DNA from: Liolophura sinensis
Lineage: Eukaryota > Mollusca > Polyplacophora > Chitonida > Chitonidae
DNA: 64,000 nt
NCBI RefSeq assembly: GCF_032854445.1
Contig: NC_088295.1
Coordinates: 84,364,644 to 84,428,643 of the forward strand
Direction: 5' to 3'
A model generated the notes under the pieces. It had not been told where the DNA came from. It made no database searches and saw only the letters and a list, made by a program, of their open reading frames with translations. Position numbers and translations under genes: made by a program. Within the stretch, counting starts at the first letter, position 1; each line of letters starts with the position of its first letter. Shown here one piece after another: positions 1 to 64,000 of this stretch.

Positions 1-153
1 CATGGGTGGCAGTGTTTATCTTTTATTGGTTATCACAATGCATATAAACCTTATACATGGCAAGAAAAAAATGTGGGAAATAAATATATGCTAATTGTAG
101 TGTATATTTTTTGACAAGTGTAATTTTTTCTTGATGTAACATGTGATTAACAG

Positions 154-3100
154 CCTGAGACAGGGAGGATTGACTATGACAAGCTGGAGCAGACAGCTCT
201 CCTGTTCCGGCCCCGGCTGATCATAGCGGGGACGACCGCTTACTCCAGACTGCTGGATTACAAACGATTCAGAGAGGTCAGCTCTACATACATTGTTGTA
301 TATGTCATGAATTGTTCAAATCAAAGTGCGGTGATGAAATATGTGAAGTGTTTGTACTAATTGTTCTCAAACCAGGAATTATTGCTGATAATTATCTCAT
401 ACATAGTTTACTGAATTATTTATTTGATTGGTGTTTTATGCCGTACTCAAGAATATTTCACTTATACGACGGCGTCCAGCGTTATGGTGGGAGGAAACCG
501 AGCAGAGCCTGGCAGAAACCCACGACCATCCACAGGTTGCTGCCAGAGCTTCCCACTTACAGCCAGAGAGGAAGCCAGCATGAGCTGGGCTTGATTTCAC
601 ATCGACCGCATTGGTGAGAGGCTCCTGGGTCATTATGCTGCACTAGCATGCTAACCAACAGAGGCCCCTTTTTACTGAATTAAGTGCAAAAGATGGCATC
701 TTTTCATTACAGTAATAGATTTGTTACATTTATTGCATTTATTAATCTTCCCTCCTTTATGGGTGTGGAGTTTATTTGTGGTCTTTGTGTCTCCTCCTGC
801 AGGTATGTGACAAAACAAATGCTCACCTGCTGGCTGACATGTCACACATCTCAGGATTGGTTGCTGCTGATGTTATTCCCAGTCCCTTTGAGTACTGCGA
901 TGTCGTCACATCAACCACACATAAAACTCTCCGAGGACCCAGGTAACTCTTGTACAACTCAGTTCAAACCATGCTTTGTTGGACAGTATTGCCGGTTTGA
1001 TTTTGATTTTATTTTTTTGTTTAGAGAATCAAAAACAGGGTTTGATTACTATAATTCCGTGTCTAACCTCATGTAAAGAGGCTTACTAGCATAAAGATAT
1101 AGTAAAAAAAATTTAAGTTATCAGCAAGATCTATGCCTGTCTAAAGAATTAAGTATTTTATCTCTTCGGGGGCCTCCCTGGCCACGGGTATTAGCACGCC
1201 AGTCACTAATGTGAACACTGTGAGCCCAGTTCAGGCTGGCTTCCTCTCTTGCCGTATGTGGGAAGGTCTGCCAGGAACTCTGTGGACGGCCATGGGTTTG
1301 CCCTGGTCTGTGTACAGTTTCCTTCCACCGTAATGCTTCCCACAGTTGTGTAATTGAAATATCCTTGAGTAAGTCGTAAAACACCAATCAAAACCAATCA
1401 GTTAAATAAATATTTAATCTCTGACAAAGCTTATATATAAGTTTTATCACTTAGTTTCCTAACAAAAAAGGATTAAAGATTGTTTTGAATATACACTAAT
1501 CTAAAATCCGATTCCCATGGATTTCTTTAAGATGAAGTTTCAGGAATCTGCATTGATTCTGGTAAAACTTGGTGAACTTGACTTCATTCCTACTGGAGAA
1601 GAGTTATTAATAAAATATGCTCATCATAAAATAACATTGTCAGACCAGAAAGCACACTAATTTCTCAACATTTCTCAAAGTTGTTAAAAATGTTAAAATA
1701 TTGTTTGGATAAAATCATTTGTCAAAGTGTATTAAAATGTGTGTCAAAAATGTAAAAAGAAAGTTACAAATGTTGTGTCCACTTATTCATTGAATTTTAG
1801 AGCAGGTATGATATTCTACCGTAAAGGTGTGAAGAAGGTTGATAAGAAGAGTGGTGCTGAGATCCTGTATGACTATGAGAAACGTGTTAACAACGCCGTG
1901 TTCCCTTCTCTTCAGGGGGGACCTCACGATCACCAGGTGGCAGCTATAGCAGTCGCTCTCAAACAGGTATGACAGAGGTGATTAACATGCCAGCACTGCT
2001 CAATAATCCGGGATCCTCCCACCATTGCAGTCGCTGTGCGTTTAAATTTAGCTCATGCTACCTTCCTCTCCAGCCCTATGTGGGAAGTTCTGCCAGCAAC
2101 CTGCGGATGGTTGTGGGTTTCCCCCAGGCTCTTCCCGGTTTCCTCCCACCACACTGCTGATCGCTGTTGTATAATTAAAATATTTTGAGTAAAACCAATG
2201 AAATAAAGAAATCAAACAAGCATACATGTAGACCTGAACCAGGCATGCAAGTTATAGTAACATTTATACCCCACTGGCGGCTAAACCTCTCAATGCAAAA
2301 CTTTCTAACATTGGTTTATGACAAGTGTTTCCGCGAAAAGATGTATAGAGTTCAACTTTGTGCCAATTAAAACACTGAAGGTGAAGGCAGAATTATACAT
2401 CATCTTATTTGATTTTGAAGCTAAAACTTCAACATTGGATTTCACAATAAATATACATGTTGCTTGATTTTTGCAAGCAGAGTATAAAGTCAACCTAGTT
2501 TTTGTTTTAGGAGGCAGCTCCGTTCTTCTTTGAATAATGTGCACCTTTTTTTCTTTCTTTTATTTTGTTTATCTTATACTTGGGTTTTTTTTATTCATAT
2601 GTTTGTGTGTGTGTGTGTAAAATGACCATATGGTATTATAGGTGATGCTTCAGGAGTTGACCCCCCCACCCCACCCCCACCTTACCTTATCCCTCTGTAC
2701 ATTTTATGTGTGCATACATAGGCATTTATACCCCTTATGTGAAGAATCTTTTTTGAGGTGGGGTAAATTAGTGATTACTTACATTGTATGAGCTGTGTTT
2801 CTCATTTTTCTTAGGCCCAATCCCCAGATTTTAAAGAGTACCAGTCACAGGTGCTGAAGAATGCTCACGCCATGTCCGAGGCTCTGGTGAAGCGAGGGTA
2901 TAAAGTCGTGTCTGGTGAGAATTGCTTTTGGAACAGTGAAACATGTCGTTTGCACACACCCCCATTCACAAACCTGATCAGCAGTATTCAAAATCAAGAG
3001 TAAAAGTAGATTTTAAAACTAATGACAGCATGAGGTTCATGACAAGGCTGTTACTGTCATAAAAAAAATCAAGCTGTATAACTGCTGTATGTTATTGATC

Positions 3101-5736
3101 AAGTGTTTTTGTATCAGTGCGAGATTGGCCCTGTGTCAGTGTGACAGCATGAAGGCAAACTTCAAAGGTTGAGAGCAGCAGTCAAGAGACATCTCAATTC
3201 TGTTGGCAGCAGAATGGCTACTCTGGAATGTGTTATTCAGACCGCTGTATTTCACTTTGAGTTTAGCCTGCAAAGATCCACTTTAAAAAGCACGCATAGA
3301 TCTTAAAATGGTGCAGTTGTCAACACTTGTAAGTTTTTCTGATAAATTAATCACACTCCACAAAAGTCTCTTAAGTGGCTGTATTAGATGGAAGAATAAA
3401 TCAGAATCATGCAAAATGTGTCACTCAAAATAAGCAAAACTTCAGGTGAAATACTGTACTAAATCAAATACTTAAACTGGAGGACACAATGGATGCTATC
3501 CAGGTGGCAAACAAGAATACTGTAAAACCTGAAAGGTAGCGACCCTATAGTAATACTTGGATGATAATGTACACAGTTAATGACAAAAAATATTAGCAAT
3601 CAAATTTTTCTGCTTTGCTTGAGTATTGGCCTTTGGAAATACAGAAACTTGCAATAATACATCTGCATGTTCAAGTATTCTCTCGGTGGTATTGTGTATC
3701 ACTGGCATAAACATCGGGTATTCCACTAATAGTCATCTAGCTTTCACCTGTTAGTGTGAAGAGTAAATGTTTCTGTTGAAATGGTGCCCAGCCAACTGCA
3801 ACATTATATGTTAATGTTCTAAAATTATTCCAAAGATGCACCACAGGCAAACAGCAGAGAGCCTGATAGCTAACTACTGGTTTGTCTGTAGTGTGTTTAT
3901 TACATGTATGACCGTATCTATTCATGGCCTCAGTCGGTTAAAGCGCTAGCGCAGCGTGATGACCCAGGAGTCTCTTACCAATGCGGTCGCTGTGAGTTCA
4001 AGTCCAGCTCATGCTGGTTTCCTCTCCTGCCGTACGTGAGAAGGTCTGTCAGCAACCTGCGGATGGTCGTGGGTTTCCCCCAGGCTCTGCCCGGTTTCCA
4101 CCCACCATAATGCTGGCCGCCGTCGTATAAGTGAAATATTCTTGAGTACGGCATAAAACACCAATCAAAAAAAAAAAAAAATCTATTCATGGCTTTCTGT
4201 AATTACTTTGTGTTTCTATAATACAACTGAAGGGCTTTTGATTGATAATACTTGCAAGGAAAATGCATGTGTGGAAAATTAAAAAGGCTATACCTAAGAT
4301 TTTTGGGAAAAATTCAATCCAATTTTTGTTATTATTTATTTTAGAAATGCTCTAGTCATTACCTTTCACAACATATACATGTAAGCCTTGTCTGTGCATG
4401 GGATACTATTCAATTTCCCATAAAGTCCCTAAAACGGTTACATTTAAAATTTTTAAACACTGTAAATAGTACAGGTGTGGGCCTGATATATATGTGCAAT
4501 AATTTTAGCTAATGTTGGTAAATACTCAAAATTTTACTTGATTAGCAAATATGGAGTTTTTGCCAAAAATTTGTGGTATAGTCTCTTTAGGATTTATCAT
4601 TAAGTCTTCATGTAGATATACCAGGTGTCCCATGCCCACTGTGTGCATTGTGTGTATGAATGTTGAATGTAGGTGGTACTGATAACCACTTGGTGCTGGT
4701 GGACCTGCGCCCCAAGGGGACAGATGGAGCGCGAGTGGAACGGGTGCTGGAGTTGTGTGCCATCACCGTCAACAAGAACACCTGTGCAGGAGATAAGAGT
4801 GCTATGACCCCCGGGGGCCTCAGATTAGGTGGGTAGCTTTCACATTAACAACACAACTATCCCTAGGCAGCTACAATAAAGATGTACATGTGATTGTATA
4901 TGGAATGTCGTCAGAAGTCTACACAACTTGACAGTCTCAAAATGGCCTCTTGTGATGCGATTTTTAAATAAGCCATAATTATTTATCGGAAGCGGCCTCA
5001 AGCTTAAGTATTATATGAATACACATACATTTTTATCTGATAGGCTGAAAAAGAGTATCTACTTCCTTGTAACATTATAAGCACAGATGAGCAATAGGTA
5101 CTGTGAAAAAACACAGTGCAAGACAGCAGACCTGTATGCATTAATAATAAAATCTGTCATGTCTGTGCGGTTTTATTTTTGCCCCTTGTTGCTGTCAAAA
5201 ACATGTATCTTCAAGTTGTATTTAGTAAAATCTGCAATGTGTCTGTTATCAGGTGCCCCAGCTCTGACCTCTAGAGGATTTAATGAGGCTGACTTTGACA
5301 AGGTTGTTGAGTTCCTGGACAAGGGAGTACAGATTGGTCTTGAGGCACAGAAAAGTACCAGTATGTTCATATTACTGTGGTTTTTGAGTCCTTCTAGTAT
5401 AGCTACCAGTTACATGTAAATATTCTATTGTTGGCTATACAATGTGCAGCCGTCTTTTAACTAGTAGAACTTCCTGGAGATTCTTGATTCTAATGTGTTA
5501 ATTGGGGGGTTAAATGTGATTGAGCATGCATTGTAAAGACTGATGCTTATTATTTTTTGTTTTGTTTTGTTTTGTTTTCCTAGTTCAATACTTTGAAAAT
5601 ACTTTCAGAAACGCTGAAGGAATTCAAATCGTACCTGTTAGAGAATGACACCATCAAGCAGAAGATTGCTGGCTTATGTGAGGAGGTGGAGGGGTTTGCA
5701 CAGAAGTTCCCCATGCCTGGCCTGGACGACCGGTAG
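154..5736 (+). CDS. SHMT: Serine hydroxymethyltransferase, 3' seven exons (5' partial)
   Basis: PLP enzyme that interconverts serine + tetrahydrofolate and glycine + 5,10-methylene-THF. Exons read from the sequence: 154-276, 803-942, 1801-1966, 2815-2914, 4673-4828, 5253-5360, 5609-5736, all GT-AG with matching phases, giving 306 residues and a TAG stop. Exon 2 holds the THHKTLRG-type PLP-lysine region (here [11 protein letters not shown]). Later landmarks are [52 protein letters not shown] and the ending FPMPGLDDR. The family is about 480 residues, so roughly 175 N-terminal residues (with any mitochondrial targeting peptide) lie upstream of the window. Residues match both animal cytosolic (AGMIFYRKG) and mitochondrial ([17 protein letters not shown]) forms, so I do not assign SHMT1 or SHMT2. 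Four introns carry SINE copies. Confidence 0.97.
421..668 (-). mobile_element. tRNA-derived SINE, family 1, SHMT intron
   Basis: Full-length copy read on the minus strand: tRNA-like head at the 3' side of the window sequence, conserved core (CATAATGCTGGC / GGTTTCCTCCCACC type) and tail related to GAATATTTCACTTATACGAC next to TGATTGGTGTTTTATGCCG. It creates spurious ORFs on both strands. Confidence 0.85.
1169..1415 (+). mobile_element. tRNA-derived SINE, family 1, diverged
   Basis: Starts with GGCCTCC head, contains the core and ends with TTGAAATATCCTTGAGTAAG and ACACCAATCAAAACC before an A/T-rich tail. More diverged than the copies at 3926 and 37270. Confidence 0.75.
1990..2212 (+). mobile_element. 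tRNA-derived SINE, family 1, 5'-degenerate
   Basis: Core AGCAACCTGCGGATGGTTGT and GGTTTCCTCCCACC are well kept; the tRNA-like head is decayed. It begins shortly after the donor site of SHMT exon 3 (1966). Confidence 0.75.
3926..4180 (+). mobile_element. tRNA-derived SINE, family 1, near-intact
   Basis: Head GGCCTCAGTCGGTTAAAGCG, box-B-like GTTCAAGTCC, full core, tail GTGAAATATTCTTGAGTACG and CACCAATC followed by an A run. It looks like one of the younger copies in the window. Confidence 0.9.
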
Positions 5737-6890
5737 AAATGTTGAGATTCTCCAGCATGGGCATCAATCATCACTGTAAAGTCCACGTGCACAACTGTCT
5801 ACAAACAAACTATACATTGATATGGGCCAGCCTGCCTACTTAACCAATATACGACTGTTGTCCCTGTTTAGAGTGCATATATTATGCAGCTGTACATGCT
5901 AATGAAGAGGAACGATTTAAGATGTTGTTTCACATAGCTGCAACATGTAACTGACAATTGATTACGCAGTCTAATGACTTATTCATGATATTTATATTAT
6001 TTGTGTGTCACTACTACATTTAGAGTAGTATCGTGTGCGCATTTTTAACTCATTCTGTTTGTGGCAAAATTGTGGCAAGTCAGTCGAGTAAACTGCGTGT
6101 TTGTGGAAATTCACAAGATGAAAGGATTTTACAACATTATCATGAACATATATTATTCTTATTGGGTAGTGAATTGATTGATGTCATGTGATAGGTTATA
6201 CAGACTTACCAACTCAGGGAACTGAACAAGTCACAGTTGACACATTGTTTGAAAATCTACACATTTACACCCACAATTGACTGTAGATCCCTGCGTGGAT
6301 TAACTCTATACTTACTTTTGTCCTAAAGAAAAACTTAGAGGTGTGAATGTGCAAGAGTTTAAAGATATACATAACTGTATGTATTATGATTTACATAATT
6401 GTTTTTAAATTGTACCTCACCTGTTCACTAAGTGAATGATGTTAAATGATAACTGTAGAGTCTTAATTTGGTACTTGTAGAATTACATGAATATTAGCCG
6501 ACTTAAAATGGAAATGTTTCGAATCTAATTTTTCTCAGCAGTATTGTGAATATCAGTTCATGGTATGCAAGTCCATTGCATTTCAAATAATGGAAATTTG
6601 CATATTTCATGTCCATGTACCGTGTATGGGTGTATGAAATGTAACATTGTGAATTCAGGTGGCCTGATATACATAAGATACCTGTCAGCTCCTGACAGTA
6701 CATGCTAGTCTTTTTTGTGATGCATGATACAGACGTGTATGATAGTCGTTTTAAAACTCGCCATAAAGTATTACTTAGATATATTCTAATTGAGCAGGTG
6801 CTCAGGTTTACATTGACATGGTGCTACTGATGAAATAATTGTCCACTGTTTTTCCAATGCCAATAAACTTAAATGTTTTAAAAACCTGAA
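5737..6890 (+). other. SHMT 3' UTR with polyadenylation signal
   Basis: AT-rich stretch directly after the SHMT stop with no coding potential. An AATAAA hexamer at 6862-6867 is the best candidate poly(A) signal for the gene. The UTR end is inferred. Confidence 0.5.
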
Positions 6891-8390
6891 AATATATGTT
6901 TTGGAATACATTTTTGATAATGATAATAGTGGGATGTTATGTAGAGCTTAAAGTCACATCAGCCATATGTGAACCTCAACACAGGAAGGAGTAAGATACT
7001 CAGGGGGAAGGCAGCATATTTTTAAATCTTATGAGATAGGACTACTGTGAAGCAGAAGCTTGAGACATTATGCCAAACAGCTGTATGATAACATCTAAAA
7101 TGTGTCAGTTTCTACTGTAGCATTGTGCTGTCCCTAATGTGATGTGATTATGATGAACATAAATAAAATAGCGTAAAATGTCCCGCTGTTGGCGATTTAC
7201 AGGGTCCCCATCAATCAAGAGCTGAGATACTCAGCAGCAGCAGAAAGGATTTCTCTCATATCCAGGTTACAGAAGCATGGCATTAACTGAACTGCTAAAT
7301 CCAGTCTCCAGTTAGAGAATCTGTGACAACTGTCAGTTTCATTTTTAGGACTTAACAGACAAGTTCGTATCCCAGACTTTGCCTTTCCGTATTTGATAAT
7401 CTGTGCAAGACTTACGCTGTATTGACTTGATGGGTGTGTAATGCCACACTCGGGAATGTTTCACTAGTTGAACAATTGTGAGGGTTATGGATAGATTAAA
7501 CCCAAGGAAACCACCGACTTCTGCTATGTGCTGATGTAAAGCTACAGCCGAAGCAGTGAGAGCTGAAGTTGAACGCGGAACCTCGGTGGTGAAGGGCCTG
7601 ATAGTGCCATCAGAGCTAGCATGGTTCCAGTCTATACATGGGGCCAGAATCAGGACTAACTGGCCTGCCTACAGTACACTGTAGGGTGGGTGTCATGTCC
7701 TGGTGCCTTTGGCAAGGTATTCCAGCGAAGCAGCACGGCAGCATTGACCTCTATACATGTCATCAGATTGATCACCCTGCTCCAAAGGAGAACTTTAATT
7801 TACATGTTCTGGTAAATATTCTTTAATCTAATCCTGTTTGTCAGTTATGTATGGAATGGCCGAAAGGTGAAGGAGAGTTGACATGAGACTTAATTCCTAC
7901 AAACAGAATTCTAGCACCCTTCATACAGAAGGGAAAATGATGTCAAGATAATCCAGGTGCATGAAAGGAATAACAAACAAATGGAAGCACGATTCAGGTG
8001 TTTCTTATTTAAAATAGCATGTCCTCATTATACATAATCCACCATACCTGTATCTTCATTAAATATACACAGCAGATATGAATGATTTACCTGAACATAT
8101 TTTACCAGTCTTGGTAACATGTAACAGTTGTCATTTTTCCTTGATCACCCGTTTTAATGTACAAAGCATTTTGACAATTTAGCAAGGATTATCAGTTATA
8201 AGATAATTTAACATCAACATGCTCTGGAGAAATCTGTTTCCAGAGAAACAAATTAACACCTGATGAATCTTTTACTCTTAACAGACCAAGTTTAGTTTCC
8301 TGGAACCAGTGGGTAACTTATTGGATAATGTTACTTTGATAGGCTATGTCTTTTTGTAACCTACATTTATGCTGGAATAGTCAAATCTTT

Positions 8391-8458
8391 CATCGTCGTC
8401 ATATGACTGAAAAATTGTTGAGTACGACGTTAAACCCCAAGCACTCACTCACTCACTC
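8391..8458 (+). mobile_element. SINE family 2, 3' tail fragment
   Basis: Sequence TCGTCATATGACTGAAAAAT, then TTGAGTACGACGTTAAACCC and CACTCACTCACTC. The same tail ends the long family 2 copy at 33728-34068. Confidence 0.7.
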
Positions 8459-8763
8459 AAATCTTTCAATTAAACAGATGTCAACATATATGTCTAATAT
8501 AGATAGCGCATATATTACCAGATGTAACACTTAGCCAGACTTAAGTGTCCCAAGTTGTGGGAATGGCCAATACTTGGTCACACTATTCTAAGTAACCTGC
8601 CAACATATAAAGATGTCATCATCCGCAATAAGTGAAAGTCTGAGTACTGCAGGCTGGGAATAAAGGCGTGAGCATAGCTTGTCTGATGCCTTCATAGACA
8701 CATACAGGTAACATTAAAACTCAGTTTTCATATTAACAATACCTGCTTGCTAGTGCAAACTTG

Positions 8764-9028
8764 GGGGCCTCCGTGGCTCACTTGGTTAGTGCGCTAGCAT
8801 AGCCTAATGACCCAGGAGCCTCTCACCAATGCAGTCGCTGTGGGTTCAAGTCCAGCTCATGCTGGCTTCTTCACCAGCCGAACATGGGAAAGCCTGTCAG
8901 CAACCTGCGGATGGTTGTAGGTTTCCCCTGGGCTCTGTCTAGTTTCCTCCCACCATAATGCTGGCCGCCTTCGCATAGGTGAAATATTCTTGAGTACAGT
9001 GTAAAACACCAAACAAATAAATAAAGAA
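8764..9028 (+). mobile_element. tRNA-derived SINE, family 1, full length
   Basis: Head GGGGCCTCCGTGGCTCACTT, GTTCAAGTCC box, core, CATAATGCTGGCCGCC, GTGAAATATTCTTGAGTACA, ending ACACCAAACAAATAAATAAA. Confidence 0.9.
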
Positions 9029-9607
9029 AATAGTACAAAACTGTTACAATAAAAAGAAGAAAGAAAAACAAGAAAACTGACTGACCTACATGTACATGGT
9101 CAAGAACAAAACCCAGAACCCCAAAAAAATATTCTGCACCTGATTATCTGGCCATGCTTCCACAGGTTTTACCTGTAGGTCCTTAACAGTGCCACGACTG
9201 CAATTGGTTCATCAGCAATATAAAGCAATAGAACCGGTAAAAGATACAAGAAGAAAATGGTCCCATTTCAACGTCCTTCACACAGTCTTGCCAAAAATAC
9301 AATTTAATATTTGATCATGGGCTTAGACTTCAAACTACAGTTCTGGAACTATCAACCACCATTAAATGCTGTTCATCCTGGGATGGCAGTCGACAGTGAA
9401 AGCATTTCTGATTCTTGTTATGCCAGGTGACCTATTAAAAATAGGTACCAGTTAAATCCAAATGCTGTCATAAAAAACTTGTTTCACTATGTTACCCCCC
9501 ACTGTGTATTTTTGCTCTAACAATAAAGCTGCAGACACAATATAAACACAGAACACTCATGCTGAGATTGCCACTGAGAAGGGCAGAAAACTAAGCCTCT
9601 GTTATCA

Positions 9608-12600
9608 TCATTTGTTCTTTTTCTCCTTGCCATACACGCTATCTAGTGAGAGTCCAGAGAAGACAAGGACCGTGCCCAGCCACTGGCGACTGGACATGGG
9701 ATGCTGGAAGATGATCACTGAGCCAAGAATTGTGAAGAATTTCCGTGTTGTTGTGATGATGGAACAGGTTAGTGGTCCGAATGTTGTCACAGTGTAAAAG
9801 ATAAAAGTCTGCCAAGAGAAAACAGTAAGAAAAGAATTTGCGAGTTACAGTAAACATATATGTATGTATAAGTCAAAAACATAAAAATAACTGTGCCCCT
9901 AAAAAAAAATATCAAATTACAAGGATCTGCTAGAGCTTTGAGAGAGGAAAAACTTTTCAACTTCCTGTCACTTGTCAATCACTAGGGCACATGAGGTGGT
10001 GGTTCAAACCAGGTCTTGGAAAAGGAATTTGTATTTCCCAGCTCTCACCTTCTGGACAACATGCGGTCAGCGAGGCGCATGTTGCAGTTCAGGGTATAGC
10101 CTTCAACAAAGGCCACTTGTCCTTTACCAATACGGTAAACTGTATGTCACACATGGGAAAGTTTGTCAGTAACTTGCCAAAGGACAGTGGTTTACCACAA
10201 GCAATCAGGTTACCTCCACCTACATGTACAAAACTGACTGTCATTGTACAACTGAAAACTTCTTAAATATGGCGTTCTTAGACAACAATCAAATAATTAA
10301 ATGAATAGAGAGATACAGATGTGCAACCTCTTGACACTATTTTGGTACATAACGTGTCATATTTGTTTGGACACTTCTGTGTGAGAAGCACTTAAAAGAA
10401 GTTAATCTCACGTAAAACAAAGATGACAAAGCCCAAGCAGTAAGCCAATGGCTTTGGAATCAAAAACTTTGAAAAGGTGTTTCAGTTTCAGAAGCCAATT
10501 TAATGCAAACATTTGTCCAACAATTCAGGGGCGAGTTTCTCAATACAACATGTAGAAGCCCCCAGCACTGGCCTTTGTCTGCATTTGTCATAACTGTACA
10601 TGTACTGGTGTATAGGACTTACCTGGCCCAATGCACTTGCTAAACTAAATGATATCATGTTGAATAAAACGAATGGATATTTCTGAGCAAACAGTAAGAA
10701 AGCCATTCCTTCCCCTGTTACAACCAGTCCTAGGAGAAAACAAAGAGAGTATAAGGGGTCATTTTACTTCTCAATATGGTTACATCAGTGGTGTAGTATA
10801 TACATATTCAGGTGAATGGTGCAAAGTGATGATTTCATTGTACCAACAGTGGAACCCTGAAGTCAGCTGTTATATTGGCTGTGTGGTTATTCTGAACACA
10901 AACAAATTGTTATGGCCTTAAGCAACAGAACCAGCTTATTCCAACCTCAAAACTCTCACCATAATAGTAGGGAAAGTGTCTGTCTGTAATATGTGTACTT
11001 AAATCATTCTCATGTGTACTTCACCATTACTTTATAAATAATTAAATCACACCATAATAGCAGGGAAAGTGTCTGTCTGTAATGTGTACTTCAATCATTC
11101 TCATGTGTACTTCACCATTACTTTATAAATAATTAAATCATGCCATTATTCATGATGTTTTAACATCTTTCTGAATTCGATTATACTCTTGATGCAACCC
11201 TTTATGGTATAAACCAATTCATTTTTTTTTTCAATTAGTGTTAATTCTAAGTTGTATTTAAAAATATGTTTATGTGTTTGAATAAATAAGAAAGAACTGA
11301 AATATCTCATAAGAAGTTGCTCAGACATGTTACTCAGAGATACCCGCCAATCCGTTGCTGTGAGAGAAGCATTACAAATAACAGTGGTTATACCTTTATA
11401 GCAGTGTTTTGTTTTATCCTTATTTAACATACATGTACAATAGTTTTACTTTGGGGTCTGTAATCAGCTACAGGCATTAAAGATGCCCACCTTCACAAAA
11501 GTCACCAATCACTCTTACCTATTGCTAACCACAATAAGGACCATAAGTTAACATTGAACATCATGTGGTTGGCACCAGTTTGGTGATCTCCTCTCATGCG
11601 GTCTTGTGTAGCACCGGTAACACCATCCAGAGTCAGGGAAAGTAACTGAAATAAGATCAGAGAAACAAGATCAGACACCCAAGCACCTGCTCCATCATCC
11701 AGATTCAGGGAGAGTAACAAACAAAATCAGAGACAGAAGCACGTGGTTCACCATCCAGAGTCATGGAGAATAACTGAAACAAGATCAAAGATACAAGCAC
11801 CTGTTACACCATCCAGGGTCAACCTGATATGTTAACATTTATGAATTGGCATGAGAAATACAACTAACTATAGTCAGGTAAAAGAGATACTGATAACACT
11901 CAACCACACATTGCTGGGCATACATCACAAAGTTCAGAAAAAAAAGACAAAGACTTGTAATGAGTATTGTTTAAAATCTGTGAAACGCTATAAATGTCAG
12001 CAGTCAGTTATGGAGACTACAGTTTATACAGTACAGTTTATGAGCTTACCAATAGAAACTCTCCAATTCCTACAACATGCTCTGCTGCTTTAGCATCCTT
12101 TTTGTCCTTGTACATAAACAATGCCACCCCCATGACAATCATCAGGACACAGAAGTACTTTGCCACTGGGTATCTCTTCCTAGCTAGCAGTACCCCAAGT
12201 ATCATGACAGGGATTGGCTTCACAGACTTCCCCAACACCTGAAGAAATGACAATCAATAGCAACACTACATGTATTTACTGCAGTTATTTTTTGAATGCT
12301 GTTTTGGGCCTAACTCAAGAATATTTCACATGTATGGCATCGGGTAGCATTATGGAGCGAAGGAACCAAGCAGAGCCCAGGGGAAACCCACGACCATCTG
12401 CAGGTTACTGGCGGAACTTCCCACTTACGACCGGAATGGAAGCCAGCATGAGCTGGACTTCAACTCACAGCGGCCAGACTGGTGAGAGACTCCTGGGTCT
12501 TTTTCATGTTCACATACAAAGCATTATGATTTAACATGAATAAACATTTAAATCTTGCAAATGTTAGATAAGGCTTTCCCAAAAATTAAATTCAACTGAG

Positions 12601-14495
12601 GACAAGCTTCTGTCGTGAACTGAATTCCACAGGAAACAATGAGAGGAAGATTAGATCACCTATCAATTAATATGCAGATATTAATGAATCTGTTAATTAA
12701 TATGCATAGTAGTGAACACATGATAGACTAACCTGAGTAGGATAGCTGACATGCTGGAGAGAATGGTTGCTGGCTAACATAGCCCCCAGATAGGACAGGG
12801 AACATAGTGTGTACAGGCTGGTCGGAGTTTTGTCTGCAGGACTGCTTCTGTATGTTAAGACTGAATGATACAAAAATGGCCATGAATAACAACACAATAT
12901 CAACATTATCAGAAAAAATAAATAAAACATAAATCAAACTGCATGCTGGCATATCAGTAAGTTGTCCAGAGTATTTAATTTATCCGACTGATGCTTAATG
13001 CCACAGGTGCAACTTAAGTACAGGTGTGTGATACTAGTTAGTTTTATGAGTGGAAGAAACCTCAGTCCTTAAGGGTGTGGAGAAAAAACACTGACATTTG
13101 GCAAGGTACCGACAAACTTTCCTGCCTGTGACACACAATAATGGTGGATAGCAAACACAAATGGTCTCACTCGAGCAATCAATTTCAGCTTATTTGACAC
13201 CAAGGCCCCTTGAACACTGAGGTTTAATTTGGTTGATTGGCTCCTGTTACCTCTGACCAACACTATTCCCATATCATGAATATAAGTATAAACACCAATT
13301 TCCAAATCAACTAGCGTAACTGAACTTACAACTCTCGCATTGGTGAGAGGATCATTGTACTGCCCTAAAATGCTAATCACTAGGCCACAGAGGCCTCTGG
13401 AAGCCTAATAAAGCAAGGTGTGCAACAGGTCCTAACCTAAGCCTATTTATCACCCAGAAGTAAAGTACATGATCTATCCAATATTTTTTAACATTTAATG
13501 TTCTTTTTTTTTCTTCAATAGCTTAATATGGAACCTTGTCTAATGCACATACTTTCTTTGACACACCTGACCTATGCCACTGTGGAGTCAAGATCTACTC
13601 TTGGTCTACACCTAAGGAATTCACACAAACAAACAGACACATACATTAGAAATTTCAACTTACTCAGCTTTGAGAATAAAGCATTGACAATACACTGCAC
13701 AAACACTAAGGCCAGGGTAAAGGTGAACTTGTCTTTTTTCTCCCCATCCACGTATGTCCCTTTGGTGCTGTGAGCAAAAACAATTCAATTTCTGACTACC
13801 TGAAGAAGCTATGAACATCATGGCATTTGCAGCACGCCTACTGTTAAAAAGCAAAACAACAAAACCACAGTATACATATTCCTATCAAAACATGAATATC
13901 GAGTGTATTTGTAAAACCAAATACCAGTAGTTGTAATGTCTGTCATTCTCATTTCTAGTCCCTACCATGTGACTACTACCTGCAGCTGAGTAGGTCTAGA
14001 TGTTGGCGTGATGGTATGGCACTATTGAAATGAATAAATGAACTTGGAGACATTGATCTTGGACAGCAATAATTTAACAAAATATGTAAAAATCTTCAAC
14101 TATCGTGTGTACCTAGATTTATTCCCGATACTGGTAACATAACATGTGTATGTCGTATGCACGATTTGATACACGTAATCATTCTTTCTCTCTACCAGTT
14201 TGTAAACTCGATAAATCCATTGATGTACCTCATACATGTAGATGCGATTGACCGATCACTGTGGCCCATGCAGGAAAACATGTATTTAAGACGTTTAATT
14301 CAAAATATTTCAAAGCGGATCGATATCGAAGAACAAATGATAAAGTAATAATGAAAACGTCCGTAAACAAAACCAGCTGTCTGTCACAGTCAGTGTCAAA
14401 ACTTACATTTTCTCTTGCAGTATGCCATAGTAAAAATAGCAGACAAATATTCCTACGAAGCAGACGAAGAGTTTCTGTTTGGTTTGTGCCACCAT
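9608..14495 (-). CDS. SLC35B1: ER nucleotide(-sugar) transporter, SLC35B1 type, complete
   Basis: Multi-pass ER membrane carrier of the SLC35B family (UDP-galactose transporter-related; the human protein is described as the ER ATP/ADP exchanger AXER). Seven exons on the minus strand: 14495-14407, 13767-13645, 12847-12733, 12238-12050, 11645-11519, 10729-10623, 9808-9608. Phases fit throughout and give 316 residues (human 322). Diagnostic blocks are [13 protein letters not shown] at the N-terminus, LGAMLASN and [17 protein letters not shown] in the middle, [26 protein letters not shown], and [20 protein letters not shown] near the end. The last four residues KKNK form a KKXX dilysine ER-retrieval signal. 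I chose the Met at 14495 because it gives an N-terminus of family length; the frame is open further upstream to 14609. The intron before exon 5 carries repeats of that exon's boundary. Confidence 0.95.
10130..10310 (+). mobile_element. Degenerate SINE (related core, different head)
   Basis: Contains CACATGGGAAAGTTTGTCAG, TAACTTGCC and a tail GACAACAATCAAATAATTAA. The same core is seen inverted at 13070-13398. It lies in the last intron of the SLC35B1 gene. Confidence 0.55.
10957..11143. repeat. Direct tandem duplication, ~93 bp x 2
   Basis: Two near-identical copies that start CACCATAATAG and end TTATAAATAATTAAATCA, offset by about 93 bp, inside an intron of SLC35B1. The high identity suggests a recent event. 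Confidence 0.85.
11611..11825 (-). repeat. Four-copy array overlapping SLC35B1 exon 5 acceptor
   Basis: On the plus strand the motif GCACC(G/T)G...CACCATCCAG(A/G)GTCA recurs at 11611, 11683, 11739 and 11797 (spacing 72, 56, 58). The first copy is the true start of exon 5 ([11 protein letters not shown]) with its 3' splice site at 11646-11647. The other three lie in the intron just upstream in transcription and include exon-like sequence plus, in part, the acceptor flank AACTGAAACAAGATC. Confidence 0.75.
12297..12500 (-). mobile_element. tRNA-derived SINE, family 1
   Basis: Minus-strand copy beginning with tail remnant CTCAAGAATATTTCACATGT and ending in the head side CTGGTGAGAGACTCCTGGGT. Sits in SLC35B1 intron 3, close to the exon 4 acceptor. 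Confidence 0.8.
13070..13398 (-). mobile_element. SINE, minus strand, head plus alternative core
   Basis: Read on the minus strand it starts with GAGGCCTCTGTGGCCTAGTG, has a promoter-like head and a core with GGAAAGTTTGTCGGTACC, related to the copy at 10130-10310. Located in SLC35B1 intron 2. Confidence 0.65.
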
Positions 14496-17240
14496 TTCGC
14501 GCTTTTCGGACACATATATGACTGAATGTGCCTCACTTGCCGGCACGTTATCAGTGGAACTCTTCCCATGGACTTCGGTCATACCAATCACCCACGAGTA
14601 CGTGTACACAAAGCCTCACTTCCGGTCACCGCACACTAGATCACTCTTCAATCTGATTGGCTGAAATAAATAGCGTCGGGAAATCCCCTGTAGTACATTT
14701 TTTTGACTTTATGTTCCGTTTATCTTTTATTACTATTTCTAATTTAAAGGTTTACTCTTTAACATTTCATTCCCGTCAAAAAATGTATTATAGTTCTTTT
14801 GGTAATATGCACAGAGCAATGTTGTGTCAGTCACCAGAGTCAAACAGTGCATACAGCAGTATGGGAATGGAAATAAATGGAATAAAATCTCCATGAGAGA
14901 GACCTGTGACCGTTTAAGTTAAATGTAATAGATTGCTTTAAGGGTACATGCTCCTACATGTACCTATATTGGCCTATTGGCCCATGCATGTGTTATCAAT
15001 TCAGCCATTGTAGGCCCTATAATGCATATGATATGGTGATGTGCTAATTATAAGTTATATATTACACTGTCGTATGATAAATGCCCAAACCAGGCACACA
15101 TATATATTTGCCGCCCACAAACAACGGACTATGTATGCCCCTCATCGTGACAACAATATATTTGTTTATTTATTTATTTATTTATTTATTTATATGATTG
15201 GTGTTCTTAAACGAAAGTTCTTAAAATAAAAACATATGAATGAAAAGCAACACAATTTTAAATAAGGCTAATGGCTTAGGTTTAACAAATAATGTCTGTG
15301 ATATTGACCTCTATAACTACACGCAGGCCTGCGTGTAGTTTTATTTCACACTGATGTGGAACAGTTAGCTCCTGTATTACAATATTTCCGTTTATCTCCA
15401 GTGAAAGTTAACAATTAGCCTATCATGTAACTATATATATGAAAAATATATTCTGAAAAGTGTGCCTTAGACCATATATATAAACCGTAAATATGTTTAA
15501 AAAAAATTCTTTTGACATATCTGCAAAAGAAATTAAGATATATACAATTGATCGGCACATAGGCCTGTATATGTATATTATTAGAGAATAATTACACAAA
15601 TGGCTTTCCATGCTTCAATGGCGGATTTACAAATGACTTTCTGTCCATGGATAGGCCTATAGATGAAGATGATTGGGTGAAGCATGCATGCGTCAGAAGA
15701 AGTAGCCAGACGCGCTCAGATTACACTTGGGCTACAATTTAGAGCAAATTACAAATTTTTAGCTCTCATAAATTTCGATTTATACAGGCGATTGAGACTA
15801 CGTACGTAAATTAAAAATTCTAACATTTTTTGTACTATATCTCAAACAAGTATGGACAAGTATGGACAAGTATAGACAAGTATAGACAAGTATAGACAAA
15901 AAACAAAAACAGACTCGGAATCACTATATACATTGGAAATATATACATTGGAATATATCAAAAGTATCAAAATCCAAAACTTTTTATGGTGTCACATATA
16001 TTAAACCAATGGCGAGCTTCTTACTTTCAACGGATTTGACTGTCTTCTTCAAACTTCATACCATTTGTGTGTGCTCTATAGATGCGTATGAAATTAGAAG
16101 AATCATCCGCCCATTGGTTCTTGTGAAGATTTTGTTAAAATGTTTTGCGTGAAATCCAGTTTGTCCACTAAAGTATAAGATCTGGAAGAACAAATTTCAC
16201 ACCGTAAAAGATAATATCCTCGAGAATATTTGTTTTTCGCTAGACGAAATGTATATAATTCAGAAGTTTCCACTCCTCCCGCATAACGGTCTGCATTCAC
16301 ACGTTATATAGCGCGTTTATACTTTGCTTGACATGATGCAATGACAAGCCTGCTGGCGTATTCTTGCGACAATCGTCAAGAAAGGCCTATATTGGTATAC
16401 GTGTTTTGTGACGTCATTTTCCACTGAGAGGTCTGTGTGTAGAATACGACATCACTGTAGGCCAACGTCATTAAGGCGTCGTAAACGCGTAAAATGGTGG
16501 ACTACACGTCGACGGATACTGAATTCTAAACATTAACAATCGTCCTGTACTCCCTTTCTGAGTCTGAGCATGTCGCTTGGGTGAGTTTTTGAACTAAGGT
16601 ATAATGTTTATATAAACAGAAGTATATGTGATTCAGTCTTGCTTTGTATATCAGCCCGCTTTAATAGCCCTGAACTATTGGCTAGGCCTACATTATAAAG
16701 CACAATGTTGTCGCCTGCACATATACACACATATATACATTTCGTGCACGTTCTGTGGTTGCCTGGCATAGTTACACGCGTACATCATGAAAAAATGAAG
16801 ATGAGAGCAGTGTTGTTTAGTAAAGAAATATGTATCGTACAAAGGTTAGGCTATTCTGTTTTAAAAAGTCCAATTAACATGAGTTCAGTCAATTTATGGT
16901 AGGCTTAGCCTACATACAATTCACCTAGGCTGCAGGCCTTATAGATTTGCTATATAAACCATGCTACTTAACAAATAAGCCATGACGTGGATCTCGGCCT
17001 ATATAGCATGCTGATATTTTATAAATCAAAGGGCCTTCCTAGGCCTACAGTATTTTCTATACAGTAACATGATCTCAATAGAAGATACTACTAATAAGTT
17101 TCATTCCATGTTTCATAACATGCGATTGAACTGTTTTGGAATGTTCAACCACAGTTGTATATAGGTACTGTATACTGTATGAGCGAAATAGGCTATATTA
17201 ACTAGGCTATGTTATTATATATATATACATCCCTTGCAAA
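14496..17240. other. Spacer between divergent SLC35B1 and W1 genes
   Basis: Must hold the 5' UTR and promoter of SLC35B1 (just right of 14495) and probably of W1. No further gene seen. Contents: a (TTTA)n run joined to SINE tail remnant GATTGGTGTTCTT (about 15162-15206), an 11-bp microsatellite (15846-15899), a perfect TGACGTCA site at 16409-16416, and a possible untranslated exon ending at a GTGAGT donor near 16580. The last is not supported by homology. Confidence 0.4.
15846..15899. repeat. 11-bp microsatellite, ~5 copies
   Basis: Unit CAAGTATAGAC / CAAGTATGGAC repeated five times in a row, ending in an A run. Confidence 0.85.
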
Positions 17241-17483
17241 ATGCGATGCATGTTTGCAGTGATTGGAACTTTTTGTTTCCACGTTACATGTACAGGTAAT
17301 GGCATTCAAAACCTACATTCTTGCTGCTTTATTGTTCTTCAGGTAGCCTACAGTTATGATAACCCAACAACGGACAGCACAAGCCTAGTAAATGGATCAT
17401 GGACACTTATATACTTTTCTTGTTGATGTTCGCAGAGAGCATGTATATGTATCATTCCGAACCAGAGATCATTGCCCAGAACC
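17241..17483 (+). other. Candidate signal-peptide exon(s) of W1
   Basis: Two models fit the phase 1 needed by the exon at 24679. Model 1: exon 17241-17295 (MRCMFAVIGTFCFHVTCT, donor GTAATG) joined to 17436-17483, a 48-nt phase 1-1 exon like others in this gene. Model 2: a single exon from the ATG at 17399 to 17483, with MDTYILFLLMFAES as the signal peptide and donor GTGAGT. Model 2 has the clearer hydrophobic core. Both would be followed by a ~7.2 kb intron containing the minisatellite. Confidence 0.4.
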
Positions 17484-20400
17484 GTGAGTCTTTAATACCG
17501 AATACGTGTAAAAATAGCACAGATTTCACGGCTGGAAATCAGTACGTTTTTAGAGTCAGTGACTTAATTGAGTCATGCAGCAATCCGTATCTACCATCTA
17601 CAGACCACGCAAATGGTCATTATATAGGTCTTTTCATAACTCTAAAGTTGCTGGTTCGAATCCCGGATATGTTTAAGCCAATATGTAACACTAGAATCTC
17701 TCCTATACATCCAGAAAGTTGAAATTATAAATAGATTTCCTGAATATCACAATCTGCATTTGCGGTGCTATCAACGTGCACTGCATATGCATAGCCTGTT
17801 AAACACACAAATCAGAAGCTGTATACGCTTTCCTTGTCCTATATGCTAATAACACGCATGTATCGTCGTGCGTGTGTCGCGGTTAAGTTCATCTTAAAGC
17901 CTACGGAAGGCTTGTGCACGTGGACCTCTATTTCATAGTGATATATAATTATAATTTCGCCAGTCCGAGGCGATGTACAAGATAAGAAGGAAAATTTAAG
18001 AAAAAGCTGATTCAATGTTATTTAAGTCTCAGTGCACCTTACAAGAATTATTAGCAGCTATATGTTCGGGCGATTTTATCCACAGAACACAGCTAGCCTA
18101 ACAATTCAGGAATATTAACTTGATACCTGAAATTTACTGAAAAGCGGAATCCTCAAGTGGTTCTGCTGAGATAAGCACGTCGCCGCTTCAGTTAGATCCT
18201 CTCGTCCTAGTAGCTGTAGGCTATATGCTCAAACCCAGCTTCATGCTGTTTATGAACAGCTGTTTATCAACTACATGACATGAACGAGTCTATGGAAGGA
18301 GCAGTAAAGGTTTATAAATGAGTGGCTGTACATAAAGGTGAGCCAGTTTTACAATACCTGAGAATGGAAATCAATGCCTTGATACCCGTTGGCGTTAAGG
18401 TGTTTGCTCGTGTACCATCTGCTGCAAGTGTTGCTGTTAAAAATGGGGAAAATGTAAAATGTTTCTTGTGTCCGATTGGTTGTTTGATATATTACAGTTT
18501 GTGGGACGTGGTACAGAGAAAACAGCATCTACTTTATATTCGCCGCGTATGTATACACGCATATGTACGCATATGAGGATACAGATCGCGTTTATATTTA
18601 TGTTCAACCTCTCACCATAATGCTGGCCGCCGATGTATATAGTGAAATATTCTTGAGTACGGCGTAAAAACATAAATAAATAAATAATTTTTCTTTTCGT
18701 GAAATGTGAAATGTAAAAATATTGCGAAGCAAGCATAGTACATCAAAAAGTCATCTGGCATATAGAAACTGCTTTAAAATATTGTTGGGATTTTAATACG
18801 TTAGTGTCGGTTTATGTGCGAGACATATGGCTGATATCTAGTCCTTTTTTGCCCTGCGAAAGTGGCTTTCAACCGGTTTGACGTCCCTTGCTTGAACGGC
18901 AAGTAGGAGCATTTAATCCGGTTTGCTTGCCCCAGTTAGCGATGTAGATTTAAGCCAGTTTCAGGGCTTGAGCGGGTTTATCAGTGCCATATGAACGGTA
19001 ACTGGATTAAATGTTCGGGCGCGTGGAGGTCAGGATGACGTCGTAATTACTAAACCGGCTTAACTGTGACCATGTGAACGGGCAAATCCCTGATCTGGCT
19101 GAAAACCGGCTTGGCCATATGGTCGTGTGAACGCACGCATTTTGACAACTGGCTTCGATCTAAACCAGTTCAAATTTGATTCGGTTTAAATTTTGGCCAT
19201 GTGAACGGGGTATTGTGTCAATGTATCATTATCCATAGTGCAAAGGGTTGGTATTTTGTCACCGAGTATCGAGATATGATGTTAATTTTTTTAATGCAGA
19301 CTACTCAATTTAACCCGTTCCTTTACCAAAAACTAAGCTTTGTGAAGAAGTTTCAAATTTTGATTTAAGTAAGAAATGGCTTGGTGGAAGCTATTCCAAT
19401 TGGAGATTAAAAGACTAGCTACATAGACTGTCCAAACGATAGCAGAACGCAACGTTTTGCTCTGTGACGTTGCTGTGCGTATGTACTCCATATATGTTTT
19501 ATGAGCACACATACACCGATAATTGTGACGTAATAAATCAAAGAATAAATGAGTTCACAACTTTGGACCGTCTTGATACATGCGGAAAGGAGTTTGCGAG
19601 CTCCCCATTCCCACACGCTAAGAGTAATTATGACGTCATGACTTTACCACTGAATTCATATTAGAAGAGCTCAAAGTGTAAGTAGTGATGATTGTCTGAC
19701 GTCATAGATTTTGTGACGTTTTTCTGACGTGCCAACATTGTCATTTCCATGGCAAGATGTGACGCCAACCCGCCTCAGGAACTTGATCAGGTTTCACCCT
19801 CAGTTGATTCATATTTCATATATGATGTGCGTGATCCCCTAAAATTATCCTGATAGTAATGTGGAATGTCAGGTGTTCACCTTCAGATTTTGTTGGTCAT
19901 CATTAGACTTAATAGGTTTATACTCTGCCGTTTTTTGAACACCGTTGCTCAAATGTGTATTAAAAGACAGACTGAAGGATAATTTCCACTGCGCCCTGCG
20001 CCGTGTAAGGCCTACATGTATCTACCACGTTCAAACTAGGCTAGATCGATATTTTCGAGATCGGGGAGGAAAATTTTTTTCCGAATTTTAATTGTCACCA
20101 ATCAGCATGGATGACGTTGACCTGTATTAGTGACGCCATTAGGCCAACTTCACGCGACACAGCTGATTATGCAAGTCGAGATGGACAAACTACTAAACAT
20201 GTAAGATATTCAAGACAATTATAAGGGCAAGAGAGATGCTTATAATGAAAACCCTCATCGTGTGGAATATGGCGGAGGTGAAATGATTAGCGGGAAAAAA
20301 AACTTACGTTTCATCTGATATCAAACACTGGTTACCTCAGATGCTTGATGTAGAAAACCATGTGCATGTTTGCACCGTAGTACCGCACATTTCTACTCCC

Positions 20401-23400
20401 CCCCCCCCACTCCAACCAAAAAAAAAATACATATATTACGTTTTTATTTCTGAAATTCAAAGTCACAGTGGCTGCACTGTGGCTTGTCACAAGAATTGTT
20501 CACTGGTTGTATTTATCAAATTATCTGGAGGTCAACTCCTTCCATAATTTAATAACACATACACTCACAACGTGGTTAAATTTGTATAGGGGTGAATGCA
20601 ACCAACTGGCCAAAAGCCGGTTCTGAATCCGGACAGATTTTCGAGCCCAGTGTGGACGTAGTAGATTTCCAGGATTACCTGTAAGGAGGAATTGAGTGAG
20701 GAAATAGGGCCTACTTAGGTCGCAGGTGTGTGTTCTAATCTTAACCTACATTGTTTTTTCGTAGACTAACTAACCTAAGGTTGTATTTAGCTCTGTACTG
20801 TCGGGGATTGTCGCGAATATTTAGATCTTTGTAATCATTAGTGGCTTTGTTAAACAAAGCTGGTCGTTCATAAACAAGGTTGATGAGTTTTTCATCGATC
20901 GTCTTCGGTCCGAGATGGAGAAGCCTGGCTGTACTTGCAAATGATTGGTTTAAAATGACACAAAATGATGCGGTGCCGTTCCGGAGCCGCGTGCCGTACC
21001 ATGGAAATGGTTATACCTAACAAGTACAGTTCTGTTTCATGATGTTGTGTCGTGCGTCGTGCAGGGTGCGGCGAGGCGTGCAGTGGAAATTGGCCTTCAC
21101 ACTCAGTATCAGTCATCTTGATACAGTGCAAATGGCCAGGTAGTCTGGAGGACCTGTCTTGAACTTCTTTCAACAACTAACCCTTTAACACCTCATGTTT
21201 TCGACATCTTCATGTTGCTGCCATGGAGTTATGCCTACAGATGACCTGTGTTGTCGTGGTATTGATGTATTTTCATAACCCTTAAATTACCTGTGTTGCC
21301 ATGGTATTGGCTGTTTTTAGGCCTATCACCCTTGGATTGCCTGTGTTGTTATGGTATTGGCATGTTTTTAGACCTATCACCCTAAGATTACTTGTATTGC
21401 CATGGTATTGGCATGTTTTTTATCACACTCAGATTACCTGTGTTTGTCATGGTATTGGAATGTTTTTAGTCCTATCACTCATAGATTACCTGTGTTGTCA
21501 CGGTATTGGCAAGCTTTTAGGCCTATCACCTTTAGATTACCTGTGTTGTCATGGTATTGACATGATTTTATCACCCTTGTATTACTTGTGTTGTCGTGGT
21601 ATTGAAATGACTTCATCACCCTCAGCTTGCCTGTGTTGTCATTGTATTCGTATATTTTTATCACCTTGTCATAATATCGGCATGTTTTATCACCCTCAGA
21701 TTGCCTGTGTTGTCATGGTATTGTCATGTTTTAGGCCTATAACTCACAGATTGCCTGTGGTGTCATTGTATTGGCATGTTTTTAGGCCTATCAGCCTCAG
21801 CTTACCTGTGTTGTCATGGTATTGACATGTTTTTATCACCCTCAGATTACCTGTGTTTTCATGGTATTGGTATGTTTTTAGGCCCATAAGCCTCATATTA
21901 CCTGTGTTGTCATGGTATTGACATGCTTTTATCACCCTCAGATTACCTACGTTGCCGTGGTATTGGCATGTTTTTAGGCCTATTAGCCGTATATTACCTG
22001 TGTGGTTATGGTATTTGCACGTTTTTATCACCCTAAGATTACCTGTGTTGTCATGGTATTGGCATGTTTTTAGGCCTTTCATACTCAGATTATCTGTGTT
22101 GTCATAGTATTGGCATGCTTTTATCACCCTCAGATTACCTACGTTGTCATGGTAACGCCATGTGTTTAGGCCAATAACCCACAGATTACCTGTGTTGTCA
22201 TGGTATTGGCGTATTTTTAGGCCAATCACCTTTAGATTATCTGAGTTGTCATGGCATTGCCATGTTTTTATCAACCTCATATTACCGGTGTTGTCGTGGT
22301 ATTGACATGATTTCATCACCCTCAAATTCCCTGTGTTGTCATGGTATTGGTATATTTTTATCACCTTGTCATGGTATCGGCATGTTTTATCACCCTCAGA
22401 TTGTCTGTGTCGTCGTGGTATCTGCATGTTTTAGGCCTATCACCTCAGATTACCTGTGTTGTCAAGGTATTGGCATGGTTTTTATCACCCTCAGATTACC
22501 TGTGTTGTCATGGTATTGCCATGTTTTTAGTCTTATCACTCACAGGTTACCTGTGTTGTCATGGTATTGGCATGTTTTTAGGCCTTTTTATCCTCAGATT
22601 ATCTGTGTTGTCATGGTATTGACATGCTTTTATCACCTTCAGATTACCTGGGTTGTCATGGTATTGGCATGTTTTAGGCCTATCACCCTCAGATTACCTA
22701 CGTTGTCATGGTATTGCCATGTGTTAAGACCTATAACGCACAGATTACCTGTGTTGTCATGGCATTAGCATGTTTTAGGCCTATCACCTTTAGATTATCT
22801 GTGTTATCATGGCATTGACATGTTTTTATCACCCTCAGATTGCCTGTGTTGTCGTGGTATTGGTATATTTTTATCACCTTGTCATAATATCTTCATGTTT
22901 TATCACCCTCAGATTGTCTGTGTTGTCATGGTACTGGCATGTTTTGGGCCTATCACCCTCAGATTACCTGTGTTGTCATGGTATTGGCATGTTTTAGGCC
23001 TTTCATCCTCAGATTATCTGTGTTATCATGGTATTGGCATGCTTTTATCACCTTCAAATTGTCTGTGTTGTCATGGTATTGGCATGTTTTAGGCGTATCA
23101 CACACAAATTACCTGTGTTGTCATGGCATTGGCAAGGTATTAGGCTTATCACCCTTAGATTACCTGTGTTGTCATGGTATTGACATGTTTTTATCACCCT
23201 CAGATTACCTGTGTTGTTATGGTATTGACATGATTTCATGGTATTGTCATGGTATTGGCATGTTTTGTCAGCCTCAGATTACCTATGTTGTCATGGTATT
23301 GCCATCTTTTAGGCATATGCCCCCTTAGATTACCTGTGTTGTCATGGTATTGGTATATTTTTATCACCCTCAGACTACCTGGAGTGTCATGGAATTGGTG

Positions 23401-26400
23401 TATTTTTATCACCCTCAGAATACCTGTAGTGTCATGGTATTGGTATATTTTTATCACCCTCAGACTACCTGTAGTGTCATGGTATTGGTATATTTTTATC
23501 ACCCTCAGACTACCTGGAGTGTCATGGTATTGGTATATTTTTATTACCCTCAGACTACCTGGAGTGTCATGGAATTGGTGTATTTTTATCACCCTTAGAT
23601 TACCTGTGTTGTCATGGTATTGGTATATTTTTATCACCCTCAGACTACCTGGAGTGTCATGGTATTGGTATATTTTTATCACCCTCAGACTACCTGGAGT
23701 GTCATGGTATTGGTATATTTTTATTACCCTCAGACTACCTGGAGTGTCATGGAATTGGTGTATTTTTATCACCCTCAGAATACCTGTAGTGTCATGGTAT
23801 TGGTGTATTTTTATCACCCTCAGACTACCTGTAGTGTCATGGTATTGGTATATTTTTATCACCCTCAGACTACCTGGAGTGTCATGGTATTGGTATATTT
23901 TTATTACCCTCAGACTACCTGTAGTGCCATGGTATTGGTATATTTTTATTACCCTCAGACTACCTGGAGTGTCATGGTATTGGTATATTTTTATCACCCT
24001 CAGACTACGTGGAGTGTCATGGTATTGGTATATTTTTATTACCCTCAGACTACCTGGAGTGTCATGGTATTGGTATATTTTTATTACCCTCAGACTACCT
24101 GGAGTGTCATGGAATTGGTATATTTTTATCACCCTCAGACTACCTGGAGTGTCATGGTATTGGTATATTTTTATCACCCTCAGAATACCTGGAGTGTCAT
24201 GGTATTGGTATATTTTTATCACCCTCAGAATACCTGGAGTGTCATGGTATTGGTATATTTTTATTACCCTCAGACTACCTGGAGTGTCATGGAATTGGTG
24301 TATTTTTATCACCCTCAGACTACCTGTAGTGCCATGGTATTGGTATATTTTTATTACCCTCAGACTACCTGTAGTGTCATGGTATTGGTATATTTTTATC
24401 ACCCTCAGACTACCTGGAGTGTCATGGTATTGGTATATTTTTATTACCCTCAGACTACCTGGAGTGTCATGGAATTGGTATATTTTTATTACCCTCCGAC
24501 TACCTGGAGTGTCATGGTATTGGTATATTTTTATTACCCTCAGACTACCTGGAGTGTCATGGAATTGGTATATTTTTATCACCCTCAGAATACCTGTAGT
24601 GTCATGGTATTGGTATATTTTTATCACCCTCAGCTTTCCTGATTTATGATGGTATCGGCATGTTTTTATCACCCTCAGATTACTTGGGTTGTCATGGAAT
24701 CGACATATTAGTGCATAAGGTCTTTCGGTACACACCGTCACATGAGTGTTGGGAGGTATGTGAGAGGAAGGGGTTGCAGACAGTATCTGTAGTAGGAGCG
24801 TAAGTATGTAGACAGTACATGTATGCAAACAGTAAGAACAAGAGTTTACTTTTTGTCCGATTTTAACGACCAAAAACATTTTCCTAACAAAAACAAATAA
24901 ATAAATAACGGTACGGATTGACGACGTTTTATAAAAGTGGACACTAAGCATTTCCTTTGCCTCCCCCGTGCTCTTTAGTACATGAGAAAGCTACATCTAG
25001 TACCACCGAAATGTGAGCGAAACAGCAATACATGCAATGTGATGAAAGTCGAGAGTTGTGATCGATCTAATCCTTAAATCTAAATTATTTATTGTTTACA
25101 GGAGGTGGTGTGGATGTGGTCAGAACGGGGAGATGATCCCGGCGAGCCCTGACTGTAAATCTCGTTGCTATTTCATTCCACAACACAAGTGTCAGTGTTA
25201 TGACGGCACTGATGACGAGTATGACGAAGTGGCCTTAAGTCGGGCTATGGACTTCATGGAAGCTTTACCCAAACCAAATAAACTTCCAGGTACATCAACA
25301 CATACGAGCAAGACTTTATGGAGAATTCAGCATGATCAGGCTACGCATGCGTATACTGTGATCTAGTTCACAGTTCGAAATAAAAACAAGAATTAATGGA
25401 GAATTAAGCATGAGCAGTTATCACGAAGCATCTTGTCGATGATCATCATTTCTTTTCTTTTAATTTTAGTCCACAACACTCAAACTTTTACCAATACTGA
25501 CATATGAGTAAGAATTATTATTTTCTTAAAACAGGTAAAAAATGACATAAAGTTTGTTAAGGGAACGATTTGTATGTTGGCTGAGAAGTTTATTTGACTT
25601 CTGTTTATTCTTGCATATGTGCTTAAGTCTGAATTTAAAGCCATTTCAAACAAGATCGTTGTGAATTATATATATAGTATTCTCGTCTCGATTTGTGGGG
25701 GAAAGGGCAGAGTAGTACTCATGTATTACTCATAAATTACAAGAAAGCGGTGGCCAAACCGGCTTAAACCCGAACCCGGACCGCCATTGTGTGAGACAAT
25801 TTACCCCATGTAATCTGTACCTGTATGTTTTCTTACAGGTTACAACTGCCGAGACGTTCTGTTGCTTAACTATTTCTACCAGTTCCCCAAACCTGTCAAG
25901 GTTCGACAGAAAGAATGCCACGATCTGTGTGCTAAAGTTCCAAGACACTACAGAGCATTGCTCATGCCGTATGTACATGGTCATTGCCAACTGGCTTTAT
26001 ACCTTCACATCTCGATGTTTTTCCAGAAGACCTGATTACACAGTTATCGCTTTTACACAAACATAACCGTTCTACATGATAAATCTTGTTGTCTGTCACA
26101 TTATGCACGTTTACAGAAATTCAGCATTGTTTGAGAGGGAAAAAAATAAAACATAAACGACCTGTTAAGGTTTTTTCCAATACTGAAATGGTTAAATAAC
26201 ACTTCACCTATTGACGTAACATGATTTGCTGCCAACATTCCTATACCTGTATTGAAATTGATTTCGTTCGTGACGTTCAGTCCTGCATGATTTCAGGTAT
26301 AAGTGCGGCTGCGCAAAGAACTTTGATCCAGACAGTGACCCCCTTAGGCCAGTCACCAAGGAGTGTGTTGACGAGATGATTTGCATCGAGTTGAAAACGT

Positions 26401-29400
26401 CGGTATGTTTGTGTGGCGATACCACCCTGGACCCGAACACCTACGCCGACGAAGCCAACGTTGGGCCGTTACTTGATTCGGGTATAATCTCCTTCGACGA
26501 CACACGCATACAAATATTTGCACTATGATGCTATACATTTTAAATCCATTAGTCCCCTGCGGCTACAGGTTTATCCATAGCCTGTCAACCCGCCTCGAAA
26601 CAGTTTTTCTTGACATTTTTCAAAATTGTTCATGGTATTGAATTGAAATTTGTGCTTGGTGTCACCTTGACACGTTATAGAATATGTTTGGGCAGTTTTA
26701 TCGGTTTTCAACAAAATGATGGCAGTTTATGCACGGTTTGAACTTGTAGAGTTTTCCTAACTTTTTTCAATACGGTTTGCCATATGGAATTGAAACTACC
26801 ATGACACACTCTCACGGATTAAGTTTGAGCTTCGCGTTGGTTTGCTACTTTTCAACGAAAGACGAAAGTATGGCTGTTTGTCTGGTCTTTCATGTATCTG
26901 TCTTTTAGACGTCTCAAACCAGTAGTGGGGATATATTGCGAAGGCAATACTTCTAGAGTAGTTGTTCTCCTGTTATTGTGGAAGCTCGCCATAAACTCTC
27001 AAATAATCACCACTGTAGGCTGGGGTTGGATGTCACAATAAACCGCTTGAGCTTAGGCCCTACGAGAGTAACGCAATTAACCCATTGTCATTGCTTTACC
27101 ACAAAGCGGGCACAGGGAAAGTTGTACCACATCCAACAATGTGGCCAAGCCGATTTTAAGACGACAACGTGAGACTCTCGTGAGATTGAAACGACATTCA
27201 AGCAATTCTCGACCAAATTTCGTCTCAATCTCGACTCAAGCTTGGACAGTACATTCATTCTTGACCAAATATCGCAGAGTGCATTGCTTGTAGACTTTAT
27301 GGTTTGGCCATAATTTGGCCTTTTTATTTAATCTTGCCAGATTTTTCCTCAAAATAATTGGTCTTTTACTTTAAGCTTAAATTGGAAATCAATTCGAAAA
27401 GAGCGACATTAGGACGGGATTCTCAGAAGAGTTTGATATATTGACGAGTTTTTGGAGCATTCCTGAACCATATCTTGACTAAAACCCTGCTGTACACTAT
27501 ATATATCTAGATTAGATTCAAAAGCGAGATTCAGTCGACGACGCGAAATTCTGACGAGAGCGATGAATTTTAAGCTGAAACCAAAACCTAGAGATTTGCG
27601 ATTTATCACCCAGATGGTCCATTTTGGTTGACGGCTGGCATGCGAATGTTTCGACGCATAGATTTCACTTAGAATCCTTTGCTTTGACATTTAGACAAAT
27701 TCCGCTGTTTCTTCACTCGAACCTATGGCCGCCCGCTGCTGACTTTTAGGGAGCCCGGTGTCCAGGTGAAACTTCACACCGCTACCAGACCTGAAGACTG
27801 CATACTGACCTGTGCTAAGCTACACTTCAAACTGGCAGCAATCCATTGGGGGTAAGTGTGCCTTGGCCGAAGCAGCATTTGTTGAAGGCATGAAGTTATA
27901 GTGTATATGCAAAAGTCATATATATGACTAGAAATTTTGTCGAACAAAGTCTTCGTAGCTTCTTTTCTGAATTGACAACTACAAACCTAATTTCGGATCC
28001 TCAGTTAGCAACAAATAGGTTATGCTACATTTAATTCATTTCTGTTAAAGACAGACACGAAATACCAGATTTAGTGCCACATACGCATGTGTAATGGCTA
28101 ATGTAGATCTCATGTTAACAATCTGCTAATTGGGATTTATTCATAAGCATCGTTTTTAACTTTCTGTTGAGGGGTAATTGTTTTATATTAATTGATGTTG
28201 TTTAAAAATATTTCAACAGGATTGCGATTTGAAATAATCATATCTACACCAGTTTATCGCATTGCCAAATCTGTGAGAGGGAATGTTGTCAAAAATGTCG
28301 ATTTTGATGTGCCTAACTATAGAATCTTTTACCTGAAAATGTTTTAAAACCAACTCATTTGTATAGGCTACAAAATCTTATTTGCTGTTCAGGTGTTGTT
28401 GTGTGTGTTCTCGTCGACAGGGGTAAATGCACATGTCATAACGAAATGGTGTCGGAATATTTCCCTGCCAGTGACTGTCAGTACACCTGTTTGGCGGACA
28501 ATTTACAACGTGGCTGTGGCAGCAAATACACGGCCGCTGTCTACTCTACTGTCGGGGGGAGCCAAGGTAAATGGCTATTCAACCAGATCCCACATCCAAA
28601 ATGATTTTATAAACTACACAGAACGTTACATGTACGTGACTGCCATGACAACAAGCCTATGGGTATCACGCTCCAAATTACCGCAAAAATATTGTCCCAA
28701 ATTTATCAAACGTCTTAAGACTTAAGTGAAAACATTCAAAGACACCTACAATTAAAATATTTTGTTCAAGCAAGATTAAAATTTGTACACTGCTTCTTTA
28801 CGGCAAAACAATGTACCAACCACAATTTGGGTTTTTTTCCTTGTAGATTTAAGCATGACGTAACTATTAATACACATTTGCACACTTGACTTTAGTATCT
28901 TAAAGGACTCATCAGGAAATGCCAGTGTCATGCAAAAGCTACAAGTGCGGAAGTACAGTTTTTAAATATTTCCACTTTGCCTCACTATGAAGTGCTATCC
29001 ACTGTTCGTGCCCGTAGACGAGTAATGGGAGTTTGCTGTCATGTGTTGAATACCTTCACGAAATGTTCCACCTTAATTGTTTCAGGCACAGTTACGGTGG
29101 ACGAGCTGGAGGATTTACTTCAACAAAAGATGCATTGTGAGTTCTGTCAGTTTGCAAACAAAAATCTTACTTCACTGACTCCATAATGGGTGTTCCACTA
29201 AAATCCCTATTGATTAAAATTTAAAAAAAAAAAAAAGAAAAACAAGAGAAAATTTGATGACAGTATACCTCTGTTGGATAAAGAGCATTTCAAACCTGAA
29301 AGCCTAGATTAATTGGATGTTTTTTCTGTCAGTGTCTATCACGCTACAAATGATTCCTGAATATTTCATCAGTGACATGCTCTTCATCGATAAGACAGCG

Positions 29401-32400
29401 AGAACGACACAGAAACACGCATTTGTATGGTGTACGAAAAACACGAAGGCCACTTTTTAGATATAATTCTTTGTCATATTCGGCTAGCCACCTTTAGATA
29501 TCTGTTTCTGTACGCTGTTTTCAAGGATTCCTCTTCCATTGTTCCAGCTGAGACCAAACTGTCTGATTCCAACACAGGCGTGTCAGGTAAATATTTAAGT
29601 GGCATGGAATGTTAAACTCAGTAAATATTTCCTAAATGTGTCCAGAAATACCCCGTTCACACGGGCAAAGTTAACCTGGTTTAACTTGCGAAAGTGGCTT
29701 TGAGCCAGTTTGACGTCGCCCGCGGGAACGCAAAGTGGGGGCATTTAATCCGGTTTATTTGCCCCAGCTAGGGACGCGGTTTTAAGCCAGTTTCAGGGCT
29801 TGAGCGGGTTTATCTGTGCCGAGATAACGGTAATTGGATTAATTGCCAAGGGTACGTGGACGTCAGGATGACGACGTAAGTACTAAACGGGCTTAAATGT
29901 GACCGTCTCAACGGGCAAAAGTCTGGACTGGCTTAAAACCGGCTTGGTCATATGGGTCGTGTGAATGCACTCATTTTCACAAATGGCTTCGATTTAAACG
30001 AGTTCAGATTTGAATTTTGGTCGAGTGAACGGGGTATAGTATCTGAAGTACAAAGGTGTGTAAGTACTTTAGGTACTAGGATGCAGGCACATGGCAGAAC
30101 ACATGTAAACAAAACTGGTTATAAAAATTCTTGAACATGGCCTTAAACCATAAACAAGTGAATAAATTAATGAATACAAGTATACAACAGCATACAAATG
30201 AGATAAATATAAATATGCTGTACTTTTAATTTAATGCTGCTTTGCTTACGCTCATCGAGCCGTTGTTGTTTTAGTTGATACAATTCCAAAGTCGCCACGT
30301 CATACCAAAACTAACATTTCAGAGCACGAGGGTTGTTATGGGGTTGACCTTTTGGTACACAAGGTCGATAACTACGGGCCGTCTGCAGATTGTTGGGAAC
30401 GCTGTAAGCTGTTGGGCGCCAGAAGTGTAGCAGTGGCAGGAGGGTATAGTATTGTCTTAATGTCATATCTCATCAATATTAGATGTGTTACATGTTTTGG
30501 AGTCATTGAACCACATCATCTCATACAATGGAAATGTGACAAAACACTGGAAAACAACTCGAAAATTCACAATATGATTTGTTTGCTTTATTAATTGTAT
30601 TTTTCTCATTAGAAATATTTATTAGTTAGTAGGTCCATAACAGCAGATGAAACAATACATGCTATCTGTGATATCAATGTAGTGTGTATGCGTTTACCTA
30701 AAACTTAATTTAGTCAATTTATAATCTCTGCCTAGAGCACTTCTAACTGATTATATGCCTTTGTCCCCTCTCATGTAGACGGTGGTGCGGTTGTCCAAAA
30801 AACGGACCGCTTGGTGCTGGGGACCCGGACTGTTTTATCTACTGCGCATTCATCTCACATCCCAAATGTGAGTGTTTTCATGGCGACGAGAATTCCTACC
30901 AGACGATGGTGGAGGAGTTAGTGGACACATTTATTTCTGAGCTACCATCGCCGCACGATTTTGCAGGTACGCAGCGTCTTCCTGTTCCCCAGGACCACAA
31001 GAACGCACATCTCAACCTCAAGCCGGTGTTTTCAAACTTATATATTTACGGGACATATTCTGTAATCAGATTAAGGAGAGAAAGTGAAAAGTTCGTAATG
31101 GATAATGTGATGCCTTAATAACAAGAGAATTTTTTCGAATGTTTCGAAATTATATTTCATCGACTTTATGCGACGTTTATTTGTTACTGTCTACATTTGC
31201 TTTCCGACTATATGATTTTCTATACCTTTCATGATTGAAAACAATTGCAAAGTACAGTTCTGTGACATCTAGTTTCATAAATTTGACTGCCTTCAAAACA
31301 TTTGTTCGAGTTTAACAATGATTTCTAGTTACACCTTGCTTATATGCCACTATATTATTTCCATGGCAGTTCATGTCGGCTTTACGTGATTTTCATTAAT
31401 TTTTTTGTTTGCATCTTTGCTGTAAATAACATAAATCTCTGACATTTTATGACATTTGTCCTAGGATACAACTGTTCCGTACTCAAAACTCTACACCACA
31501 AGAATATCTACCCAAAGGAAGCCGAGGAAAGGGCCCAAGAATGCTTCAAAGAGACGTGCAAACTAAAAAATCGACAATTGGGAGCCTATCTCATGGGGTA
31601 AAAATACTCATTGCAAACTATAATTCTGATTTACACACGTGTGCACAATGGCATCGTATAGTAGGGCATCTAGTTTCTCGGAAGTCGCGGATTTACAAAT
31701 ATTCACGTACCCATGTCATTAAGTTCCCTTAGCGACAACGACGAACTGAACTTTGGTTTAGCGATGATAGCTAATGCTCGTCGACTGCTGATTGTTGATT
31801 GCTGACTTGTTTTCCCGAACATTCAGGTACAAGTGTGGCTGTAAGTTGTCGGACGATCCTAACGATGACACCTTGTCACCGGTGACACAAGAATGCGTGT
31901 CCAGGATGATATGTATAGAGGTGGCCACTTCCGCGTGTCTCTGTGGTAACGAAAAGGTCGACCCACTGTCTTATCAGCCAATGACCAGATCCGGCCCCCT
32001 GCTGAAAACAGGTCAGTAAACGCCATCTGCTTGCCATGCCCTAGGATCACGAAGCATTCTTAGACTTGAGTCAAATTTTCAAATCACCTTAAAATTGTTA
32101 TTTTTTTACGTAACATCGTTACAGGTGCACATGGATTTAAGCTTTGATGATTTCATCGTCTGTGGATTTTGATGTCGTAATAGCAAAGTGTTGTAACAAT
32201 GAATAGAGATTTTACCTTTTTATGCATGTAGATCGTTTTGAGTGTCTCAGTATGGAGCAGCAGAATACGAGAGCGAGAAAGCTGCGGCGCACCGAGTTCC
32301 AGGACATATGGAAATCCTCTATCACACCAGAAGAATGTATCAAAACTTGTTCGGAAGCCGACTATGACTATGCTGGGATTTCACTTGGGTATATATATTC

Positions 32401-35400
32401 TTTTATTCCTCGTTGCTTCGTCACCATATCTCTGTTGCCTACAACCATATCTCTGTTGGTGACGAAGATTTTATATCCTGCTCCGTTGTAGCGACTCTGT
32501 TATAATTTCAGGCCTACAACAGAAGGGTTTAAGCCCTCTAAGAGGATATTGATGTCTTTTAGTCCTCTTTTCTCATTGAAACTGAGTTGCTTGATTATGA
32601 TAGGGCGTCGTTTCCAGGGGCATCTGTGGCTGTCAGCATTATCCAGGTCTGCGAAAGTTTTCCCAAGATGACTGCTCCATGCCATGTACTGTAGAGGGTG
32701 TAACTGATGTCTGCGGTGGACCTTACACTGCGTCTGTGTTCCCTACAGATAGCAGAACGGGTAAGTGTGTACAGTACAGCGTATAACTGATGTCTGCGAT
32801 GGACCTTACACTGCGTCTGTGTTCCCTACAGGTAGCAGAACGGGTAAGTGTGTACAGTAGAGGGAGTAACTAATGTATGCGGTGGACCTTATACGGTGTC
32901 TGTGTTCCCTACAGACAGCAGAACGGGTAAGTGTGTACAGTACAAGGTGTAACTGATGTCTTGGGTGGACCTTACACTGCGCCTGTGTTCCCTACAGACA
33001 GCAGAACGGGAAAGTGTGTACAGTAGAGGAAGTAACTAATGTATGCGGTGGACCTTACACGCCGTCTGTGTTCCTTACAGATAGCAGAACGGGTAAGTGT
33101 GTACAGTAGAGGGTGTAACTGATGTCTGCGGTGGACCTTATACGGCGTCTGTGTTCCTACAGACAGCAGAACGGGTAAGTGTGTACAGCACAGGGTGTAA
33201 CTGATGTCTGTGGTGGACCTTACACTGCGTCTGTGTTCCCTACAGGTAGCAGAACGGGTAAGTGTGTACAGTGCATGGACTAACTAATGTATGCGGTGGA
33301 CCTTACACTGCGCCAGTATGTCCCTATAGATAGCAGAACGGATAAGTGTGTATAGAACAGGGTATGACTGATGTCTGCGGTGGACAAAGGAGGGTAATGT
33401 TATGTACTGAACAGTTTTCATGTCAATCTATCAATATCCTGATACTGTGGGTCTTAATATATGTGTGGATTATTGCTGAATTTAGAACTAACGGTGTTAT
33501 TTCATATTGTCTGTAGGGCAGAGTGTGGAACAGCTAGTGGAGGACCTGGAAAAAGATGCCGAAGGTATTTAAGCTTTTCTATTATCTGTTATTTTCATTT
33601 TAAACTGTTCTGATTTTCTGAAAAAATAAAAAATAAAACACATTTTTTGGAAGCTTCTGTTCCGATAGCCTATATTTACCAAGACATTGGTATGGAGCTA
33701 GTTGTTTATTTACTCAAGAATAACCGGTCTCCGCTAGCACAGTTAGTAGAGCGTCCCCTTCGGGATCGGTAGATCCAAGGTCAATTCTGGGTCCAATCAC
33801 ACCTAGGACCTTAAAAGAGGAAGTTGTATTGTAGCTTCCTAAACTTGGCGTTCAGCATGAAGGCGATAGTGCAACGACTAGTTGACCCGTATCAGTATAA
33901 TGGCTCGGGCTGGGCGTCTTACTTGCCTGCGGTAAGGCGTCTCAGTGAAGCAGCACTAGATAAAAGAGCAGTGCAACAAGGAGGCACATTACATGCATCC
34001 TAAAGATTCCTTCGTCGTCATATGACTGAAAAATTGTTAAGTACGACATTAAACCCAAAGCACCCAAGAATACTTCACGTATTCGACGGCGGTCAGCAAT
34101 ATGGTGAGAAGAAACCGGGGGAAATGGAGCGAGCTGTGGCAGAGCGGTTAATGTGCTTGCGTTCCACTCGCTTTTTATTATTACACTGCTGTTACTGTTG
34201 TTGGTATCTTGGTAACAAAGTATGGTCGATAGCTGTCTTCCAAGTAGTCTTACAAGTTCTCTAGAGATCACGTACCTTCCAAACGAAAAAGTTCGCCACT
34301 ACAGCTTGCCATTGGTTTACTCCGGGTTACTCTACATTTAATATACAATCGCCACCATCGTATCATTGAAAGGTTTTTAAATATAGAGTTAGACAGTCAC
34401 AAAAAGTATTAATTAACGTTAAAATGTTAGACTTGTTTCCGAAGAGAACTTCCATACTAAATGAAAGAGAACAATTTCAGTGTTGCCCTCATGATTGCAA
34501 ACCTTGACATTTCAGCTTCCCTTGAGATAATTCCCCACGTCACTGGTGGCTCCGTAATATCAGGTATGCACTAACCTAGCTCTGAGATCGGTTGGCCACG
34601 TCCCGATTGAACGTTCACATTAACCGCTCTAACTACTCACATTCACTAAACACTTACCTGGAATAATGATGTACGCCATAAAAATAGGTATCCGGTGATC
34701 TCAAAGTAGTTCTTAATTCATATCACCTAAATAAAGACCACACCATCGCAAGTAACACAAATGTAACCGACGCATCCAATTGGACAACATCAGAACTTCG
34801 CAAACCGCCATTCACGTCACTCCGTTGTTGTGGTGGACCCGGCAGCCTTTTTCACAATAGTTGTCTATAGTTTCTTTCATTATTATCACTCTGAATAAAG
34901 TTAAGACACCCAAACAATTTGTTAACTGACCTTTAGATGGTGTACATCTCATTGGTTTCAATCCAATCATGCGACGAGTTTATCTTTTTCTGGATGATGC
35001 AGAATGCGGCTGACATTGGGCTTTTTCGAAGTTTGTCTTGTTGCCGATGCGCCAGGTTAATTTGTGATAAATTATGATGTTATGGTCTTTATTATTCACG
35101 ATTAGCTAGGTGATGCGAGGTCAGAAATACTGCGAGATTACAGAAGACATGTCTTTGTAGCGTACATCTTTGACATATTGAAGACAGCACACTTCGAAAG
35201 ACGGATCTGTATTTCTGAAAGCTAGGCTGGGGAGAATGGAACAGATCTCAAATCTAGCATTAACCCGGAACATTGGGACAAAAAATGAATAATAAATTGA
35301 CTTAAGCAAACTCTTAGCCGACTATGTGTGGCTCTTTCGTGTGGTGTGAAGAAGTCACAAAAAGTTTTTTTATAGCATATTGTATGTGCAGTGCCATGAT

Positions 35401-38400
35401 ATTCAGTAATAATTGACGATGTGAACTGTAATGCAGGGGGTCTTGTCCTTTTGTATTCCTTTAATATTATTATTTATTAATTGTTATAACAACACAGCTT
35501 TTTTAGCAAATCTCGTTATGCCGTAGTACATTTTAGTCGCTATCGATTGTTTTCGTACTGTTTCATCGGCAAGCCAATTTCACAGACAAGCCTGTGTTTT
35601 TGATCTGTTTCACCAACAAACCAATGTTTTCATACTGTTACACTTTACAAAACAAGGTTTTTGTACAGTTTGATCGACAAACGACTTTTAGTACTTTTTC
35701 AAAGACAAAGCAGTGTTTTCGTACAATTTCACAGACAAAATGCCGTATAGCTAAAAGATTTTTAAGTGTGGCGTTAGACAATCAGAAAGAATATTAACCA
35801 GTTGGTAGAAAGTTATATTTGTTTCTACAGAGAGCTTCTATACAAAATGATTTAAGCCAATCTAGGGTCGGCGGTGTGTGATTCCTTCGTGTGGCATAAA
35901 GAAGTGATTTTGATATATAGATATATTTGATCTGAGCATTGCAAGAGCATTGTTTTCATTAATCAAGTATTGCATGAACCATATTGTTCGAGGCTTGATC
36001 CCTTTGCATTGCCTTCATGCTATTATCTGGTAATAAATTGTATTAACGCCACAGCTTTGTTAGAAATTCTACACCTCTGGTGTCTATTAGAATGTTATTA
36101 GTATCGCTGCTACTATGTAAGTATTTACGTGGACAGTTAAATAAAGCCCCCAAGTTAGGTAAATTGACAAGAGGGTTAATTCCACTAGATATGTCTGATA
36201 ATTTTTGCCAACTATCACACTGTAATTGCTTCTGTGTTTTGGGGTACATTTTAGCAACAAACAGATATGTTCGCATTGTTTCTCCGACAAACTAATGCTT
36301 TCATACTGTTTCGCAGATAAACCAATGTTTTTGTACTGTTCCACAGACAAATTAATATTTTCGTATTGTTTCACCGACAAACTAATGTTTTCGTACTGCA
36401 TGTTTCTCTCACAAACCAATGTTTTCGTACTGTTCACAGACAAAGCAATGTTGTTGTACCGCTTCACAGATAAACCGATTTTGTTTTCGTTCTGTTTGAC
36501 CGACAAACCAATGCTTTCGCACTGTTTGACAGACTAACCAACGTTTTCGAACAGTTTCACAGGCAAACTAAGGTTTTCGTACAGTTTCACACACAAACTA
36601 ACGTTTTCATACAGGTTGACAAACAAACTACCGTAACGTTTTCGTATAGTTTCACAGACAAAGTAACGTTTTTGTACCGTTCCATAGAAGAAACTAACAT
36701 TTTCGTACGGTTTCACAGACAAACTAACATTTAGTACATTTTCACAGACGAACCAGTGTTTTCGTACAGTGTCACAGACTAACCAATGTTTTCCTACGAT
36801 TTCAGAAGAGGTGGAAGGAGACGTATCCCTGCCTGAAGGTGAATACCCTTTTTAACTGATAAGCTTTGATCGGATGTCAATTGAAATGTCGTTTGAGTCG
36901 TAGTTGTATAGATATATGCGATTCACAATTCTTCTTTAGCTGTTTTCCAACACACTGTTGAACTGCTTTGAAACATGTTTTATGATACCAGTGGCACGTG
37001 ACTGATAACTAGCATTAGGATATTTACGCGTGTTTTAGCTACGCGTGGTTAGCCTGTGTATTTGTAGATGATAAGTGCTTAGTTGTTGGGAGGGAGAGGG
37101 GCGCTGTCTTGGACTTTAAGAAACAATAAAGCCACCCGTCCTGATAATGATTTTTATTAAATAAAAATTGTTTCTCATCATGCACATAATGGTTCTATGG
37201 CGTAAATAATGAGAACGTCCAAAACAGAAACATTTTGTTTTCAGTGATATCTAGAAATGTTGCAGTAACGATTTATTTATTTTACTTATTTGATTGGTGT
37301 TTTACGCCGTACTCAAGAATATTTCGGCAGCATTATGGTGGGAGGAAACCGGGCAGAGCCGGGGGGAAACCCACGACCATCCGCAGGTTGCTGGAGGACC
37401 TTCCCACGTACGGCCGGAGAGGAAGCCAGCATGAGCTCGACTTGAACTCACAGCGACCGCATTGGTGAGAGACTGCTGGGTCATCACGCTGCGCTAGCGC
37501 GCTAACCAACTGAGCCGCGGAGGCCCTTTGCAGGAACGAAATCGAAGTCCGATATACAGCCCAGATTAAAACAGCCTATATTTACATATACATATTTACA
37601 TATTTTGCAGATGAAGACCATCAAGGAAATGAATCTAGAGTAGTATGTGAGTATACAGATGGATGACTGATAAGCTGTATAGCTGAACTCTTGAAGGGCT
37701 TAATTTTAGTCTGACTCGGAGTAGAGCTTAAAATGTTTCAGTATTTTTTTAAGAATGTATATTTTTAAAAGATGCAACATTCACAGTTTCCTTTCAGCTA
37801 TGATCTGCGAAGTTACACATTTATATAAGTCAGATTTATTAAAAATTCTTATGTTTACATTTATTTTTACCCAGCAGATGAATATGACCAAGGCAACGAG
37901 TCCAGTGCAGTGGGTGAGTGCAGACAGATCATCCTAATAGCGTTTACTGTTGAAGAGCTGATATGTTTGCTAGTTCGTAATCATGTGACACTTTTACAGC
38001 TTCCCTATATTCTGGAGAGTTTGAGATAATAATACGAATGATAAATCATTCGAACTTTGTATATACATGTAAGTGGGAAGGTCTCCCAGGATCCTGGTGA
38101 TGGTCGTGGATTTTCCCCCGGCTCTGCCCGGTTTCCTCCAATCATAATGCTGACCACGGTCGTTTAAATGAAATCTTATTGAGTAATCAAATAAATAATA
38201 AATATATACATGTGCATTTAACAGAAAAGAAATGATGCCCTTGCGTGTGGTATATTCAAGAGAATTACTTACTAGCTAAAGCAAGTGACGTGTACATTTA
38301 TATTTACTTAGCGTCAACTTGTACATGGTGAAATAAATATTCTCTTTGTTTTTCTAGGATGCATTATCAAAACACTATAAAAGCTCTTGTTGGAGTCATA

Positions 38401-39737
38401 TGTTTTTTATACACTTTCTGCAACCAAGTTATTTAGAAAGGACAATTTGTGAAACTATGTGTCGTTGTTGTTGTTAACGCAGGTTCTGTTATGGGCACTA
38501 CGGAAGAGGATTTTCAAAATGAGGCCTTATGTACGTACCTTCCTCACTTCCAAATTGCTAAACAGCTTGTACTGATTGACGAGTGGTTAATCTGGTACTC
38601 CAAAATATTTCACTTGTACAACATGGGTCATTTTTGCGTCTTTTTAACATCACTGAAAAATGCTTTTCTTTGCGTGATTCCGTCCTATTTTCGTACTGTT
38701 TACACTTTCTTAGTTCTTGAATGGTTTGTGTTATAGGTCTACGTCGTTTTGAGAATTGGCCATGCGATTATTGACCTGGAACGTCCTTATTGGTTGAAAG
38801 TTGCTATACGACTGTCATCGGCGAAGGAAACTGGAGCGCATGGAATAAACCATTTGCCTCTGGCACAAAACTTAAGAGCTGTCTCACATATGACTCACAA
38901 ATATTCACCCGCGAAGCATAAGTGATGTCCTTCCATCACTTCTACATTTCATTCTATTTTATGACAAACTTAAATCTGGCTGCTTTCCGTTCTTGACTTC
39001 AGATAACGACATGGATAAACAACGCGAAATGCAGCTGGCAGGATTTATATTTGCCGGAGTGTTTCTCGGTGTGTTTACAATTATGTCTGTATGGTAAGTC
39101 TGCGATGTCAGTATGATAAATCTCTGCCCGGGGCATATATGGGTAGATTATAGGTACCCAAGTACACCCAGATAAGTATATTGTGACCCACTGTATAGTA
39201 AATCCTTTGTCAGGACATTTGAGCAGACTAGGCGCTGGAAGACACCCGTCTCAGTGTACTTTGATTCACTACATAGCCACGTCGTATCTTCACAGGATGT
39301 TCCATTACATAAGTAGTGCGATGCCTGTCATTTGACTCTTGTGAAAGACGTGAAATAGGCAAATTATAATTATCTGTCAAGCTGATGTGAGTACCTCATG
39401 AGTGGGTGAGGCATTAAGTATAGTGTCCTCGTTATAACAGTATTGCTTTAAGACTTGAAGGCTGCAACTTGACTTGAAGTATTCAGTGCGATTTGAGCCT
39501 ACTACACAGTGATACATTCTTAGTGAATTTTTTTCTTATTATATGGCACGAATGCTTTAAATGATAGGTTTTCTAATTCTAAGAGGGATTTGTATTGCCT
39601 TTGTTACCAGTATATTTTTGAAGAGAAGGCCAAGCCTTGAGAATAGACGCGAACTCGGAGAAAGCTTGGAGAGATTAAACGTAGACCATGAGGACGAAGA
39701 GGATGAAGACGGTGTAAGCAAAGTATACGGTTTCTGA
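17241..39737 (+). CDS. W1: multi-WSC type I membrane protein (novel architecture)
   Basis: Proposed exons: 17241-17295, 17436-17483 (signal region, tentative), cassette A 24679-24799, 25102-25289, 25839-25968, 26297-26481, 27695-27851, 28421-28566; linkers 29086-29136, 29548-29586; cassette B 30323-30443 (or from 30275), 30779-30966, 31465-31597, 31827-32011, 32232-32388, 32618-32760; stalk 33517-33564, 34516-34563, 36806-36838, 37611-37646, 37878-37913, 38483-38530; transmembrane 39003-39093; tail 39611-39737, TGA. Phases agree at every junction and the sum is 2514 nt (837 residues). Each cassette ends in a recognisable WSC module (CIKTC...YAGISLG...DDCSMPC...CGGPYTASV); the two earlier cysteine-rich modules look WSC-like. 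WSC domains are known as extracellular, probably carbohydrate-binding modules. A TM segment (about residues 777-799) is followed by basic KRRP and an acidic tail ending SKVYGF. Function unknown; a cell-surface receptor or adhesion protein is an inference. The exon model from 24679 onward is strong, the 5' end weak. Confidence 0.8.
18607..18692 (+). mobile_element. SINE family 1, 3' fragment
   Basis: Only the 3' part is present: CTCACCATAATGCTGGCCGC, GTGAAATATTCTTGAGTACG and (AAAT)n. Confidence 0.8.
18851..19212. mobile_element. MITE-like element, copy 1
   Basis: About 70-80% similar by eye to 29649-30036 along its whole length (shared blocks CATTTAATCCGGTTT, TTTCAGGGCTTGAGCGGGTT, GTCAGGATGACG, ACCGGCTTGG). 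The right end GTGAACGGGGTA is intact; the left inverted end is decayed. Confidence 0.7.
19465..19730. promoter_or_regulatory. Cluster of CRE/ATF-like TGACGT sites
   Basis: Within 266 bp there are six TGACGT hexamers (19465, 19526, 19631, 19697, 19714, 19725). Those at 19631 and 19697 are the full palindrome TGACGTCA, the classical CREB/ATF site. The cluster lies in the proposed first intron of W1. A regulatory role is inferred from motif density only. Confidence 0.35.
21209..24699 (+). repeat. ~3.5 kb minisatellite built from intron end + WSC exon start
   Basis: About 70 or more units. The left part (to ~23340) has diverged units of 45 and ~51 bp, the longer ones carrying an extra AGGCCT. 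The right part (23340-24650) is homogeneous with an exact 45-bp period. Each unit contains a 3' splice-site-like TTTTTATCACCCTCAG followed by an exon-like stretch coding YLxCHGI. The last unit runs directly into the true W1 exon at 24679 (YLGCHGIDILVHK). Because 45 is a multiple of three, long open frames appear on both strands; these are by-products, not genes. Confidence 0.95.
24679..28566 (+). other. W1 cassette A: six cysteine-rich exons (three WSC-type modules)
   Basis: Exon lengths 121, 188, 130, 185, 157, 146 nt (927 total), phases 1-2, 2-1, 1-2, 2-1, 1-2, 2-1, so each module is split over two exons. Module 1: GCHGIDILV, CWEVCERKG, RWCGCGQNG, DCKSRC, CQC. Module 2: YNCRDVLLL, ECHDLC, YKCGC, ECVDEMICIE, VCLCG. 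Module 3 (WSC): DKFRCF, RPEDCILTCAK, GKCTCH, SDCQYTC, GCGSKYTAAVYS. It differs from cassettes B and C in module 3, which lacks the usual YAGVS-like string. This may be divergence or a changed ligand. Confidence 0.85.
29086..29586 (+). other. W1 linker mini-exons between cassettes A and B
   Basis: Exons 29086-29136 (GTVTVDELEDLLQQKMH) and 29548-29586 (ETKLSDSNTGVS), both phase 1-1. The first carries the acidic heptad-like motif that recurs in the exons at 33517, 53022 and 54740. They join cassette A to cassette B in frame and so support one gene. Confidence 0.7.
29649..30036. mobile_element. MITE-like element, copy 2, with inverted termini
   Basis: Begins TACCCCGTTCAC and ends GTGAACGGGGTA, a perfect 12-bp terminal inverted repeat including the terminal TA. 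It has no coding capacity and is about 388 bp long. It lies in the W1 intron between the second linker exon and cassette B. Non-autonomous DNA transposon of unknown superfamily; the TA ends would suit a TA-targeting (Tc/mariner-like) or similar element. Confidence 0.75.
30275..32760 (+). other. W1 cassette B: six cysteine-rich exons
   Basis: Exon lengths 121 (169 with the upstream acceptor), 188, 133, 185, 157, 143 nt, in the same phase pattern as A and C. Module 1: GCYGVDLLVHKV, CWERCKLLGA, RWCGCPKNG, CFIYC, CECFHG. Module 2: YNCSVLKTL, ECFKETC, YKCGCKLSDD, ECVSRMICIE, ACLCGN. Module 3, a clear WSC domain: DRFECL, PEECIKTCSEADYDYAGIS, GICGCQHYPG, DDCSMPC, VCGGPYTASVF. The donor of the last exon (32761) is the first copy of an 83-bp array. 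Confidence 0.9.
32690..33385 (+). repeat. 83-bp array copying a WSC exon end and its 5' splice site
   Basis: Nine units (last truncated) with starts of the motif TAACT(G/A)ATGT at 32701, 32784, 32867, 32950, 33033, 33116, 33198, 33281 and a decayed one at 33363, so spacing is 82-83 bp. The first unit is real coding sequence (VTDVCGGPYTASVFPTDSRT) followed by the donor GTAAGTGTG. The other units repeat both. Five extra donor copies are intact; those in the units starting 32950 and 33281 have lost GT (AAAGTG, ATAAGT). Confidence 0.95.
33728..34068 (+). mobile_element. SINE family 2, long copy
   Basis: tRNA-like head (GCACAGTTAGTAGAGCGTCC), internal GGCTCGGGCTGGGCGTCTTA and GAAGCAGCACTAGATAAAAG, tail CGTCATATGACTGAAAAATT and GTACGACATTAAACCC. 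A short minus-strand family 1 fragment follows at about 34068-34130. Confidence 0.75.
35545..36805 (+). repeat. ~30-bp repeat array in two blocks before a W1 stalk exon
   Basis: Blocks at about 35545-35770 and 36255-36805 consist of diverged units of the type AATGTTTTCGTACTGTTTCA + CAGACAAACT. They are separated by a diverged duplicate of the sequence preceding the first block (shared TTCGTGTGG...AAGAAGT). The last unit ends in TTCCTACGATTTCAG, the acceptor of the exon at 36806. The 30-bp period keeps frames open (for example a 139-codon minus-strand frame), which I do not regard as coding. Confidence 0.85.
37270..37527 (-). mobile_element. tRNA-derived SINE, family 1, full length
   Basis: Minus-strand copy, tail side first (TATTTGATTGGTGTTTTACG) and head last (GCGCTAACCAACTGAGCCGC GGAGGCC). 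About 80 bp upstream of the stalk exon at 37611. Confidence 0.9.
38070..38203 (+). mobile_element. SINE family 1, 5'-truncated
   Basis: Core from GTGGGAAGGTCTCCCAGGAT through GCCCGGTTTCCTCC to TTATTGAGTAATCAAATAAA. Confidence 0.75.
39003..39737 (+). other. W1 transmembrane and cytoplasmic exons
   Basis: Exon 39003-39093 ends in the hydrophobic run LAGFIFAGVFLGVFTIMSV. Exon 39611-39737 continues CIFLKRRPSLENRREL and an acidic stretch DHEDEEDEDG, ending SKVYGF and TGA. The order hydrophobic-basic fits a stop-transfer segment with the C-terminus in the cytoplasm. The phase changes to 2 only here, as expected for terminal exons that are not shuffled. Confidence 0.8.
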
Positions 39738-42700
39738 GCATTTGGGTATCCCAGGAGGATCTCGAAAGAGAACCCTAGCACAGGTCAGATGCGGGAAATC
39801 GGCTGCCTGAGGATGCAAGATCAGTTTGCCACGGACGAGATGCTGATCGGGCAGAGATATCCAAGGAGAGATGTCGGGGATAAAAGGGGAACAGGAAAAG
39901 CTAGACGTGGAGACATCGAGGATATTAGCTGATACAGTTCAATACAGGAGGATTGATCCTCTTAACCGGAATGGAAACACCAGACACGGAACCTGGCGGG
40001 CACAGTCCTGATGATACGGATATAGAGGATATAGATTTCAAAGAGGAGCTATAGGAATATAGTTTTTGATAAGTTAGACGTGAAGGAGCAGTAGCCTGCG
40101 GAGGAAGGAGAGAAATCGTTCAAGGAATTCAGCGGATTGGGATTCTGACTAATGATACTAGCGTATAATTAAGACATAGAGGGTTTGAAGGTGATGTCAC
40201 CTGAATGTTTGATCTTGTGAGAATGGGGAAGAAAAGAAATGGATACTAGGCCCTTACGGAACGAAGGGGGGATTGTGAAAAGTGATTCGATCATAGGCTT
40301 TAGGTTGTTAGAGCTAACAGATGGTTCGTGGGTAACTACACGAGGAGTGACAGCTGTAAATGTGTCTCTGGAGTTGTTCAAAACTTCCAGATGGCTGGTC
40401 CGAAGGGCTAGTCGATTGAGGATGGGGATACCACACTGGATACGGAAACGATTTGGTCAGGATACTGAGGGGTGATACCCACTGAGGCATTTTTTCAGGC
40501 TGACGAGGGTTCGTCAAGACAGTGGATTGCGGATTTTGCCGTTTGAAAGAGCCAGCGGGTATGGTTCCTCAAAACATGGCGCTACCAAAATCTGATTAAA
40601 TACTCACCCAGCTTATATTAAAATCGTTTAACATTTTACACATGTCGTTGGCTTCCTGTTATCTTCAGGTATTTACGAGGCAGCTCTACATGATGGCATT
40701 GGTACTTGTCTTTAATCGCCTTCACTCTAAGTTTTTAAAGTTTTACAATGACTATAATTCTCTTGTAAGTAAATATGCACAGATCGTCCCAGAATCTGTG
40801 GCGTTGTGCTTCATGATTGTGTCTAATTCCGCTTAGCCCAAGGCTAGGGGCTCTATACTTATAGTGTTGAATTAGATCGCCACGTTGGATATATGAACAA
40901 TTACAATCAAGGCGCGATACATATTATATTATCGACAAAACATATACTAACAAATAACGAACTGAGTACTGACTTCACTCATTCACCTAGAACATGCCTT
41001 GCATATTTCCAGCATTAGTATAAGCTGTTGACTGTTTCTCTTTGTATTATTCGTCCTAATCTCCTACTGTATATACTTTCGTTCTTTAGGTAGTTTGTGT
41101 TAAACGTCGTTTTGGGAATCGTCCATCTTAGCTGACGGCTGGTGTATACGAATGTCTGACGCATAAATTCCATCGTTGTGAAAATGGACCTAGATCGTTA
41201 AATCGCTAGCTCGACCTTTCAAGCCCTTGAATGGGGTCACCGGTCGAATCCAGCTCTCGCTTCTTTGGCTTAGGCGTTATATGTCAGGTGGTTGGTTAGG
41301 TAGCTGGCAAAGGGCACGGCCATTTCCTCCACCCATTAACCTGCGTGGCAGAGAGCTCAGGAGAACCCACGCCCATCCGGAAGTTACTGACATAACATTT
41401 CGTGGCCAACATGAGCCAGCATTGGTGAGAGACTTCTGAGGTCATTCTGTTGCGCTATCACGCTAACAACTTGGCCAAGGAGACCCCCCTCCACCTCCGC
41501 CCCCCTTCCCCACACACACACACACAGACACTTCCCAGAATTGTAAACATGAGTACTACATATCTCTACTGCATGGAGGAAACTGGCCACACCACGTCAG
41601 GTTTTGGAACAGAGAATATGATGATTCAGACATGTTAATATAAAAAACTGCAACATACAGAGCAAAACTAGAGCAACGATGACATGATAACTGGTAAATG
41701 GTCACACGTTTCTACACTCAACATTGTGTATACTTGTTCATTTGTTTACAGATCTGGCTCCGGGATTACGAAACAATCTTGGATTTCAGCCAAATTTTTG
41801 GCATAAAATTTGGTATCTTCCTTGCCGTTATTTTAACTGAAATTTGTTGTACAATAGCTTACCCATGCAAAATGTACGTTGTCAAGCAATATTTTAATAC
41901 TATATCAGAAATACCAATTTTAAAGTGATTTGAAATTTTGACTCAGGTCTAAGATTGCTTCGTGATCCCAGGGCAAGGGCTTTAACCCAAAATCACTTCA
42001 GGTGATGTGCGTATATTATATTGAGCTGATACTCAAATTCCCCACAGTCGCATTTGCGAATTTCTTCTATAACAGTTGCCAGGCAACGATTTGTTAAATT
42101 TTGTTTGAAATGATTGGGTCTTTGATTCATTCATTTGTATAGTTGAACAGTCTTTTAAGACTAGATTGTACCTCTGCCTTAGATCTTAACAGTACTGTAA
42201 TATTTGATTGGCTTGCACTCACAAAATATTTCTAAACATTGTGGAATCAGACAGAACATGTGCTTCACAGAATTAGACAACTCTAAAAATTTCCACTACA
42301 ACGATATATTGCATACAATTTATACACGTCAACATTTGAAGGTGCCATGACGAGAAAGCAAGAATGTGTAAAAGTGATAGGAAAAAGTTCTGAAAGTTCA
42401 CTGTCTTGTCACTGTCATCATTAACTGATCTAATCCCCATGTCTAGTTCCGTTAAGATTCTCCCCAAAAAGTGACTCGACTGTTATCACACCCTCCCAAG
42501 ACATGTCAAACACATCATTCTAAACACTTATCAGCTCTTCAGACGACACGTATACAGGCCCTGACGTGGCCTTTGGTGCTTACACCTGGATGTTTATCCG
42601 TTTTTTGTCTGTCGTTTCAACCAGACTCTGACCGATTTCTTCTCTGTTCGTAAATTTGACAGGTGTCATATGAGCTAAATGTACATGTTTTTGAGTACGG

Positions 42701-44564
42701 CACGGGACCTATTAGCCCAGTAAAATTAAGTGAAATATCAACCGTTTGTGGTGCCGTGAGGTAATTAAAGCAATAAGCTACGTCTTTGACTTCATCCAAG
42801 AAAATAGAAAATTAAATCATCAGCTTCACAAGATTCCTGTTCAATGTGTTTAGAGATTATTTAATTGTTTTCTATTTTCTGAAAATGATAGAGATCGAGC
42901 TAATGTCGAGATAGCCTATTATTTCTCATTATTTCTGAAATGAAATCGACCTCATTTTTGTCATGAATACGGTCGCAGTTCTGTAGCTCTCTTTTTCTTT
43001 ACAATTAATCGGACTCTGAAAATAAAATCTGTTAGGCATATTTGAGTTTTATTCGCTTTAAATAGTGTAATAGCATAACGCCTTTCCAAATAAACAGGAA
43101 CTTGTCGGCAAGAGGCCAGTTACCGGAAGCTTAATTAAATCAGATCTTAATCTTAATAGGCCTATACCAGTCTCATTTTAGAACGTATTCGGCCTATAAC
43201 AAATGGGATTAATGTCAGCTTTAATAGACTTTTGGTCGCCAGACTGTCAGACTGTTGTTACTTTTAGTCAAGGTCCGCTAATAACATGCATGCACTCTTG
43301 ACATGTACTAAATAAATCAGTTAAAAACAATATTCCATTTCTCCTTCCATTTCTTATTCAAGTTAGCCTTTTCAATAAACCCTTAGTTCTGCGCGAACGA
43401 GCGTTCAAATTTATCAAACAGACGAGTCAAAGGAACATAGAACCCTCTTTCGTCAAATTCGATTATGAAGAGGGATCAAAAAGTTTTAAACTCAAGTAGC
43501 CGTGTTATGTTTCCAAACAGGCTGACATGAACAAACAGGCTGTTGTATTTTATGGTAGGTCCTTTGAATGCAACAACAACACACATAAATGTTTACATGA
43601 TACATGCTGACTTCAGTGGTTCCTCTGCTGTTGTTTTTTTTATAGCACTAGAGCAACGCAGAACGCTTACACAGCATCACATTGGGCATTATAAATTGTG
43701 TATTTTTTGGCATTTTAAAAAAAAATCTTTCAAGTCAGTAGGGTAAGTCTCCAAGTTATATCGAATTTCTCCAACGTTGTATATGGTGTATGTTAAAGGC
43801 ACAGGCACTATGTGCATATTTCTTTCTTTGCTTTTGTTTTTTTTTGTTGTTGTTTTTTTTTTGTTGTTTTTTTTTACCATTTTCTGTTAAGCCACAATGT
43901 ATTTAAATCATCTATAACTTTTTTTCATGCGGAATCGCACACCAATAGCCTATAATTTTGGTGTTAAAAGAACCCTTTTAGATGCCAACCTTGCAAGTGA
44001 GAGGTGATGAGTCTCTGGAGATATCTGCTGGTGATATCATTCTGCATGGTTAGATCCAAGACGGGGGCTGTTGAAAGCGGTGAGAAAATTCACTTAAAAC
44101 AATACGATAATGTCTTAAAGTATAAAAAAAATTAGCATGTAGGCCCTACATTTCCATGTTTTTAGTGGTCAAAAAAGAACAAAATTTAAAGGATACGTGA
44201 AACGCTTAATTTTCGTTTCAGAATATGGTGTGCGAATTGGGTGTACAAAACTAGTCCTGCTTTCCCAGTATATGTTCATCGAAGACGATATTACTGAATA
44301 TTTCCGACAACTGATGGAAAATATGCATAAAATAGAGGGGTTATTATGAAATATAACAAATGCCTCAAACATGAAAGTTTTTTGATCCGGAAAACCATAC
44401 TCTTTATACATTTTATTGTATCGGAACCATTCCATGTATTAAGTCTGAACTATGTAAGTGAAGGAGCTTGTGAAAGATTACCGGAACATTGACTAGTTGT
44501 TAATGTTTTACTACAAAGGGGGAAAATAGCTGTCCCACAAGACATTTTCACATTTTTGTTTCAG
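39738..44564. other. Spacer between W1 and W2; no clear W2 first exon
   Basis: Contains the presumed W1 3' UTR, a decayed minus-strand SINE (41280-41490) and AT-rich sequence. I looked for a signal-peptide exon ending in phase 1 for W2. ATGs at 41698 and 43527 precede phase 1 GT sites but give poor signal peptides. Nothing convincing was seen. Confidence 0.5.
41280..41490 (-). mobile_element. SINE family 1, degenerate
   Basis: Minus-strand remnant: CCACCCATTAACCTGCGTGG, CCCACGCCCATCCGGAAGTT, then AGCATTGGTGAGAGACTTCT and GGCCAAGGAGACCC at the head side. Confidence 0.6.
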
Positions 44565-46672
44565 TGTACGAAGGCTGTTATGGTATTGATCTTCTTATCT
44601 CCAAAGTGCCAATATACACGCCAAGCCAGTCGTGTTGGGAGCAGTGTCGGAAGAAAGGCACACAGCAAGTGCTTGTATACGGAGTGTAAGGTCATCATTC
44701 ATAGGTCAAACAACGTGTAAAAAATCTATTTCAATTTAGTTCAATTTCAATCCCAACAGATTTATTTTGTAAACTACAGCTAAGCTTGGAGAATACATAG
44801 AAATGCTTGAATCGTTTTATAAACATTTTACAAGTATTTCCTATTTATATTTCTTTGATAGAAAATTTTTAAGTTAATAAGAGTAATTTATAGACAAACA
44901 CATTAACTGTTAATTAAATCACAAGTCTATCATCGGATAATTCCTCCAGTCTTTGCAAACAGGCGATGGTGTGGCTGCCACTCTAATGGTATGATGGGAC
45001 CAGGTTCTGTCGATTGTGAACTTGGATGTACCTTTTTACCTAACACAGACTGTGTCTGTTTCCACGGGCATAGCCATGACTATGACAGATCTGTTCAACT
45101 CTTGGTTCATAAACATATCGCCAAGCTGCCTCCAACAAAAGCCTACAGAGGTAAATAACAAAACATCGTTTTATTTTCTATATTCCAAGTGCTTAACACC
45201 CTAAATTTCATGTTAGGGTTAAATAAAATGGGAGTTAAAATATAAAACCATTTCTGTTTGTCGCAATGAACCTTAGACTTTGATCAATATTTATTCTAAC
45301 TTTATGGTATGAACATTGTGTGCTAAGGTACAGGTCTTTTGGTCTTGTAGGATACAACTGTATAAATATGCCAGCGCATGAACAGACTGATATCGACCCC
45401 GTCCCAGCCCAAGAAAGAGCCCACAAATGTGTGACAGGCAAATGTCGACATGAAAACAGACAGTATGGAGCCTATATGATGGGGTGAAAACCTTTAGTCT
45501 TCTTCAAATGTTGATTCTTGTCTTTACCTCATTTTGCTTAAATTCTATGTTCATAAAGCATGTATTGACCCAGACGTAATGAACACTAAACTATGGTCTG
45601 ATGAAATCTACATTTTTTACCTTAGCACATATTACATGTCCTAATCTATATAATCTGATACGGGCTTTTCTTTATGACATTCCCCTACTGTTGATTGTGT
45701 TCACGCATTTTCTGTGGCCTGTCACAGTAATACTTGTGGTGATGCAGGTATAAATGTGGCTGTAAAAAGTCTCTTGATCCTTTGGACGATGGATTTCTGC
45801 CAGTCACTAAAGATTGTATGGACAGAATGGTATGTATGGAGCTACCAGAGTCAGTTTGCCTGTGTGGAAACACGAAGTTGGATTCTGTATCATCCTCAGC
45901 ATCAGGAGAGTACCGACCATTGTTAGTTTCAGGTTAGCGGTTACATGGTCTTTTGCTTTAAACTAATATACCTTTTGATCTTCACACTATAATATATGAT
46001 ATTCAGAGCTTAAGCCCTCTATGATCTTGTCTTCATTGTGCTCTTTGTTTTGTTTTAAATGCATCTCTTATGAGAAGCCGGTCGTTACTTATGAAAACTA
46101 CCTTAATGACTGATCTATTTTTTCACTCAGTGTTACCATTTACAATATCAACGGAAAAACGCAGTCACATGCTGTATGACACTAGTAAATTTTCTGTCCC
46201 AAGATCACGGAATACCGCCTCTTTGTAGACAGATTCCAGTGTTACCTAATGAAGGAGGGGGAAGAAGAAGCAGAAGTGAAAAGAATTGTGGAGTATGAGA
46301 TTATCCGCAAAAACAGAGCGAAACCATCGGAGTGTCTGGACATTTGCATTAAAGAGGAGTACAGATTTGCCGGAGTTAGCAGAGGGTAATAAAAGTTAAA
46401 CAATTGACAAGTCAAACTTCCTACCAATAATATGAACAATGAGACAGATTTAACCATAAACATTCATTGCACAATGTGTCTTAATGGCGCAGCAGTGTTA
46501 ATGTCGATTAAATTTTTGTGTTAATTATGTTTCAGAGGAGTGTGTGCCTGTCAGAACCACATAGGCCATAAGAAACTGTCGGATGACGACTGTTTCTCCC
46601 CTTGCCTATCTGGGCGCATTGGCTGCGGTGGGCCTTATGCCGCATCAGTCTACTCATTTAAAGGTCACATAG
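44565..46672 (+). other. W2 cassette C: six cysteine-rich exons
   Basis: Exon lengths 121, 188, 133, 185, 157, 137 nt, matching W1 cassettes A and B exactly in exons 1, 2, 4 and 5. Landmarks: YEGCYGIDLLISKV, CWEQCRKKG, RWCGCHSNGM, CVCFHGH; YNCINMPAHE, KCVTGKC, YKCGCKKSLD, VCLCGN; WSC module DRFQCY, SECLDICIKEEYRFAGVSRG, VCACQNH, DDCFSPC, GCGGPYAASVYS. Confidence 0.9.
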
Positions 46673-49600
46673 GTATGGTATCACAGCCACGAGTTACATG
46701 GGAAATCTCAAGTGTTATAGCGTATTTTACAAGCTTTCATAAACACTTGAAATTGTAAATTTCGGTAATATCACTTGCATTAATTTAACATGCATGAAAA
46801 AGTCATAATAATGCTCACGAAGCTTCATGTCAAATGTATTTTGGTTTGAATGTTACATTAGGCGGTCAAAACAGTTGCTACATTAGGCTGATATTTGTAT
46901 CATTCACTACATGGGGAACATCCTACTGACGATGTCAACAAGCTTCTAAGTAAAGGGACTATTGGCTAAAATTAAGATAGAAGGGAAAATTTTCCTCTGT
47001 CTGGTTACATTTCGATTTTCAGAACTTAACGAATGTAGAGGAAACACGCATGATTGCGACCATGTGTCGACTAACTGTGTGAACACGGCTAACAGCTACA
47101 GGTGTGAGTGCCGTGTGGGCTTCAGGCACCAGAACAGAACGCATTGTCTGGGTAAGAAGCTCAGGGAGATCCCGTCTTCTCCACACACATAGTTAAGTAT
47201 GCAACTGTAGTGAAGTGCCGATCTGCCCAACAAGTCGATCTTCGCCATTTTTTATGAATGATATCTCCTAGGACTTGGTAAACTATAATGTACTTGGACT
47301 AATGAGATGTATGGTCAGTGTGTGCTGTGTGCATTTTGAAAATATTATATTAGTTGTAAATGAATTGCAACTGGAATATGAGGACTCCATGTGGGCATTA
47401 GTCTGCACTGAGCTTCAGACAAAGGTGATTCATTGCACAATCCTTACACACTCTAACCGACTATCATATCTTAACTATAAAGTGTTGTTTCTAAGTATAG
47501 TTTGGGAATAGTCAATATGATAATTTCCATGACACGCTGTTATACTTTTCTTTTTAAGTGAATATTGTTAAAGGTGACAAATTTTTGCTATAACTTACTC
47601 GGTATCATTTGTTATTGATGTCCAGATGTGGATGAGTGTCGACAGAACAACCACGAATGTGACTATCGCTCCACCTACTGTGTTAATACAATCGGAGGGT
47701 TTCTTTGTGAATGTAATGCAGGCTATGAGAGATTTGACAGAACTCATTGCGAAGGTCAGTACTGTCAGTGTACACACCAAACATGTCTGTCTTATGGGTC
47801 AGAATAGCGGTATTGGATTGACTTTGGAACACCTTAATGTTACTGATGCTTTAATGATTGCACCTCGTGCCTGTGTGATTAATTTATTTGTTTGAGATTG
47901 AGGTAATGTCCTATCTTTAAACTGACACACGAACCCAACAGTAGTCTGCTTCATAGGGCAAATCAGTGAACCTTCTTAGACACCTGTTTTTCATTATTGG
48001 GCTACAATTCTTTTCATTATGACTTTACGTGTTCGACTTATCCTGGAGATGTGGATGAGTTTGACGGGCGCAAAATGTTTGTCGCATATGTAAGAAATCT
48101 AGGTGTCTGTTAACATCACCGTAGATTGATTTGCAAAGTTTTCACCTAATTCTTCATAATCCACGATGCTAGACCTGTGTTTAAACTTTTAATATTTAAG
48201 AATATACATGAGTAAAATGGTAACCGGCAAATTGAAAAGGTGCCATATTTCACCGTTGCGGGTGACTATTTGCCAACCATAACACTGTCGTCGCTGCTAT
48301 GGAGTTACACTCCATGCTGTAGGCCTAAGCTTTTAGTTTATATTACCTGTTGGAATACTCGGATGATATTCCCATGTGTTTTGCAGCGTATAATTTTCTT
48401 TCTGAATCGAGTTTTTTTATGAAATACGGGCATTGTCATGGCTAAGTGGATTACCTTTCTGAAGGCGTGTGTTCTTGGCTGATCTGCAGACATTGATGAA
48501 TGTAGCAACCACCAGAATGATTGTGGAGAATACACGAAGTGTATTAATACCATTGGAAGCTTTAGATGCGACTGTGTGCCAGGATTTAACATGATCAGAG
48601 GAGACTGCAAAGGTAGAACATTCATTCCTTGACAATTCCAAGTTTTCAAGTGCTTTTCTAACATTAATACTTTCAGTTCATGTTTTCTTGATGTACTTCA
48701 ACTAATTTAAACTTAATTTAACATCGTTGAATATGCAAATTAGTAACACATTGATTGCCTCTACATTGTACCATTCTCGAAGTGACAAGCCAAACCATCT
48801 AAGGCAGTTGCTGCGGTTAATTTGCAGATGTGGACGAGTGTGCTGATAACATGAACGATTGTGAGCGTACGTCAACCTTCTGCAAGAACACTATCGGGGG
48901 GTTTGTGTGCGAGTGTAGAGTGGGCTACCAACCACTGGACAGGATACGCTGTAAAGGCAAGAACAAATTATCACATCCGACATTTTCCTAGTTATGGTTC
49001 ATTTTTAAATGGAAAACCATCGATGTTCCCCACAAGCCATGTGAGACAAAACGCACTATTTTCACTTTTTGGTTATAAAGATAATAAACGTTACTTCGGA
49101 AAGGTAGTTTCATGCCTGATGGACAGAAAACAAGCAAGAGTTTATAAATCAGTAATGTACTTTAGTAGGTTAAACGCCAATTGGCCCAGCATAGTAGGCA
49201 GATAATAAGGAGACTTCTATTACCTAAAAAAAGTGCTATAAATTGTTCATTACTTCGTTTTAGATATCGATGAATGTTACAGTGACACCTCCGAGGTTAA
49301 CTGTGGAATCAGGCAGAGATGCAGGAACAGTATAGGCAGCTATATATGTGTGTGTGTTCCTGGATATCAACGGGCTGGTGACCGCTGCCGAGGTAATTCC
49401 AAACTGAACATGGTTTGATTTAAGCTATGTGCCCTGTAATTTTAAAAAACATAGTCTTTGTATTCAGAGTCACTATATAAAGCTTGCTTGTTGAATACGG
49501 TATTAATATTTTGTTTTAATTAGTTGATATTGGTTGTTTTATTCGTACATGATGATAAAGTGGTTGTATCTAAGAGCCTGATCTCATACTTTCTTGGGGG

Positions 49601-52600
49601 GGCGGCGCTTGAGTAGGGTGTAAAACATTAATTAATAAATGATACGTTCCTAGCTGCTATTTTAGGTAATATTCTGTTTCGAATGCCACCTGTTTACAAG
49701 GCCTGTGATTATTTGATACAGCGCTAATTTCCACTTTTGGTTTTTCTTATGTTACATATATTGACTATTGTATACATGACTGATATCGTTGGGTTTTTAT
49801 CTGCTTTCCATTACTTGTCTTGTCTTACATATATCAGTGAGTTTTTATCTGCTGCACATTCCTATCCTATATTACAGATATCGACGAGTGCTTATATGTT
49901 GCCCATTACTTATCTTGTGTTACAAATATTGATGAGCGTTGGTATATTTTATGTTACAGGTATTGGAGAATGTTTTCTGCTTTTCGTTGTTTATCTTATG
50001 TTATAGGTATTGAAGAATGTTTGTCCTCTGCCCATTGCTTATGTTATATCACAGATATCGATGAGTGTTTATCTGCTTTTCATTGTTTATTTTGTGTTAC
50101 ACATATCGATGAGTGTTACTAGTATCCGCTGTGTATTGCTTATTTTGTGTTGCATTTATATATTTATATTTTGTCCATTGCTTATCCTATGTTACAGACA
50201 CCGACGAGTGTTTATCTGTTTTTCATTGCTTATATTGTGTTACAGATACCGACGGGTGTTAATCTGCTTTCCATTGCTTATCTTGTGTTACAGATATCAA
50301 CGACTGTTTATATTCTGCCCATTGCTTATTTTTTGTTACAGATATCGATGAGTGTTTATCTGCTTTTCATTTCTAACCTTGTGTTGCAAATATCGATGAG
50401 TGTTATCTGCTGTTCATTTCTTATCTTGTGTTACAAATCAATGAAAGTTTATCTACCTTTCATTGCTTATCTTGTGTTGCCCATATCAGTGAATGTTATC
50501 TGCTGTTCATTGAATATGTTGTGTTACAGATATCGATGAGTGTTATCTGCCTTTCTTTGGAAATCTTGTGTTATAGATTTCGATGAGTGTTTGTATATCT
50601 TGTGTTACAGATACCGATGAGTGTGTATATATCTTGTGTTATAGATATTGATGAGTGTTTACTGCACACGGATGACTGTGACCATGTCTCGTCGGAGTGT
50701 GTTAATACAGCGGGAAGTTTCCATTGTGTCTGTAAGACAGGCTACCAGAGGCTTGACCGTACAAGATGTGTCGGTGAGTTGTATGTTCCTAAACAGTATA
50801 CATATACATACCAGCTAGGCAACCATTCTTCATTTTATTGATTGTTGAGAGCTGTAAAAGAATGCAATTTTACCTGTAAGCACGAAAATTGCATTAATCA
50901 AGGTAGAACAGTATAGGTCAATCTTGTGTGGATTTAGCTTTAGATTTGGTTTGCTGTCGTATCAGTTTTTGAGTAGAGAAACGATTGTAGATTTGGTACT
51001 TGTTCTTGTGTTTAGTCTCTATTACGCATTTACTGTATTCTAAACTTTTAGATATCGATGAATGTCAGATTCACCGGGATATGTGTGTACGATGTACCAA
51101 TACGATGGGAAGTTATATGTGCGACTGTCATCCAGGATATCAGTTGTCCACACAGGGCTGCATTGGTAAGATGTTAGAAGAATGATTGTTCGCCGTCGAA
51201 ACTATTTGTTTTTGTATTTACAATTTTAATTTTACTCCAAATCCACCTTTAAAGGTGTTAAATACATCATGGATGACTAACTTTCAATTACTTTTCAACA
51301 GACATCGACGAATGTCACCAAAATGACCACGCCTGTTCTGTTAACAGTGATTGTCAAAACAACGAAGGCAGCTACATCTGTAACTGTAAACCAGGCTACA
51401 CCAATGCGGAGGGCAGTGAAACCAAATGTGTTGGTCTGTATTTTAGTTTCGCTTTCACTTCCTGTGCATTTCTATAGACTTCATGTTGACATCGATTTCA
51501 TTGAAAACAATGATATTCCCGTTATGATGAATCTGCTGTAGGGTAATTAAGTGTTTCTCTGAAAGAAAACTTGTCATTTGGGCGAGGAACCAACATTAAT
51601 GCAGATACCCACATAAGTGCTAGTGACATGCACAATGTTAGGTTTTGTGTTCTATACGTTGTAGGGTGAACATGTTGTGAAATCCAGCATCCAGGATAGT
51701 GAAAATGAATACTTTATATACTGGTATTATACGTCAATTGAGATTGCATATAAGTCCCCTGGTACTTAAAGCCAGGTAAAAATAAAGATAATGATCAAAA
51801 AAGATATCATCAACCCTGTGCTCAGAAGAAGCCAGCTTCATGATCTGATTTGATCCAGGCCGGTTCCAGTTTTTTTTTACTTTAACCAAACTTATATTGT
51901 GTTATGAATTTTAAACTACTCACTTAACCATGCAGTTAAAGCTTTATTCAAGTGTAGATTTTCCATTTTTGTATGAACTCCGGTCGTGATATTTGCTGTT
52001 TCAGATGTTGACGAGTGCTTGCACTCGTCGATGAACGGCTGTCATGACACTCACAGCAGCTGTGAGAACACAGATGGCTCTTACAACTGCCCATGTGACC
52101 ATGGCTTCATGGGGGATGGGAGAAGCAAATGCACAGGTCAGCCTTGAAGACCTTGTTCAGTTGGACCAATACGACAACGTGCTCCTAGACTAATATTATG
52201 ATGGCTTTGGCCTTTTTAAATGTCTTGTATGTGGTGTATCTCCAATTGACTGCTTGTGTTAAAATGATTAAATCGAATATCCCCTGTGTTTATTTATTTA
52301 AATGCAAAGAAAACACTACAGTGAAGTGTATATCAGATGAAACACCATTAAACTCTGTCTTTTGTGGTCAGTGTTTAATGGTCTTTTATGCGAGATGTAC
52401 TTCGCGTTAGTGTTTTTTTTGTGTGTTTTTTTTTTTGCATTTAAATGAGCACCCTCTGACAAAATCATCTAATGAGAAATTAGAAAAAATCTTAATGTAC
52501 AGTTATCCTATAATTCCTACAATTGCTTATAATTGCTATTTAGTATCAGGCTGAATTAAAATTCTATTGACTAGATATTGACGAGTGCCACGATGGGCAT

Positions 52601-55600
52601 GTGGATTGTGCTGAGCACGCTAAGTGTACCAACCTTATAGGCTCTTACACCTGTGACTGTAAACCTGGGTATTCTGGTAATGGCAAGATTTGCGGAGGTA
52701 AGATGAAGCAGAAATTCCTTCCGCAGTCTAACCTCTTTATTCTTTCCGGTTAAATTCAAGTAACAAACACGCACCCCATCTATGCCAGCAACATATAAAC
52801 TGGTAAATTTGATTGTACACATGGTCACTCTTTCTTCAAAAGAAACCTGAAAGAATTGAAGCTTATAGCACAAATAAGTGAAAAGCAGAAAATAATAATA
52901 AACGATTTGGAATAGTGTCACTCCTTTAATTAAAGCACTTTGTCAAAATTATTATTATTATATTTCAAATTCATAGTATATGTCAGTGGTAAAATAGTTG
53001 TAAGATATCTCTACATTTCAGAGGTAATAACGCTGGAGGATTTAGAGACCTTGTTGGATGACAAGCCAAATGAACTTGATACAGGTATTTATTTTGTGTT
53101 TTATTCCAATCTAATTACAGACAGCCTTCTTCATTTTTTTGGACTAGTAATTTTCTGCTGCACGTTGACAACAAGATCACATCTTTACGTGAAGAAGTAG
53201 TTTGTATTCCAGTTTGAAATGCTTAATGAGTAAGGACAAACTTCGGGTATATGTTGGATGTATGGATTCTTTTGCTTGAGGTAATTTTCATACCTAACCA
53301 TCAGAAACTTCGTCCCAAATTTTGTAGAGCTACAGGAGCTGTCCTCGAATGTGAATATGTTTTGTCAATTTGTCCTTCATATACAGAGCCAAACGCTGAT
53401 TTGCCAGCTGTGAATGAGATGAGTTATTCCAAGCCAACGTTTCAGCAAGGTGATTTTAAGAAAATAAGAGTGATAAGCTAGTAATTATATAGATAAGCAA
53501 TATATCGACTGGTAAAGTTATTGGGATATACTAACTTTTAATCCATAGAGGACCATTTCAGCTTTATAGGTGTTAAAATTATGACAAAGAAACCTCTCAC
53601 CAATGTGTAATCGCAGAGAGCAGCTCATGTCCAGCTCATGCGGGCTTCCTCTCCGGTCGTAGATTGGACGGTTTGCCAGTAGTTTGCGCATGGTGCTGGG
53701 TCCTGCCCGGTTTCTTCCCACCATAATGCTGGCCCCCCCTCGTAAAAAAGAAAGAAATATTCTTGAGTACTTGTCTTTTTTATTTCAGCCAAACCTGACC
53801 GCACCGAGCTTGAACTACTCTTTGGTGATATCAAAGAACCACCCAGTAAGCAACCATTCCTTTATATACATATAAAGGAATATATATATATATATATATA
53901 TATATGGATAAGATTTTTGCAGTTTAGATCATTGGTGTGTTAGTTTCTGAAGGTCAGATTCATTTGAGTATTGTTTTACTACGGTATGTATGAGTTCATG
54001 CCATTATTATTCAGGTATACACAACTGATGAAATAGCTAAGACTTTTCTCACAGATTACCGCGTTTATTGCAATAGAATTTCAATTGGCATCCGCTTCAG
54101 TGGCGGAGTTTTCGAACTCTGGCATGTTGCTTGGTCAGGGACATAAAGGTGTTCCATATATTTTTTATATGCATACATTTAAAATTATATATAATATACC
54201 CGCCTTTGTAGTCTATTTTCTACTTTGTCTTTTGTTAGTATTAAATCCAAAGTTTGATTTATGTCAATGTCCGCCTTTTAAAGCTCCATACTGCGCCATG
54301 CATGGTTCTCTTTTTCTTTGCCTTACATTGGAAAATCCGCCGATCTTTGCTGTACCTGGCCTTTTTTGTCAGTTATTCTCAATTTACGATTGGCAGGTGA
54401 AAATGATGAGACAAACAGTTACGCGGACGTGTCAGCTGTAGATGGTAAGATTATTATAGATTCCTCATTTCGAATCTGATTCTTCTCGTCCTTGATTTTT
54501 GCTGTGTAGAGTACATTCGGTTCGTTTGGTTAAAGAGGTATGCCTTCCAATCTCTAGGACCAATGTGATGCTGCTTCCATCCAGGCCTTACAAAGGGGAT
54601 ATGTAGATACCCCCACCCCTTTGACGGTAGACGTCGCTCGTGTACCGTGTGCGCAGTCCAAGGCTCCTGCAGAATTGATCGCCATTATGGCGTTAAAAAC
54701 AATGAAATACATAGTTAATTTTATCAACTTGTTTTTCAGACGGTATGACCTTGGAGGACATGTTAAGGAGCCTGGAAACATCTCTGCCTAAGGTTAGCCA
54801 TTCTGAGACTGACGCAGAGGACGATACCTCAGACCAGAATCAGGACCAGATACTGGATGAGATTGTAGACCACCAGGAAGCCTTAGTAGGAGTGACAAAG
54901 TTTAAAAATATAGCCACGGAACAGCCACGCGCATCAGGACATATTGGAATACATACTGACCAATCGTCAAGCGATATTGTCCAGCACATAGACGATGTAC
55001 CGAGTCGGTCTCTTCCTGAAGACTTGTTATCAAAACATCAAGGTGAGGACAAGTTCGAACCCACCTGTCTAAACAAAGAATTATCCCCAGGTTACGTTTC
55101 AGATCTGTCATTCTTCCCAGTTTAGCTGCAGAAATATGTGTCTATAATCTTCCTCTCACTAATCTGGAACTCGGTTTTTTCAAGTGTGCTGTCAACATTC
55201 TCAAAGCTTCGCGCCACAAAGACCTTGTTTCCTTTAATACTACAGTCATTCTGACTTCGTATCATCTAGTTATTCCTGAATAATAAAGACCATAGGGCCA
55301 CAATTAACACAACGGTATCTGTCGCGTCGAAAGCAAGCCAAACTTGGCTAACATTAATTTTTGTTGAATGATGAACAGAAGGAATTACATGCAGCTGAGT
55401 CCACGTGGTTTGAAAATGGCGATTTGCCGCAAGATTTAGTTCATTGGTTATATGAGTGTTAATTTCGACATTATAGTCATTATTATTCCCTCTTGATGAG
55501 GTGACGTCAAGATCACAGGAAACCCATTTTCCTCGTGAACGCCATTGATACCTTGGGGACAGCGCAGACGACAGGACCGAATTCCAGATTTGTGAATGTA

Positions 55601-55874
55601 GCTGTTGAAATTGATCTTATGATAACCTTAAATGCATACACAATGGCTAGTATGTGATACTCTCAAACTAAAATGTTTGTAGCCCTTAATTGTTCTGATC
55701 CAGAGTCTTGAGTTTGAGTAACATCATGAAGGAAACCTATACGCGTGTAACACAAGTGTGTAGTATGCATTGGTGCCTTTTTGTCGTTTCCATACAGATC
55801 AGAGTGACGTTGATGATATCCAGGTTGAACCCACTGACATGGACCCAGATTCTGGACAGCATCATCATCCATGA
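44565..55874 (+). CDS. W2: WSC cassette + ten cbEGF modules + acidic C-terminus (5' incomplete)
   Basis: Exons: cassette C 44565-44685, 44963-45150, 45351-45483, 45748-45932, 46229-46385, 46536-46672; EGF exons 47023-47151, 47626-47754, 48490-48612, 48828-48956, 49264-49392, 50645-50773, 51052-51165, 51302-51433, 52005-52136, 52575-52697; acidic exons 53022-53084, 53387-53449, 53789-53845, 54397-54444, 54740-55042, 55798-55874 with TGA. Phases agree at all 21 junctions, giving about 933 residues. Every EGF has the calcium-binding start (D-I/V-D-E-C, or ELNEC in the first) and the Cx(D/N)x4(F/Y)xC-type hydroxylation site, as in fibrillin, fibulin and matrilin. No transmembrane segment is seen, so a secreted extracellular-matrix or surface protein is likely. 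The first cassette exon needs a phase 1 partner upstream that I could not find. A 355-bp open frame follows in another frame after the TGA. Confidence 0.82.
49605..49640 (+). mobile_element. SINE family 1 tail remnant
   Basis: GGCGCTTGAGTAGGGTGTAA followed by AACATTAATTAATAAAT resembles only the last ~35 bp of the family 1 SINE. Confidence 0.4.
49820..50645 (+). repeat. ~47-bp array copying a 3' splice site and EGF exon start
   Basis: About 18 diverged units of the form CTTGTGTTACAG/ATATCGATGAGTGTTTATCTGC + TTTCCATTGCTTAT. The part after the slash equals the start of a cbEGF exon (DIDEC). Unit lengths vary, about 35-49 bp. The final unit leads into the true exon at 50645 (acceptor TGTTATAG). 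Open frames inside (such as those starting 50010 and 50147) come from the repeat. Confidence 0.93.
53586..53772 (+). mobile_element. SINE family 1, 5'-truncated, abutting a W2 exon
   Basis: ACCTCTCACCAATGTG head end, core TTCCTCTCCGGTCGTAGATT, CCCACCATAATGCTGGCCCC, GAAATATTCTTGAGTACTTG. It ends about 16 bp before the exon at 53789, so only TCTTTTTTATTTCAG separates SINE and exon. Confidence 0.85.
53875..53905. repeat. (TA)n microsatellite
   Basis: An uninterrupted TA run of about 13 units shortly after the donor of the W2 exon ending at 53845. Confidence 0.9.
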
Positions 55875-56229
55875 GAAGGGAATCGCCGGAGGGAAATCCC
55901 CAAAACTGTGGCTGAATCACCTGGATCCTGAGGAGACTAAGGACTTTGAAGGCCCAGCACAAGACAGCCCTCTGACAGCTATGGCTGACACGCCGGTTCC
56001 AATGTTGCCCGAGAAAGTGCCTGTTAGTTCAACGGATGCAACGGAGGACTACTTTGAGGGGCCAGCCAATGGTCTTTTTGATATCACTGCAGAGATAAAT
56101 GCCGCGGAGCCAGACGAACCATGGATCGATGAAGATCCGTATGCTATTGACGAGTTTAGCCAGGTTGATAGAGATTATGATGACACGGATGGAATGGGGT
56201 ACGTTTACCACTACGACACTGAGGACTAA
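55875..56229 (+). pseudogene. Open acidic frame after the W2 stop (frameshift or alternative acceptor)
   Basis: From about 55876 to the TAA at 56227-56229 one frame stays open and reads as family-like acidic protein: HLDPEETKDFEGPAQDSP, DATEDYFEGPANG, AAEPDEPWIDEDPYAIDEF, ending GYVYHYDTED. It is offset by +1 from the spliced W2 frame, which stops at 55872-55874. A 1-nt indel between 55800 and 55871, or use of a second AG at 55803-55804 (exon from 55805), would join it to W2. Candidate poly(A) signals follow at 56252-56257 and 56444. I cannot tell a real C-terminus from a decayed one. Confidence 0.55.
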
Positions 56230-57496
56230 GGAAGACCCAACGAATATTGGAAATAAAAATCGGTTAGATGTAACAGATGGCTGGTCAGTGAGTTATCAAT
56301 AGTCAGTACAAATGACACCAATAAGATTGTGGTACCACAAATGGCGCTAACATCACTACCACCACCAGCAAATTTTGTACTAAAAAGCTTTAACAACGCA
56401 TAAATCACCAGGGTAATAATGATGATGAGGCGGGAAGTGGTGAAAATAAAAAGCGAAAAGTTTGTCTCAATCTATATGATACGTATCCCTCTATCTACAA
56501 ATCCATAACATGATTCCAAGGAAAAACTTAAGCAGTTGTAAAAAATGAATACTGATTTTAGGTCAGCGCTATGACAGTAGTCATGGGACTAAGCCTACGA
56601 GTGGTCCAAAGGTCGAACTCATCAAGTCGCGACAGTGATGCAAAGGGAGCGTAGCACGGTGTTACGGTCTGTGGCAATAGTGATACCCTGTACACAAGAG
56701 GTAGATGCCGCTGCCCATGGTGCTGACGAAAACTTGTTATGATCCATGTTATAATAAGAGATCGATGACGTCGTCTAGGGTGCTGACGAAGACTTGTTCG
56801 CGGATCCACAAGGGACCAGTGCTGCCGTCTATGACGCTAATAATATGGCCTATTTACCAATACACAAAGACCGGTGTAGCCATCAGTGGCATTGGTGAGA
56901 ACTTGATTGGCTTTAATCCTGATGCTGTATCATATAATGAAGGCTGTACTTTGATGGGAAATAGGATAATTATAATAAAAATGCATTTGTGAAAATGTTG
57001 AGATTGTTTCCAGCTGAGTTATGGCTTGTAGAAAATATTTACTACTGCATGGAGCACATCAGGTGCTCCGTATAACATATACCGTGATGCTGCCATTTTC
57101 CGGTTTATGAGATTTGTGAGATTGTAATGACTCCCATTCTGTGCAGTCCTCGAGATTGCATGATGGTAATACGCTGTTGACTTGTTCGACTTGGCTCGTG
57201 GGGCCCCTGTAGGTGGTCTCACAAGAACCTCGTGTTTAAAGTACGCTTGCCTCCCACCAATATGACATCTTCACAAAGAACTTAAGTAAGCATCACCCTG
57301 GTTTTCACTGAATTTATATACATGATATTAATGCTCTTCTGTATCAAAAGAGTGTAAAATGTGATTGGTTGTGAATGGTGTGACCCTTTGGCTAATGGAA
57401 GAGGACAAAATGATTGGAATTTATGTGTTTTAATGATAACACACGTCCATTTCTATCAGTCAGTGATTTACTCCACGCTCAGGTGTGTCCATAAAA

Positions 57497-57561
57497 CTGA
57501 CACCCGTCGTATAAGTGAAATATTTTTGAGTACGGCGTTTAATACCAATCAAATAAATAAA
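57497..57561 (+). mobile_element. SINE family 1, 3' fragment
   Basis: CGTCGTATAAGTGAAATATT, TTTGAGTACGGCG, ATACCAATCAAATAAATAAA. Confidence 0.8.
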
Positions 57562-57639
57562 AATATTTATAGCTAAGAACGTCTGCAAATTTTCACGATC
57601 GTTGACGCATTACAAGACGATTGTACCACACACTATCAT

Positions 57640-58010
57640 AACAAGCCACAAATAAACGTCGACAGTCATTTAATAGCCACGGAGCGACATTAAACGAACA
57701 TCTATCGGTCACGAGATGACCACGCATGTTCAGGCGCATGTCACCAGACGACTGTGCATGCTCATTTTTAATACCAGTCACGAGACCATAAAAGCTCACA
57801 AGACGACAGTGCGCGATCGATTACCGGTCGTGAGACGACGTTGCACGGTCATTTATCGACCACAAGACGACGTTGCTCGATCATTTTTAATACCAGTCCC
57901 GAAACCATGGCACAAGACCATTATCGCTCACAAGGCGACAATGCACGATCACTTACCGACGAGAAGACGACACTGCACGATCACTTAACGGTTAAAAGAC
58001 TTAACGGTTA
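57640..58010. repeat. Imperfect tandem repeats with ACGAC core
   Basis: Diverged units, roughly 40 bp, of the type CACAAGACGACxxTGCxCGATCA + (C/T)TTACCG; a longer sub-unit TTTTTAATACCAGTC(A/C)CGA occurs twice (57765, 57885). Noncoding despite open frames. Confidence 0.75.
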
Positions 58011-58164
58011 TAAGTTAATTAATCTATTAATTTTAGCAGAAAGTTTGTTGTCTGAGTTATGCTAGAATGTATGCTGTAATTACAGCAGATTATTTTGTTA
58101 AATATAACATAGCGTCTACAACCACTCAGCGACCACAAGGTCATCAATACCAGCATTTGCCGGT

Positions 58165-58310
58165 ATTTATTTATTTATTTATTTATTTGATTCATGTTTT
58201 AAGCCATACTCAAGAATATTTCACTTATACGACGGCGGCCAGCATTATGGCGGGAGGAAATCGGGTAGAACCCGAGGAAAATCCACGACCATCCGCAGGT
58301 TGCTGGAAGA
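58165..58310 (-). mobile_element. SINE family 1, head-truncated
   Basis: Starts with (ATTT)n and TTGATTCATGTTTTAAGCC, then CTCAAGAATATTTCACTTAT, ACGACGGCGGCCAGCATTAT and ends in the core (CCATCCGCAGGTTGCTGG). Confidence 0.85.
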
Positions 58311-59149
58311 AGGATTTACCTGTCACGAGACGACTGTGTACAGGACTTTATATACCGAACCGCCGTGATTTGAACGCGTGAGTTTGGTCTTCAAAAAGCT
58401 ACAGGATGTTATGTTTAAATGATTCGAATCGTTTCGGAAACCAATTATCACAGTAGCTTGTTTGTATTTTTTGGCTCGGATATTTTTCATGTCCAGATAA
58501 TAGCCGAATAACTTGGGTGTATTGTGTAGGAGTTAAACCCGGTGTTGAATATAGTGACATTTTGTGGCTCTTTTGGTCCTCGTACAGACCTATTGTATTG
58601 CCGCTTTGCATGTACACCTGACACATTTAATACATTTCAGATTTTTTTTTTAAAATTTATTTGTTTGGAGTAACACTTTGAAACGATATTTCAGTCATAG
58701 TACGGCGCTTGTCAGATTTATGGGCTTCATAAAAGAGCAGAGCCCCAGAAATTTAAATATCACAGCTCTTCGAAGGGGTACCTGACAAACTTTAAACCGC
58801 AGCCCCCAATGCTGGGTGAAGCAGTAAACCTGGATACATGTAGGTCCTATGCAAGTATGCGTAAGAACGAAAATACTGATTGACAATGCCGCCCTCTGTC
58901 CCTTAGTTTGGAGCTACCTAATCCCTCCCCAGGCTAGATATAGAACTGCAGCTCTGCTTACTCGAAGGTATAACCAGTCCAAATAAGTTCAAACTTGAAA
59001 AGTGAATTCCGCAACATATTCAATCTTTTTTCTGTCCAATAAAAAAAATAACAATATGTTACAGTACAAGGGAAATAACTCTAGTCGACTTTGGTCACGG
59101 AAATGGTCGTGATGACAGCCAGTCCAGTTTTTGGCAGCGGCTAACGAAA

Positions 59150-62100
59150 ATGGCAGACAGCGAGAAGGAGGAGTTCTTGGTGGAGTCGGAAGATAATGAG
59201 GCCAAGCAGCAAGAGAGAAATGAAAATTTAAAGTCTACTATCAAAGAGACAACGGCTAGAAGAAAGGTTCTTTTGTGGTCTTGTTACCATTCTCATAATA
59301 TAGTTATTTAGGGAAATGCTTGTTGTAAATTGATGATGTGTGTTTTAACGTTTGTGGATGTCTGACAGTCTCGAAATGCAGACGATTCGATGCTGAATCT
59401 GTGTCGGTGGCTGTATCATTATGGATGGCCTTAATGGTTTGTTATGTTGCTGATAAGTTGTGATCACAAGCTGCTGACTTGCTACTATTGTCTTTTTTTT
59501 TCTGATTGTATTCTGATCGAAGGCTAAGTATTTTCCGTTTCAAACTTCCACCGTTTTACTTTTTTAGCACACAACATTAACAAGTTCAGTCAAAATGAAA
59601 CGGCAGCATGATTTACCGTACGGTAGTCCGAAGTATTCTGATGGAACATAACAATAATTCTCATCTCTTGTTTATTTGTCCACGAATTTCAACTGATAAT
59701 AATTACACTACCGGCCTATGGCCGACAAAAAGATGTGAGTGGATCATTTGATTTGGCTATCAGGTGATTATGGTTATGAGTTTTCTTGCGGAACCTACTT
59801 GTAAATGCATTTAAATAGCTAATAATTAACCGTTAATCATTTCAAATCGGAGAACTTCTGACTATGAAAACATATCAGCTAAGGCAGATCCTAATGCCAA
59901 TCAAGTTCATACTAGATTTACTGCAATCCACCAAAATTTACATTGTCATCCTCATGCCAGCCATGATTTTGGTCAGGTGTTCAACATTTTTTGTACTTAT
60001 GGAGAGAAACCTATGCAAATGTAGGCTATGAAATGTAAAATCGCTGTTATTTACCCTTGTTCACATGGTGTTAAAACTTTTACAGCGTCAAGGAAGATCA
60101 CAGCCTGATGTCCCCCATTGTTGATTAATCTTTTATTTATGTTTTTTCATTTATTCTTTGTTAAGACAAATCTCTTACAATGGATGGAAATCACAGTCTC
60201 AGAGCCAGAGAAGAGGTCTGGCATCTCTATGAAGATGCAGGAAACATTTACTGTATACCTTATAGAGACAAGGTAATATATGTAACTATAAAAGTATGAC
60301 TTACATTTCCATTTCTGAGGCTGTTTACACATTAGTTGTGGCTTTTGCATATATTCAGTCTATAAATAAAGTTGTACATACATTTATACATACATTAGTG
60401 AGCAATTATTTCTTACCAGGTGACGTCGATATACTGACTTGATTGTTGTGATGGTGATTGTGTTAATTATTTGGTATGTGTGTCTGATTGACCAGAGTAA
60501 CAGACCCAAACATGAAGGGTTACACTGAAGATACTACATCTGCCTGGCGTCGTTACAGTGAATTTGAGCTGCTCAGAAATTACCTGGAAATCACCTACCC
60601 TGCAGTAGTGGTACCCCCTCTGCCCGAGAAAAAGGTAAATCTGTGACCAGTGCAAGGCTGTTACCTTTTGATAATGATTGTCTGCTCATGTACATCTTGA
60701 CCAAGGTCAACAGGAAGTGTACAGTGATTTATTCTTCTAGGCTACTAAAAGGTGTTTGGTACTAGAGTTACATTGGCCTTTATGCACTTTATATTTGTAT
60801 ACTTTGTGCCAGAAGATCTTAGATAATCCTGTATCAATTTTGACGACTTCTAATTGAAAAAAAAAAAAATCATATGAGAATACTATTGATAAGCCTGTAT
60901 AGGCACTGAATATATTACAGTCAAACAGTGACAAATTGGGACATGGCATATTTTTTAATCCTGTGAGGTGGCACTAGTGTGAAACAGGACCTTGAGCTAT
61001 TGTTGGTTTCAAATTGTTTGTAATGCAAAGTCTGCAGTGTTACTGTGTATCAGTTTCTGTTGTAACGTCATACTGCCTATAATGTGATGTAAGCTGGGAA
61101 AGGAACATTTGACGTCCATGAAATGACATCAGGGTCCTGCTGTTGGGTGTTTGACAGGTCCCTATGGAGATTTTCACACTTCATGGGTGAGATGTGTACT
61201 TTGGTAGTTCATTTTGTATGTGTAGAAGTTTATATAAAATATGACAGGGACCAATCAAAGTTTGTTACCATATACTCAGATTTGTCTTCATGGAGCATAT
61301 ATATGTGTCTCATGTAGAAGTATTAGTGTTTTTCACCTTGAATTTATAAGATAAACTTATTTATCCTTCCTCAGGCAACTTATGTATGGCAGAAATCTGG
61401 TAGGGATAATTTTGATCCCGATTTTGTGGAGCGAAGGAGAGCTGGTCTTGAGGTGAGTTGTACAAAACATTTCCAGATAGCTCTCTAAAATTCAACAAGT
61501 AATGTCCATGTCGGCATCTACAAATGTTGTTCTTATATCTTTCTGGAAAAATAGACCATATCTGCCATCACTGCTTTTTTTTTTCTTCAACCATCCTTAT
61601 TAATTTCAGTGTACAACTAAAGGAACTGAGCACGAGAAAATATTCTGGTCTCAGTAAGATACACATGAAGAGGGCCTGTGTGTAGTTTTTGTTGATAGTA
61701 TTAGTCAAACATGATTATACATTTTTGTAAAGTTTCTGAAGTTTCAGGAATGTCATTTTTTTTCACCCTGGTGTTCTCCTAAGGTGACTGTGTTTCACAC
61801 TTATAAGTTATGCACCATGTTATCATTGTGCAGGATACAAGCACCTGCTACATAAGGAATGCATTTTTCTATTATTTTTCACTTACAGATTTTCTTGTTG
61901 CGGTTAGCTGCTCATTCAACCTTATCTCAGGATCAAATTTTTCAAACGTTTTTGAAGAAGGTAAGTTTTTAAAGTCAGCCCACACATGCTGAGACAGTGT
62001 CATTGATAGTATTTCAGTAAATTATACACATTACATGTGCAGTAAAATATACAGGTCACTCATGGAAAGATTTGTAATTTCATCCTTTTTGCCGATTATT

Positions 62101-63254
62101 TCATCTGTATGTTCTCTCTGGGTTATTGCAGTGTGTCATGAAGATGACCAGATGAATGTTGAAATACATAAAGTGTATGTTTGCTAGCATTAACCTTATG
62201 GAACGTTTATTCCAGGAGTATCCATTCGTCTTTACTCGTGAAGTTAAATAATGGATCTAATGGGTGTCCTGTATAGTATAAATTGTGTACTGTAAAATAA
62301 AATGCGTGTTTTATTTGATCTCACAGGAAGATGGCTGGAAGGATATGGTATACTCAACAGACTTCCAAAATAAGGTATATGGCTCAGTCAGCAGCATGGT
62401 GTCTTTCATCTGAAGAAGTTGAGAACCAAACGCCAGAGTCATTTTACAGCTAACTACTTTTTAAAAAATCAGTGTTGCACAATGTATTGTTTCTATATGT
62501 ACTCATGAAGTGAATAAAATTTTTATTTTTGGAAATAGAATTTGCACAGAAGGTGCATATTGAATTTTGGATGGTCATGTTTCAAATTTTTTCTTCTTTT
62601 AGGCAGATTCAAAGTTAAAAGCCCTTAGTGCATCTTTTAGGCTGAAGAAACCAGATAGGTATGTCTGTGATATTGCTGGCACTTTGTCATATGTGCTGTC
62701 TATATAATACACTTAACCCCATACAGATTAACATCATTTGACGGCACCAAATCTAAAGAAAGTTTATTCACCATCTCACTTGGGCCTCTGTGGCAGAGGT
62801 GATCAGTGTGCCAGCCCGGCGCAGTGATTTACAAACCTCTCACCAATGCAGTCGCTGACAGTTCAAGTCCAACTCATGCTGGCTTCCTTTCTGGCCGTAC
62901 GTGGGAAGGTCTTCCAGCTACCTGCGGATAGTCGTGTGTTTCCCGTGTCCTCTGCCCGGTTTCCTCCCACTATAATGATGGTTTTCGTCTTTTAATTGAA
63001 ATATTCTTGAATATGACGTAAATCAAATTAATAAATAAATAAATCCACCATCTCTATGTTAAATAAAGTTCACATTTGGCCTAACTGTAATTTATCCTTT
63101 GAAATGTCTTTAGTAATGTTTCTTGTCTTAAAAATTAATTACACAATTTTGCTCAAGACTTGAATTTTTTTTTTTTTTCAGGCGATTTGATGAACTGAAG
63201 AACTACAGCAATGAACTTCAAAGCAACATTTTAAGCTTGTTGAAAATTCGTGCT
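59150..63254 (+). CDS. SNX4: Sorting nexin 4, first eight coding exons (3' partial)
   Basis: PX-BAR protein of early/recycling endosomes that binds PI3P and acts in retrieval of cargo such as transferrin receptor, and in autophagy. Exons 59150-59266, 60166-60272, 60496-60634, 61375-61452, 61889-61960, 62327-62374, 62603-62658, 63182-63254; phases agree, 230 residues so far, gene continues past the window. ATG at 59150 (MADSEKEEFLVESEDNE) is followed by a charged N-terminus. The PX domain runs about residues 40-170: WMEITVSEPEKRSG, WRRYSEFELLRNYL with the PI3P-contacting RRY-SEF arginine, VVVPPLPEKK, and FDPDFVERRRAGLE. The BAR part begins with KLKALSASFRLKKPDRRF. Human SNX4 is 450 residues, so about half is present. 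The exon 1 donor GTTCTT is weak but the phase and homology support it. Confidence 0.95.
62785..63045 (+). mobile_element. tRNA-derived SINE, family 1, SNX4 intron
   Basis: Head GGGCCTCTGTGGCAGAGGTG, GTTCAAGTCCAACTCATGCT, core with GCCCGGTTTCCTCCCACTAT and tail GAAATATTCTTGAATATGAC plus (AAAT)n. Confidence 0.85.
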
Positions 63255-64000
63255 GTAAGTGTGCTGTGTGAAGGATGTACGTGTAACATGGAGGCTGGTA
63301 GCTCTGTTATTTCATGTGAAGGTTCACTTCTCTCATATACAGATTATATGAGCTGTCATTTCACAATACCTGCAACTTTGCCGATTTTAGCCATTTGGAC
63401 CAGGTTGTTAGGAAAGTATGCATCTGTAAACCTACTAAATGCATGTAATATATTTTAAGTCTCAGTGAAGTATTCTACGAGATAGACACATCAACATGGT
63501 AAATCTTACAGTGCTCTCAGCGTACAAGTAATACTATATTATTGAAAATCCAGTTGGGAACAACATCACTTATGAAGGAACAATGGAGTGTTCATCCCCT
63601 GGGTATAGTTAGTATAAATGTTACATATATGGGTAACGTGATGGTTGTGTTGTCAGATCACAGGTAGGTGTTCTGCTTAGTGTATCTGTGTCGTTGGTGA
63701 TCTGCTAAAGGTTAATAGTGGAGTCTTCCTTCTCAGAGGCAAGGGTATGTATTATGTAGTATATGACTATACAACTACAGCCGATATCAAATATACATGA
63801 TGTTGAGGATATGTGAAGACCATAACTCATCCCACATGTATCCACTTGGGAGTTGTTCAGAGCCACACAAATCTGATCAATAGTCCCCCACTTCCTTTCC
63901 AAGACCAAGTGTCTGTCAATTTTCTACTGTTTTTATTTTCATCATAATGTACCGTAAGTACTCTGTCTATCAAGTATGGGTTTTCTGAAGGCAACAAGCC
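63255..64000 (+). other. SNX4 intron, window end
   Basis: Follows the GTAAGT donor of the last visible SNX4 exon. No further SNX4 exon or other gene recognised here. Confidence 0.6.

Follow-up and report, generated by a model that had tools for sequence, protein, structure and literature searches.

An intron of the chiton Liolophura sinensis ends in a minisatellite whose unit resembles the junction between that intron and the following exon, W1. This raises the question of how such an array came about, and which of its many acceptors would be used. The locus lies in a 64,000-nt stretch of contig NC_088295.1 (positions 84,364,644 to 84,428,643, forward strand), called the window below. A preliminary description, made from the letters of the window, had proposed that the unit consists of a 3' splice site plus the start of a coding exon, and that the array grew from the boundary itself.

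Structure of array 1

Wraparound alignment divides array 1 into 76 tandem units on the plus strand (Table 1), and Tandem Repeats Finder (TRF) places it at 21239-24697 with a period of 45, 75.5 copies and a score of 1061. The 46 older units are 32-52 nt long and show a mean pairwise identity of 0.829, while every one of the 30 newer units is exactly 45 nt (identity 0.941 for 29 of them, the last unit excluded). The AG is kept in 62 out of 76 units (33/46 older and 29/30 newer), the true acceptor included. The proposed composition of the unit was confirmed, and array 1 is a mirage minisatellite as described in PMC3087553, in that its unit spans an intron-exon boundary and many copies keep the splice signal.

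Lack of similarity between unit and exon had been named as a possible refutation. The unit consensus is identical to the first 28 nt of the exon at 23 positions; among 20,000 dinucleotide-preserving shuffles the highest match was 21/28, short of the 23 observed. Outside array 1, a single place in the window matches the true boundary at 26/44 or better (49794, 27/44; plus strand, ungapped). When four newer units were used as a query against the 609-Mb genome, all 23 matches fell within array 1. The exon is supported as coding, as had been proposed, because two paralogues in the window have the same length of 121 nt; the W1 protein is 51% and 59% identical to theirs. Growth from the acceptor boundary is likewise supported by a unit that joins intron end and exon start, by an exon that is independently coding, and by unit matches at this one place in the genome. 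The W1-W4 cassette looks WSC-like; the WSC domain was rejected as an assignment, as three peptides with approximate joins matched 0 Pfam families at E up to 1.

Among the copies, the exon-proximal one alone runs on into the coding exon. Its identity to the newer core is 0.737, against 0.941 within the core; compared with the older units it is less distinct (0.772, against 0.829 among them). This suggests that the boundary unit was excluded from homogenisation, clearly so relative to the newer core and less clearly relative to the older units. We take CTGAT and TTTAT in this unit to be branch-site-like motifs. YTNAY is found at -40 and -36 of the true acceptor and, within -45 to -15, in 10 out of 61 decoys; the difference was noticed post hoc and is therefore only a lead.

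Table 1. Features of the window discussed in the text (position 1 is the first nucleotide of the window)
Feature	Position	Strand	Description
Array 1	21209..24678	+	Unit of ~28 nt exon-start copy plus ~17 nt intron end ...TTTTTATCACCCTCAG
Array 1, older part	21209-23321	+	
Array 1, newer part	23322-24678	+	45-nt units
Array 1, divergent exon-proximal unit	24634..24678	+	Directly 5' of the true acceptor
W1 exon, cassette 1 (true exon)	24679..24799	+	121 nt; acceptor CCCTCAG, donor GTAAGT at 24800
W1 homologue, cassette 2	30323..30443	+	121 nt; no preceding array in the TRF list
W4 exon, cassette 2	32618..32760	+	Last 76 nt plus GTAAGTG equal the array 2 unit
Array 2	32685..33385	+	83-nt unit, 8.4 units; 5'-splice-site mirage (exon end plus donor), extends into the intron
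Array 3	36270..36804	+	30-nt units with TTTCACAG; next to a probable acceptor whose AG ends at 36805; likeness on the intron side alone
W1 homologue, cassette 3	44565..44685	+	121 nt; no preceding splice-boundary array in the TRF list
Array 4	~49850..50660	+	48-nt units, TGTGTTACAG joined to ATATCGATGAGTG; 3'-splice-site mirage whose 3' end lies in a calcium-binding EGF exon; start set by eye (TRF: 49945-50592 and 50556-50660)
EGF_CA exon	50645..50773	+	PF07645, E 8.6e-14; its start is repeated by the array 4 units

Boundary arrays in the window and in the genome

Apparently the same gene carries a second 3'-boundary array (array 4), a 5'-boundary array (array 2) and an acceptor-abutting array (array 3). 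Array 2 (donor) and array 4 (acceptor), which the preliminary description of array 1 left unmentioned, pass an identity test at the boundary. Array 3 was rejected as a full mirage: no copy reaches 23/30, the best being 16, and the likeness is confined to the intron side (up to 12/15 among the four best copies).

Array 1 is one of a class in the Liolophura sinensis genome and not an isolated case. Like arrays occur at other acceptors and donors, and their units differ. Genome-wide, tandem perfect donors gave 996 match rows; five control words of equal composition gave 249, 55, 49, 131 and 19, and tandem acceptors gave 352 match rows versus 68 for the reversed word; these numbers count rows, not arrays. 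Further acceptor arrays precede EGF exons at C8:54.16 Mb, C1:94.349 Mb and C1:94.365 Mb, and the exon at C1:94.349 Mb is flanked by arrays on both sides. Visual inspection led us to exclude matches of the EGF tandem pattern at C13:27.39 Mb, whose unit has no pyrimidine tract. Separate matches at L008 and L012 were set aside as exon duplication, since they lie at the same distances as neighbouring EGF exons.

We examined every one of the 16 distinct donor arrays among the matches listed. Six of these 16 lie directly against an exon end for which there is independent homology; in 5 of those 6, exon bases are copied. At the exon-proximal donor of the OGDH, ABCC and [Fe]-hydrogenase-like genes, protein homology continues without a gap across the join to the next exon, which supports that donor; for RPC1 and MOT1/BTAF1 the next exon was not found in the 3 kb downloaded for each. 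For the L051 array the identity test was run with the boundary set 1-4 nt off. No recognised exon lies at the array edge in 10 of the 16 donor arrays among the matches listed, or in 18 of the first 20 acceptor arrays; edges of these exon-less arrays were mostly judged by eye, and a Pfam search of the L025 and L029 edges gave no match. The L034 array has an open frame at its edge. About 90 nt beyond the L046 array, not at its edge, lies an exon that we take to be trypsin-like. A fucosidase array (L026) was tried as a full mirage and is counted as abutting only because no copy passes the identity test, despite good exon homology (PDB, E 2.4e-11).

In EGF pieces that had not been picked for arrays, an array was present at 0 out of 70 acceptors (13 with <1000 nt upstream) and at 1 out of 51 donors; TRF revealed one additional donor array in these pieces, at L006. 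The 18 sequences searched with TRF contain 41 arrays. Perfect or near-perfect donors in them are 6 sense and 2 antisense, or 3 sense and 1 antisense of 24 after removal of the three pieces fetched for their arrays; as a test of strand this is weak.

Strength of the decoy sites

We compared the core motif score of the decoys that keep the motif with that of the true site. In seven donor arrays, 31 out of 34 decoys score at least as high as the true site. The same is the case for 36 out of 59 acceptor decoys in array 1, 24 out of 45 at C8 and 3 out of 5 in a transporter gene, while in array 4 only 4 out of 11 match the true-site score. Since the core motif of the decoys is not generally weaker than that of the true site, it must be position and context (exon definition, branch site or exon body) that decide which site is chosen.

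Discussion

We consider it very probable that array 1 is a mirage-type minisatellite which originated by duplication of the boundary and is tolerated through splicing at the outermost site. A tandem duplication of the splice boundary would have founded such arrays, and slippage or unequal exchange would then have lengthened them. Splicing would take the outermost, exon-proximal site, i.e., the last AG as acceptor or the first GT as donor, and the arrays would be tolerated because all other copies are then removed with the intron. For array 1, we infer from the sequence that the last AG is used.

Could the decoys have a function? They might adjust W1 inclusion in the manner of a splicing silencer, enhancer or sink, with selection preserving the array. 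Such a role would agree with the AG in 29 out of 30 newer units and with the many decoy motifs that equal the true one in strength, but AG is gone from 13 out of 46 older units and unrelated genes carry arrays with unrelated units. A mutational process therefore fits better than gene-specific selection, and we regard a regulatory array as unlikely.

It is more improbable still that array 1 is a coding minisatellite, in which alternative acceptors would give the protein a variable number of 15-residue repeats. The preliminary description stated that the 45-bp period keeps the exon frame, and that one extra unit directly upstream is open. The first statement is correct for all 30 newer units and fails in the older part, where only 25 out of 46 lengths are multiples of 3. 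The second was borne out: from the AG ending at 24633 the path is open through the exon-proximal unit into the W1 exon, and in-frame use of this acceptor (24634) is possible. Both points would suit a coding array. However, an open path into the exon exists for only 2 out of 62 acceptors, 24634 and the true one at 24679; GTAG units contain TAG; and TRF finds no such array before either W1 paralogue. Frame-keeping looks incidental: among the 16 accepted boundary arrays the period is a multiple of 3 in 5, which is the chance expectation. Finally, an ordinary intronic satellite or mobile element that resembles the exon start by chance can practically be dismissed: minisatellites are common in the 18 sequences searched (41 TRF arrays), but the shuffles never produced the match, the four-unit query matched at this locus alone, and the same relation of exon and unit recurs at several other boundaries.

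Boundary duplication thus remains our preferred account of array 1. A wider proposal is that chiton splice boundaries are minisatellite seeds: a mutational process would repeatedly duplicate intron-exon junctions in very large numbers of genes, among them housekeeping genes, and a general outermost-site rule of the spliceosome would ignore dozens of decoys, many as strong as the true site. We offer this tentatively, as a possibility that we somewhat doubt; if it is true, the chiton genome would amount to a large-scale natural experiment on how splice sites are chosen. Each boundary array is a ready-made test of that choice, since it lines up near-identical sites and a single one of them should serve. 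New introns and exons might be built from such arrays, which are also a possible cause of errors in gene models.

Related arrangements have been described in other organisms. According to the available text of PMC2812944, human segmental-duplication genes contain internal tandem repeats, with units of 30 bp on average, at exon-intron boundaries. Like the chiton arrays these are minisatellites that alter introns at such boundaries, but the human repeats formed novel introns and have transcript evidence, whereas in the chiton it is a boundary already present that has been copied into its intron. In potato RdRp, an intron was gained via tandem duplication across an intron-exon boundary, as given in the available part of PMC4974935. 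There too the duplication spans the acceptor and carries the splice signals along; a single duplication created the new intron in potato, whereas the chiton has many copies and no sign of a new intron. The accessible portions of mollusc and earthworm papers on intronic minisatellites (PMC6905558, PMC12783039, PMC3862624) contain no copied splice boundary; they do describe a 27-bp array of variable length in an abalone intron, and exon duplications in an earthworm gene that are absent from its transcript.

The closest counterparts are the amphioxus mirage minisatellites of Adh3, the globins BflGb6 and BflGb9, TnC and PGBD5, which, as the accessible text of both papers suggests, leave regular splicing undisturbed (PMC3087553, PMC3902484). 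To the extent that these sources describe them, amphioxus and chiton arrays are alike: tandem copies span the junction of intron and exon, be it a 5' or a 3' splice site, AG or GT is kept in many copies, and cluster boundaries appear to escape homogenisation. No mirage report from a phylum other than that of amphioxus was found in the available text of the literature searched. The two BflGb6 haplotypes of amphioxus have 6 and 3 units, compared with 76 in array 1. Unlike the amphioxus mirages as far as described, the arrays in this mollusc, for which splicing is predicted from sequence, include three boundary arrays in apparently one gene, and their genome-wide excess was measured. Since a protostome genome has an excess of such arrays, mirages are not peculiar to cephalochordates.

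Array 1 and its exon

A four-exon cassette, W1-W4 (names coined here), is read three times in the window ahead of a run of EGF_CA exons, and the order, strand and phase suggest that cassettes and EGF exons belong to one gene. The joined cassette peptides matched no Pfam family at E up to 1, so the gene is left unnamed. The W1 exon is 121 nt long in all three cassettes, and its protein in cassettes 2 and 3 is 51% and 59% identical to that of cassette 1, which bears out the preliminary description of 24679-24799 as a coding exon. The same description had placed ~70 acceptor copies in a 45-bp tandem array ahead of it, and this also stands: TRF reports a period of 45 and 75.5 copies, and wraparound alignment of array 1 gives 76 units, 62 of them with an intact AG. 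Its claimed likeness of unit to exon start holds too: 23 of the first 28 exon nt match, more than in any of 20,000 shuffles, the best of which reached 21.

Array 1 falls into two layers. In the older, 46 units range from 32 to 52 nt in length; in the newer, all 30 units measure exactly 45 nt. The exon-adjoining unit is one of these 30: compared with the remaining 29 its mean identity is 0.737, vs 0.941 among those 29, and compared with the older units it is 0.772, vs 0.829 among themselves. On the minus strand, an open frame of 584 codons (window 23236-24990) runs antisense to the array, most likely as a by-product of the 45-nt period.

The table lists the window features. In array 2, the repeated unit joins the end of a W4 exon (its final 76 nt) to GTAAGTG. 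Array 3 was rejected as a boundary copy: exon bases are not copied. Self-comparison also revealed a dispersed repeat whose copies carry mutually similar open frames.

Features of the window and their coordinates
Feature	Position	Unit	Description
Array 1	21209-24678	45 nt	tandem copies of the W1 acceptor boundary
W1 exon, cassette 1	24679-24799		first exon of cassette W1-W4
Array 2	32685-33385	83 nt	donor boundary copy, array on intron side
Array 3	36270-36804	30 nt	adjoins likely acceptor
Array 4	about 49850-50660	48 nt	copies acceptor of EGF_CA exon
Dispersed repeat, example copies	180-614, 3892-4107, 8803-9143, 12208-12531, 37190-37575, 58037-58378		both strands; self-comparison

Boundary arrays across the genome

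We searched 609,464,459 bases in 632 contigs, in which the window is C1:84364644-84428643. An EGF_CA-exon acceptor pattern gave 622 matches vs 14 for the reversed pattern, and its two-copy tandem form 74 vs 1. The tandem matches cluster in the window and at C1:94.349 Mb, C1:94.365 Mb, C8:54.16 Mb and C13:27.39 Mb, five places in all. The first four arrays each end in an EGF exon and were accepted; the 34-nt array at C13:27392323-27393222 was by eye not taken to be splice-related, its unit holding CAGATGTTGATGATTG by chance without a pyrimidine tract. The EGF exon at C1:94.349 Mb is flanked by arrays of both kinds, acceptor and donor, one to each side. In the surrounding EGF gene region (pieces L002 and L003, C1:94.346-94.370 Mb), several arrays carrying splice-site motifs of either kind were seen, with periods of 28, 33, 42, 43, 43 and 95.

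In an array-blind sample of 14 EGF gene pieces (L004-L017) taken from acceptor-pattern matches, neighbouring-exon matches excluded, arrays stood at 0/70 acceptors (13 of the 70 with <1000 nt upstream) and 1/51 donors. One further donor array was found by TRF in L006. Eight minisatellites lie in 15 kb of EGF-rich sequence in L016 and L017 (C1:77.13-77.14 Mb), one spanning both pieces; none of the eight matched an EGF exon boundary, so boundary copying is far from the sole source of arrays here.

Three tandem perfect copies of CAGGTRAGT at period 24-54 gave 996 match rows vs 249, 55, 49, 131 and 19 for five control words of the same composition; rows overlap inside an array and do not count arrays. 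Among the rows listed, the first part of the total, we counted 16 distinct arrays, all taken with their 5' flank, and a homology-supported exon end adjoins the 5' edge in 6/16: a helicase-like protein (PDB 6g7e, E 1.8e-18), an [Fe]-hydrogenase-like protein (PF02906, E 1.4e-12), OGDH (7wgr, E 2.8e-20), ABCC (8hvh, E 1e-8), RPC1 (7a6h, E 5.9e-8) and alpha-L-fucosidase (7pls, E 2.4e-11). Exon bases are copied in five of the six by a criterion of 23/30, of which the alpha-L-fucosidase array falls short. Two others (L025, L029) have open frames at the edge without a match in the Pfam search, and in the remaining eight no exon was recognised by eye at the 5' edge. We take the helicase-like protein to be MOT1/BTAF1. 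Beyond its array lies a second one of ~2 kb (33-nt unit; L055:1-3001, minus strand), in which one sense frame is open over several hundred codons, presumably since 33 is divisible by 3.

Three tandem TTTTYYNCAG gave 352 match rows vs 68 reversed. We sampled 20 of 35 distinct arrays, counted by eye among the rows listed. One ends in an excitatory amino acid transporter exon (7xr4, E 3.6e-16), copying ~11 exon bases, and another, read on the opposite strand, is a donor array of a peptidyl-tRNA hydrolase 2 gene (PF01981, E 2.8e-12); inspection by eye recognised no exon at the edge of the other 18. The link to exons thus has far stronger support at donors than at acceptors.

Splice-site choice and reading frame

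In three genes (OGDH, ABCC and the [Fe]-hydrogenase-like one), the exon ending at the exon-proximal donor (the first GT) was joined to the next exon beyond the array. The peptides align to solved homologues with no gap at the join (the [Fe]-hydrogenase-like alignment has one gap elsewhere), which by homology points to the first donor as the right one and to an intronic array. Splice motif scores were built on 70 acceptors and 50 donors, and decoys were scored if their GT or AG is intact and their sequence is similar to the boundary. Scores at least equal to the true site were found for 31/34 donor decoys (seven arrays, fetched parts) and for acceptor decoys numbering 36/59 in array 1, 4/11 in array 4, 24/45 in the C8 array and 3/5 in the transporter array; the median decoy outscores the true donor in ABCC and RPC1. 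The core motif is therefore no reliable mark of the true site. In array 1, we infer use of the acceptor at 24679.

The period is divisible by 3 in 5/16 accepted boundary arrays (45, 48, 48, 42 and 33), which gives no sign of frame selection among them. This count covers window arrays 1 (counted at the 45-nt period of its newer layer), 2 and 4, two arrays in L002 and one in each of the pieces L001, L003, L006, L011, L021, L027, L028, L031, L032, L038 and L051.

Relation to known mirages

Minisatellites whose unit spans an intron-exon boundary, or mirages, were reportedly first described by Canestro and others in 2002. Array 1 is very probably of this type, its exon-proximal copy alone being continuous with the exon and arrays of like build lying elsewhere in the genome; the fit is less neat for array 4 and for the older units of array 1. 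The searches provide evidence for a wider class of boundary arrays in this genome, potentially useful for studying splice-site choice. The species name Liolophura japonica in the chiton assembly of PMC11068029 was corrected by its authors to L. sinensis (PMC12441733). Literature on minisatellites at splice sites, introns and boundaries, mollusc and earthworm papers included, yielded no such mollusc report, which is weak evidence of absence in a body of mostly non-subscription papers. Array 1 is a well-supported member of a known, little-studied kind, in a phylum that is new as far as this literature shows. According to PMC3087553 and PMC3902484, amphioxus mirages are boundary copies that retain AG or GT, the boundary of the cluster escapes homogenisation, and splicing is reportedly undisturbed. 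The chiton arrays share the copied boundary and the retained AG or GT, array 1 has a divergent unit at its exon end (less clearly so against its older units), and splicing may likewise be undisturbed; they differ in host phylum, the mirages of these two papers being from amphioxus and the arrays described here from a mollusc.
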